NCBI GenBank assembly: GCA_028715395.1
Contig: JAQURY010000005.1
Location: forward strand, 1-40,707
Length of the DNA: 40,707 bases
Reading direction: 5' to 3'
Source of the DNA: Minisyncoccota bacterium
GTDB taxonomy: Bacteria > Patescibacteriota > Minisyncoccia > UBA6257 > 02-FULL-45-10c
Shown: positions 1-40,707 of the stretch, in pieces
Layout of the letters: each line of letters starts with the position of its first letter
How positions within the stretch are numbered: the stretch's first letter is position 1
The notes under the pieces: generated by a model
What the model saw: the letters and a program-made list of their open reading frames with translations, nothing else
Database searches by the model: none
Told to the model about the DNA's origin: nothing
Position numbers and translations under genes: made by a program

Positions 1-266
1 TTCTCGGCAAGAGTGGAAGCTACTTTTGAAGCCGCGAAAGGAGTGGCTTTTTTCGGACCGGAAAAACCTATTGTGCCGGCCGAAGCCCACGCCAACAAAT
101 TCCCCTTATCGTCCGTAACGGAAATAAGAGTGTTATTGTAAGACGCCTTAATATAAACTCTGCCGGTATCAACTTTTTTGACAGAAGCCTTGCCCGGTTT
201 GGTTTCGGATACGGCTTTTTCCTTTGAGACGTCTTCTGTTTTTTGAGCAACTTTAACTTTTCCCAT
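1..266 (-). CDS. rpsK: 30S ribosomal protein S11, 3' part cut by window edge
   Basis: The reading frame runs from an ATG at 264-266 to the window edge without a stop, giving the first 88 residues. After a Lys/Glu-rich extension of about 33 residues comes the S11 core, including [31 protein letters not shown] and the KKATPFAA segment. S11 sits on the platform of the small subunit and contacts 16S rRNA near the E site. It directly follows rpsM, 10 nt downstream, in the usual infA-rpmJ-rpsM-rpsK order. The N-terminal extension is longer than in E. coli. The missing C-terminal part lies outside the window, so nothing can be said about truncation. Confidence 0.93.
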
Positions 267-276
267 AATATAATGA

Positions 277-660
277 TTACTTTAATTCAACCGATCTCTT
301 TCCGCTTCCGGCCGTCTTTCTGACGTTTCCACGGACAGTCCTGGAATTAGTTTTGGTTCTCTGACCGCGAACCGGCAATTTTCTCATATGCCTGAATCCT
401 TTGTAAGATTGTATTTCTTTCAGCAAATTAACATTTTGTTTTATAATCTGCCTCAACTCTCCTTCTACTTTGTAATTTTTTTCTATAAAATCTTTCAGTT
501 TCGCCACTTCTTCCGGCGTCAATTTCCCCGCCCTCTTATTGGGATCAACTCCGGTCTTTTCCAAAATATGAATAGCTAAAGAACGCCCTATGCCGTAAAT
601 ATACATAAGGGCGATTTCTATTTTTTTGTTGTCCGGTATGTTTATTCCTACGATTCTCAT
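277..660 (-). CDS. rpsM: 30S ribosomal protein S13
   Basis: This 127-residue protein matches S13 from end to end. It opens with [20 protein letters not shown], continues with the IYGIGRSLA helix-two-turn-helix region, and has the conserved Arg/Lys-rich tail [20 protein letters not shown] that threads into the head of the 30S subunit. S13 contacts the P-site tRNA and the subunit bridge to L5. Length is normal for the family (about 115-130). It lies 5 nt downstream of rpmJ and 10 nt upstream of rpsK, so it is co-transcribed. No Shine-Dalgarno is evident in the short gap. Confidence 0.97.
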
Positions 661-665
661 AAAAA

Positions 666-779
666 TTAGCCTTGCCTTTGTTTATGTTCGGCAATTTTAC
701 AAATAATATGGACTCTTCTTTTTCTTCGTACTACTTTGCAACTGTTGCAAATTTTTCTTACCGATGATCTGACTTTCAT
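666..779 (-). CDS. rpmJ: 50S ribosomal protein L36
   Basis: A 37-residue frame translates as [20 protein letters not shown] followed by [17 protein letters not shown]. It keeps the zinc-ribbon ligands of the C-plus L36 form: Cys11, Cys14, Cys27 and His32. L36 is a small 23S rRNA-binding protein of the large subunit. The start ATG (777-779) is fixed by the family's invariant MKVRSSV opening, and the stop lies 5 nt before rpsM. The position between infA and rpsM is the classical one. The call is secure despite the short length because both the sequence and the context fit. Confidence 0.95.
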
Positions 780-798
780 AAAATAATAATTTTGTTTT

Positions 799-1011
799 TT
801 ATAGTCTTCTTATAATTCTTCCTCTGGTTTCGTCATATGTGCTGACTTCAACCGTAACTCTGTCTCCAGGAAGAATTTTAATGTAGTTCATGCGCATTTT
901 TCCTGAAAGATGCGCCAGGATTTTTTTATCTCCGCTTACCACGCGGAAAGTAGTGCCTGGCAAGGCCTCTTCAACCACGCCCTCTATCTTCCGAACTGAT
1001 TCATTCGTCAT
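799..1011 (-). CDS. infA: Translation initiation factor IF-1
   Basis: Seventy residues form a single S1-like OB fold typical of IF-1: [18 protein letters not shown], then [19 protein letters not shown] and the closing [10 protein letters not shown]-1 binds the A site of the 30S subunit and helps IF-2 and IF-3 during initiation. Length equals the usual 71-72 residues. It is the first gene of the infA-rpmJ-rpsM-rpsK cluster and lies 40 nt downstream of the preceding gene. A promoter overlaps the end of that preceding gene (1030-1059). There is no clear Shine-Dalgarno; the region before the ATG is T-rich. Confidence 0.96.
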
Positions 1012-1029
1012 AAAAATGCGATAAGTAAA

Positions 1030-1059
1030 AATATATCACAAATCCCCTTATTTAGTCAA
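1030..1059 (-). promoter_or_regulatory. Promoter for infA cluster
   Basis: On the minus strand TTGACT (1054-1059) is followed after 18 nt by TATATT (1030-1035). The -35 box overlaps the last codons and TAA stop of the upstream gene (stop at 1052-1054). The predicted transcription start is about 12 nt before the infA ATG, so the leader would be very short. Confidence 0.6.
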
Positions 1060-2662
1060 CTTCTATCTTTATCTTGCCCAAATTGGTCGGTACCCGCGTT
1101 ACCCAGAAAGGCCACAATGAAACGGTGGCGTTTTCAAGCCCTGGAACCGAAAAAACTTTTTTTCTGAGATCTATATCGGGCAAACCGGCAATATCTTCCT
1201 TTAAACCTTCCGCGTCAATCTTCCGCCTCATGACAGCCTTGAAATCAACTGGAAAACTCAGCTTGCCAGTCTGGAAATCTCCTCTCGCCAGCCCGTAGCC
1301 CAATTCGTAATTTTTAAGTTCGTATTCTTCTCCGCTTTCTTCCGAGGCTCGGTCGAGCAAAAGATTTTTCAAATCGTTCTCATTGAAAACAATGACTGCT
1401 AGCTGCGCTTTTTCAAAAATAGAGAAATTTTTATCCGCGTCCGCCACTTCATTAATATTTTGTTCTGTAATATTAAAACTTGTCGCACCATCGATAATTT
1501 TCATTTCAGGAGTGATTTGCGAAGAAATCTCTTCATCAAGAGCGTCTCTCAATGTTTTGCTTATTTGTTCTTTGGCAGTCTTCAATTCTCCCGCTGTCGG
1601 ATAAGAAACTTTTCCCACCATTCCCCCGCTCATCGCGGTTTTTGATTCTCCGTAAAAAGCCTGATATTTCGGAGTTCCCTTGAATCCCGGAATTGTGAAT
1701 ATTTTTTCCGGCCCAATATTATATTCTTCTCCCGCCTTATCCGCCACCACATCCGCCTCAATACTCCTCGGAATAATTTTCCCCTCCGATATTGAAGCGC
1801 CCGGAATTGTTATGGCTTTAACCAAATGAAAAATTTTTCCGTCCGGAGAAGCGAATCTCGTGTCTTTGGCCAGCGGCTGCGATTTGGAACTATAGCTGTT
1901 ATAAACCGTTATTTTGCCCGTGGCTTTTACCGATACTTCTTTTATGCCCGAAGCCGGGAATTTCATCTCCGTGTTCTTTTCCGATTTAAAAACCTGTCCG
2001 GCGATAGTCATGCTGGCCGCATCAACTTTGGCGGCCTTATCCACAACAATAGAATCTTTATAAGTCCAATCTGTCGTTTTGGCGGAAATTTTCACTATTG
2101 CCCGCGGCAAAATTGAAAACCCGAGCATATAAAGCGCCCCTAAAACAATTCCCAGAACTATTATTTTTAATAATAATTTTCCAAAAGAAACTATTTTATT
2201 TCCTAATCCGCGCGGCTCCCTATATTCCCTTTGCCTTACAGGCAGCTCCTCTCGTTCCTGCTCCTCCTCTTCTTCCACAATAATTCTTTTAGAAACCGCT
2301 TTTTTGTCGCGGTATTCATCATAATCAAATTCCTTTTTCTTTTTTGTCTTGATTATTTTTTCTTCGGATTCTTCCTCCTGTTCTTCCTGCGCTTTTTCTT
2401 CCGGCAAAAAAGGATTATATGCCGCAAGCTTGTTGGTCCCGGCATATTCAATAACTTTATTGTCTACCGATTCAATAGTTATCTGCTTCCCTAAAATATC
2501 CGACTCTCTCTTTAAAAGGCGGAAATTAATAAGAGACTCCCCCAAATGGGAAAATCTGGGAATTATTAAAACGATTTCCTTGGCCTCGGCATCGATTATT
2601 TTTTCTATAACCAACGCCACCTCGTCGTCTTTAGATACTGTTATTTTTTTAACGCTTGGCAT
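1052..2662 (-). CDS. Single-pass membrane protein with baseplate-J-like extracellular domain
   Basis: The 536-residue protein has three parts. Residues about 1-90 form a small alpha/beta domain. Residues about 90-150 are a highly charged Glu/Lys/Arg linker. One membrane helix lies at about 160-184 (LLLKIIVLGIVLGALYMLGF), followed by a large beta-rich domain with GEEYNIGPEKIFTIPGFKG. That last segment resembles the baseplate J/gp47-like domain often seen in CPR membrane proteins. The N-terminus is expected in the cytoplasm and the large domain outside. Function is not known; a cell-envelope or surface-assembly role is an inference. It has its own promoter (2765-2794), a structured leader, and an AAAGGA Shine-Dalgarno about 8 nt before the ATG. 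It is unlikely to be a phage gene, since no other phage genes are near. Confidence 0.7.
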   Translation of the reverse strand: MPSVKKITVSKDDEVALVIEKIIDAEAKEIVLIIPRFSHLGESLINFRLLKRESDILGKQITIESVDNKVIEYAGTNKLAAYNPFLPEEKAQEEQEEESEEKIIKTKKKKEFDYDEYRDKKAVSKRIIVEEEEEQEREELPVRQREYREPRGLGNKIVSFGKLLLKIIVLGIVLGALYMLGFSILPRAIVKISAKTTDWTYKDSIVVDKAAKVDAASMTIAGQVFKSEKNTEMKFPASGIKEVSVKATGKITVYNSYSSKSQPLAKDTRFASPDGKIFHLVKAITIPGASISEGKIIPRSIEADVVADKAGEEYNIGPEKIFTIPGFKGTPKYQAFYGESKTAMSGGMVGKVSYPTAGELKTAKEQISKTLRDALDEEISSQITPEMKIIDGATSFNITEQNINEVADADKNFSIFEKAQLAVIVFNENDLKNLLLDRASEESGEEYELKNYELGYGLARGDFQTGKLSFPVDFKAVMRRKIDAEGLKEDIAGLPDIDLRKKVFSVPGLENATVSLWPFWVTRVPTNLGKIKIEVD

Positions 2663-2686
2663 AAAAATTATCCTTTGCCAATTCCA

Positions 2687-2706
2687 TTCCCGGCTTTATG
2701 CCGGAA
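2687..2706 (-). other. Leader hairpin (CCGGC stem)
   Basis: CCGGC and GCCGG arms flank a five-base loop, with two further A-T pairs beyond a one-base bulge. It lies in the predicted leader of the baseplate-J-like gene, about 25 nt before its ATG. No T-run follows on either strand, so it is not an obvious terminator. Confidence 0.45.
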
Positions 2707-2720
2707 CTACGAAATTGAGC

Positions 2721-2740
2721 ATTCCGACGAACGTCAGAAT
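2721..2740 (-). other. Imperfect palindrome in leader
   Basis: Twenty bases with arms ATTCTGACG / CGTCGGAAT on the minus strand pair with one T-G wobble. It lies in the same predicted leader as the hairpin at 2687-2706. It could be an RNA hairpin or a protein-binding site. Confidence 0.4.
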
Positions 2741-2764
2741 ATTTGTTTAATACATTAATTATAT

Positions 2765-2794
2765 CTTATAACCCTCCTCTCTCACAATCTACAA
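2765..2794 (-). promoter_or_regulatory. Promoter for baseplate-J-like gene
   Basis: TTGTAG (2789-2794, overlapping the alaS TAG stop) is followed after 18 nt by TATAAG (2765-2770) on the minus strand. Transcription from here would give a leader of about 95 nt carrying two hairpins. Confidence 0.4.
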
Positions 2795-4522
2795 AACGTT
2801 GAATCTTATTCTTTTTACGCCCGCTCCCACCGCCTCCTGTTTTAAAATCTTAAATTTCCCTATTTTCAAAGTATTTTCCACATGCGGACCGCCGCAAAAC
2901 TCAACGCTGAACGGGTTTTTCTCGTCACCGATAAAATAAACCTTAACGACAGGAGGATATTTTTCCTTAAAAAAGAACAAGGCGCCGGTCATTTTGGCCT
3001 GATCCTGGGACATTTCCTTAAAATAAACCGGCAAATCCTTTTTTATGGCTTCGTTTACCTCATTTTCAACTTTTTGAAGCTCCTCTGGCGTTAATTTCCT
3101 GTCGGAAGAAAAATCAAACCTGGCTCTTTCGGGATTTATATCCGAGCCCATCTGATGCGCCGACGGACCAAAAATATCCTGCAACGCCCTTTGTAATAAA
3201 TGCGTTGCGGTATGAAGCCGGATAACCTTGCCCATTTCTTCTTCCGAGCCCGCCTTAAGCTCTCCCGTATCCATTAAAAGACCGTGTCCTCCGAATTTCT
3301 TTTCAACGCCGGCGCGGGAAATTTCCTGGTGCTTTTTGAATTCTTCGTCAAAGTCCGCCTTATTTACTTTTTTAATTTTCGCCGGGACTAATTCTTCCAG
3401 CAATTCAAAAGGCAATCCAAACGTCTCATATATATAGAAAGCGTCTTTGGCCGTTATTTCTTTATAATTTTCAATTTCTTTCAGTCCGTTTGCCAGTGCT
3501 TTTTCAAATTTTGTTTTCTCTCCGTTTAAAATTTCCAGTATTTCTTTTTTCTTTTTCACTTCCGGATATTGCCCTCCAAAATTATCAGCGATAATATCAA
3601 CAGCCAGCGGGAACAAATCGGCATGAATGTCGTATTTTATTCCGTAAACCAAAATTCTGCGGAGCAATCTCCGTAAAACATATCCCGCTTCTTTATTTAA
3701 AGGACGCACGCCGTCCGCAATCGCGAATATGCTGGAACGCAAATGATCGGCCAAAATTCTTACAGTCCTTTCATCAAGCCCGTGGCTAACTTCCCTGATT
3801 TTTGAAATAAGCGGATGGAATAAATCCGTCTCATAAACATCGGGAACTCCTTGCATCATTACCACCAATCTTTCTAGTCCCATTCCCGTATCAATTCCCC
3901 GTGTTTCCAATTTTTCCAATGTTTTATCGGATTTTTGATAATATTCGTTAAAAACTATATTCCACACCTCAACGCCGTCAACATAAATTTCCGTTGTTGG
4001 TCCGCACGGCCCCTCGTTTCCCGTCGGCCCCCAAAAATTATCTTTTCTGCCCGCTTTTTTAATTTTATTTTTCGCAATGCCGATTTTATTATGCCAAATT
4101 TCAAATGATTCTTTATCTTCCGGCACCCCATCTTCGCCGCCAAAAATTGAAACCTCAATCCTGTCCGTGCTGATTCCCAAAACATCAACAATAAATTCAT
4201 ATCCGTATTTAATCGCCTCTTCTTTCCAATATCCGCCAAATGAAAAATTTCCCAGCATTTCAAAAAATGTAAGATGGGTGGCATCTCCAACCTCGTCTAT
4301 ATCGGAGGTTCTGAAACACTTCTGCGCCGAAGTCGTGTTTTTGCTCTTAAAATCCTTCACGGGGTCGGCTTTTCCCGTGTAATACGGCTTGAATTGCTGC
4401 ATTCCGGCCGTAGTAAAAAGCACCGACGGATCATCGGGCACCAAAGATGAAGACGACACAATCGCGTGCCCTTTCTTCTCAAAAAATTCTAAAAATATTT
4501 TTCTAATTTCGTTCGATGTCAT
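2789..4522 (-). CDS. alaS: Alanyl-tRNA synthetase, compact form without C-Ala domain
   Basis: This class II synthetase charges tRNA-Ala. The catalytic domain is clear: LFTTAGMQQFKPYYTG, CFRTSDIDEVGDATHLTFFE (motif 2 region, residues about 69-88) and GIDTGMGLERL (motif 3). The editing domain that clears mischarged Ser/Gly follows, with its zinc/catalytic HTATH at about 436-440 and CGGPH at about 541-545. The protein stops at 577 residues, straight after the editing domain. The roughly 300-residue DHHA1/C-Ala region of bacterial AlaRS (about 875 residues) is missing. The C-terminus is clean, so this looks like a genuine short form and not a frameshift. It follows rmuC by 4 nt and is probably co-transcribed with it. 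Confidence 0.95.
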   Translation of the reverse strand: MTSNEIRKIFLEFFEKKGHAIVSSSSLVPDDPSVLFTTAGMQQFKPYYTGKADPVKDFKSKNTTSAQKCFRTSDIDEVGDATHLTFFEMLGNFSFGGYWKEEAIKYGYEFIVDVLGISTDRIEVSIFGGEDGVPEDKESFEIWHNKIGIAKNKIKKAGRKDNFWGPTGNEGPCGPTTEIYVDGVEVWNIVFNEYYQKSDKTLEKLETRGIDTGMGLERLVVMMQGVPDVYETDLFHPLISKIREVSHGLDERTVRILADHLRSSIFAIADGVRPLNKEAGYVLRRLLRRILVYGIKYDIHADLFPLAVDIIADNFGGQYPEVKKKKEILEILNGEKTKFEKALANGLKEIENYKEITAKDAFYIYETFGLPFELLEELVPAKIKKVNKADFDEEFKKHQEISRAGVEKKFGGHGLLMDTGELKAGSEEEMGKVIRLHTATHLLQRALQDIFGPSAHQMGSDINPERARFDFSSDRKLTPEELQKVENEVNEAIKKDLPVYFKEMSQDQAKMTGALFFFKEKYPPVVKVYFIGDEKNPFSVEFCGGPHVENTLKIGKFKILKQEAVGAGVKRIRFNVL

Positions 4523-4526
4523 AAAA

Positions 4527-5534
4527 CTATTCTAATAATTTATTTTCACCCTCTCCCAATTCCATTAAACTTTCTGTTCTTTCTTTTAACATGTCTAATC
4601 TTTTATCAGAGCTATCATAAGAAGACCTTGCATCGCTTAAATGTTTCCCCAATTTGGAAAAATCGTCTTCTAATTTTTTAGCATCTTCAACAATTCTATT
4701 CATTCGCTTGATATAATTTTGTGTTTGTTTGCTTATTTGCAAATCTCTCGCCCATCTTTGAACAACCTGCAACATCAAATAAAATGTGTTGGGAGAGGCT
4801 AATATCACTTTCTTAGAACGTGCATATTCTACAACGTCAGAAAAAGAATTATTAATTTCGAAGAAAACTGCTTCGGCTGGAATATACATAAAAGCACAAT
4901 CCAATGTGCCCTCTGAGGGAAGAATATACTTTTGTGCTATATCATCTACTTCTCGCTTAACGTCTAAACCAAATTGTTTTTTTGCAATTTCTCTTTCTCC
5001 TTCATTCTCTAATCCAATCATTCGTTCATAATTTTCTTTTGGAAATTTTGAATCAATCGGTAATAATTTCCCATCCGGCAATTTTAATACTGCATCCACC
5101 GCTTCCTTGCTTTTAAAGTAATATTGAGTTGAAAACATTTCTTTTGGAAAATATTGGGATAAAATATGATTTAAAGCTAATTCTCCCCAATTACCACGTA
5201 ATTTAGGAGTTTTAAAAATTTGTTGAAATGAAGAAACATCTTTAAGAGAAGAATCTACTTGTTTCAAAGATTCCCCCATACTCGTAACTCCAACAGCGAA
5301 AGCAGTAATTTGTTTATGTATATCTGAGCCTGTTCTTTCTGAGCTTTCTCTATTTTCCTTAAGCCTTTCATTAACTGTATTATTTATTGCGTTAAGCTGA
5401 TTTTGTAAGAAATTTTGCAAAGATAACATCGCATCTTCTTTGGGCTTTTTCTCGCCCTGATTTTTCAAATACCAGAAAATACCGGCAAATCCAGCAACTA
5501 TTGCCACTAAAATAACGATTAAAATAGTCGTCAT
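4527..5534 (-). CDS. rmuC: RmuC-family DNA recombination protein
   Basis: The 335-residue protein starts with a membrane helix (residues about 3-23, ILIVILVAIVAGFAGIFWYL). A coiled-coil stretch rich in Asn, Glu and Ser follows, then the RmuC domain with FKTPKLRGNWGELALNHIL, LPIDSKFPKENYERM and CAFMYIPAEAVFFEI. RmuC proteins limit inversions at short inverted repeats and are thought to be nuclease-fold proteins. The biochemical activity is unproven. Length is somewhat short for the family (E. coli 475), mainly in the coiled coil. A strong promoter at 5541-5568 places the predicted transcription start at the ATG itself. alaS follows immediately. Confidence 0.9.
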   Translation of the reverse strand: MTTILIVILVAIVAGFAGIFWYLKNQGEKKPKEDAMLSLQNFLQNQLNAINNTVNERLKENRESSERTGSDIHKQITAFAVGVTSMGESLKQVDSSLKDVSSFQQIFKTPKLRGNWGELALNHILSQYFPKEMFSTQYYFKSKEAVDAVLKLPDGKLLPIDSKFPKENYERMIGLENEGEREIAKKQFGLDVKREVDDIAQKYILPSEGTLDCAFMYIPAEAVFFEINNSFSDVVEYARSKKVILASPNTFYLMLQVVQRWARDLQISKQTQNYIKRMNRIVEDAKKLEDDFSKLGKHLSDARSSYDSSDKRLDMLKERTESLMELGEGENKLLE

Positions 5535-5540
5535 ACAAAA

Positions 5541-5568
5541 ATTATACCAGCCAAACCTTATAAAACAA
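5541..5568 (-). promoter_or_regulatory. Promoter for rmuC-alaS, predicted leaderless
   Basis: TTGTTT (5563-5568), a 16-nt spacer, and an extended -10 TGGTATAAT (TATAAT at 5541-5546) lie on the minus strand. Only 6 nt separate the -10 box from the rmuC ATG, so the mRNA should begin at or next to the start codon. No Shine-Dalgarno is present. Confidence 0.7.
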
Positions 5569-5586
5569 AATAATTAACGCTCCGCC

Positions 5587-6165
5587 TTATTCCTTCATTG
5601 ACCTCATGTTTATCATAATCTCCGCTTTGCCAGCGTTCAATTCCTTACCCACGTTAATCCCTAATTCTCCAATAAAATCCCTTATTCCCTCTTTTATTCC
5701 CATAATCGCCGAATCAGTTCCCGACAAATGATTGCTTTGCACCTCCAAAAACAAACCCAGATCTTTCACGTCTTCAAAAACAATTTCGTATTTTTCATTT
5801 CTAAAAATATGCTTCTCGCTATCTATCACTACCAGCGGCTTCAACCCCAGGCGTTTTATGCTTTCCATTGCCATTTTATAATCCGATACTTCATATTCAT
5901 ATTCATCCGAATAAAGCCAAACATCGGAATTGGCAACAAAATGATCAACCTTGTAAACAATAACCGCCTTGTCTCCTTTTTTTCTTACCCTGAAACATTC
6001 ATTAAGCCTGTTTAAATGGTCCGGCTTTAAATTGGTTCTTAGCGGATCGTAAAAATAAGTATCGACGACATTTGCAATACCGACAAAATAAAACATCTTC
6101 AATATCTGCAAAGCCTTTTTCTTGCTGTCTAAAACCGGAACTAAAATTTCAATTTCTTTTGCCAT
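5587..6165 (-). CDS. CYTH-domain protein (class IV adenylate cyclase / triphosphatase-like)
   Basis: The 192-residue sequence has the layout of CYTH triphosphate-tunnel enzymes: an N-terminal MAKEIEILVPV strand, then RLNECFRVRKKGDKAVIVYK, YEYEVSDYKMAMESIKRLGL and YEIVFEDVKDLGLFLEVQS. Family members act as class IV adenylyl cyclases, thiamine triphosphatases or inorganic triphosphatases. The signature is usually ExExK; here the glutamates are present (E4, E6) but the lysine position (residue 8) is Leu. Substrate and activity therefore cannot be assigned. It lies 3 nt downstream of rnc and is the last gene of the rpmF-nusB-rnc cluster. Confidence 0.8.
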   Translation of the reverse strand: MAKEIEILVPVLDSKKKALQILKMFYFVGIANVVDTYFYDPLRTNLKPDHLNRLNECFRVRKKGDKAVIVYKVDHFVANSDVWLYSDEYEYEVSDYKMAMESIKRLGLKPLVVIDSEKHIFRNEKYEIVFEDVKDLGLFLEVQSNHLSGTDSAIMGIKEGIRDFIGELGINVGKELNAGKAEIMINMRSMKE

Positions 6166-6168
6166 AAT

Positions 6169-6864
6169 TTAATCCAATTCCTTTAACGCCTTTTTCGCGG
6201 CATCAACTTCCGCGTCTTGTTTCGCCAATCCTTCTCCTGTCGCCAATAACCTTTCTCCCAGATAAACTCCCACTTTAAAACTCTTTTTATGATCGGGACC
6301 GTATTCGCTTAAAACTTTATAAGATGGAGTCTGTTTTGTTTCAGCTTGAGTTTTTTCCTGAAGTAAGCTCTTGGCGTCTTTGTATAAGCCCGTTTTAATA
6401 ACTTCTTTCAAATGAGTCATAACAAATTTGTCGCTGAATTTTTTCGCGCTGCCATATCCGCTATCCATATATATTGCCCCGATAAGCGCTTCACAAGCGT
6501 TCGCCAATATCACTTCTCTCGCCCGTCCGGAAGTATCCTTGGATTCTCCGTGGGAAAGCAAGATATATTTTTCTATGCCGGCTTCCTGGGCCACTTTCGC
6601 CATCATCTGATAATTTACCAGCGCGGCGCGATAAGCGGTTAAAGTTCCCTCTTCATAATCGGGAAAATCTTCAAATAAATCCTCGGTTACCGCCAATTCC
6701 AAAACCGCGTCCCCCAGAAATTCCAAGCGCTCATTGTGCGGAAGTTTCCATTTATGATTTTCATTCAAATAAGACCTGTGCGTTAAAGCTTCTTTTAACA
6801 GGTCTTTGTTTTTGAATTCATAACCGATTGATTTTTCGAATTTTTTAAAATCTTTCAGTTCCAT
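6169..6864 (-). CDS. rnc: Ribonuclease III
   Basis: The 231-residue protein has the RNase III nuclease domain, with the signature NERLEFLGDAVLEL (residues about 42-55), and the second acidic site ANACEALIGAIYMDSGY. A C-terminal double-stranded-RNA-binding domain follows (about residues 160-230, TPSYKVLSEYGPDHKKSFKV and the closing AKQDAEVDAAKKALKEL). It cleaves double-stranded RNA in rRNA maturation and mRNA turnover. I chose the ATG at 6862-6864; a TTG two codons upstream (6868-6870) is possible. Length is standard. It follows nusB by 11 nt and precedes the CYTH gene by 3 nt. Confidence 0.96.
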   Translation of the reverse strand: MELKDFKKFEKSIGYEFKNKDLLKEALTHRSYLNENHKWKLPHNERLEFLGDAVLELAVTEDLFEDFPDYEEGTLTAYRAALVNYQMMAKVAQEAGIEKYILLSHGESKDTSGRAREVILANACEALIGAIYMDSGYGSAKKFSDKFVMTHLKEVIKTGLYKDAKSLLQEKTQAETKQTPSYKVLSEYGPDHKKSFKVGVYLGERLLATGEGLAKQDAEVDAAKKALKELD

Positions 6865-6875
6865 ATGCAATATTC

Positions 6876-7355
6876 TTATTCTTTATTCTCCGGTTTTTTG
6901 TCTTCTTTTTTATCTTTTGATTTGCTATCTTTCATCGGCTCGCCTATTTCGCGATAAACTGTTCCCAAAACTCCATTGATGAATTTTCCCGAATTGGTTC
7001 CGCCATAATTTTTCGCTATTTCTATGGCCTCATTAATTGCGACTTTCGGCGGCACTTCATTTCTGTCCGCGTATAAAAGTTCGTATAATCCGATACGAAG
7101 CGCATTTCTATCCACAATTGCAATCTGTTCAAGCGGCCACTCCGGCGCGGCTTTGCGGATTATGTTGTCTATTTCTTCTTTGTGGTCAATGATTCCTTTC
7201 GTTAATTTCCACGCAAATTCGGGCTCGTCTATTCCCGGCCCGAATTCTTGCATGTTCCTTTCAAGTATTTTCGTTAAATCTTCTTTTTGCTTGTAAAAAT
7301 CCCATTCATAAAGGGATTGAAGAACAATGGAACGCGCAAGTTGTCGAGTAGCCAT
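6876..7355 (-). CDS. nusB: Transcription antitermination factor NusB
   Basis: The 159-residue all-helical protein has the NusB features [20 protein letters not shown] at the N-terminus, [18 protein letters not shown] in the middle, and [15 protein letters not shown] followed by [13 protein letters not shown]. With NusE (S10) it binds boxA RNA and supports rRNA antitermination. A Lys/Glu/Asp-rich tail of about 20 residues extends beyond the family core. It sits 2 nt downstream of rpmF and upstream of rnc, a grouping that links ribosome synthesis and rRNA processing. Confidence 0.96.
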
Positions 7356-7357
7356 AA

Positions 7358-7516
7358 TTATTTCTTATATGTTTTGCATTGTCCGCACGCTCGATGCGGC
7401 AAGACCGGAGCCTTGCAATTTGAACAAATAGAAAGCCTGACTTTCTTTAAAGCCAAATGAGCGCGGTTCCTGCCTACGGCTGACTTCGAACGATGTTTTA
7501 CTGGTACTCCACCCAT
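7358..7516 (-). CDS. rpmF: 50S ribosomal protein L32
   Basis: Fifty-two residues translate from the ATG at 7514-7516: [20 protein letters not shown], then [20 protein letters not shown] and [12 protein letters not shown]. The VP.(K/R)..S....R.R.H start and the four-cysteine zinc ribbon (Cys31, Cys34, Cys44, Cys47) are diagnostic of L32. Length is typical (about 56-60). It is the first gene of the rpmF-nusB-rnc-CYTH cluster. Upstream, TTGTTA and TATAAG-like boxes on the minus strand could form a promoter, but spacing is poor. Confidence 0.95.
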
Positions 7517-7592
7517 GATATTTGCTGACTTATAATTAAGAACTTATATGCGACTAACAATAGATTATCACATATTATCTCGAGCGGTCAAT

Positions 7593-7618
7593 CAAAAAGC
7601 GGCCCTCAGCCGCTTTTA
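7593..7618 (-). terminator. Terminator after PsbP-like gene
   Basis: A perfect 9-bp stem (AAAAGCGGC / GCCGCTTTT; 7595-7603 and 7609-7617) with a 5-nt loop lies 14 nt beyond the stop of the minus-strand gene at 7632. The T-run at its end is short. Confidence 0.75.
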
Positions 7619-7631
7619 AAATCGCTATTTG

Positions 7632-8210
7632 TTACTTTGTACCAAACGACGAAACTGATTTATAAAATAAGTCCTTATATTTATTCCAGTCATCCAAAGA
7701 AACATTATAAGTCAAAAGCCAGGAGGTCTTGATGTCTTTGAATAAAACAACTGTAAGTTTCTTAAAATTAACACTGTTAAGGACATAATCCGATTCGATA
7801 TAAAAAGCGGGAAAACCGTTTATATATTGACCGCCCTCCGGATATATAAATTCGCTTTTTGTCGTTGTCTTATCAAGAAAACTCTTAAGGTTATCAAGAT
7901 AATCGCCTACGGCCTTATTTGATAAAACCTCTTTCTGCGCTGAAAAATATTCTAGGGCCGATTCCGAATCGGACAATTTCACCCCAACTGGATTTATCGC
8001 CATAAAATTGGTCGATGCTACTTCTGTCCATCCCTTTGGGGCAAACATTGAAAAATCTTTATTTTGAACAGTTTCTGAGTTTAATTCTAATGCCGCTATT
8101 TCTACCGGAATAATCTTTACTCTAGTTTTAAAAACCAGAAAATATAGCGTTGCCAAAACAAAAATCATGGCAACTACAATAAAAATAATTTTTATAATTT
8201 TATTTTTCAT
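7632..8210 (-). CDS. Membrane-anchored PsbP/MOG1-like protein
   Basis: The 192-residue protein has a single N-terminal membrane helix (residues about 5-26, IIKIIFIVVAMIFVLATLYF). A soluble domain follows with FSMFAPKGWTEVAST, YINGFPAFYIESDYVLN and LTVVLFKDIKTSWLLTYNVS. This pattern (a 'P.GW' strand, then 'G.PA', then a strand of aromatic and hydrophobic residues) resembles PsbP/MOG1-fold proteins that are common as anchored proteins in CPR genomes. The domain should face outward. Function is unknown. It follows the Cys-rich secreted protein by 4 nt and is probably co-transcribed with it. A second protein of the same layout lies at 27583-28176. Confidence 0.6.
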   Translation of the reverse strand: MKNKIIKIIFIVVAMIFVLATLYFLVFKTRVKIIPVEIAALELNSETVQNKDFSMFAPKGWTEVASTNFMAINPVGVKLSDSESALEYFSAQKEVLSNKAVGDYLDNLKSFLDKTTTKSEFIYPEGGQYINGFPAFYIESDYVLNSVNFKKLTVVLFKDIKTSWLLTYNVSLDDWNKYKDLFYKSVSSFGTK

Positions 8211-8214
8211 ATAT

Positions 8215-9999
8215 TTATGGTTTTACCTCCCCGATATCAATTACATAAATCGTTCTCTCTAAAACTGTGGGGGCGCTATTTCCGTTTACACAAGACAAAA
8301 CATACTTATGAGAACTCTCTCCAAGAGTTACTGTTTTTGTCGTTCCGCTGACCGCCATTCCGTCTATTGTGCAGGCCGTGACATTGGAACAATTCCAACT
8401 CAAAGTTGATGTGCCACCCGCATTAACCGTTAAAGGAGAAGCCGCAAAAGATACACATGACGGTGATTCTGATACTGGGCATGCCCCGCAATCTTGCGGA
8501 CAAGTGCTGCAAGTTTCCGTTCCGTTACAAGCATTATCTCCACAAACAGGCACCACTGCACAAGCTGGCGCTGATACCGTAATAGGATCTGAATAAGTTG
8601 TTGTAAATCCCGCTCTATCCGTAGCCGGAACTTTAATAATGTATGAGTAATCCGTTGACGGTGAAATACTAGCATCGACATAAGAACTCCCTGTCTGCGA
8701 AGAAGCTGTTGTAATTGGATCGCTCCAACGAGATATAGAATAGGAATGCGGTGAACTGCCGCTAGATGGCAAAACCGTAAAAGAAGGACAACTAATACCA
8801 CAAATTTTCAGCCACCCGCCTCCCATACAATAAGTTGAGTTTGCATAGGTTCCTATGGGTATTGTCCATGAACTAGATAAATTCAAAAATGGTTTACTAT
8901 CTTGCAATACTGAATATGATTTATAACTACTGGGATAAATATTACTAATTGGATTTAAAGATTTAACAATGCCCCCTACACAATCATAAATATAGCTACC
9001 TATCCAATTTTTTCCCGGAATATAATAATTGCTGGTTCTGGCAGATAAATTTTCCGCTTGCATTTTGCCAACTCTTAAAATTGCGTAATCAACCCCCTGA
9101 GTTCCGTTAATGCTTAAATTTGTAGTTACTGTGCCCGTGGTTTTATCACAACTACAAGAAGCGGAACCGGTGGCTTTAATCTCTTTCGGAGGAGGAAGAA
9201 CCGGAATAACTGCGCTTGCGGATACTGCTCCTCCAGCGCTATCAGTGGCAGACGCATTCCCGGTAAATTTGTTACCCGAAGTATTGATTATCACGCTCGT
9301 GTAACCAGAAATTAATTTATATTGATAATCCATAAGCCTTGAACAAGTTATTCTATGTTCACAATGACAAAGGCCCGTAAGCTCTCGCCTATCTGTCTCT
9401 GTATATCCGGCATTACAACTTGGATAACCCATGTTACATGGACTAAAACATGCATTACTATTGTAGCTAGTACTGTATTCGTCATACACTGGATCACTGA
9501 CAATAGGGGCGTTTGTGCTATTAGAAAAATCAAAATTAGCGGAAGAAATATAACGATTTAAAAAAGTTTTAATTTCACTGGCAAAATAAATTGACGAACC
9601 CTGATAAACGCCTGTGTCTGGTATGGGATTTTTACTGCTATCTTGATAAAAATTTAATGATGTGCTCATTGGAGGATTAAAACATGATGCATCGGGCACA
9701 ACACCAAGTTTCGTTTTATTACCACCTCCCTTTTCAGCTATAAAATAAACACCCGGCGCAAAACCGTTCATGTCCAATGCAACCTCTCCTCTACTATTTA
9801 CATGTCCAACTTTTGTAAAATATCCGGCAATATCATAAACTCCCACATCACTATATGGAGAAAAATTAACACAGTTGGAATAACATCTGCCAACTGGATT
9901 TGGATAACAATGCGCTTCCGCTCTAACTTGTCTTATAAGACCGAAAAACCCTATTGCACAAACAATAACCGCTAGAAATAAAATTTTAGAGTTCTTCAT
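8215..9999 (-). CDS. Secreted Cys-rich protein with CPR-type Cys motif and Ig-like domain
   Basis: The 594-residue protein starts with a signal peptide (MKNSKILFLAVIVCAIGFFG to about residue 27, cleavage likely after VRA). The extracellular part contains many cysteines, for example CYPNPVGRCYSNC, CFSPCNMGYPSCNAGY and CHCEHRITC, so disulfides are likely. Near residues 485-507 it has CGDNACNGTETCSTCPQDCG, a short Cys repeat frequently seen in Parcubacteria surface proteins. The C-terminal 80 residues form an Ig-like domain (NAGGTSTLSWNCSNVTACTI). No C-terminal anchor or sortase motif is seen. Function is unknown; adhesion or surface display is an inference. I chose the ATG at 9997-9999 over an upstream TTG because it begins the signal peptide and sits just after a -10 box. 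Confidence 0.7.
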   Translation of the reverse strand: MKNSKILFLAVIVCAIGFFGLIRQVRAEAHCYPNPVGRCYSNCVNFSPYSDVGVYDIAGYFTKVGHVNSRGEVALDMNGFAPGVYFIAEKGGGNKTKLGVVPDASCFNPPMSTSLNFYQDSSKNPIPDTGVYQGSSIYFASEIKTFLNRYISSANFDFSNSTNAPIVSDPVYDEYSTSYNSNACFSPCNMGYPSCNAGYTETDRRELTGLCHCEHRITCSRLMDYQYKLISGYTSVIINTSGNKFTGNASATDSAGGAVSASAVIPVLPPPKEIKATGSASCSCDKTTGTVTTNLSINGTQGVDYAILRVGKMQAENLSARTSNYYIPGKNWIGSYIYDCVGGIVKSLNPISNIYPSSYKSYSVLQDSKPFLNLSSSWTIPIGTYANSTYCMGGGWLKICGISCPSFTVLPSSGSSPHSYSISRWSDPITTASSQTGSSYVDASISPSTDYSYIIKVPATDRAGFTTTYSDPITVSAPACAVVPVCGDNACNGTETCSTCPQDCGACPVSESPSCVSFAASPLTVNAGGTSTLSWNCSNVTACTIDGMAVSGTTKTVTLGESSHKYVLSCVNGNSAPTVLERTIYVIDIGEVKP

Positions 10000-10008
10000 A
10001 TTAATTTG

Positions 10009-10014
10009 ATTATA
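10009..10014 (-). promoter_or_regulatory. -10 box for Cys-rich protein gene, predicted near-leaderless
   Basis: A perfect TATAAT lies on the minus strand 9 nt before the ATG. The best -35 at 17 nt is only TTTTGT. The predicted transcript would start 1-3 nt before the ATG. Confidence 0.5.
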
Positions 10015-10033
10015 CAATACTTTTGAGGCAAAC

Positions 10034-10073
10034 AAAAAATCCGTCGAAAGTTAATAACTCTCGACGGATTTTA
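10034..10073 (-). terminator. Terminator after barrel-like gene 1
   Basis: A long hairpin has AAAATCCGTCGA / TCGACGGATTTT arms (10036-10047 and 10061-10072) plus an inner AGTT/AACT extension across one mismatch. On the minus strand it is followed by a six-base T-run. The stem overlaps the stop codon of the 10071 gene. Confidence 0.9.
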
Positions 10074-11165
10074 AAACTCACAACCGACACGAATATAAAA
10101 CCTCATATTTACACCCGTATCGCCGTCCCACACATTCACCCAATTCTTCTCGCTCTCGCTGACATCAAAATCACCGGCATTTTCTTCTAGATTTTTCGAC
10201 CACTCAAGATTTTGGGGCAAAGCTTCGGGGGTTCTTTTCTCTTTGTAAGAAATATTCAAACCAATCCCACCAAGTTGTCCTCCAACTTCAAGCTTTAGCC
10301 CACCAGCAATCTTGTATTCCGCCCCAACACTATACAGCCAAATTTCTGCCTTATCCCGGCTACTTACACTTTCATATTCATACTCAACCGGGTAAAAAAA
10401 GCATCCATATGGAGTATAGGCCTGATCGAAAACGCTTGCCCTTCCCGAAAAATCCATCTGAGCGACGCCGTATCTCGCCTCAACAAAACAAGAAAATTTT
10501 GACTCGTTTATCCCTGGCGTTGATGCAAGATTGTACCGAAGATTAAAAGTGGTCATCTGCGAAGAAAACCCAAACCGTGAAATATCTACGGCATAAGTAT
10601 CTCCCCATCCCCAGTCCTGCAATTTGTAGTCTTGATGAATTGGATTTGTTGTCCTGGACCATTTTCCAGAACTAAGTCCAAAACTCCAATGACTTTTTTT
10701 AGGACCAAACATTACGGTCCAATTGCTGGTTTCTGAGCAACCATTTCCAGAATCAAAATGAGTTGATGGAAATACCCCTGTTCTTCCGTAAGTCAACGCT
10801 GAATAATTATTCAAACGATTATTCATAAGATCCAGCAGCCGATTTACGTCCAAATTAGAATCCAAAGCACGTCCTGCATTTTCGGTCGCAATCTCAAATT
10901 TCCAACCGCTATTTTTTTTCTGATCCGTTTCTGTGTCCAGTTGAATCCGCTCCAGTATTCTCTGTCTGCGCCCTTCCGCTTCCGTAGAAGATGACTTTTC
11001 AACTTCCGCGGCTGGAACAGTGCTGACAGCGACGCTGGGCGCCACAGTATCGGCAACAACTTCCTGAGAATTGTCTATGCCGGAAATGTTTTCGGACATT
11101 CCGTCGGCAATAGCCAATCCGCAAGCCATCACAACAACTGCAACTGCCAAAAAGATTTTCTTCAT
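10071..11165 (-). CDS. Secreted beta-barrel-like (outer-membrane-type) protein 1
   Basis: The 364-residue protein has a signal peptide (MKKIFLAVAVVVMACGLAIA, cleavage near residue 21; VMAC is also a weak lipobox). A low-complexity Ser/Val/Glu region and a short basic helix follow to about residue 90. The remainder alternates polar and hydrophobic residues in amphipathic strands, such as MTTFNLRYNL, KFSCFVEARYGVAQMDFSG and AEIWLYSVGAEYKIAGGLKL. It ends in MRFYIRVGCEF, with the terminal Phe typical of outer-membrane barrels. I do not recognise a specific family. It has a TTGACT-17-TATATT promoter, a strong AGGAGG and its own terminator, so it is a monocistronic unit. A barrel is surprising in a CPR genome, which is thought to lack a classical outer membrane. 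Confidence 0.6.
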   Translation of the reverse strand: MKKIFLAVAVVVMACGLAIADGMSENISGIDNSQEVVADTVAPSVAVSTVPAAEVEKSSSTEAEGRRQRILERIQLDTETDQKKNSGWKFEIATENAGRALDSNLDVNRLLDLMNNRLNNYSALTYGRTGVFPSTHFDSGNGCSETSNWTVMFGPKKSHWSFGLSSGKWSRTTNPIHQDYKLQDWGWGDTYAVDISRFGFSSQMTTFNLRYNLASTPGINESKFSCFVEARYGVAQMDFSGRASVFDQAYTPYGCFFYPVEYEYESVSSRDKAEIWLYSVGAEYKIAGGLKLEVGGQLGGIGLNISYKEKRTPEALPQNLEWSKNLEENAGDFDVSESEKNWVNVWDGDTGVNMRFYIRVGCEF

Positions 11166-11173
11166 GGCTATCG

Positions 11174-11179
11174 CCTCCT
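11174..11179 (-). promoter_or_regulatory. Strong Shine-Dalgarno of barrel-like gene 1
   Basis: AAAAGGAGGC lies on the minus strand, with AGGAGG 8 nt before the ATG. The same ten bases precede the 94-aa gene at 12068. Confidence 0.85.
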
Positions 11180-11182
11180 TTT

Positions 11183-11199
11183 ATCCGCTCTTGGCGGAT
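11183..11199 (-). other. Leader hairpin next to Shine-Dalgarno
   Basis: A perfect six-base-pair stem (ATCCGC / GCGGAT, loop of 5) ends 3 nt before the AAGGAGG of barrel-like gene 1. It could expose or hide the ribosome-binding site or protect the mRNA 5' region. Confidence 0.55.
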
Positions 11200-11216
11200 T
11201 AGATTTTCAGCTTTTT

Positions 11217-11238
11217 AAGTTGTCAAAAAAACCAACTT
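11217..11238 (-). other. Second leader hairpin
   Basis: AAGTTG / CAACTT arms enclose a T-rich loop on the minus-strand transcript, about 20 nt downstream of the predicted transcription start of barrel-like gene 1. Confidence 0.4.
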
Positions 11239-11251
11239 TTTACTTAAATAT

Positions 11252-11280
11252 AATATATCACATTTTAAACAAAAAGTCAA
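11252..11280 (-). promoter_or_regulatory. Promoter for barrel-like gene 1
   Basis: TTGACT (11275-11280), a 17-nt spacer, then TATATT (11252-11257) on the minus strand. The predicted leader is about 80 nt and contains two hairpins before the Shine-Dalgarno. Confidence 0.65.
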
Positions 11281-11292
11281 TCTCATCAGAAA

Positions 11293-11327
11293 ATAAAAAC
11301 CGCCTTCAAATTACTTTGAAAGCGGTC
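11293..11327 (-). terminator. Terminator after barrel-like gene 2
   Basis: ACCGCTTTCAAA pairs with TTTGAAGGCGGT with one mismatch and a four-base loop (11299-11326), then TTTTTATTT on the minus strand. It lies 10 nt after the stop of the 11337 gene. Confidence 0.85.
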
Positions 11328-11336
11328 CCTTATATT

Positions 11337-11894
11337 TCATAAGGCAAAAAGCGCGCTCACGCCCAGGTTTAATACCGTAATATTCCCCAATTCGGAATAA
11401 TTCAAAACATAGTATTTCAACCCGGCGTCAATCGGCACTTTCCCTGATTTGTTAAAAACATATCCTGCTCCAAGCGATAGCGCAAAATGAGAAACCGGCG
11501 TTCCGCCCGTTGCTGAGCAAGAAAACACGCCAATCCCTCCCTGGACATATGCACTCTTCTTTTCTCCCAATCTGTAATCCAGAATACCCATTGTGGAAAT
11601 TGCCGTAACGGCATAAGTCAAATTACCCAGAAAATTTCCTTGGCCATCGCGGGATTCTACCTGCAAGCTCCACAGATTAAAATATCCCGTTTCAAAACCA
11701 TACCTCAGCTTTTCTCCGAACAGCGCCTGTGCATTCGCGCCCAAGCCATTATTGTTATATGCATCATACCAGCCAGCCGTCGGTGAGGCGGTGTTAGTGA
11801 AACTAATTCCGGCTTTAAACATAACTGCCTGTGCCGCATTGCCGGAAAAAACCATCACCGCGAACATCAAAACAAACATTGCCATCCTTTTCAT
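11337..11894 (-). CDS. Secreted small beta-barrel-like (OmpA/OmpW-type) protein 2
   Basis: The 185-residue protein has a signal peptide (MKRMAMFVLMFAVMVFSGNA, cleavage after AQA near residue 23). The mature part of about 160 residues alternates amphipathic strands and turns: LRYGFETGYFNLWSLQVESR, YAVTAISTMGILDYRLGEKK, SAYVQGGIGVFSC, FALSLGAGYVFNKSGKVPID, then the last strand NITVLNLGVSALFAL. Size and strand spacing fit an eight-stranded outer-membrane barrel of the OMP_b-brl kind. No known function is recognised. The gene has a TTGACT-17-TAAAAT promoter, an AAGGAGAG Shine-Dalgarno, a leader hairpin, and its own terminator. It is the second barrel-like gene of the island and diverges from the 12068 gene. 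Confidence 0.6.
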   Translation of the reverse strand: MKRMAMFVLMFAVMVFSGNAAQAVMFKAGISFTNTASPTAGWYDAYNNNGLGANAQALFGEKLRYGFETGYFNLWSLQVESRDGQGNFLGNLTYAVTAISTMGILDYRLGEKKSAYVQGGIGVFSCSATGGTPVSHFALSLGAGYVFNKSGKVPIDAGLKYYVLNYSELGNITVLNLGVSALFAL

Positions 11895-11900
11895 GATTCA

Positions 11901-11941
11901 CTCTCCTTATTAACGGACTTGTCCGATCAGGATTATTCCGT
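11901..11941 (-). promoter_or_regulatory. Shine-Dalgarno and switch-like leader hairpin of barrel-like gene 2
   Basis: AAGGAGAG (11901-11908) lies 6-7 nt before the ATG. Just upstream, CGGAC/GTCCG can form a hairpin (11914-11925). The same TCCGT segment (11913-11917) could instead pair with an ACGGA further upstream (11937-11941), so two mutually exclusive folds exist. Confidence 0.5.
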
Positions 11942-11967
11942 TTTTTATTAAAATTAAAGCTTTTTAT

Positions 11968-11996
11968 ATTTTAATATAAAATCAATTAAAAGTCAA
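11968..11996 (-). promoter_or_regulatory. Promoter for barrel-like gene 2
   Basis: TTGACT (11991-11996), a 17-nt spacer and TAAAAT (11968-11973) lie on the minus strand. The -35 box is one base away from the -35 box of the divergent plus-strand promoter. Confidence 0.6.
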
Positions 11997-11997
11997 T

Positions 11998-12026
11998 TTG
12001 ATTTTATTTAAAATAAACTTTATTAT
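11998..12026 (+). promoter_or_regulatory. Promoter for 94-aa orphan gene
   Basis: TTGATT (11998-12003), 17 nt, TATTAT (12021-12026). It is back-to-back with the minus-strand promoter of barrel-like gene 2. AGGAGG at 12057-12062 precedes the ATG by 5 nt. Confidence 0.5.
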
Positions 12027-12067
12027 AAAAACAGCAACATTCAAATACATTTCAAAAGGAGGCAAAA

Positions 12068-12352
12068 ATGCCTGACGATTTTGTAAAAAGAACAATTTTT
12101 GCCATAAAAGAAGAAGTTAAGAAAAACAGCTTTCAGATAAATGGACACACCTATGTTCCTTTGCACTCAACAAGTTTTCCGCTGGTAATCCTGAGCCGCC
12201 TGGAAAAGAAAGGTTTCTGGATCCGCCGCAAAACACTGCTTGATGTGCTAAAAGAAAATAATCTTCGGTACAAAGACTACAAGAATATTCCGCACATTGA
12301 CCACCTCCATCCCGGAGTCTCCTGTTTTGAAATACTGAAGCCTATCGCCTAA
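12068..12352 (+). CDS. Orphan 94-aa basic protein
   Basis: I do not recognise this 94-residue protein. It is predicted to be soluble, with no signal peptide or membrane helix. It has charged helices (DDFVKRTIFAIKEEVKKNSF), a short hairpin-like region (INGHTYVPLHSTSFP), an Arg/Lys-rich stretch (RLEKKGFWIRRKTLLDVLKE) and a His-rich end (IPHIDHLHPG). That middle looks like a small winged-helix or helix-turn-helix, but no motif is convincing. Coding status is supported by a very strong AAAAGGAGGC Shine-Dalgarno 5 nt before the ATG, a promoter and a perfect terminator right after the stop. It diverges from barrel-like gene 2 and could be a local regulator; this is only an inference. Confidence 0.7.
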   Translation: MPDDFVKRTIFAIKEEVKKNSFQINGHTYVPLHSTSFPLVILSRLEKKGFWIRRKTLLDVLKENNLRYKDYKNIPHIDHLHPGVSCFEILKPIA

Positions 12353-12355
12353 CAG

Positions 12356-12387
12356 CCGCCCGCGCATTATCTCGGGCGGTTTTTTTA
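12356..12387 (+). terminator. Terminator after 94-aa orphan
   Basis: CCGCCCG / CGGGCGG seven-base-pair stem (12356-12362 and 12373-12379) with a ten-base loop, followed by eight T on the plus strand. Confidence 0.92.
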
Positions 12388-12393
12388 TTAAAT

Positions 12394-12420
12394 AAAAAAG
12401 GAGCGCTTTCAAATCGCTCC
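12394..12420 (-). terminator. Terminator after microprotein pair
   Basis: On the minus strand GGAGCG / CGCTCC (loop of 9) is followed by six T. It lies 18 nt after the stop of the minus-strand microprotein gene at 12438, which supports real transcription from that strand. Confidence 0.85.
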
Positions 12421-12437
12421 TATGCGTCTTACATATT

Positions 12438-12593
12438 CTAAAAAACATGACGCTGAGAAATCCGGCGGACAAAAGACGCCTTTGGATTTTTTTCCAAAAA
12501 AAGATGGAATTGGGCGCCCGCACGCGCAATGCCGTAAGATCTTTCCATTATTTTCCCCAGTTTCTTTATTCTTGCCTTTCTTTTTCCCTTCAT
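12438..12593 (-). CDS. Basic microprotein B (51 aa), similar to microprotein A
   Basis: The frame starts at ATG 12591-12593, overlapping the TGA of the preceding gene as ATGA. GGAG of the upstream gene's last codons acts as its Shine-Dalgarno. The 51 residues begin MKGKRKARIKKLGKIMERSY and end LFLEKNPKASFVRRISQRHV-F. About 15 are Lys/Arg. The segment KLGKIMERS ... LFLEKNPKASFVRR matches KISKMMEST ... RFFQENPGVSLVKK in microprotein A, apart from an insertion of about 10 residues. The two therefore look like tandem duplicates. No known family is recognised. A clean hairpin terminator follows. RNA or nucleic-acid binding is plausible from the charge only. Confidence 0.6.
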   Translation of the reverse strand: MKGKRKARIKKLGKIMERSYGIARAGAQFHLFLEKNPKASFVRRISQRHVF

Positions 12594-12778
12594 CTCAATC
12601 TCCTCTGTTTTATTTTTCCTCTTCTGATAAGTGCTGCTTTTGGCGGCATCATCCCGTTATCCCAGGTAGCCGCATTAGGCCTGAACATGTTTTCCCTCGG
12701 AACTTTTTTCACAAGAGAAACGCCTGGATTTTCCTGAAAAAACCTTGATGTGGATTCCATCATTTTGCTTATTTTCAC
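12590..12778 (-). CDS. Basic microprotein A (62 aa), first gene of microprotein pair
   Basis: This starts at a GTG (12776-12778) preceded by AGGGGGA 7-8 nt upstream; an internal ATG at residue 6 or 7 is an alternative. The 62 residues include KISKMMESTSRFFQENPGVS, LVKKVPRENMFRPNAATWDN and a basic tail (IRRGKIKQRRLR). It has no signal peptide or membrane helix. A near-consensus promoter (12818-12846) lies 40 nt upstream, and the 3' end overlaps microprotein B by 4 nt, so the two form an operon. It shares the F-x-E-NP-x-x-S-x-V-(K/R)-(K/R) core with microprotein B. Function is unknown. A single broken gene is less likely because both copies keep the conserved core. Confidence 0.6.
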   Translation of the reverse strand: MKISKMMESTSRFFQENPGVSLVKKVPRENMFRPNAATWDNGMMPPKAALIRRGKIKQRRLR

Positions 12779-12817
12779 GTTTAATCCCCCTATTTAAATG
12801 GCAAAAAGCTTGAAATT

Positions 12818-12846
12818 ATTATAAACATTTTTCCGTCTTTCCGCAA
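12818..12846 (-). promoter_or_regulatory. Promoter for microprotein operon
   Basis: TTGCGG (12841-12846), 17-nt spacer, perfect TATAAT (12818-12823) on the minus strand. The predicted leader is about 33 nt and includes the AGGGGGA Shine-Dalgarno. It lies in the divergent region with dnaE. Confidence 0.7.
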
Positions 12847-12886
12847 TATTTTATTTTATTGAAAACTTATATAGAATAGGTATGTC

Positions 12887-15800
12887 ATGAAACCCTTTAT
12901 TCACCTCCACACCCATTCGCACTATTCCCTCCTTGATGGTTTGGCTAAAATTGACGGCCTTGTGGACCGCGCCAAAGAACTCGGCATGGATTCACTCGCT
13001 CTCACCGATCACGGCAATCTTTACGGCGCCATAGAGTTTTATAAAACCGCAAAAAGAGCTGGCATCAAACCGATTCTCGGAGTTGAAACTTACGTTGCCC
13101 CAAACAAACATACGGATAAGCGTCCCAAAATAGATAATCAAAATTATCACCTGATTCTTTTGGCTGAAAATAAAACCGGCTGGCAAAATATAATTCACCT
13201 TGTCACAAAATCTTATCTTGACGGGTTTTATTACAAACCGAGAGTAGATCATGACCTGCTCCGCGAATATCACGAGGGAATTATCGCCCTCTCCGCCTGC
13301 GCGGCGGGAGAAATCGGCCAAGCAATTATTTCAAACCAATATGAAGAAGCGAAAAAAATCGCTCTGGAATATGAGCATATTTTCGGCAAGGGAAATTATT
13401 TTTTGGAAACTCAACATCACCCGAATATTTCCGACTGCATAAAAATAAATAAAGAGGTTTTGAAACTCTCAAAAGAAACCGGAATTGAAGTTGTGGCCAC
13501 GCAGGATATCCATTATTTAAAACCCGAGGACGCGGATGTGCACGACGTTCTGCTCGCGGTCCAAACAGGCAATACTATTGATGACCCCGACCGCCTGACT
13601 TTAAAAATGGACGATTTTTCAATGCGTTCGCCGGAAGAAATGAACGAGTTTTTTAAAGACAATCCGGAAGTTTTGGAAAACACCGCAAAAATCGCTGAGC
13701 GCTGCAATGTCGAAATAGAACTCCACAAAATCATGTTGCCGAAATTTTCTTTGCCGGAAAATAAAACCGCCAATGATTTTTTGAATGATTTAATAAAAGA
13801 AAAATTGCCTCTGCGATACAGCCCCGTCACTGACGAAGTCCAAAAACGTCTGGATTTTGAATTGAGCGTCATAGAAAAAACCGGATTCACCGATTACTTT
13901 TTAATCGTCCAGGATTTCGTCAATTGGGCAAAAGAAAGAGGCATTGTCGTGGGACCGGGCAGAGGTTCGGCCGCCGGCAGCATAGTTTCTTATATATTGG
14001 GAATCACCGACTTGGATCCGCTAAAATATAATCTCCTTTTTGAAAGGTTTTTAAATCCTGAAAGAATTTCCATGCCCGATATCGATTTGGACTTCACCGA
14101 CGTCCGCCGGGATGAAGTTTTCGGGTATTTGAAAGAAAAATACGGAGAAAACAGAACCGCCCACATTATTACCTTCGGAACAATGGCTGCCAGAGCCGCA
14201 ATCCGCGATGCCGGCCGGGCCATGGGAATACCGCTAAGTTTCTGCGACCAAATCGCCAAACTGATTCCATTTAACAATGACTTGGACGAAGCCCTAAACG
14301 GCGTGTCTGAGTTGAAAACTCTTTATGAAAACGAACCTGATGCCAAAAAACTTGTTGATATAGCCAAAAAATTGGAAGGAGTGGCCCGACACGCATCCGT
14401 TCACGCCTGCGGAACCGTTATCTCGCAGGAACCGCTGACTGATTACTTGCCACTTCAGCATTCCCCTCAAGACCCCAATGCGGTTATGACTCAATTTGAA
14501 ATGCACAGTATTGAAGATATTGGTCTTTTAAAAATGGACTTGCTCGGACTGAAAAACCTGACCATCATTGAAAACACTTTGCGACTCGTTGAAGAAAATA
14601 CCGGAGAAAAAATAAATATCGGCAACATTCCTTTGGACGATAAAAATGTTTTCAAAATTCTGCAGGAGGCCGATACCACCGGAATCTTCCAGCTGGAAAG
14701 CAGCGGCATGCGCCGGTATCTGAAAGAATTAAAACCAAGCAATATGGAAGATATTATTGCCATGGTCGCTCTTTACCGCCCCGGACCGATGGAGCTTATC
14801 CCGACCTACATAAAAAGAAAATTCGGAAAAGAGCCCGTTGTTTATCTCCACGAAAAACTTGAACCCGTTTTGAAGAACACTTATGGCATCATGATTTACC
14901 AGGAACAGCTGATGAACGGCGCGCGCGCCCTGTCCGGCATCACTCTTTCGGAAGCGGACATTTTAAGAAAAGCCGTCGGAAAGAAAATCGCCAAATTATT
15001 GCAGGAACAAAAAAGCAAAATTATTGACGGCGCGATAAAAAACGGCGTCAAAAAAGAAATCGCAGAGCAATTCTGGCTGCTGATTGAGCCGTTTGATAAA
15101 TATGGATTCAACCGTTCGCATGCCGCCTGCTACGCCATGATCGCCTATCGCACCGCTTATTTGCGAGCCCATTTCCCGGCTGAATTTTATACCTCGCTTT
15201 TCAACTCCGATTCCGGAGATATTGAACGCATAGCATTCCTGATATCTGAAGCTAAAAAAGCCGGCATTGCGGTTTTGCCCCCGGATATAAATAAAAGCTT
15301 GGCAACTTTCGCGCCAGAGGAAAAAAGTGTCCGATTCGGGCTTCTGGCAATTAAAAATCTTGGACAAAATATTGTCGACGCTATCGTCAGCGAAAGACAA
15401 CGAGGCGGACCATTCAAAAACCTCACCGATTTGCTGGAACGCGTTGACCATAAAGACCTAAATAAAAAATCTCTTGAAGCATTGCTTAAATGCGGCGCGC
15501 TGGAATCGTTAAATATAGAAAGAAATTCCGGATTATTGAATATTGAAGATATTCTTAAATTCTCCGGCAACTTAAAACGCTCCAAGCAGACAAACCAGCA
15601 TTCTCTGTTTGGCACCCATTCCAATACTCCGTCCTTAAACTCTCTGAAGCTTAAAGTTGTTCAAGAAGCCACTCCGAAAGAACGCCTGGCCTGGGAAAAA
15701 GAATTGCTCGGTCTTTATATTTCCGACCATCCTCTCAATTCCTATAAAGAAAAAATTGCTGAACAGCAGAAACAATATGAAATAAACGATATTAAATATT

Positions 15801-16075
15801 TAAACACCACCAATGGAGACCTCTCGCCGGTCAAGCGGTATAAAATCGTTGGAATGGTCGCCAAAATCCATAAAATCGTCACCAAAATGGGTCAGCCGAT
15901 GGCTTTCGTAGTAATTGAAGATTTTACCGATAATCTGGAAATAATAGTTTTCTCCGATACTTTGGAAAAAACCATGCCCATTTGGCAAGAAGGAAAAGTG
16001 GTGCTTGTTTCCGGAAAAATGTCTTTCAGAAACAACGAGCTTAAAATGATTTGCGAACGCGCGGTAGAAATATAA
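12887..16075 (+). CDS. dnaE: DNA polymerase III alpha subunit
   Basis: The 1062-residue protein is the replicative polymerase subunit. The N-terminal PHP domain is visible from HLHTHSHYSLLDG (residues 6-18) and LTDHGNLYGA to GVETYV. The polymerase core has GPGRGSAAGSIVSYILG (about 353-369) and PDIDLDF (about 400-406, catalytic aspartates), then GIFQLESSGMRRYL and YGFNRSHAACYAMIAYRTAY. Near the C-terminus an OB fold with MVAKIHKIVTKMGQPMAFVV lies at about 985-1004. Length is slightly short of E. coli DnaE (1160). It is transcribed alone, divergent from the microprotein operon. A weak TAGAAT -10 lies about 9 nt before the ATG, and there is no Shine-Dalgarno. Confidence 0.97.
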   Translation: MKPFIHLHTHSHYSLLDGLAKIDGLVDRAKELGMDSLALTDHGNLYGAIEFYKTAKRAGIKPILGVETYVAPNKHTDKRPKIDNQNYHLILLAENKTGWQNIIHLVTKSYLDGFYYKPRVDHDLLREYHEGIIALSACAAGEIGQAIISNQYEEAKKIALEYEHIFGKGNYFLETQHHPNISDCIKINKEVLKLSKETGIEVVATQDIHYLKPEDADVHDVLLAVQTGNTIDDPDRLTLKMDDFSMRSPEEMNEFFKDNPEVLENTAKIAERCNVEIELHKIMLPKFSLPENKTANDFLNDLIKEKLPLRYSPVTDEVQKRLDFELSVIEKTGFTDYFLIVQDFVNWAKERGIVVGPGRGSAAGSIVSYILGITDLDPLKYNLLFERFLNPERISMPDIDLDFTDVRRDEVFGYLKEKYGENRTAHIITFGTMAARAAIRDAGRAMGIPLSFCDQIAKLIPFNNDLDEALNGVSELKTLYENEPDAKKLVDIAKKLEGVARHASVHACGTVISQEPLTDYLPLQHSPQDPNAVMTQFEMHSIEDIGLLKMDLLGLKNLTIIENTLRLVEENTGEKINIGNIPLDDKNVFKILQEADTTGIFQLESSGMRRYLKELKPSNMEDIIAMVALYRPGPMELIPTYIKRKFGKEPVVYLHEKLEPVLKNTYGIMIYQEQLMNGARALSGITLSEADILRKAVGKKIAKLLQEQKSKIIDGAIKNGVKKEIAEQFWLLIEPFDKYGFNRSHAACYAMIAYRTAYLRAHFPAEFYTSLFNSDSGDIERIAFLISEAKKAGIAVLPPDINKSLATFAPEEKSVRFGLLAIKNLGQNIVDAIVSERQRGGPFKNLTDLLERVDHKDLNKKSLEALLKCGALESLNIERNSGLLNIEDILKFSGNLKRSKQTNQHSLFGTHSNTPSLNSLKLKVVQEATPKERLAWEKELLGLYISDHPLNSYKEKIAEQQKQYEINDIKYLNTTNGDLSPVKRYKIVGMVAKIHKIVTKMGQPMAFVVIEDFTDNLEIIVFSDTLEKTMPIWQEGKVVLVSGKMSFRNNELKMICERAVEI

Positions 16076-16092
16076 AATCTCAACCCCAACTT

Positions 16093-16128
16093 TGTATAGT
16101 ATATGCTAATATTAGCATATACTATACA
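16093..16128. repeat. Perfect 36-bp palindrome between dnaE and thrS
   Basis: The left half (TGTATAGTATATGCTAAT) and the right half (ATTAGCATATACTATACA) are exact reverse complements, with the axis between 16110 and 16111 and no spacer. No T-run follows on either strand, so it is not a standard intrinsic terminator. It lies 18 nt after the dnaE stop and 54 nt before the thrS -35 box. Confidence 0.9.
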
Positions 16129-16181
16129 GATTTAACTTTGATTATTGAAACATCCTTTAAATATCTTATATATTGGTAATT

Positions 16182-16210
16182 TTGAAAAACTTTAAAAAAT
16201 CATTTATAAT
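16182..16210 (+). promoter_or_regulatory. Consensus promoter for thrS, predicted leaderless
   Basis: TTGAAA (16182-16187), a 17-nt spacer and a perfect TATAAT (16205-16210). The ATG follows after only 6 nt, so transcription should start at or beside the first base of the start codon. Confidence 0.8.
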
Positions 16211-16216
16211 CTAACC

Positions 16217-17962
16217 ATGTCCGAAAAATCAATTGAAAACATCCGCCACTCGCTCTCCCACCTTTTGGCCGCGGCAGTGCTCAAAAAATATCCCGATACC
16301 AAGCTCGGCATCGGCCCGACTATTGAAAACGGGTTTTATTACGATTTCTTATTTACCAAGCCGATTAATGACGCCGATTTAATTGAATTTGAAAAAGAAA
16401 TGAGAGCCCTCATTAAACAAAGCCTTGATTTCAAATCTGAAGAAATCACTTCCGCCGCCGCTAAAAAATTATTCAAAAACCAACCCTTTAAATTAGAACT
16501 TATTGAGGAACTAGCGAAAGAAAAATCGCCGATGTCTCTGTATCACACCAGCGATATTTTTACCGACCTTTGCCGCGGCCCGCACGTCAAAAATACAAAA
16601 GAAATAAATCACGACGCCTTCAAACTCACCCATATTGCCGGCGCCTATTGGAAAGGCAGCGAAAAAAATCCGATGCTTACCAGAATTTATGGCTTGGCCT
16701 TCAATACCAATAAAGAGCTGGAGGATTATTTGGTATTTATGGAAGAAGCCAAAAAACGCGACCATCGCGAACTCGGCAAAAAATTTGAAATATTCACTTT
16801 CAGCGAGGAAATCGGTCAAGGACTTCCCATTTGGCTCCCCAACGGAACCATTATTAAAGATTTAATAGAAAATTTGGCCAAGGAAAAAGAAGCTGCCGAA
16901 GGATATCAGCGCGTCAGCACTCCTGTCATTACAAAAGAAAATCTTTTTATAAAAAGCGGCCATTTGCCCCATTACAAAGAAAGTATGTATGCGCCGATGG
17001 ATATAGACGGAGAAAATTATTATTTGAAGCCGATGAATTGCCCGTTTCACCACACTGTTTATGCTTCCAAGCCGCGAAGTTATCGCGAACTGCCCTTGCG
17101 CTTGGCTGAATATGGTCTTTGCCACCGCTATGAAAAAAGTGGTGAGCTCCAAGGACTTATGAGAGTTAGATCAATGGATATGAATGATGCTCATATTTAT
17201 GTGCGTCCCGACCAGGTTCGCGACGAAATTAAAAGAGTTATTGAGCTTCATGAATTTTATTATAAGCTTTTTGAAATCAAAAAAATAAAATATCGTTTGT
17301 CTCTCCATGATAAAAAAGAGCTTGGTAAAAAATATGTTGATATGCCCAAAGCCTGGATCGAAAATGAAAAAATTCTCCGCGAAGTTCTTCAAGGCCTAAA
17401 AGTTGATTTCTATGAAGCCGAAAACGAAGCTGCATTTTATGGACCAAAAATAGACATTCAAGTCTATTCGATTATCGGAAAGGAATACACGCTCGGAACA
17501 GTTCAGCTAGATTTCGCACAGCCTCAGCGTTTTGATTTGAAATATATCGACGATAAAGGCAAAGAAGTTATGCCCTATGTTATCCATCGCGCCCCCCTTT
17601 CCACGCACGAAAGATTTATAGGATTCCTCATTGAACACTATGCCGGCGCTTTTCCGTTTTGGCTGTCTCCCGTTCAGATAAAAATTCTGCCTGTCGGAGA
17701 AAATCACGTTAAAAAATGCCAGGAAATTAAAGATTCTCTGTCCGCCGAAAAATTCAGAGTTGAAATTGATGATTCCGGCGAAACCCTTGGGAAAAAAATC
17801 CGCGGAGCCGAAATGCAGAAAGTTCCTTATACTATCGTCATCGGAGATAAAGAAATGGAATCGGGCAAAATCGCCGTCCGTGAAAGAGGTAAAAAAGACA
17901 TTGAAACAATAGAGCTGGATAAATTCATTGAAAACTGCCAAAAATTGACAATTAAAATATAA
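16217..17962 (+). CDS. thrS: Threonyl-tRNA synthetase lacking the TGS domain
   Basis: The 581-residue class II synthetase charges tRNA-Thr. It starts directly with the editing domain: RHSLSHLLAAAVLKKY (zinc/catalytic HxxxH) and LCRGPHV with the matching Cys and His. The catalytic core follows: LKPMNCPFHHTVYASKPRSY, GLCHRYEKSGELQGLMRVRS (motif 2), GTVQLDFAQPQRFDLKYI and YVIHRAPLSTHERFIGFLIE (motif 3). The anticodon-binding domain is at the C-terminus (SPVQIKILPVG to the end). The roughly 60-residue N-terminal TGS domain of E. coli ThrRS (642) is absent. Motif 3 reads APLSTHERF instead of the usual AILGSLERF. A consensus promoter makes this transcript leaderless, and a bidirectional terminator follows. 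Confidence 0.96.
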   Translation: MSEKSIENIRHSLSHLLAAAVLKKYPDTKLGIGPTIENGFYYDFLFTKPINDADLIEFEKEMRALIKQSLDFKSEEITSAAAKKLFKNQPFKLELIEELAKEKSPMSLYHTSDIFTDLCRGPHVKNTKEINHDAFKLTHIAGAYWKGSEKNPMLTRIYGLAFNTNKELEDYLVFMEEAKKRDHRELGKKFEIFTFSEEIGQGLPIWLPNGTIIKDLIENLAKEKEAAEGYQRVSTPVITKENLFIKSGHLPHYKESMYAPMDIDGENYYLKPMNCPFHHTVYASKPRSYRELPLRLAEYGLCHRYEKSGELQGLMRVRSMDMNDAHIYVRPDQVRDEIKRVIELHEFYYKLFEIKKIKYRLSLHDKKELGKKYVDMPKAWIENEKILREVLQGLKVDFYEAENEAAFYGPKIDIQVYSIIGKEYTLGTVQLDFAQPQRFDLKYIDDKGKEVMPYVIHRAPLSTHERFIGFLIEHYAGAFPFWLSPVQIKILPVGENHVKKCQEIKDSLSAEKFRVEIDDSGETLGKKIRGAEMQKVPYTIVIGDKEMESGKIAVRERGKKDIETIELDKFIENCQKLTIKI

Positions 17963-17967
17963 GTATT

Positions 17968-18000
17968 AAAAAATCCCCTTGATAATATCGGGGATTTTTT
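17968..18000. terminator. Bidirectional terminator between thrS and coiled-coil gene
   Basis: AAAAAATCCCC / GGGGATTTTTT stem (17968-17978 and 17990-18000) with an eleven-base loop gives a T-run on both strands. It serves thrS on plus and the gene ending at 17999 on minus, and it overlaps that gene's TAA. Confidence 0.9.
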
Positions 18001-18439
18001 ATTTCATCTCGCCTTTCATTTTTTCCAGCACTTCGTTTACTTCTTGAACTACATCTTCGTGTTTTTTATCTCTTTCCGCCTGAGTTTCTTTGTAAAGAAT
18101 TTCATCCAGTTCTTTTACCGGATCATTAAACTTTTCCGTTTTTTCCAAATTTTTCTCGTTTATCCTTCTCGCTTCGTCGGCCCGCAACGCCTCTTCCATA
18201 ACTTTTTCTGTTTGTTTTATCGCTTTTTCCGAAGCCAATCCTTTGAAATATCTTTCTCCTTTCGCCTTTATTTCTTTGGCTTCTTTTATTTTAAGCGCTT
18301 CTATTCTCGCTTTTTCTTCTTTTTCTTTCCTCGCAATTTCTCTAGCCTTAACAACGTCAATATCTTCCGGCCTTAAAGGAGGCATACCTTTAGGCGCTTC
18401 TCCCTTAAAACCTCCAAACATTGATTCAAATAATCCCAT
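17999..18439 (-). CDS. Charged coiled-coil protein of unknown function
   Basis: The 146-residue protein begins MGLFESMFGGFKGEAPKGMP and then is almost entirely charged helix, with long Lys/Glu/Ala/Arg runs such as KAREIARKEKEEKARIEALK and ERYFKGLASEKAIKQTEKVM. It has no signal peptide or membrane helix. I do not recognise a family; a soluble coiled-coil or helical scaffold is all that can be said. An upstream TTG start (18461-18463) would add 8 residues, but the ATG at 18437-18439 is preferred. The stop codon lies in the shared terminator. It follows gatB closely and may be co-transcribed with it. Confidence 0.65.
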   Translation of the reverse strand: MGLFESMFGGFKGEAPKGMPPLRPEDIDVVKAREIARKEKEEKARIEALKIKEAKEIKAKGERYFKGLASEKAIKQTEKVMEEALRADEARRINEKNLEKTEKFNDPVKELDEILYKETQAERDKKHEDVVQEVNEVLEKMKGEMK

Positions 18440-18466
18440 ATCTTTATGATAATCACACTCCAATAA

Positions 18467-19924
18467 TTAAATCAACTGGTCCTTAAAAAGCTTCTGCAAA
18501 ACTGCCGGATTTCCCTTTCCCTTTAACGCTCCCATTGCCTTACCGACAAAAAACTGCAAGGCGTTTGTTTTTCCTTTCTTATAATCCGCCACAACCGCGG
18601 GATTTTCTTCAATTATTTTCTTAATTATCGGTAAAAGCTCCGATTCATCCGAAACCTGAGACAACCCCTCCTCCTTAACAATCTGCCGCGGATCAGCGCC
18701 CGCCTGCGCCATTTGTATAAGTAAATTTTTAGCCACTCTGCTGGAAATTTCTTTAGCCGAAATCATTTTAATCAAATCCGCGAAATTCTCGGGTGTAATT
18801 CTCAGGTTTTCAAACGAAATTTCCCATTCTTTCATTAGTCCCTTCAAATCGCTGGTTAAATAATTATAAATAAGTTTTATTTCTTCCGGAGATATAACTC
18901 CTTTTTCATCCGCCTCCAGTTCCGAAACGGCATCTTCAAAAAATTCCGCTTCGTCCTTCTCGTCTATCAAATAATCAACTTGCACGCTGTCCAATCCATA
19001 TTCTTTCTGCGTTCTTATTCTCTTGGCCGCAGGCAATTCGGGCAAAGAATTTTTAATCCCACTTAAATCAAATCCGTCCGATGAAAACACCGGCAGATCC
19101 GGCTCCGGAAAATACCTATAATCATGGCTTTCTTCCTTTGAACGCTGGCCCTCAGTTTTCATCTTGGAGTCGTCCCAGCCGCGGGTTTCCTGTTTGACGG
19201 CCTTGCCACTTTCCAAAATTTCTGTTTGCCTTTCGATTTCGTAATTTATCGCCGCTTCCAATGCGCCAAAAGAGTTAAGATTTTTAACCTCCGCTCTTTG
19301 GCCAAGCTTTTTGTCTTTACTAACGGAAATATTCAAATCAAATCTCATCTGTCCCTTTTCTAAATCCGCATCCGAAACTTCCAGATAACGTAAAATCAAT
19401 TGCAGCTCTTTGGCAAAAGCAGCCGCCTCTTTGGCACTGTGAATATCCGGCTCGGTTACCAATTCCATAAGCGGCAATCCGCCCCTGTTAAAATCAACCA
19501 GCGTAGAATTTCCATCTTCCGAATGAACAAGTTTGCCTGCATCTTCCTCCAAATGAACCCTGTTTAATTTCACTTTTTTATCTCCTCCGATACGCGAAGA
19601 AATGTCAATCAATCCGCCCTTCACTATCGGCATATCAAATTGCGATATCTGATAACCTTTCGGCAAATCCGGATAAAAATAATTTTTCCGGTCAAACTTG
19701 AATTTTTTGTTAATTTCTCCGCCAACCGCAAATCCTATTTTAATAATGGCCTCTATGGCTTTTTTATTGGCAGTCGGCAAAACCCCCGGATGTCCAAGGC
19801 AAATCGGGCAAACATTAACGTTTGGATGCTGTTCCGAAGTGTCATTTGGACAATCGCAAAACATCTTGGTCTCCGTCTTAAGCTCACAATGTATTTCCAG
19901 TCCAATTGTCGGTTTATAATCCAT
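18467..19924 (-). CDS. gatB: Asp-tRNA(Asn)/Glu-tRNA(Gln) amidotransferase subunit B
   Basis: The 485-residue GatB is the tRNA-binding and kinase-like subunit of GatCAB, which converts Glu-tRNA(Gln) or Asp-tRNA(Asn) to the amidated forms. Clear motifs are PTIGLEIHCELKTETKMFCD, PNVNVCPICLGHPGVLPTAN, FDRKNYFYPDLPKGYQISQF and DFNRGGLPLMELVTEPDIHS. The C-terminal YqeY-like tail domain (to KGKGNPAVLQKLFKDQL) is complete. gatA and gatC are not in the window, so they must lie elsewhere. Its presence suggests that the organism lacks GlnRS or AsnRS, which is only an inference. An extended -10 promoter lies 9 nt before the ATG. Confidence 0.96.
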   Translation of the reverse strand: MDYKPTIGLEIHCELKTETKMFCDCPNDTSEQHPNVNVCPICLGHPGVLPTANKKAIEAIIKIGFAVGGEINKKFKFDRKNYFYPDLPKGYQISQFDMPIVKGGLIDISSRIGGDKKVKLNRVHLEEDAGKLVHSEDGNSTLVDFNRGGLPLMELVTEPDIHSAKEAAAFAKELQLILRYLEVSDADLEKGQMRFDLNISVSKDKKLGQRAEVKNLNSFGALEAAINYEIERQTEILESGKAVKQETRGWDDSKMKTEGQRSKEESHDYRYFPEPDLPVFSSDGFDLSGIKNSLPELPAAKRIRTQKEYGLDSVQVDYLIDEKDEAEFFEDAVSELEADEKGVISPEEIKLIYNYLTSDLKGLMKEWEISFENLRITPENFADLIKMISAKEISSRVAKNLLIQMAQAGADPRQIVKEEGLSQVSDESELLPIIKKIIEENPAVVADYKKGKTNALQFFVGKAMGALKGKGNPAVLQKLFKDQLI

Positions 19925-19933
19925 AATAAGCTT

Positions 19934-19942
19934 ATTTTAACA
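19934..19942 (-). promoter_or_regulatory. Extended -10 promoter for gatB, predicted near-leaderless
   Basis: TGTTAAAAT (TAAAAT at 19934-19939) lies on the minus strand, 9 nt before the gatB ATG. The -35 region is only a T-run. It sits just beyond the tmk terminator. Confidence 0.5.
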
Positions 19943-19954
19943 CGATTTTTTCAT

Positions 19955-19983
19955 AAAAAAAGCTCTGATATTCCTACCAGAGC
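19955..19983 (-). terminator. Terminator after tmk
   Basis: GCTCTG / CAGAGC (19962-19967 and 19978-19983), ten-base loop, followed by seven T on the minus strand. It lies 5 nt past the tmk stop. Confidence 0.88.
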
Positions 19984-19987
19984 GGCC

Positions 19988-20605
19988 TTATATGATTTTA
20001 TCCGCCTGCCTTTTAACCACCCTAAAAACCGCATCCGTATTTTTATTTCCATCTACAACAACTATATTCTCTTTTTTTAAAATCCCCGACAAAGAAAGAA
20101 AATTCTTTCCCAATAATTTCATAAAATTTTCTTGCTCAAAAATTTCATTGTACGGCCGCTTACCATCTCTTGCTATCCGCTTAAGCGCCGTCTTGACCGG
20201 CACATCGATTATTACGGCTAAAGCGGGAATTAAAATCCCTTGATGCTTTTTAATAAGATTTTTTATTGGGATCCCCTGCGCCCACTGATAAGCCAGCGTT
20301 GAATATTTATAACGATCGCAAATTACATCATGACCAGCTTTAAGCTCTTTTTTTATCCAAGCCGCATGCACCTTCCTGTCTTTTATAAAAAGATCCGTAA
20401 AAACTCCGCCATTATTTTTGGGATCCCCGTCCCTTTTAAGCAAGTTCCTGAGCCGGGCGCGATATTTTGATATATACGGCTCGCGGGTTAAAAAAACATG
20501 GTTTTGTTTGTCTTTATCAAATAAATAAGCTGCTAATTTTTTAGCTACAGTCCCCTTGCCCGATCCGTCAATACCGTCAATAACTATAAACTTTCCCCTT
20601 TTCAT
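19988..20605 (-). CDS. tmk: Thymidylate kinase (dTMP kinase)
   Basis: The 205-residue kinase phosphorylates dTMP to dTDP. It has the P-loop IDGIDGSGKGTVAKKLAAYL (residues 9-28), the TREPY loop of the TMPK family (residues about 40-44) and the DRYKYSTLAYQ substrate motif (about 97-107). A lid-like region follows with ALKRIARDGKRPYNEIFEQE, then a C-terminal helix. The closest family is TMPK; a broader P-loop dNMP kinase cannot be excluded by eye. A perfect TATAAT lies 6 nt before the ATG, so the mRNA is probably leaderless. It follows rplK but has its own promoter. Confidence 0.85.
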   Translation of the reverse strand: MKRGKFIVIDGIDGSGKGTVAKKLAAYLFDKDKQNHVFLTREPYISKYRARLRNLLKRDGDPKNNGGVFTDLFIKDRKVHAAWIKKELKAGHDVICDRYKYSTLAYQWAQGIPIKNLIKKHQGILIPALAVIIDVPVKTALKRIARDGKRPYNEIFEQENFMKLLGKNFLSLSGILKKENIVVVDGNKNTDAVFRVVKRQADKII

Positions 20606-20611
20606 AATTTA

Positions 20612-20617
20612 ATTATA
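20612..20617 (-). promoter_or_regulatory. -10 box for tmk, predicted leaderless
   Basis: A perfect TATAAT is on the minus strand 6 nt before the tmk ATG. No good -35 is seen; the upstream region overlaps the rplK terminator. Confidence 0.5.
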
Positions 20618-20621
20618 ACTT

Positions 20622-20649
20622 AAAAAATTCAGCCCTTCGGCTGAATTTT
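20622..20649 (-). terminator. Terminator after rplK
   Basis: A perfect 11-bp stem AAAATTCAGCC / GGCTGAATTTT (20624-20634 and 20639-20649) with a four-base loop and T-run on the minus strand. It overlaps the rplK stop codon. Confidence 0.93.
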
Positions 20650-21073
20650 AATCTACTATCTCAATGCCCATGTTTTTCGCAGTTCCCGCAATAATCTTTT
20701 CCGCCGCGTCCAAGTCATAAGCATTCAAGTCCGGCATTTTTCTTTCGGCTATTTTCCTTAAATCAGCCCTCGTAACTTTCCCTACTTTAGTAGTCAGGGC
20801 ATTGCCCGAACCCTTTTCGATTCCGGCCGCCTTTTTGAGCAAAGCCGAAGCAGGAGGAGTTTTAAGCTTAAAATCAAAACTTCTATCTTCATAAATAGTG
20901 ATTTCCGCCGGCACAACATCGCCAATCATATCTTTTGTGGCATCATTGAACCTCTTGCAGAAGTCCTGGATATTCACTCCGTGCGGACCGAGCGCGGTTC
21001 CAACCGGAGGCGCCGGATTCGCTTTGCCGGCTTCTAACTGCAGTTTTAAAGTTGTCTTGATAGGTTTTGCCAT
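20648..21073 (-). CDS. rplK: 50S ribosomal protein L11
   Basis: The 141-residue protein is full-length L11: [40 protein letters not shown] and [21 protein letters not shown]. The C-terminal RNA-binding domain is [39 protein letters not shown]11 helps form the GTPase-associated centre with 23S rRNA. It is the last gene of secE-nusG-rplK. The usual next gene rplA (L1) is absent; tmk follows instead. A strong terminator closes the operon. It has no Shine-Dalgarno. Confidence 0.97.
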
Positions 21074-21095
21074 TTTCGTGAGCTTTTATATTACT

Positions 21096-21674
21096 TTAAA
21101 TTTTCTGAATTTGCAATGAGTCGATTTCTACCAGGGTATCCCTGCCGAAAATCGGAACCAACACCTTAATTTTGCCTTTTTCCTCGTCAACTTCAGCGAC
21201 TTTCGCGTCGTAATCCTTAAAGGGCCCATCTGTAATTTTTACTAAATCTCCAACTCTAAAATCAACCTTGATTTTCGTTTCTTTATTTTCCATTCTGGAA
21301 AGCAAAGTATCTACTTCTGATTTTGAAAGCGGAACCGGAGTTGTTGAGTCCGGGCCTACAAATCCTGTAACTCGCGGAGTATTTCTGACCACGTACCACG
21401 TGTCTTCAGTTAAAATCATGTCCACCAAAACATATCCCGGATAAATTTTTTCTTCTGCTATTCTCCTTTTTCCGTTTTTAATTTTTACTTTAACTTCTTT
21501 CGGAACTAAAACATTAAAAATCTTGTCGCCCATCGCAAGCGAATCCACCCTTTGTCTCAGGTAACGCACAACCGCGTCTTCATATCCGGAATAAGTATGA
21601 ACCGCGTACCAATGCCTTTCTTTTTTGCCGGCCTCGGTTTGTTTCCCCGTTTCCGTTGTTTTTTTATTATCCAT
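21096..21674 (-). CDS. nusG: Transcription elongation factor NusG
   Basis: The 192-residue NusG has an N-terminal NGN domain (HWYAVHTYSGYEDAVVRYLR, KIYPGYVLVDMILTEDTWYV, RNTPRVTGFVGPDS) and a C-terminal KOW domain (DLVKITDGPFKDYDAKVAEV, ending GRDTLVEIDSLQIQ). It binds RNA polymerase and couples transcription to translation or Rho. The N-terminus carries about 20 extra residues rich in Lys, Thr and Glu. It lies 3 nt after secE and 22 nt before rplK. Confidence 0.97.
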   Translation of the reverse strand: MDNKKTTETGKQTEAGKKERHWYAVHTYSGYEDAVVRYLRQRVDSLAMGDKIFNVLVPKEVKVKIKNGKRRIAEEKIYPGYVLVDMILTEDTWYVVRNTPRVTGFVGPDSTTPVPLSKSEVDTLLSRMENKETKIKVDFRVGDLVKITDGPFKDYDAKVAEVDEEKGKIKVLVPIFGRDTLVEIDSLQIQKI

Positions 21675-21677
21675 AAA

Positions 21678-21863
21678 TTATGGCAATAATTGTTTTAATA
21701 AGCTGCCAAAACCGAAATCCAAAATTCCGAGATAAACCGAAAGCCCAAGAGAAAAAATAATAACAACAATGGTCAATTTGACCGTTTCTTGCCTAGAGGG
21801 CCAGTTCACCTTCATTAATTCCTGTTTCGCTTCCTGCAAAAACGATTTAAGTTTATTAATCAT
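21678..21863 (-). CDS. secE: Preprotein translocase subunit SecE
   Basis: The 61-residue protein has the amphipathic helix and conserved FLQEAKQELMKVNWPSRQET segment of SecE, then one membrane helix (LTIVVIIFSLGLSVYLGILD). SecE holds SecY together in the SecYEG channel. Its short size fits the single-helix form found in many bacteria. It leads the secE-nusG-rplK operon, whose promoter overlaps the end of gyrB. No Shine-Dalgarno is seen; the 5' leader is about 14 nt. Confidence 0.95.
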   Translation of the reverse strand: MINKLKSFLQEAKQELMKVNWPSRQETVKLTIVVIIFSLGLSVYLGILDFGFGSLLKQLLP

Positions 21864-21883
21864 AAAAATTTATTTGTTATATT

Positions 21884-21912
21884 AAGATATGATTTTTACG
21901 GTTAAATGTCAA
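21884..21912 (-). promoter_or_regulatory. Promoter for secE-nusG-rplK
   Basis: A perfect -35 TTGACA (21907-21912) lies inside the last codons of gyrB, followed after 17 nt by TATCTT (21884-21889) on the minus strand. The leader is about 14 nt. Confidence 0.6.
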
Positions 21913-23854
21913 GATTTTTAACCGATAAAGCGTGCGCTTGGATGAAATTTCTGCGTGGTTCAACCTCTTCTCCCATCAGAACGTCAAAAAGTTTGTCTGC
22001 CTTTACGGCCTCATCCACAATGACTTTCTTTAGAGTCCTGTTCTCCGGATTCATTGTTGTTTCCCAAAGCTGCTCCGGATTCATTTCTCCCAAACCTTTA
22101 TATCTCTGGATATTTATCTTATCGCCTTCTTTTTTAGACATTTCTTTTATGGTTTTGTCTTTTTCCGCATCGCTGTAAACATAAACGCTCTCCTTGCCTT
22201 TTTGCATTTTATAAAGCGGCGGCTGGGCAATATATAAATTGCCGTCTTCGATTATTTTCGGAAAATGCCTGTAAAAAAGAGTCAGCAAAAGAGTGCAAAT
22301 ATGCGCGCCATCGACATCAGCATCGGTCATTAAAACAATCTTATGATAACGAAGCTTGGTAATATCAAATGATTCAGCGATAGCGGTTCCTAAAGCCACC
22401 ACCAAGGCCTTGATTTCCTTATTGATAAGCATTTTGTCTATTCTGGATTTTTCCACATTCAAAATCTTTCCTCTTAAAGGAAGTATTGCCTGCGTTCTCC
22501 TGTCCCTGCCCTGTTTGGCGCTGCCGCCGGCGCTGTCTCCCTCAACGATAAAAAGCTCCGAATCTTCTGGATTACGCGAGCTGCAATCCGCCAGCTTGCC
22601 CGGCAAAGTTAGGCCCTCTAAAACCCCTTTTCTTAAAACCGTATCCCTGGCTGCTTTGGCGGCTTGGCGGGCTTTCGCCGCTAATAAACACTTTCCTATA
22701 ATTTTCCGCGCATCCAAGCTGTATCTTTCCAAATATTCTTTAAGCGCTTCCCCGACAACGCTTTCCACCGCGGTTCTGGCCTCGGTGTTTCCCAAGCGCG
22801 CTTTTGTCTGTCCTTCAAATTGCGGTTCGCGGATTTTTACCGAAACAACGACAACTAGCCCCTCACGGACATCGTCTCCGGTTAAGCTTTCCTCGGATTC
22901 TTTCAGGTAGCTCTCTTTTCTCGCATAATCATTTAAGCTGCGAGTAAGAGCAGAACGAAAACCTGTCAGATGTGTTCCTCCATCGGGAGTGTGTATATTG
23001 TTCGCAAAACTTTTTTCTTCTGTTTCCAATTCATCGTTATAAACGAAAGATGCCTCAACTTCCGTTCCTTCATATTCTTTATGAACATAAAACGGCTGTT
23101 CTTGTAGCGGCTTTTCTCCCTCTCCTAGATATTTTATAAAAGACAAAAGTCCTCCATCAAAATAAAATCCGTAATAAGAAACCGGCGCTTTCCGCAAATC
23201 AATAACTTCAATTTTTACGCCCTTGGTTAAAAGAGCCTGCTGGCGCAAATGTTCTAAAATTCTTTTTTTATCAAATTCAATTGTTTTAAAAATTTCAGGA
23301 TCGGCCTCAAAAGTGACTTTCGTTCCGGTACGATTGCATTTTCCTATTTTCTTGACTTTAAACTGCGGCTTGCCCTGCTTATATTCCTGCGCCCATAATT
23401 CTCCGTCGCGGCAAACCTCGGCTTTCATCCAGGATGATAAAGCGCAAACGACTGAAACGCCGACTCCGTGCAATCCGCCGGAAACCTTATAGGAATCTCC
23501 GCCAAATTTTCCTCCGGCGTGCAAAGTTGTCATAACTGTTTCCAGGGCCGATTTTTTCGTTTGTTTGTGGACTTCCACCGGAATGCCTCTGCCGTCGTCG
23601 GAAACCGAAACTCTGTTTCCAGGCAAAAGTTCCACGCGAATATTCTTTGCATAGCCGCCCATAGCTTCGTCGATAGAGTTATCAACAACCTCCCAAATCA
23701 AGTGATGCAAACCGTCCACGCCCGTAGTTCCGATATACATTCCCGGACGTTTTCTGACCGGTTCCAAACCCTCTAAAACATAAATGTCTTTAGCTGAATA
23801 AGAGGACCCTTTTTCGTCCTTATTTTCCGCCTTATTTTCTTGTTTTTTTGCCAT
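21902..23854 (-). CDS. gyrB: DNA gyrase subunit B
   Basis: The 650-residue protein is the ATPase/topo-domain subunit of DNA gyrase. The GHKL ATPase part has [33 protein letters not shown] and [18 protein letters not shown]. The Toprim part has [34 protein letters not shown] and [10 protein letters not shown]. It ends with [17 protein letters not shown] and [20 protein letters not shown], a typical GyrB close. The short length is that of Gram-positive-type GyrB without the E. coli insert. ParE is less likely because of the C-terminal signature. gyrA is not in the window. A weak T-rich hairpin lies in its leader. Confidence 0.95.
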
Positions 23855-23868
23855 ATTTTACAAATTAA

Positions 23869-23890
23869 AAAAAGCGTTTCTCGGCTTTTT
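23869..23890 (-). other. Terminator-like hairpin upstream of gyrB
   Basis: AAAAAGC and GCTTTTT arms with an eight-base loop, then a T-run on the minus strand, lie 15 nt before the gyrB ATG. The stem is weak in GC. It could be an attenuator in the gyrB leader. Confidence 0.35.
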
Positions 23891-23992
23891 GAGGTATAAA
23901 ATTAACCTTCATTTGTACCCTAATTTTATCATAAAACCGACCCGATTCCAAGCCTGTTTATCCCCTAAAATCCCCCTTAAAATCGGCCAATC

Positions 23993-24001
23993 TGCTAATA
24001 T
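23993..24001 (+). promoter_or_regulatory. Extended -10 promoter for DUF2079 gene, predicted leaderless
   Basis: TGCTAATAT (TAATAT at 23996-24001) is followed by the ATG after 6 nt. No clear -35 is seen. Confidence 0.5.
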
Positions 24002-24007
24002 ATAAAC

Positions 24008-25435
24008 ATGTCTCTGAAAAACGAAAAAGCTTTGATCTGGTCAATGATATTCCTGTATATCGTTGTGTTCGGCGTATTCTCCTGCATGCGCCATTATAAT
24101 TTCCAAACCCAGGCGTTTGATATGGGTATTTTCAACCAGTCATTCTGGAACACGATTCATGGCCATTTTATGGATTACAGTTTTGAAGAAATTCTCGGCA
24201 TCAAAAATCACTTTGCGATGCACTGGAGCCCGATTTTGATTTTGCTCGTTCCCGGATACGCGGTTTTTCCCAGCCCCTATTTTTTGATAATTGTCCAAAC
24301 CCTGGCGCTGGCGCTTGGCGCCTGGCCGCTGTATTTGCTGGCAAAAAAAGTTTTAGGGGAAAATAAAAAATGGGCGCTGCTTATTTCCGCCGCTTATCTT
24401 ATTTTTCCATCACTGCATTGGGTAAATAATTATGATTTTCATGAGCTTTCGTTTCTAGTTCCCCTGCTGATTGCGGCTTTTTATTTTATAGAAAAACAAA
24501 ATTGGTGGCTAGTCGGATTATTTTCATTTCTCGCCGCTTCGGTCAAAGAAGATGCCATTTTAATCGCGGCATTCGTGGGATTATATTTATTAATCAAAAA
24601 AAATTCCGATGGCGGCAAACAAAGAAAAATCGGCCTGATTATTTTTATTCTGACGATTACCTATTTCATAATCGCCGCAAAAATATTCATGCCGGCCTTC
24701 GGCGGAGGCATTTACCATTTAAGCCGCTACGCCTATCTTGGAGATACGCCCTCTCAAATTATCGGGAACTTATTTTCCAATCCAGGCTTATTTATTGATG
24801 CGGTTTTCAGCATTAAAAATCTTTCTTATATTTTCTGGCTCTTGCTTCCACTTGCATTTCTTCCGGTCTTTTCCGGAAGAATGCTTATAATTTTATTGCC
24901 CGGCCTGGCGGAAAATCTTTTGAGTTCCTGGGGCGTCCAATCGACCGGAATGTATCAATACGACGCCCTGCTGATAGCTGGACTTTTTGTTTGCTTGGTT
25001 TATGGATTGAAAAATGTTCTGGACCGCCTGCCTGCCAAAGAAAAATCGATAAGGTGGGCGCTAATTGTCTGCTCTGGCACAGCTTTTATTTTGCGTTCTC
25101 CGATCAGCCCGATAAATTTTCCTGTCGGCTTATTTGAAAAAAATTCCCAATGGGAAACATACCGGGAAATAGTAAGTGTTATTCCCGATAAGGCGTCTGT
25201 TTCCGCGCAAACAAATATCGCCGCCCATCTTTCGGGCCGCGAAAAAATATATATGCTCGGCACCGAACCGGAACAAACCGATATTGTGATAATAGACGGC
25301 GCCGATTTATCCGGCTTTGCAGACGAACAATCTCTTCAAAATTACGCTGATAAATATATGAACAGCGGAAATTACAATTATTCCGCCATAAAAGAAAGAT
25401 ATTTCATCTTTATTAACAAAAGCTTGCTTAAATAA
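24008..25435 (+). CDS. DUF2079 polytopic membrane protein
   Basis: The 475-residue protein has about nine or ten membrane helices spread along its length. Its opening part carries the DUF2079 signature: FDMGIFNQSFWNTIHGHFMD and KNHFAMHWSPILILLVPGYA, followed by PSPYFLIIVQTLALALGAWP. A second signature is YDFHELSFLVPLLIAAFYF. These proteins look like GT-C-fold glycosyltransferases of the cell envelope, but no substrate is known and DUF2079 has no proven activity. The predicted soluble tail of about 90 residues faces outward or is cytoplasmic. It is transcribed alone on the plus strand and shares a terminator with gpsA. Confidence 0.8.
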   Translation: MSLKNEKALIWSMIFLYIVVFGVFSCMRHYNFQTQAFDMGIFNQSFWNTIHGHFMDYSFEEILGIKNHFAMHWSPILILLVPGYAVFPSPYFLIIVQTLALALGAWPLYLLAKKVLGENKKWALLISAAYLIFPSLHWVNNYDFHELSFLVPLLIAAFYFIEKQNWWLVGLFSFLAASVKEDAILIAAFVGLYLLIKKNSDGGKQRKIGLIIFILTITYFIIAAKIFMPAFGGGIYHLSRYAYLGDTPSQIIGNLFSNPGLFIDAVFSIKNLSYIFWLLLPLAFLPVFSGRMLIILLPGLAENLLSSWGVQSTGMYQYDALLIAGLFVCLVYGLKNVLDRLPAKEKSIRWALIVCSGTAFILRSPISPINFPVGLFEKNSQWETYREIVSVIPDKASVSAQTNIAAHLSGREKIYMLGTEPEQTDIVIIDGADLSGFADEQSLQNYADKYMNSGNYNYSAIKERYFIFINKSLLK

Positions 25436-25462
25436 AATAAAACCCCTAAGGGGTTTTATTTT
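25434..25462. terminator. Bidirectional terminator sharing both stop codons
   Basis: AAAATAAAACCCC / GGGGTTTTATTTT is a perfect 13-bp stem with a three-base loop. The TAA of the plus-strand gene and the TAA of gpsA on minus both lie inside or at the stem. Confidence 0.93.
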
Positions 25463-26370
25463 AGATTATTTAAAATTTGCCCGAAAACCGATTTAGAATT
25501 TTCTCCCTGCGCCAAAACTCTGTAAAGAGCGCTTAACAATTCAAAATCCTTGGCTTTATCTCCAAGCAAGCTGTAAATAGGCGCAATTGACGCCGTGCCC
25601 TCGCTTCTCAGACAGCATTTGCCCGTCTGGATAAGCTCCCCGCCCGCTTTTTTGTTTCTCGAATAATCGCTGAATCCCGTTGTTACCAAATCGCCGAGTC
25701 CCGCCACGCCCAGCGCGGTTTTCTTTTTCCCGCCAAGAACGCTTATGATTTCCGCCATTTCTTCCTCCGCTTTTGCCGCAAACCACCCCTTGGCATTGCC
25801 GCCCAATTCCATCGCGTCAATAATTCCCAGTCCAACCGAATAAATATTTTTCAGCGTTCCGGCAAGCGCCACTCCTTTAACATCGCTTGAATATTCCAAA
25901 GATATGTTCGTATCTTTGAAAATTTTTCTGATTTGCGAATATATTTTTCTATCCGCGCACGCCACCACCGCCATTCCCTGCTTTCCCATTGCCAACTCTT
26001 CGGCAATCATCGGACCGCTCAAAATCGCAAACCTCTTTTCAATCGGCGTTCCTTCCGCCGTCGCTGAAGGTAAAACTTCGTCCAGCAAATCATCCATAGT
26101 TTTCGGCTCCATTCCTTTGGCAAAAGAAATAACTGTTGTTTTTCCCGTCAGATACCTGCCCACATCTTTAACCGCTTCTCTCATCGCCCAGGACGGAACG
26201 CACATCAGCAAAAAATCCGCCGTTGGAACCGTTTCCGCAAGAGATTTCTGCCCAATTACAATAGCGGGGTTTTTATCCCAAAATGTAATTTCTCCCGCTT
26301 TGCCTTCTTTTAAAATTTTTCCGATGGCGCTGCCAAGTTCTCCCGCGCCCATAATAATTATGTTAGTCAT
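25456..26370 (-). CDS. gpsA: Glycerol-3-phosphate dehydrogenase [NAD(P)+]
   Basis: The 304-residue protein begins with the Rossmann NAD(P) motif MTNIIIMGAGELGSAIGKIL (GxGxxG). The FAKGMEPKTM segment, LSGPMIAEELAMGKQGMAVV and LKNIYSVGLGIIDAMELGGN (the catalytic Lys) identify GpsA. It reduces dihydroxyacetone phosphate to sn-glycerol-3-phosphate for phospholipid synthesis. Length is a little short (E. coli 339). It overlaps eno by 8 nt and is the last gene of the metabolic run. Its role may be redox balance, lipid supply or both; the window alone cannot decide. Confidence 0.92.
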   Translation of the reverse strand: MTNIIIMGAGELGSAIGKILKEGKAGEITFWDKNPAIVIGQKSLAETVPTADFLLMCVPSWAMREAVKDVGRYLTGKTTVISFAKGMEPKTMDDLLDEVLPSATAEGTPIEKRFAILSGPMIAEELAMGKQGMAVVACADRKIYSQIRKIFKDTNISLEYSSDVKGVALAGTLKNIYSVGLGIIDAMELGGNAKGWFAAKAEEEMAEIISVLGGKKKTALGVAGLGDLVTTGFSDYSRNKKAGGELIQTGKCCLRSEGTASIAPIYSLLGDKAKDFELLSALYRVLAQGENSKSVFGQILNNLK

Positions 26371-27580
26371 TATAGATTCTCATTAATTCGTTGAATTTAT
26401 AAATTCTCTCGTGTATTGGCGCGCCGATTTTGACTCCGTCGGCCGCTCCCGCTTTGGCAAGATGGATTATAAAATTGTCGTCTGTTTCTCCCGAACGATG
26501 AGAGACAATAGTTTTCAACCCGCTTTTCTTTGCCGCGATCATCGCCTCGCAGGTCTCCGTAACCGTTCCAATCTGATTCGGCTTGATTATAACCGCGCTT
26601 ATCAATCCTTCCTCCGCGTATTTATTTATAAAATCCGGATTGGTCACCGTCAGATCGTCCCCAACTACAATCTTACCATGCCTTGAATCCATTTTTAGCT
26701 CATTAAATCCTTCAAAATCGTTTTCGGCAAAAGGATCTTCAAGCGAATACAGAATTTCTATTTTTTTAAGATAATCCTTATAAGTTTTTTCCAATTTTTT
26801 TGTATTTATCAGCTTTCCCTCAAAACGGTATTCTTTTCCTCTTTGAAAATTGGAAGCGGCAGCATCTATTCCCAGCGCGAAATCTTTTTCCAGAGCAAAA
26901 CGATAAATAAGCTTTTCCATAATTTCCAACGGCTCAATATTATTTTTGAAATCAACCGCGTATCCGCCCTCGTCCCCTATCGGCAATTTGCCTTTTTTAT
27001 TTTTCATTTCCAAAACTCCACCCAATTGCCTGTAAAAATGGACTAATTTTTTGATTCTTTCGCGCAAACTTCCCCCTCCTTTCACCACTATCATATATTC
27101 CTGAATATCCAGATTATTTTTTGCGTGAGACCCACCGTTTATCAGATTGGAAAAAATCATCGGGATTTTCCGTTCTTTTTCGGCTTCTCCCTTGGCTTCT
27201 CCAAAAAATTCCCATTTAAGAATCTCGTTCAATTCTACTCCTTTTTCAAACGCCAACACCCTTGCGAAAGCCACCGAAATGCCCAACGTCAAATTTCCGC
27301 CAAGCTTGCTTTTGTTGGCGGTACCGTCCAATCCAACTAAAAAATCATCCATCTCTCTTACGGAATTTATTTTCTTTCCATGCAACGCATTGCCGATAAC
27401 CTTTAGGCTTTTTTGCGCTTCGGACAAATCAAAAACTGCGGCCTCTTTTGATCCCCGGCTTTTTCCGGAAGGAATCTGCGCCCAAAAAGAAACGTTTTCG
27501 TCGGTAATCAAATCAACTTCCAGGGTTTCTTCTGCTCGCGAATCAAATATCTGACGCAAAATTATGTCTTTTACTTTCAT
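26363..27580 (-). CDS. eno: Enolase (divergent)
   Basis: The 405-residue protein converts 2-phosphoglycerate to PEP. Conserved parts are NGGSHAKNNLDIQEYMIVV, IGDEGGYA (catalytic Glu), the metal ligands in ALGIDAAASN, SLEDPFAENDF and VGDDLTVTNP, IIKPNQIGTVTE (catalytic Lys) and SHRSGETDD. One difference is the flexible loop, which reads SGKSRGSKEA where canonical enolases have SGASTGSREA. The Ser that helps bind the second Mg is kept, so activity is expected. A different enolase-superfamily enzyme is unlikely given these motifs. It lies 2 nt after a PsbP-like gene and overlaps gpsA. Confidence 0.93.
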   Translation of the reverse strand: MKVKDIILRQIFDSRAEETLEVDLITDENVSFWAQIPSGKSRGSKEAAVFDLSEAQKSLKVIGNALHGKKINSVREMDDFLVGLDGTANKSKLGGNLTLGISVAFARVLAFEKGVELNEILKWEFFGEAKGEAEKERKIPMIFSNLINGGSHAKNNLDIQEYMIVVKGGGSLRERIKKLVHFYRQLGGVLEMKNKKGKLPIGDEGGYAVDFKNNIEPLEIMEKLIYRFALEKDFALGIDAAASNFQRGKEYRFEGKLINTKKLEKTYKDYLKKIEILYSLEDPFAENDFEGFNELKMDSRHGKIVVGDDLTVTNPDFINKYAEEGLISAVIIKPNQIGTVTETCEAMIAAKKSGLKTIVSHRSGETDDNFIIHLAKAGAADGVKIGAPIHERIYKFNELMRIYND

Positions 27581-27582
27581 AA

Positions 27583-28176
27583 TTATTTTATAAACTTAAA
27601 AGTTGATAATATCCCCTGAAAAACGCTTTTATTTTTTTCCAACTCTTCCGCTGTCGCCGAAATATACGCCAATTGATAAAGTTTTCCATTATGAATAAAT
27701 TCAAATCCTACGGCATTTTGAATATCATGTATTTCCCAAGCCTCCGTTTTAACTCCTCCAATAATTTTTTCTTTTACAAAAGACAACGCTTCCGCCTCTC
27801 TTTTTTCCGTTAATCCCGCCGCTTTTATTTTGTCGCTATAAACGGAAAATTGCGGATCTTCTTTAAAAACCAAAATCTGAAAAACGCCCTCTTTTATTTT
27901 TCTCAAATCTTCCAGCCCTATTTCTTCTTGATTGCTTTTTATTCTTAATGTCCTTAAGCATTCTGTGCCTTCCGTACACCATTCAAAATCATCCTTAAAG
28001 CACCACTCCTGAGGATATTTAATCTGATAACCAAGTTCCGAATCCGCATAAGTTTTCCAACCGCCCGTATCGCCGGAATAAATATTTTCTCCGAAATAAA
28101 AATTTCCCAAATAGATTATTCCTCCCACAATAATAATTGCGATCGCAATTAAAAAAAATATTATTTTTTTAGGCAT
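27583..28176 (-). CDS. Membrane-anchored PsbP-like protein
   Basis: The 197-residue protein has one N-terminal membrane helix (IIFFLIAIAIIIVGGIIYLG) and a soluble domain with GWKTYADSELGYQIKYPQEW near residue 40, then EIHDIQNAVGFEFIHNGKLY and a closing FQGILSTFKFIK. The 'GY.IKYP..W' start is common among CPR anchored proteins of the PsbP/MOG1 fold. It has the same layout as the protein at 7632-8210, but sequence similarity between the two is low. Four cysteines (CFKDDFEWCTEGTEC and one other near it) could form disulfides. It is set between enzymes of the metabolic run, with 0-2 nt gaps on both sides; no link to metabolism is known. Confidence 0.6.
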   Translation of the reverse strand: MPKKIIFFLIAIAIIIVGGIIYLGNFYFGENIYSGDTGGWKTYADSELGYQIKYPQEWCFKDDFEWCTEGTECLRTLRIKSNQEEIGLEDLRKIKEGVFQILVFKEDPQFSVYSDKIKAAGLTEKREAEALSFVKEKIIGGVKTEAWEIHDIQNAVGFEFIHNGKLYQLAYISATAEELEKNKSVFQGILSTFKFIK

Positions 28177-29190
28177 TTATTTCGCTATATTTTTCGGATT
28201 CAGATTTCCGGCCGCAAATCCTTTTATGTTTTCCGCAGTCGTATTCATAATTCTTTCAAACGCTTCTTGCGAATTAAAGGCATTGTGCGGAGTAATCAGG
28301 ACATTCGGCATTTTCATCAAAACATGATCCAGAATTATGGTCTTCATGTCTTCCGACTTCGGATAGGCCGTATGGGTAAAAAATTTCATTTCGTCCTGCA
28401 CCTCTCCTTCTTCCTCCAAAACGTCCATTCCCGCTCCGGCTAAAATCTCCTTTTGCAAAGCGTCCACCAGTGCTTCGGTTTCAACAATTCCGCCACGGGA
28501 AGTATTTATCAAATATGAACCCTTTTTCATCAGGCCGATATTATTTTTGTTTATCAAATGATGCGTTTGTTCGTTATACGGAATATGCAGCGTCACGACA
28601 TCAGAATTTTTCAGCAAATCTTCCAGCGGCACATATTGAAGGCCGGATGCCTTGGCAAATTCCTGATCCGGAAAGGGGTCATATCCCAAAATATTCATTC
28701 CGAATCCTCTGGCAATATTCGCCGCCTCCTTTCCAATCCTCCCTGTTCCGACAATACCGATGGTTTTGCCTTTCAAGTCGATCCCCCTTAATCCGTATAA
28801 ATTGAAAGATTCTGTTTCTTTTATCTGATCGATTGCTTGATACATTTTCCTTGTTAAATTCAAAATCAATCCGAACGCCCATTCGGCAACCGTGTTATTT
28901 CCATATCCCGGCACAAATCCGACAACAATTCCTTTTTCGGCGCACGCCCTTAAATCAATATGGTCATAGCCAGTAGAACGAGTCGTAATAAACTTTAAAT
29001 TTGGAAATGCTTCTAAAACGGTTTTATCAACTCTGGAATTAACAAATATCGAAATAACTTCGGCATCGCTTTTTTCCGTCAAATCAAAAGGGCTTAGCTT
29101 TCCTTTGCTGTATGTTATCTGATCGGAAGGAAAATTAGATTTTATAAAATCCTCTTCCCAGCCTTCAAGTTCGAAAAATGCGATTTTCAT
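28177..29190 (-). CDS. D-2-hydroxyacid dehydrogenase, probable D-lactate dehydrogenase
   Basis: The 337-residue protein belongs to the D-isomer-specific 2-hydroxyacid dehydrogenases. Visible motifs are ITTRSTGYDHIDLRACAEKG, PGYGNNTVAEWAFGLILNL, the NAD-binding GKTIGIVGTGRIGKEAANIA, and the catalytic residues Arg in INTSRGGIVET, Glu in GMDVLEEEGEV and His in LITPHNAFNS. The RSTGYDHID and VPGYGNNTVAE segments look most like D-lactate dehydrogenase, but a hydroxypyruvate or glyoxylate reductase is possible. In this operon either would fit: lactate from pyruvate, or glycerate for the neighbouring kinase. It abuts ppsA with no gap. Confidence 0.85.
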   Translation of the reverse strand: MKIAFFELEGWEEDFIKSNFPSDQITYSKGKLSPFDLTEKSDAEVISIFVNSRVDKTVLEAFPNLKFITTRSTGYDHIDLRACAEKGIVVGFVPGYGNNTVAEWAFGLILNLTRKMYQAIDQIKETESFNLYGLRGIDLKGKTIGIVGTGRIGKEAANIARGFGMNILGYDPFPDQEFAKASGLQYVPLEDLLKNSDVVTLHIPYNEQTHHLINKNNIGLMKKGSYLINTSRGGIVETEALVDALQKEILAGAGMDVLEEEGEVQDEMKFFTHTAYPKSEDMKTIILDHVLMKMPNVLITPHNAFNSQEAFERIMNTTAENIKGFAAGNLNPKNIAK

Positions 29191-31611
29191 TTATTTTTTC
29201 TCCTTATTCTTCACTCTTAAAATATTTTTGATTACCGTATCCGGATTGAGAGAAATGCTTTCTATTTTGTTTTTGATCAAGAAATCCAAAAACTCCGGAT
29301 AATCCGACGGCGCCTGTCCGCAAATACCGATATATTTCTTGCGCGCTTTGCACTTGGCGATTATTTCCGCAATCATTTTTTTCACGGATTCGTTATTTTC
29401 ATTAGCAATATGCGTAACGATCCCCGAATCCCTGTCTAGGCCCAAAACCAATTGCGTCAAATCGTTTGAACCGATAGACATTCCGTCAAAAATATCCAGG
29501 AACCTGTCCGCCAAAATAATATTTGAAGGAATTTCGCACATTACATAAATCTTCAAATCTTTGTCTTTTTTTCTGTCCAAGCCATTTATTCTCATCGCCT
29601 CAACAACTTGCGCTCCCTCTTCCGGCGTTCTGCAAAACGGAATCATTGGGACGACATTTTTCAGCCCGAATTCTTCGCGGACTCTCTTCAGCGCTTTGCA
29701 CTCCAAACCGAATGCCGCTTTGAATTTCGGATCATAATAGCGCGAAGCGCCCCTCCATCCGATCATCGGATTTTCTTCTTCCGGTTCGTATAAATCCCCG
29801 CCGATTAAAGTCCTGTATTCATTTGTCTTAAAATCGGAAAAACGGATTATCACTTTATTCGGCCAAAACGCCGCGCCGATCTTGGCGATTCCTTCCGCCA
29901 GCTCATCTACATAAAAATCTTCCTTACTGGCATATCCGGCGGTTATTTTGTCTATCTGATGGATTATTTTATTCAATTTCGGCTTATGCTTCGCTTCGCG
30001 TTTTATTTTATTGAAATCAATCAAGGCATTCGGATGGATTCTGATATGCGACATAATAATGAATTCCAACCTGCCAAGTCCGACTCCGCTTGTCGGCAAA
30101 AAGTGGTTTTTGAACGCTTCGTCCGGCGAACCGATATTCACCATTACCTTTGTTTTGGTTTTCGGAATCTTGTTCAAGTGATGTTCTATTGTTCCGTAAG
30201 GCAACTTTCCTTTGTATATTTTCCCCACTTCTCCCGAAGAACAATCTATTGTTATGTCGGTTCCGTTTTTCAGAATCTGCGTCGCTTTGCCGGATCCGAC
30301 AATGCACGGAATTCCTATTTCGCGCGAAACAATTGCCGCATGGCTGGTGCGTCCGCCTTTGTCCGTGACAATCGCCGAAGCGATTCTCATAATCGGCTCC
30401 CAGTCCGGATCTGTAATTTCCGTCACTAAAACTTCGCCTTTTTTAAACTCATTCATTTTCTTCGTATCCTTGATGATTCTCACTTTTCCTTCGCCGATTT
30501 TTGTTCCCACCGCGATTCCTGTCAAAAGCAATTTTCCTTCTTGTTTCAGGGTATATTCTTTATAAATATTTTTATCTTCCATAGAATGGACTGTTTCCGG
30601 CCTGGCCTGGACTATAAAAAGTTTTTTTGTTTTTCCGTCCTTGGCCCACTCAATATCCATTGCCTGATATTTTCCGTGCTTTTTGGAAAAATGTTTTTCA
30701 ATTTTCAGGCACCAATCCGCCAGCTGAAAAACTTCTTTTTTGGAAAGGCAGAATTTGTTTTGTTTTTCCCTATCAATATTCACTTTGACCGTTCCGCCAT
30801 TTTTGGAATAAGCGAGCTTGATGTCTTTTTTGCCCAAATCCTGCGCGATAATTGATTTGTAGCCCTGTTCCATCCCCGGCTTGAAAATAACCCACTCATC
30901 CGGCAAAACTTTTCCCTGAACGATATATTCCCCCAAGCCGTAAATACCGTCTATGACGATTACCTTGTCAAAACCGCTTTCCGTATCTATTGTAAACGCC
31001 ACTCCGCTAGCGGAAATATCCGAACGTACCATTTTCTGTATTCCCACCGAAAGAGCTACCGATAAGGCCGGAAATCCGTTTTCCGCCCTGTAAGAAATAG
31101 CTCTGTCCTTGAAAAGCGAAGCAAAACACTTTTTAACGGCAATCAAAATCTCTTCGTTACCCTTGATATTCAAATACGTTTCGTGCTGTCCGGCAAAAGA
31201 CGCCCCGGGCAAATCCTCGGCCGTCGCCGAAGAACGGACCGCCACATCCACTCTTTTGTGATAAATCTTTTCCAGCTTTTTATAATTTTCGGTTATAAGC
31301 TTTTTCAAATCACCCGGTATTTCCGCATCTAAAATCGCCCGCCTTACGGCTTCCCCCCGTTTTTGCAAGTCCTTTATATCTTTAGTATTAAGTCCGGCAA
31401 TAATTTTCTTAATCTCTTTATCCAAGCCGGTCTTTTTCAAAAAATACCAATAAGCCGAAGCTGTAATTGTAAAACCGTTCGGAACATTCACTCCCAAAGG
31501 AGTCAAGTTGGAATACATTTCTCCGAGCGCCGCATTCTTTCCGCCAACCAAAGGAACATCCTTGATTTTTAAATCCTCAAACCAAATTATAAATTTTTTA
31601 TTTTTATTCAT
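29191..31611 (-). CDS. ppsA: Phosphoenolpyruvate synthase
   Basis: The 806-residue protein is the pyruvate, water dikinase type. The N-terminal nucleotide-binding domain includes FEDLKIKDVPLVGGKNAALG and RVDVAVRSSATAEDLPGASF, AGQHETYLNIKG. The phospho-His domain has GGRTSHAAIVSREIGIPCIV with the catalytic His (about residue 426). The C-terminal TIM barrel has MIGWRGASRYYDPKF, IGSNDLTQLVLGLDRDSG and CGQAPSDYPEFLDFLI with the catalytic Cys. The reaction links pyruvate and PEP with ATP, AMP and Pi. In many anaerobes it can run from PEP to pyruvate. No pyruvate kinase is next to it. It lies 2 nt after the glycerate kinase. Confidence 0.94.
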   Translation of the reverse strand: MNKNKKFIIWFEDLKIKDVPLVGGKNAALGEMYSNLTPLGVNVPNGFTITASAYWYFLKKTGLDKEIKKIIAGLNTKDIKDLQKRGEAVRRAILDAEIPGDLKKLITENYKKLEKIYHKRVDVAVRSSATAEDLPGASFAGQHETYLNIKGNEEILIAVKKCFASLFKDRAISYRAENGFPALSVALSVGIQKMVRSDISASGVAFTIDTESGFDKVIVIDGIYGLGEYIVQGKVLPDEWVIFKPGMEQGYKSIIAQDLGKKDIKLAYSKNGGTVKVNIDREKQNKFCLSKKEVFQLADWCLKIEKHFSKKHGKYQAMDIEWAKDGKTKKLFIVQARPETVHSMEDKNIYKEYTLKQEGKLLLTGIAVGTKIGEGKVRIIKDTKKMNEFKKGEVLVTEITDPDWEPIMRIASAIVTDKGGRTSHAAIVSREIGIPCIVGSGKATQILKNGTDITIDCSSGEVGKIYKGKLPYGTIEHHLNKIPKTKTKVMVNIGSPDEAFKNHFLPTSGVGLGRLEFIIMSHIRIHPNALIDFNKIKREAKHKPKLNKIIHQIDKITAGYASKEDFYVDELAEGIAKIGAAFWPNKVIIRFSDFKTNEYRTLIGGDLYEPEEENPMIGWRGASRYYDPKFKAAFGLECKALKRVREEFGLKNVVPMIPFCRTPEEGAQVVEAMRINGLDRKKDKDLKIYVMCEIPSNIILADRFLDIFDGMSIGSNDLTQLVLGLDRDSGIVTHIANENNESVKKMIAEIIAKCKARKKYIGICGQAPSDYPEFLDFLIKNKIESISLNPDTVIKNILRVKNKEKK

Positions 31612-31613
31612 AA

Positions 31614-32897
31614 TTATTCTTTAATAGCGATTATCAAATCCGATACATTTGAACCCGTATCTCCCGTAAAAATAAAATCGCCCGTTTCTGAAAAAAAAGT
31701 GTAAGAATCGTTGTCTTTTAAGAATTTATTCGCGTCCAGCCCGAGATTCTTAGCCTTTTCTTTCGTAATTATATCACAAATTCCTCCAGCCGAATCGCTA
31801 TTGTCTCTGCCATCAGAGTTGAAAGCAACCAAAGCTTGCCCCTTATCAACGATTTTCAAAGCCGAAAGCGCCAATTCCTGATTTCTTCCGCCCCTGCCCT
31901 TGCCACGCACCTTTACCGTACTTTCTCCTCCGTATAAAAGGACTGTTTTGGGCTCTTCTTTTTCCAATTCTTTTATTATTTTCTCTCCCAAAATTCTCGC
32001 TTCTCCGGAAAAATCAGCTGATTTTATTACCGGCATCAAACCTTTCGCCCGCGCCGCCGACGCCATTTCATCCAGAACTATTTTATTGGAAACAATAAGA
32101 AAATTATCGGCATTTTTGAAATATTTCCCGTCTTTGGGAGTTTCTATAAAATTAATTTTTTCAATTCCGCAATTTTTCAATACTTTGTATTTGTTTAAAA
32201 TCTTTTCCGCATCAGTAATTGAAGTAGTATCCATCATCGTCGGTCCGGAAGCGATAAACTCCATCGGATGACCCGGCACGTCCGAAAAAACCAAAGAAAT
32301 TATTTTGGCCGGATAGGCGTATTCCGCCAAAAAACCTCCTCTCGCCAAAGACAAGTGTTTGCGAACCGTATTTATCTGCTGGATATCCGCTCCCGATTTT
32401 AAAAGAAAATCTATTATTTTAATCTCCTCCTCCAAAGAAAAACCTTTGGGCTGGCTCAAAAGCGCCGACCCCCCGCCCGAAACAACCGTTATCACCAGAT
32501 CGTCTTTTTCCAGCGCCTTCAAAAAAGAAATAATTTCTCCCGTCGCTTCAACATTCTGCCTCGACGGCAAAGGATGAGTCCCTTTGAAAACTTTAATTCT
32601 GTTTAATTCTCCCTGATGAACGCATAAAACTATTCCGGCGTTTATCTTGTCGCCAAGAACTTCCTCCAAAGCCGCCGCCGCCTCAAGAGAACATTTTCCT
32701 ATTCCCACAATGAAAATCCTTTTAATGTTTAATAAAGAGTATTTTCTGTTTTTTATGAATAAAAAATCTTTTTCCAGATGGACGTTTTTTTTGATGGCAT
32801 TTTTGGTATCAATCGCGTCCAAGCCGGCTTCGGCTATTTCCAAAGCGGTTTTTCTGAGCGGTGAAACCGCTAAATCTTTAAAGTTTTTAATCTTCAT
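31614..32897 (-). CDS. Glycerate 2-kinase (GckA/MOFRL family)
   Basis: The 427-residue protein has the DUF4147 N-terminal domain, with VVSGGGSALLSQPKGFSLEE (residues about 140-160), VRKHLSLARGGFLAEYAYPA, SLVFSDVPGHPMEFIASGPT. The MOFRL C-terminal domain contains LLYGGESTVKVRGKGRGGRN and SDGRDNSDSAGGICDIITKE. Family members phosphorylate D-glycerate at position 2, giving 2-phosphoglycerate, which is the substrate of the enolase in this operon. The gene is the first of a six-gene run. The upstream region has two 14-bp direct repeats but no strong promoter or Shine-Dalgarno. Hydroxypyruvate reductase (TtuD), an older label for this family, is less likely. Confidence 0.9.
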   Translation of the reverse strand: MKIKNFKDLAVSPLRKTALEIAEAGLDAIDTKNAIKKNVHLEKDFLFIKNRKYSLLNIKRIFIVGIGKCSLEAAAALEEVLGDKINAGIVLCVHQGELNRIKVFKGTHPLPSRQNVEATGEIISFLKALEKDDLVITVVSGGGSALLSQPKGFSLEEEIKIIDFLLKSGADIQQINTVRKHLSLARGGFLAEYAYPAKIISLVFSDVPGHPMEFIASGPTMMDTTSITDAEKILNKYKVLKNCGIEKINFIETPKDGKYFKNADNFLIVSNKIVLDEMASAARAKGLMPVIKSADFSGEARILGEKIIKELEKEEPKTVLLYGGESTVKVRGKGRGGRNQELALSALKIVDKGQALVAFNSDGRDNSDSAGGICDIITKEKAKNLGLDANKFLKDNDSYTFFSETGDFIFTGDTGSNVSDLIIAIKE

Positions 32898-32907
32898 TTT
32901 TGTGTCT

Positions 32908-32935
32908 AGTTACTAATGCCTAGTGCTTAATGCCT
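32908..32935. repeat. Two adjacent 14-bp direct repeats before glycerate kinase gene
   Basis: Units AGTTACTAATGCCT (32908-32921) and AGTGCTTAATGCCT (32922-32935) match at 11 of 14 positions and lie head to tail, 11 nt before the start codon of the glycerate kinase gene. They could be operator half-sites or a local duplication. Confidence 0.5.
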
Positions 32936-33028
32936 CGTTTATATTTTATCATTTATTGACTTCATTTAAAAAATGCCTTAACTTGTATTCAGCAATTTAA
33001 ATTCCTATTTTATAAGGAGAGCGCCGAT

Positions 33029-33334
33029 ATGCCGGAAACTGCCAGGACTGCCGAAAAAATAACTGTTTTTGAAACGGAACTCAACGAATTTGATTTGAAA
33101 TCAATCTTTTTCGAATCGCACGAACCGCCGTTTCTCGAGGTTACGGAGACCCAGCCCGGCACTTTTATTGTTTTAAAGCGCCGCGACTTCGTAAAAGAAG
33201 AAATGCTGATTGAAGTTGAAAATCATGAAATTCGCGCGCTTGATCCGAAAACGGAAAAATTTGTAGAAGGTCTTTTGTCTGAAATCGGCCTTCCTTTCAA
33301 CAAAACACAAACAGATGGCCCCTCTCCGTTTTAA
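33029..33334 (+). CDS. Orphan 101-aa acidic protein
   Basis: I do not recognise this 101-residue soluble protein. It is acidic, with predicted beta strands and short helices (ITVFETELNEFDLKSIFFES, EVTETQPGTFIVLKRRDFVK, EEMLIEVENHEIRALDPKTE). It has no signal peptide, membrane helix or cysteines. Coding status is supported by a good ATAAGGAGAG Shine-Dalgarno (33012-33021), shared with barrel-like gene 2, and by a perfect terminator 10 nt after the stop. TTGACT (32956-32961) upstream may be its -35, but the -10 (TAACTT) is weak. It is transcribed alone, divergent from the glycerate kinase run. Confidence 0.65.
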   Translation: MPETARTAEKITVFETELNEFDLKSIFFESHEPPFLEVTETQPGTFIVLKRRDFVKEEMLIEVENHEIRALDPKTEKFVEGLLSEIGLPFNKTQTDGPSPF

Positions 33335-33344
33335 TTTTCAAAAC

Positions 33345-33374
33345 AAAAAACTCCGACCACGATCGGAGTTTTTT
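33345..33374. terminator. Bidirectional terminator between orphan and ABC permease gene
   Basis: AAAAAACTCCGA / TCGGAGTTTTTT is a perfect 12-bp stem with a six-base loop (33345-33356 and 33363-33374), with T-runs on both strands. It serves the orphan on plus and the exporter operon on minus. Confidence 0.93.
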
Positions 33375-33400
33375 ATTTAATCAAAGCTATGAGCCATAAG

Positions 33401-34645
33401 CTATTCATATCTAAGCGCCTCTATAGGATCCTTGTGAGCCGCCTTTTTGGCGGGATATAATCCAAAAACCAAACCTACCAATGCTGAAATTCCTATTCCC
33501 ATTAAAGCCGCCGAAACCGGAAAAGTGAAAGGCCAGTTAAGATTCGCAAATTTGCTTAATCCGATTGCAGTCAAAAAAGAAAGAGATGTTCCTAAAACTA
33601 TTCCTATAAAACCGCCCATTGCCGTCAGCGCGATTGACTCAAGCAAAAATTGATTAAGTATATCCTTCTCGGTAGCGCCCAAGGCCTTTCTCAAGCCGAT
33701 TTCGCGAGTTCTTTCGGTTACTGAGACAAGCATGATATTCATGATTCCCACTCCGCCTACTAAAAGAGAAATCGCCGCTACTGCCGCTAAAAATAACGTC
33801 AGCACGCTCATTACCGAACCAACCATTTTCAAAGCATCCGCTTGGCTGTTTACCTGAAAATCGTCTTTTTCCGGATCTGTGATTCCATGAGAATTTCTTA
33901 TTGTAATTTTAATATCCTCAACTGTCCGGGCAACATTTGCTTCGGTATCCGCCTCTACAATAATATGATTGAAATATTTTATTCCCAAAATATACTGCTG
34001 GGCAGTTGTATAGGGAATAATAACCGTACTGTCAAAACTCACCAAACTTCCCGAACCTTTTTGGGGCAATATTCCGATTATTTTGAAATTTTTTCCTTTG
34101 ATTTTTATTTTTTGACCAAGAACATCTTCATTATTGCCGAAAAGTTCTTCTTTTACGTCATAACCGATAACAACAACATCCGAATAGCTTTTTACGTCTT
34201 CCTCGCTGAGAAATCGCCCCTCTCCAGTAACAATTTTATAAAACCTGGAAGCAAGCTCTGTCATTCCATAAAGAGTTCCCTGGTATGTTTCGCCGCCGTA
34301 AATTGCGCTCACGCTTCCAAAAACCAGGGGCATAATCCCGTCAATATGCGGAGCGTTACTCTTTTTCCCCAAGGCATCAACGTCTTTTTGTTTTAATGAG
34401 TCGGAAAATATGGACATAAAATCCGTCGGTCCTTTTGCCTGCCGCCCCGGCGCGATTTCAATAACCTTGGAACCCATCTGCCCTTGAATTTGATCCAGAA
34501 TTAAATTCTGCGCGCCCTCGCCCAAAGACATCACCATCATTATGGCGGTGATACCTATAACAATTCCCAAAATCGTCAGCGCGGAACGCGATTTATTTGT
34601 TTTTAATCCCCTTGTAGCGGTTTTAAATATATAATGTAGAGTCAT
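33401..34645 (-). CDS. ABC transporter permease, MacB/FtsX type
   Basis: The 414-residue protein has the four-helix MacB layout. An N-terminal helix with SRSALTILGIVIGITAIMMV (residues about 20-39) is followed by an extracytoplasmic MacB_PCD domain of about 230 residues. Three C-terminal helices follow: LFLAAVAAISLLVGGVGIMN, the LESIALTAMGGFIGIVLGTS segment, and VSAALMGIGISALVGLVFGL. The VTERTREIGLRKALGATEKD loop is typical. MacB-type permeases drive export by mechanotransmission. Together with the ATPase and adaptor next to it this is a three-gene exporter; the substrate is unknown. It lies 3 nt after the ATPase gene. Confidence 0.92.
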   Translation of the reverse strand: MTLHYIFKTATRGLKTNKSRSALTILGIVIGITAIMMVMSLGEGAQNLILDQIQGQMGSKVIEIAPGRQAKGPTDFMSIFSDSLKQKDVDALGKKSNAPHIDGIMPLVFGSVSAIYGGETYQGTLYGMTELASRFYKIVTGEGRFLSEEDVKSYSDVVVIGYDVKEELFGNNEDVLGQKIKIKGKNFKIIGILPQKGSGSLVSFDSTVIIPYTTAQQYILGIKYFNHIIVEADTEANVARTVEDIKITIRNSHGITDPEKDDFQVNSQADALKMVGSVMSVLTLFLAAVAAISLLVGGVGIMNIMLVSVTERTREIGLRKALGATEKDILNQFLLESIALTAMGGFIGIVLGTSLSFLTAIGLSKFANLNWPFTFPVSAALMGIGISALVGLVFGLYPAKKAAHKDPIEALRYE

Positions 34646-34648
34646 GGA

Positions 34649-35368
34649 TTATTTTATAAAATGATTTTTCGCATCATGACGGTGCTCAACTTTTCTGTCA
34701 CTGTCCACTTTTCCATCTAAAATATGAATTATCCTCTGAGCATGTTCGGCCGTATAAGTTTCATGAGTTACCAAAATAATCGTATGTCCTTTTTCTTCGT
34801 TGAGTTTCTGGATTATTTCCATTACCATCTGACCGGATTTTGAATCCAGGTTTCCCGTCGGTTCATCCGCAAAAATCACATCCGGCTTTAAAATCAAAGC
34901 CCGCGCTATCGCCACTCTTTGTCTTTCTCCTCCGGATAACTGCGACGATTCGTGAGTTAATCTATGGGAAAGCCCCACGGCCTCAACCGCTTCTTTGGCC
35001 AGCTTATCCCAGTCCTTTTCCGGAATACCGGAATATAAAAGCGGTAATTTAACATTTTCCAAAACAGTAGTGCGCGGAAGCAAATTAAATGTCTGAAAAA
35101 TAAACCCCATATTCTTATTTCTTATGCGCGCCGCCTCTTCGTCTGTATGTTTGCTGACCAATTTTCCGTCAAAAAAATATTCCCCATTGGTTGGCCTGTC
35201 CAAAAGTCCCAAAATATGGAGAAGCGTTGATTTGCCTGAGCCGGACGGCCCCATAATCGCCACAAACTCCCCCTTTTTGATATTAAAAGAAACGCCGTTC
35301 AGGGCCGGCGTTTTTACTCCATCATCCGCATAAATCTTTTCTAAATTGTTTATTTCTATTAATTCCAT
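34649..35368 (-). CDS. ABC transporter ATP-binding protein, LolD/MacB type
   Basis: The 239-residue ATPase has the Walker A motif [20 protein letters not shown] (about residues 40-59), the Q-loop [20 protein letters not shown], the signature [20 protein letters not shown] and the Walker [17 protein letters not shown], then the H-loop LVTHE. The '[15 protein letters not shown]' and '[13 protein letters not shown]' segments are characteristic of the LolD/MacB/FtsE-like group. It energises the neighbouring permease. It lies 2 nt after the adaptor gene and 3 nt before the permease. Confidence 0.95.
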
Positions 35369-35370
35369 TT

Positions 35371-36909
35371 CTAAAGAGAAGTTATAACTTTCTCCCCCAC
35401 GTTAAGCCCTTCAACAACTTCAACATTCCCGTCGCTGCCGCGCAAACCGATCTTAACTTTCTTTTCCAAAACATTTTTTCCATCCAAAACCTTTACTGTT
35501 TTATCGCCATTTTTTCCGATTACCGCTCTTTGAGGAATGACAATTACGTTATCGGCTCTCGCGGACAAAATGTCTATATTGGCGGTCATTCCGGATTTTA
35601 TTTTTTCGTCATCCTGCGTAAATTGCAAAGTTGTTTTATAAGTCGCCACTCCTTCAATCATCGTTTCGGCCGGGTCAATCTTGGTAACCGTTGCTCCGAA
35701 AACAACATCGTTGCCATAAGCATCCAAAGTAATTTTGGCCGAATCGCCGATTTTAACTTTGGCAATATCCGCTTCCGGAACATTAACTTCCACTTCAAAT
35801 TTTGACTTGCTGATAATGGAAACTATATTCGCGCCAATCGAAACAACTTCTCCCTTTTTAATGTCAACTTTTGTCACAATTCCGTCTATGGGCGAATACA
35901 AAATAGTTTTCGCCAGCTGAGCGCGGGCGTTATCAACATCAGCCCTAGCTTTATCAACAACGGCTTGCTGCGCGGCAATCTGTTCGGCCACTGTTCCCGC
36001 CTGATCAAGCGCGAGCTCATTCTCTTCAAGCGTTAAAGAAGATCCGGCAGTTCTCCAATCTTGTTCTGCCGAAGACAAGCTTATTGTTGCCGTGCTGACA
36101 TTCGTTCTTCCGGTTGAAACATCCGATCTCCAGGCATCTATATTTGTTTGAGTAACATTTGTGGAAACAACGGCTGATCCCAACGCCGTAGCCGCTTTAT
36201 CCATAAAAACTTTTACTATATCCAGATTAGTTTTTGCTCCGGAAATATAAGTCTCAAAATTGCTTGTAATAACAAGATTATCAACTGAAGACTTCCAGGC
36301 ATTTAAAATTGATTCTATGTCTTTTCTGCTGTTCTCCACGTCAGTTTTTACCGCCTGATTATTGACGCTGAAATTCAAAACCGGATTAGCCGTTCTGGCA
36401 TTGCTGAAAAATTGGTCAGCCTTATTCCTTACTGCATCATCGCATTTTATATAAGCATCTTGAATTCTGTTGATTAAAACTTTTTTGGCATCTTCAACCG
36501 CTATTTTGGCATTGGCTACTTTCGTTTCTTGAATTTGAATTTCTTCCGGACGAGTTCCTTTTTTCAGCTCTTCTAGTTGCGCCTGTTCCGATTTGAGAGT
36601 CGCTTCATATCCGGCCAATTGGGCCGCTACGTCGCTATTTTCCAGCTGAATAAGAATCGCTCCCGCAGATACGCTATTCCCGACCGCCACGTTAATTTTG
36701 GAAACCTTGCCTACTTTTTCAAAAGCTAAAGTCACGGCCTCCGACGGCTTTACCGTACCTGTAACACTAACCTCCTGAATCACGCTTCCAAGCTTGGCTT
36801 CAACAAAATCATAATCGGGCGCTTTTGACCCTCTTAATAAAAAGAATCCGCCAATTAAAACAACGGCAACAACTATCAAAAATACGGGTTTTTTAATTAA
36901 CGAAATCAT
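35371..36909 (-). CDS. MacA/HlyD-type periplasmic adaptor protein
   Basis: The 512-residue protein has one N-terminal membrane helix (VFLIVVAVVLIGGFFLLRGS). A biotinyl-lipoyl-like half follows (GTVKPSEAVTLAFEKVGKVS), then a long alpha-helical hairpin of about 240 residues and the second lipoyl half SPIDGIVTKVDIKKGEVVSI, ending with a beta-barrel and membrane-proximal domain (KVKIGLRGSDGNVEVVEGLN). It matches adaptor subunits of MacAB-TolC type exporters. No TolC-like gene is in the window. It is the first gene of the adaptor-ATPase-permease operon, with an extended -10 promoter 8 nt before the ATG. Confidence 0.9.
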   Translation of the reverse strand: MISLIKKPVFLIVVAVVLIGGFFLLRGSKAPDYDFVEAKLGSVIQEVSVTGTVKPSEAVTLAFEKVGKVSKINVAVGNSVSAGAILIQLENSDVAAQLAGYEATLKSEQAQLEELKKGTRPEEIQIQETKVANAKIAVEDAKKVLINRIQDAYIKCDDAVRNKADQFFSNARTANPVLNFSVNNQAVKTDVENSRKDIESILNAWKSSVDNLVITSNFETYISGAKTNLDIVKVFMDKAATALGSAVVSTNVTQTNIDAWRSDVSTGRTNVSTATISLSSAEQDWRTAGSSLTLEENELALDQAGTVAEQIAAQQAVVDKARADVDNARAQLAKTILYSPIDGIVTKVDIKKGEVVSIGANIVSIISKSKFEVEVNVPEADIAKVKIGDSAKITLDAYGNDVVFGATVTKIDPAETMIEGVATYKTTLQFTQDDEKIKSGMTANIDILSARADNVIVIPQRAVIGKNGDKTVKVLDGKNVLEKKVKIGLRGSDGNVEVVEGLNVGEKVITSL

Positions 36910-36917
36910 GTCTTATT

Positions 36918-36926
36918 ATTATAGCA
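36918..36926 (-). promoter_or_regulatory. Extended -10 promoter for exporter operon, near-leaderless
   Basis: TGCTATAAT (TATAAT at 36918-36923) lies on the minus strand, with 8 nt before the ATG. TTGTGA at 19 nt is a possible weak -35. Confidence 0.6.
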
Positions 36927-36937
36927 AATTCTGAAAT

Positions 36938-37633
36938 TTATTTCACAAAATAAACAACGTCTTTTCTTTCCGCCACCACCTTCCATCCCGCACGCTTTGC
37001 ATAACTCAAAAGTTTTTTGTTGGGATTGAAACAAATAGGATTTTCAACCGTTTTCAGAAGCGGGATATCCGCCTCCGTGTCCCCGACTCCGATTGAACCT
37101 TTTAAGCTTAATTTTTCCGTTTCTATGGCCCGTCTCAGCGCTTTGGCTTTATCGTTAATGATATCTTCAAGCACAATTTTTCCGGTAAACCTTCCGCGTA
37201 AATCAATGTCATGCAATCGTCCGTAAACTTTATCAAATTTAAGTTCCTTGCAAAATTCGTCAAGAATTATTTTTGGAGATCCGGAAATCGCCAGAAGATA
37301 ATAATTTCTCTTTTTTAAATCCTTTATCAAATCACGTGTATAGCGGTAAACTCTGTTTTTGTGGAAAGCCACCACCTTTCTGGCTACCGCCAGAAAATCT
37401 TTGTATTTCACGCCTTTCAAATTGGCGGTGAACGCCCTGACAACCGCGCCGATATAATCTTCGTAGCTTCCCTTCCTGTCCAGCCACCTGTTGAATTCTT
37501 TTTCGTAAAATTTCCTCGCTTCGCGCTGGAAAATCCCCTCTTGTATAAAAGCGTCTGTTAATTCAATAAGCAAACTGGAACGGAAAATCGTCCCGTCTAT
37601 ATCAAAAACCGCAAATCGTTTATTGGTCGCCAT
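36938..37633 (-). CDS. HAD-IB family phosphatase (SerB-like)
   Basis: The 231-residue protein shows the HAD motifs FAVFDIDGTIFRSSLL (motif I, Asp nucleophile and Asp+2), LAISGSPK (motif II Ser), the Lys of DLIKDLKKRN or KAL region, and GVGDTEADIPLLKTVENPIC (motif IV). The all-helical cap after motif I fits the SerB/HAD-IB subgroup. Substrates range from phosphoserine to lipid phosphates, so none is assigned. It lies 9 nt after the Dus gene on the same strand. It has no signal peptide and is probably cytoplasmic. Confidence 0.85.
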   Translation of the reverse strand: MATNKRFAVFDIDGTIFRSSLLIELTDAFIQEGIFQREARKFYEKEFNRWLDRKGSYEDYIGAVVRAFTANLKGVKYKDFLAVARKVVAFHKNRVYRYTRDLIKDLKKRNYYLLAISGSPKIILDEFCKELKFDKVYGRLHDIDLRGRFTGKIVLEDIINDKAKALRRAIETEKLSLKGSIGVGDTEADIPLLKTVENPICFNPNKKLLSYAKRAGWKVVAERKDVVYFVK

Positions 37634-37642
37634 GTTTATATT

Positions 37643-38668
37643 CTATCTTAAAAAATCTTTTATTACTTTATCCGTTTCACGCGCGCTTTTAACTCTCATA
37701 AGTTTTATTCTCAAATCTTTTGCCCCGTCAAAACCATGACAATATGCCGCAAAATGCTTATACATTTCTTCAAATCTTTTTTTGCCCTTAAAAATCTTTT
37801 CAAATAATTCGGCGTGTTCAGCAACGGCTATCAATCTTTCTTTTATATCTGGAGTTTTTCCGCTAAAAAACCACGGGTTGCCGATTAACGCCCTGCCGAC
37901 CATCACGCCGTCCACTCCCGATATTTTTATTTTTTCCCGCGCATCTTCCATATCCTTTACGTCGCCATTTCCCAATACCAGCGGCCTATTTGCGGACGAA
38001 TCGTATTTCTTTACAATTTCCACCGCTTTGGCAATTTCGTTCCAATGCGCCGGCGGACCGGACTTCTCGCTCCGCGTCCTGCCGTGAATCGTAATCGCTG
38101 CCGGTTCCGTCTCCAATAAATACCCTAGCCAATCTTTCAAAATATTTGTTTTATAACCCAAACGCGTCTTTACCGATACGGGCAATTTTCCCGCCCCCTG
38201 CTTTGTCGCCAAAATAATTTCCTGCGCCAATTTTGGATTTTTTATAAGCGCCGCGCCCGCTCCCTGCTTTTCAATCTTTTTGTGCGGACAGCCCATATTT
38301 ATATCTATCCCGTCAAAGCCCAGCTCGCCCGCCATTTCCGCGCATTTGTAAAAATTATCCGGCTTAGAACCGAATAATTGAACAACTATCGGCTTTTCTT
38401 TTTTGCTGTATTTCAAATCAATCAAAAGTTTCGGTTTCCCCGCCCTTGAACAAAGACCGTCGCAAGAAACAAATTCCGTCCAAATCACATCCGGCCCTCC
38501 TACGCGCTTCGCGCTTCGGCGGGTAAACTTCCCATCTTCATCTAAAACATCTGCTCCGCCATATCTAGAATATTTAACTAACATTAACCGAAACGCCTCG
38601 TCGGTAACTTCCGACATCGCCGCCGAAGCGAAAATCGGTTTTTTTAATTTTCTCCAAAAGTTATTCAT
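37643..38668 (-). CDS. dus: tRNA-dihydrouridine synthase
   Basis: The 341-residue flavoenzyme reduces uridine to dihydrouridine in tRNA. It has the TIM-barrel motifs PIFASAAMSEVTDEAFRLML, VQLFGSKPDNFYKCAEMAG, the catalytic DINMGCPHKKIEKQGAGAAL (Cys in GCP), ITIHGRTRSEKSGP and MVGRALIGNPWFF (FMN phosphate region). Which of DusA, B or C it is cannot be decided by eye. I chose the ATG at 38666-38668 because the barrel begins there and the preceding pilin gene ends at 38670. A longer reading starting upstream would run into that gene. It is co-directional with the pilins and the HAD gene. Confidence 0.93.
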   Translation of the reverse strand: MNNFWRKLKKPIFASAAMSEVTDEAFRLMLVKYSRYGGADVLDEDGKFTRRSAKRVGGPDVIWTEFVSCDGLCSRAGKPKLLIDLKYSKKEKPIVVQLFGSKPDNFYKCAEMAGELGFDGIDINMGCPHKKIEKQGAGAALIKNPKLAQEIILATKQGAGKLPVSVKTRLGYKTNILKDWLGYLLETEPAAITIHGRTRSEKSGPPAHWNEIAKAVEIVKKYDSSANRPLVLGNGDVKDMEDAREKIKISGVDGVMVGRALIGNPWFFSGKTPDIKERLIAVAEHAELFEKIFKGKKRFEEMYKHFAAYCHGFDGAKDLRIKLMRVKSARETDKVIKDFLR

Positions 38669-38669
38669 T

Positions 38670-39965
38670 TTATTTTGTTGAATTATATATTGATTTTGCT
38701 TCCGCCGCTGAAAGAACACGATTATAAAATCTGACATCGTCTATTATACCGTCAAAATAATTGCTTGCGCCATGATATTCATAGCCAATTCTTAAAGTTT
38801 TTGCGGAATAGTCAGCCGTAAGGGTACAAGAAGAATCAGGGGTTCCCGCCAACGTTCCATTCACATACACTTTCATGCTGTTTGTTTCCCAAGTAGCTAC
38901 AATATGAGTCCAAGTATTTGCCGTAAATACTCCCGACGAACCAAAATAAACATAATTTAAAGTTGAATCACTCCCCCTAATTGTAAACATGGCATTATTG
39001 GAATTTGCCGCCTCTCTTTTCCATAGTAAAAAACTATTGTCTACATTATATTGCCCAACATTTAATATGCCATGTATTACTCCATCGCTTTGATCCCAAT
39101 CGGGTTTTACCCAAACGGAAACGCTCCCCGAACTTCCTATAATATTCGCCGGACTGCCTACGTCCACATAATCGTCAACATAATCAAAATTCAAAGCGCT
39201 TCCTATTTTTCCGGTTGCTCCGTAAGTTACGCCTCCCGACTGAGTGCCGCTTCTTCCATTTCCGCTGGAGTCCGAAAGCGTTCCGCTTCCTTCTTCAAAT
39301 TTCCAATATGCGGTAAGTCCCGAATCTGAAACCTGAGAAAGAGTTTTATCGGTACCCACTTCATAAACGGCATAAGTGTCTCCGCCATCATTTGAAACCG
39401 CATCTTCGCTTCCCCCCATTCTATATTTTGTTGATTCAAGAAGCGCGTTCAATTCCCAGCTGCCTCCCATCATATATGTATAATAAAATCCGTTAGTAGT
39501 TGTGTTGACGGGATCTATCGGCAAAACCGAAAACAAAGATCCTGCTGAAGTAGTAAGATTTACCGGTATCCAGCCCGTACCATCTATTTTTCTGTAATTG
39601 GCTGTTGTGGAGCAATAGTAGGAATAACCTGCCGCCAGAGCGGGAAGAGAATATTCGTCGCAATCGGTATCCCCGTCCGTACCCGGAAGAGAAACATAAA
39701 CATTTGTGGCTGTTCCCAAGCTCGTTCCGCCCAAAGATTGGTATATATTTAATGCCTTGTTGATATCTTGAAGCTCCAACATTCTTTGGGTATCTCTGGC
39801 TTGTTTAAATATTTGATCAGGTTTCAGCACTAAAACTACAACCGCCGACATCACAGCCAAAATACCGATAACAATAAGAAGTTCAACTAAGGTGAAACTT
39901 GCCTGTCCTTTGGCATGGCTTGCCTGTCCTTTGGCATGGGATTTTTGGGATTTAACAATGTTCAT
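38670..39965 (-). CDS. Type IV pilin-like protein fused to a LamG domain
   Basis: The 431-residue protein starts with a prepilin-type segment: a 23-residue leader containing two SHAKGQA repeats, then FTLVELLIVIGILAVMSAVV, an amphipathic start helix and ARDTQRMLELQDINKALNIY. Glu5 of the mature helix is present. The -1 residue before the Phe is Ser, whereas prepilin peptidase normally cuts after Gly. Residues about 220-431 form a LamG/concanavalin-like domain (YWKFEEGSG, SVSVWVKPDWDQSDGVIHGI, WTHIVATWETNSMKVYVNGT, GIIDDVRFYNRVLSAAEAKS). LamG domains bind sugars or proteins, so a tip adhesin is plausible. The cognate pilus assembly genes are not in the window. It lies 5 nt after a paralogue that is cut by the window edge. 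Confidence 0.85.
   Translation of the reverse strand: MNIVKSQKSHAKGQASHAKGQASFTLVELLIVIGILAVMSAVVVLVLKPDQIFKQARDTQRMLELQDINKALNIYQSLGGTSLGTATNVYVSLPGTDGDTDCDEYSLPALAAGYSYYCSTTANYRKIDGTGWIPVNLTTSAGSLFSVLPIDPVNTTTNGFYYTYMMGGSWELNALLESTKYRMGGSEDAVSNDGGDTYAVYEVGTDKTLSQVSDSGLTAYWKFEEGSGTLSDSSGNGRSGTQSGGVTYGATGKIGSALNFDYVDDYVDVGSPANIIGSSGSVSVWVKPDWDQSDGVIHGILNVGQYNVDNSFLLWKREAANSNNAMFTIRGSDSTLNYVYFGSSGVFTANTWTHIVATWETNSMKVYVNGTLAGTPDSSCTLTADYSAKTLRIGYEYHGASNYFDGIIDDVRFYNRVLSAAEAKSIYNSTK
39898..39939 (-). repeat. Exact tandem 21-bp duplication in pilin leader
   Basis: Two identical 21-bp units (39898-39918 and 39919-39939) encode SHAKGQA twice within the prepilin leader, ahead of the cleavage site. 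A change in unit number would add or remove seven residues without changing the frame. Confidence 0.95.
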
Positions 39966-39970
39966 AAAAA

Positions 39971-40707
39971 TTATTTACTCGCGTCATATAAAGCCAGAAT
40001 TTCTGCAGCAGAAAGAGTACGATTATAAATTCGAAAATCATCTATTATGCCTTCGTATTTTCCTCCCGAACCTAATTCGGCTCCTATATATAAAACATTA
40101 CCCGTGTTGTAAGAAATCGGACCGGCAATATCATCTGATGTTTGATATATGCCATTTAAATAAATTCTAGCCAAAGTACCATCATAAGTTCCGACAAAAT
40201 GATACCAAACATTATCCGAGATAGTACTGCTGTTTCCCATAAAATTAACTTTGGTGGAGCCATTTCCAACCATAAAATATGGTCTGCCCCCACTGTCGGG
40301 ATTTACCCACATGCCAATTCCATTATTATTGGTCCAGTTATATCCCAAAGAACATATAGTGGTATTTGAAGAAGGATTTTTAACCGGTTTAATCCATGCC
40401 GATATGGAAATTGCGCTTGTCGCATCTCTGAGAGCTGCATTAGTCATATTTATATAATCGCTTGAGGCCGGAGCAAATATTGCCGCATAAGAACCTACTT
40501 TGCTTCCTGTACTCCAATGAGTCCCTGTTCCGCCCCAAGTTCCCGAATAACCATTTCCGCTTGAATCTCCCGCAGTCGCCCCGCTTCCTTCGTCAAACGT
40601 CCAATATCCAATCAAGGAAGAATCTCTTTTGTATTCCTGAACAGCAGAAGGGGTAAGTTTCAGATTGGTTCCTATTTCAAAGCTGGCTATAGAATCTCCT
40701 CCGTCGG
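39971..40707 (-). CDS. Second pilin-LamG protein, 5' part cut by window edge
   Basis: The frame is open from the window edge to the stop at 39971, giving the C-terminal 245 residues. The visible part begins DGGDSIASFEIGTNLKLTPS, which resembles the NDGGDTYAVYEVGTDKTL stretch between pilin and LamG parts of its neighbour. It continues into a LamG domain (IGYWTFDEGSG, ISISAWIKPVKNP, VWYHFVGTYDGTLARIYLNG, GIIDDFRIYNRTLSAAEILA). The same order and spacing suggest a paralogue of the 38670 gene, so the missing part should hold a pilin segment. A TTG at 40613-40615 is a possible internal start but is not needed. Confidence 0.8.
   Translation of the reverse strand, partial: DGGDSIASFEIGTNLKLTPSAVQEYKRDSSLIGYWTFDEGSGATAGDSSGNGYSGTWGGTGTHWSTGSKVGSYAAIFAPASSDYINMTNAALRDATSAISISAWIKPVKNPSSNTTICSLGYNWTNNNGIGMWVNPDSGGRPYFMVGNGSTKVNFMGNSSTISDNVWYHFVGTYDGTLARIYLNGIYQTSDDIAGPISYNTGNVLYIGAELGSGGKYEGIIDDFRIYNRTLSAAEILALYDASK

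Follow-up and report, generated by a model that had tools for sequence, protein, structure and literature searches.

The window, a stretch of 40,707 nucleotides, encodes two proteins, designated P1 and P2, whose properties support the occurrence of beta-barrels of the outer membrane protein (OMP) type in a bacterial lineage regarded as monoderm. The support comes from profile matches, strand statistics, a C-terminal signature and recurrence in the family, and is stronger for P2 than for P1. Judged from sequence, P2 is most likely an eight-stranded OMP, and P1 probably forms a larger barrel preceded by a linker. Patescibacteria are held to be without an outer membrane (PMC12102498), its loss being placed on their stem (PMC12329446), and current reconstructions of outer-membrane loss count them as monoderm (PMC12329446, PMC12102498); most CPR genomes come without reliable envelope information (PMC8871954). 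The genome to which the window belongs, as contig C13, has 715,486 bases (99.4% complete, contamination estimate 6%), which is consistent with the CPR-type genome of the original prediction; the 380 sampled phylum members, near complete and from many families, are nearly all 0.5-1.1 Mb in size, and it is from these sizes and completeness values that the phylum is deduced to be Patescibacteria.

Both ORFs with signal peptides that had been predicted are present as given, on the minus strand (Table 1). By inspection, their N-termini are Sec-like, with a short positive segment followed by a hydrophobic core and an AXA-type site (MKKIFLAVAVVVMACGLAIA followed by D in P1, and MKRMAMFVLMFAVMVFSGNAAQA followed by V in P2). 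Each gene has its own promoter-like site of the form TTGACT-17-TANANT and its own intrinsic terminator, and the upstream boxes, the ribosome sites and the downstream hairpin with a T-run recur at the orthologs in the congeneric genome G001.

Table 1. Features of the P1-P2 region (window coordinates) and Omp85-like genes of related genomes (locus:coordinates)
Feature	Position	Strand	Basis or remark
P1 ORF	10071-11165	-	364 aa, C-terminus FYIRVGCEF
P1 promoter-like site, TTGACT-17-TATATT	11252-11280	-	TTGACTTTT...CTATAT retained in ortholog
P1 Shine-Dalgarno, AAGGAGG	11174-11180	-	sequence; retained in ortholog
P1 signal peptide, residues 1-20, AIA before D	11106-11165	-	inspection; near-identical in ortholog
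P1 linker, residues 21-85	10911-11105	-	conserved; no strand-like pattern
P1 barrel-like part, residues 86-364, C-terminus RFYIRVGCEF	10074-10910	-	PF13505, strand score, ortholog end ISYEF
P1 intrinsic terminator, 17 pairs	10036-10072	-	hairpin and T-run also 3' of ortholog
P2 ORF	11337-11894	-	185 aa, C-terminus VSALFAL
P2 promoter-like site, TTGACT-17-TAAAAT	11968-11996	-	TTGACTTTT and A/T-rich -10 retained in ortholog
P2 Shine-Dalgarno, AAGGAG	11903-11908	-	sequence; retained in ortholog
P2 signal peptide, residues 1-23, AQA before V	11826-11894	-	inspection of translation
P2 mature part, 162 aa, most likely an eight-stranded transmembrane beta-barrel	11340-11825	-	profiles, strand score, hhalign
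P2 intrinsic terminator, 16 pairs	11295-11330	-	hairpin and T-run also 3' of ortholog
Secreted Cys-rich protein downstream of P1	8215-9999	-	likely start ATG 9999; order P1, Cys-rich, PsbP-like kept in G001
Membrane-anchored neighbour, weakly PsbP-like	7632-8210	-	
Proteins of ~1300 aa, relatives	L010:138-3995 and 4106-8035; L011:4246-8145		
POTRA-like and Omp85-like protein, 558 aa, genome G011	L046:178-1854	-	

With a signal peptide and a mature part of 162 aa, P2 falls within the ~150-190 aa of small eight-stranded OMPs. Its single match in NCBIfam is an OMP family, NF049866 (TDE1717 OMP, E 0.0012); P2 itself has no Pfam match and lies below the curated OMP_b-brl cut-off. The P2 ortholog matches PF13505 (OMP_b-brl) with residues 6-180 against positions 3-175 of 175 (E 3.6e-4), a score of 21.2 bits that is under the curated cut-off of 28.7 yet covers the full length, and it also weakly matches TIGR04565, another OMP family. 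A profile of the P2 pair retrieves Escherichia coli OmpX among 478 ORFs (E 0.0019), and hhalign aligns P2 with the same protein at a probability of 78% (E 1.8e-5 for one comparison). The OmpX match is taken as supporting evidence only, because an ArsC-family protein reached a similar E-value from a huge scan; this protein (L007), the single match of the scan of genome contigs, was rejected as a chance match. In P2 and its ortholog a Phe is located two residues before the last. AlphaFold2 with single-sequence input gave a pLDDT of 36 for the mature part, too low to count for or against a closed barrel. Size, strand pattern and the PF13505 match of the ortholog agree with the earlier proposal of a barrel of eight-stranded size; P2 is very probably a transmembrane barrel.

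For P1, the only family match is PF13505, below the cut-off (E 0.012, 16.3 bits versus 28.7), so that the informative family matches of P2, its ortholog and P1 are all to OMP families (PF13505, NF049866 and TIGR04565). The terminal Phe noted earlier was confirmed; the C-terminal strand of P1 ends in an aromatic residue, as does that of its ortholog (SISYEF), while a C-terminal aromatic is found in none of the 28 other window genes. The claimed long runs of amphipathic strands are also borne out by a simple alternating amphipathic-strand score, expressed as z versus composition shuffles: it is 3.8 for the barrel part of P1 and 2.4 for P2 (orthologs 3.0 and 4.3), compared with 2.1, 2.4 and 4.9 for E. 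coli OmpX, OmpW and OmpA-TM, 0.3 for the soluble OmpA domain and -1.5 to 1.9 for 14 other window proteins. The strands of P1 are separated by long polar stretches, and its barrel part gave a similarly uninformative pLDDT of 31 with single-sequence AlphaFold2. These weak profile matches, strand scores beyond shuffling and C-terminal aromatics make P1 a likely transmembrane barrel. A comparison of P1 with OMPs of a third genus of the family gave 64% in hhalign (E 6e-5 for one comparison) but only 0.29 in hmmsearch, and no homology is claimed. A PDB sequence search with the P1 and P2 profiles returned nothing meaningful, and no relatives were found in viral contigs.

Among 100 relatives, orthologs of P1 and P2 are encoded only by G001, where a 146 kb contig carries them in the gene neighbourhood seen in the window: the P2 ortholog adjoins dnaE and a 94-aa gene, and the P1 ortholog adjoins the Cys-rich and PsbP-like pair. 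The P1-P2 stretch (2.1 kb) agrees in composition with the remaining contig (r 0.88). A chimeric join at 10-12 kb, raised as a possibility in the original prediction, is ruled out by this synteny together with the native composition. Identity between the window and G001 is 51% for P2 and 40% for P1, versus 92% for DnaE and 94% for L11, which indicates that the barrels diverge fast. The 94-aa gene, located between P2 and dnaE (12068-12352, plus strand), is 89% identical in the sister species. The Cys-rich neighbour is not barrel-like (strand score z 0.0); directly after its signal peptide, and not at the C-terminus, lies a match to PF18962, the sorting domain of type IX secretion (E 0.0039, and 2.6e-4 in the ortholog).

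At least one OMP candidate is carried by 14 of the 17 genomes of the family to which the window belongs. PF13505 matches (E <= 0.001) occur in seven of the 17, representing three genera, compared with nine of 379 genomes elsewhere (by genome p 6e-7, by genus p 0.005), and several family members exceed the curated cut-off. The OMPs of the third genus are 233-260 aa long, have signal peptides and end in GIGIKF, GLSKKF, GIGLKF, GGSVRF or GVSVGF; one of their genes lies in a genome assembled into three contigs, on a contig of 554 kb. Nearly all family OMPs show the C-terminal aromatic pattern, the barrels differ between genera, related loci are found in other genomes on contigs of 554 kb and 608 kb, and pseudopilin-like genes adjoin some of the barrel genes. 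Two further OMP_b-brl proteins, one above the Pfam cut-off, are encoded on contig C30 of the window's own assembly (L036:10510-10980 and 15771-16517), in a region that contains a serine recombinase, a tyrosine integrase and a DNA methyltransferase, is less window-like in composition and is possibly mobile or a contaminant.

Elsewhere in the phylum, a FadL-type protein (PF03349, E 3e-43) is encoded on a 290 kb contig of genome G427, an OmpA-membrane-like protein in G337, and OMP-like matches were found in G170 and G334 of family f88; OMP-like loci outside the window's family include L039:814-1995, L040:1462-2130, L038 and L042. The PF13505 match of G369 (L041), beside uppS at a contig start, looks like Bacteroidota DNA, suggesting that some of the sporadic phylum matches may be contamination.

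A protein of ~1300 aa, comprising a signal peptide, an HExxH peptidase-like part, a PD40 propeller and an Omp85-like barrel ending in FWxGxNF/W, is present in seven of the 17 family genomes (G002, G004, G007, G008, G010, G012 and G013) but was found neither in the 84 remaining genomes of the order nor in a phylum sample of 380 that contains no known carrier. The C-terminal barrel carries an RGxP motif, and two of these proteins exceed the PF01103 cut-off. In G004, two such genes stand in tandem, with an M50 protease gene and proS-mreBCD downstream of them. The ~1300-aa type cannot be a general insertase, since it is missing from most genomes that carry the PF13505 type. The 558-aa protein of G011 combines a POTRA-like match with a barrel bearing an RGY motif, its best solved-structure match being BamA (E 0.055); its gene adjoins a lamin-tail-domain-like gene, and a neighbour of the same type is found at the Omp85-like gene of G010 (L034).

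Outer-membrane machinery was searched for with control genomes that gave matches in every search. No Omp85 (PF01103) or POTRA match was found in the window's genome, in a search that recovered two of the seven genomes with the ~1300-aa barrel and could miss a divergent BamA; G001 likewise gave no Omp85 match, and its one POTRA match, below the threshold, falls in an ORF of 142 aa that does not encode an Omp85 protein. LptD was found in none of 21 genomes searched, the controls being positive only in two proteobacteria, and TolC family proteins, TamB and secretin were not found in the family genomes searched. Of the BamA and Lpt genes that the original prediction proposed to look for, BamA was not detected in the window's genome and LptD in none of those 21, while Omp85-like proteins were found in other family members. 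By the markers searched (BamA, LptD, TolC, TamB and secretin), no classical diderm-LPS envelope was recognised. The window also contains genes of a MacB-like permease, an ABC ATPase and an HlyD-like adaptor (33401-36909, minus strand), with no TolC partner detected in the genome.

The favoured reading, held tentatively and with somewhat less than even confidence, is that P1 and P2 are Sec-exported OMP-type barrels of the cell's own outer layer, which would be unusual and free of LPS; their fold, membrane and function are all inferred. They would be two members of a family-wide barrel repertoire, which after Sec export would fold into the cell's own outer lipid layer with neither LPS nor a recognisable BAM. 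P2 would form an eight-stranded OmpX/OmpA-like barrel acting as a surface-exposed small barrel or adhesin, and P1, with ~10-12 strands behind a 65-residue linker, might be a porin-like channel or a host-contact protein; the fast-evolving loops would face the host. Small barrels can insert spontaneously in vitro, and insertion may be spontaneous here or aided by a divergent Omp85 protein like those of related genomes. This reading is weakened by the profile matches of P1 and P2 under curated cut-offs, by single-sequence models too poor to show a closed barrel, by the failure to find an Omp85/POTRA protein in the genome or its sister or LptD, TolC, TamB and secretin in the family genomes searched, and by the published view of Patescibacteria as devoid of an outer membrane (PMC12102498, PMC12329446). 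Pseudopilin-like genes adjoining some barrel genes also make an outer membrane without secretin awkward. The wider proposal that the family is diderm, with a non-LPS outer membrane, lineage-specific beta-barrels and no canonical BAM, whether inherited from a diderm ancestor or acquired anew, and that the phylum would thus not be uniformly monoderm, is a doubtful possibility.

Alternatively, a monoderm cell living on a Gram-negative host or prey could export the barrels into the outer membrane of that partner, or into contact-site vesicles, making the host leaky or marking it. The undetected BamA, LptD, TamB, TolC and secretin would fit such a cell, as would the retained canonical C-terminal signal and the genus-to-genus difference and fast divergence, which are like those of host-facing proteins. 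However, delivery from outside is left unexplained, since BAM acts from the periplasmic side, no secretion device is linked to the barrel genes, and the monocistronic genes, strong promoter-like sites and large Omp85-like relatives resemble ordinary envelope proteins; insertion into a host membrane is judged the less likely reading but a serious rival. A third reading takes P1 and P2 for beta-rich proteins of a lipocalin-, avidin- or adhesin-like kind, soluble or attached to the surface, that share only an amphipathic strand pattern with OMPs. It would account for the weak matches, the failure to obtain a closed-barrel model and the polar stretches of P1, but is hard to reconcile with the full-length PF13505 match of the P2 ortholog, family members above the curated cut-off, the C-terminal aromatic signature and the RGxP-containing Omp85-like relatives, and is unlikely. 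An assembly artefact, in which DNA of a diderm was binned with or joined to a Patescibacteria genome, is very improbable in general and is refuted for P1 and P2, given that a separately obtained congeneric genome has these genes in the same surroundings, the matching composition and the related loci on long contigs of other genomes. In its favour are the contamination estimate and contig C30, with its mobile-element-like region and less similar composition, for which it may still hold.

A family with OMP-type barrels, including Omp85-superfamily proteins, in most genomes represents a concrete target for imaging. Either the cells have their own outer bilayer or the barrels are exported into another cell; each outcome would be a novelty relevant to the diderm/monoderm question and to epibiont-host contact. 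A partial literature search returned no publication on a comparable barrel repertoire.

Among known systems, P2 resembles the eight-stranded OMPs of the OmpX/Ail and OmpA-TM type in size, signal peptide and strand pattern, in the full-length profile match of its ortholog and in its weak alignment with OmpX. It differs from them in scoring under the curated cut-off, in having F at position -2 instead of last, and in its lineage, which has no known outer membrane or detected BAM. Resemblance to the Omp85 superfamily (BamA/TamA) is limited to relatives of the window's genome, and in their ~1300-aa form the place of the POTRA domains is taken by an HExxH peptidase at the N-terminus and a beta-propeller. 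Outer-membrane-type genes in CPR bacteria have likewise been reported from soda lakes, where the existence of an outer membrane was left open (PMC6146748); those bacteria are reported to carry OmpA and LPS biosynthesis genes, whereas the family described here has a family-wide set of barrels without LptD.

Follow-up and report, generated by a model that had tools for sequence, protein, structure and literature searches.

The window, that is, the whole 40,707-nucleotide stretch of DNA analysed here, comes from a genome of 715 kb with 99.4% completeness and 6% contamination. This size and the gene content fit the Patescibacteria (CPR), the group in which the original prediction placed it. On its minus strand lie two small open reading frames, ORFa (12590..12778; 62 codons, GTG start) and ORFb (12438..12593; 51 codons, ATG start), each predicted to encode a basic microprotein. 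When the frames are read in this way, the stop codon of ORFa and the start codon of ORFb share the ATGA at 12590-12593. Both frames and their overlap had been described in the original prediction, and we verified their coordinates and strand. The frames had been called too small for common gene callers, which is doubtful, since such programs take genes down to about 90 nt. The pair sits between orf94 (12068..12352, plus strand), a genus-restricted gene with an AAGGAGG Shine-Dalgarno (SD) site and its own terminator after the gene, and dnaE (12887..16075, plus strand), which is divergent from the pair and was named as DNA polymerase III alpha by sequence character rather than by family search.

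A promoter-like site precedes ORFa on the minus strand, consisting of a −35-like TTGCGG (12841..12846) located by motif scan and, 17 nt from it, a −10-like TATAAT (12818..12823). With both strands counted, the 40.7-kb window contains only five sites of the form TTGNNN-16..18-TATAAT, and that of the pair is one of them; it was not in the list returned by a standard promoter scan. The TTGCGG agrees with the consensus at three of six positions and is also found in G001, a genome of the same genus, which has CATATA at the place of the −10-like element. The −35 is probably part of a dnaE leader shared with G001, judging from the aligned sequences. Beyond ORFb, we located a hairpin terminator (12393..12421, minus strand) with a stem of 7, AGGAGCG pairing with CGCTCCT across a 9-nt loop, followed by U6. 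Its predicted stability (−10.6 kcal/mol, z −2.5) was equalled by 5 of 200 shuffles, and the terminator scan had missed it because its loop limit was 8. Both elements said to bracket the pair are thus present, although the −35 is a poor one.

The start of ORFb is preceded by GAGGAG (12600..12605, minus strand), which lies inside the coding end of ORFa, 6 nt before the ATG, and which the strict SD test scored as AGGAG with a spacing of 6. ORFa may have an SD site of its own, AGGGGG (12786..12791, minus strand), 7 nt before the GTG; as this would pair only via G-U wobble, it fails the strict test. Among spurious ORFs at least 45 aa long, just 1 of 172 had an SD of at least 5 nt at its first start. 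By a simple test, and with start codons of our choosing, 25 of 35 genes of the window had no SD. The three genes immediately to the left of the pair (10071-11165, 11337-11894 and 12068-12352) have SD sites of 6-7 nt, and strong sites were seen at the small accessory genes in the region of 10-12.8 kb, as well as at several of their G001 counterparts.

Coding potential was scored with a codon model built from 27 large genes of the window, and 173 pieces of real genes and 155 spurious ORFs served as references. ORFa and ORFb scored 0.14 and 0.18 per codon, compared with 0.319 (sd 0.138) for real-gene pieces and −0.148 (sd 0.182) for spurious ORFs. Scores at least as high were reached by 7/155 spurious ORFs for ORFa and 5/155 for ORFb, and scores no higher by 17/173 and 32/173 real-gene pieces, respectively. 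Both frames lie in the zone where the two references overlap, closer to genes than to spurious ORFs. The synonymous component alone was less decisive, being matched by 18 (ORFa) and 34 (ORFb) of the 155 spurious ORFs, and the G+C content of ORFa by codon position was 0.38, 0.44 and 0.43, against about 0.5, 0.3 and 0.45 in the large genes. Two tests of the arrangement were made post hoc, with the pair already picked: in simulated first-order gaps equal in length to the real one, an ATGA-type overlapping pair of similar size arose in 51/4000 cases, and in 1/4000 the second start of such a pair was also preceded by an SD; of the nine overlapping pairs of this type listed for the window, this one alone has a 5-nt SD, and one other has GGAG. 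ORFs of 108 and 96 aa on the opposite strand were rejected as true genes, as their codon scores were lower (−0.192 and −0.057) and no SD was read upstream. Together, the codon scores, the SD site and the rarity of the ATGA arrangement support as probable the original reading of a gene pair with its own promoter-like site and terminator, and we regard ORFa and ORFb as real and translationally coupled genes in all probability, the coupling being read from their arrangement.

The two proteins had also been proposed to share motifs and to descend from a tandem duplication. Their best BLOSUM62 local alignment is ungapped and spans 20 residues, six of them identical (F, N, P, S, V and F). Its score of 43 was reached by 10/5000 residue shuffles; among the six-frame peptides of the window (590, self and partner counted), unrelated ones scored 37 at most. 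Of the proposed resemblance, the N-terminal K-x-x-K-x-M-E half is weak, as it falls outside the best alignment and can be joined only with about 10 gap positions. At the DNA level, similarity was no better than chance (1354/2000 codon shuffles equal or better). An old tandem duplication is plausible on these comparisons, with a protein similarity that is modest yet beyond chance and a DNA similarity that is not.

G001 represents the nearest species searched, with 94% identity in the N-terminal 250 aa of dnaE. Gene order is kept there: a 182-aa protein (in the window, a 185-aa membrane-protein-like gene), orf94 (89% identical), a gap and dnaE. Alignable DNA ends at 12361 and restarts at 12820, leaving a stretch without G001 counterpart (12362..12819; 458 versus 439 unrelated bases), in which common matches are only 8-13 bases long. 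In G001 this gap holds a 96-aa plus-strand ORF whose product contains two CxxC motifs and matched no Pfam family past the cut-off. The ORF has an SD-like GAGGTGA and, on visual inspection, a terminator of its own. Synteny, which had been put forward as a check on the pair, thus extends to the flanks common to both genomes but not to the pair itself, which is absent from G001 and has another small gene in its place. As a positive control, orf94 differed from its G001 counterpart at 10, 5 and 38 first, second and third codon positions, with 30 synonymous versus 12 other changed codons, and dnaE at 26, 7 and 112 positions in 999 nt. These substitution patterns indicate that orf94 and dnaE evolve as genes between the two species. 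Within the family, orf94 was present in 2/17 genomes, both of this genus.

Comparison of window positions 7632-12352 with the G001 locus (L050, reverse strand) revealed a variable island to the left of the pair. In G001 this island carries a gene pair of 192-aa/606-aa type in two diverged copies, one of which lies, along with about 2.6 kb of further genes, between the two membrane-protein-like genes of that genome. The extra genes include a radical-SAM-like and an aminoacyl-tRNA-synthetase-like gene, named by sequence character only. Two minus-strand genes of the window island, 10071-11165 and 11337-11894, encode signal-peptide-like proteins that weakly resemble outer-membrane beta-barrels, with matches below cut-off to Pfam OMP_b-brl (E 0.012) and the NCBIfam TDE1717 family (E 0.0012). 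The lineage is usually regarded as having no outer membrane, and beta-barrel-like proteins are odd in such a tiny genome. A further terminator stretch, 44 bases long and 84% identical to that after orf94 and the pair, was found on contig C21 of another genome, G000 (L002, 1480-1545), adjoining an unrelated 129-aa CxxC-bearing gene. As only the terminator stretch is similar and the neighbouring genes are unrelated, we rejected this DNA match as a relative of the locus.

The pair had been thought to represent an undescribed family. Relatives were sought in overlapping sets of up to 383 genomes per query, some of which possibly did not contain records very close to the source genome of the window. 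ORFa matched 6/100 other genomes at E≤1, 6/243 at E≤0.05 and 3/378 at E≤0.02; the corresponding counts for ORFb were 4/100, 2/243 and 2/378, and a profile of the shared core matched 8/382 at E≤0.02. As E-values are per genome, these counts are no more than expected by chance (up to about 12/243 at E≤0.05 and about 8/382 at E≤0.02). Inspection of 28 weak matches in 28 loci yielded no convincing relative. Twenty coincide with a longer ORF that is read differently, in most cases a seemingly real gene on the opposite strand, and one (L040) lies in frame inside a 533-aa protein; of the remaining seven, four have internal stops and three (L005, L006 and L043) do not have the core. Nor did any of these 28 matches carry the N-P core within a credible separate gene: two matches with N-P (L007 and L044) are antisense to long frames, and two (L039 and L040) lie inside larger unrelated proteins. 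Three matches to viral contigs proved to be one identical, unrelated frame with FFQENPG-like letters.

Other searches gave the same picture. Against phages and plasmids, one tblastn search returned no match and the others a best E of 1 to 6. Pattern scans of genome contigs yielded 76 and 198 candidate stretches with no relative among them, and a viral contig scan for ORFb none among 16. Neither protein matched Pfam, NCBIfam, PHROGs, PADLOC or PDB past curated or ordinary cut-offs. An Rfam match to Hrs13 (E 0.0026; 23.5 bits, below the gathering score of 52) was rejected as an RNA gene; it lies on the plus strand, where it covers the final part of orf94 and the terminator of that gene. Hence, neither the individual proteins nor the two-protein profile identified a convincing homologue in the genomes searched, including G001. 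Judged by the refuting condition that the original prediction had set, a lack of homologues among close relatives, the idea of a family with a conserved NP core did not hold up.

Both products are strongly basic. That of ORFa has 15 K/R versus 4 D/E residues (pI 11.8, net charge about +10.5), and that of ORFb 15 versus 2 (pI 11.9, about +12.7). Models computed from each single sequence are helical: for ORFa, a helix at residues 2-16 plus short helices (pLDDT 74, pTM 0.28); for ORFb, a long helix at 4-35 and a second at 38-48 (pLDDT 74, pTM 0.32). Their charge, size and modelled helices weakly suggest that the products might bind nucleic acid, the ribosome or an acidic partner.

With moderate confidence, we interpret the pair as a real but species-restricted orphan operon of two genes; it is absent at the G001 locus, where both flanks are shared. 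We consider it unlikely, though worth weighing, that the frames instead arose by chance in DNA that is non-coding or was inserted recently, and whose terminator and promoter-like site would serve a small RNA or nothing. The lack of conservation in any search, the atypical G+C of ORFa by codon position and the poor −35 would all fit this explanation. However, the coding scores and the combination of SD and ATGA would then be rare coincidences, and Rfam has nothing near gathering score in the region of the pair. A variant of our preferred interpretation, overlapping with it in probability and itself held with less than even confidence, keeps the genes as real orphans and attributes their resemblance to chance or convergence. 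Only 6/20 core residues are identical, the DNA is no more similar than shuffled codons and the N-terminal match needs its gap, as would be expected under this variant; the scarcity of equally good shuffles and the rank of the pair above the other six-frame peptides of the window speak for a common origin.

Two functional assignments are less likely. Two small overlapping genes that have a promoter-like site and a terminator to themselves and are patchily present in a variable gap recall toxin-antitoxin pairs. In type II pairs, the antitoxin is usually acidic, whereas both products here are strongly basic; as neither matched Pfam or NCBIfam and PADLOC relates ORFb to DrmC with just 12 bits (E 0.02), we judge this assignment improbable. 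Even less probable is a pair of secreted antimicrobial peptides resembling two-peptide leaderless bacteriocins, which the products recall in a general way in being small, basic and possibly tandem paralogues. No transporter-like or immunity-like gene directly adjoins the pair, the products are not notably hydrophobic by eye and no database match points in this direction.

Under our preferred interpretation, that of a species-restricted operon, a single transcript of ~0.4 kb, running from the promoter-like site to the hairpin, would carry both ORFa and ORFb. ATGA termination-reinitiation couples the translation of overlapping operon genes, and the pair has the same arrangement, with ATGA and an SD inside the first gene. 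Ribosomes ending ORFa would restart at the ATGA, aided by the internal GAGGAG, so that both proteins would be made together. The coupled genes of known operons encode known subunits, whereas here two tiny orphan genes are concerned, and their coupling is deduced from the arrangement. Given the shared 20-residue core, the two genes may go back to a single small gene that was duplicated in tandem long ago. In this form, the operon would be a self-contained cassette in the gap before dnaE, the content of which differs between two species of the genus. More tentatively, and in our view rather doubtfully, this gap might be an exchange site at which species of a lineage with mostly SD-less core genes swap self-contained orphan micro-operons, each equipped with a promoter, a strong SD and a terminator of its own, the pair being one such cassette and the CxxC gene of G001 another.

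The pair is probably real but ordinary, of a kind very common in Patescibacteria. The AGNOSTOS study reports 54,343 lineage-specific unknown clusters for this phylum, of which 45,788 are specific to a species, and requires at least two genomes for a lineage-specific cluster (PMC9132574). Like the species-restricted unknowns of Patescibacteria reported there, the pair has no detectable relatives and appears confined to a single species; with products of fewer than 100 codons, it also resembles the entries of smORF catalogues such as GMSC (PMC11364881). No class of lineage-specific unknown genes is more frequent in this phylum than the species-level orphan, so that a single case matters little. 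If, however, the contrast between SD-bearing small accessory genes and a mostly SD-less core held lineage-wide, it would offer a simple means of spotting, in reduced bacteria, small genes that were acquired recently or are regulated separately.
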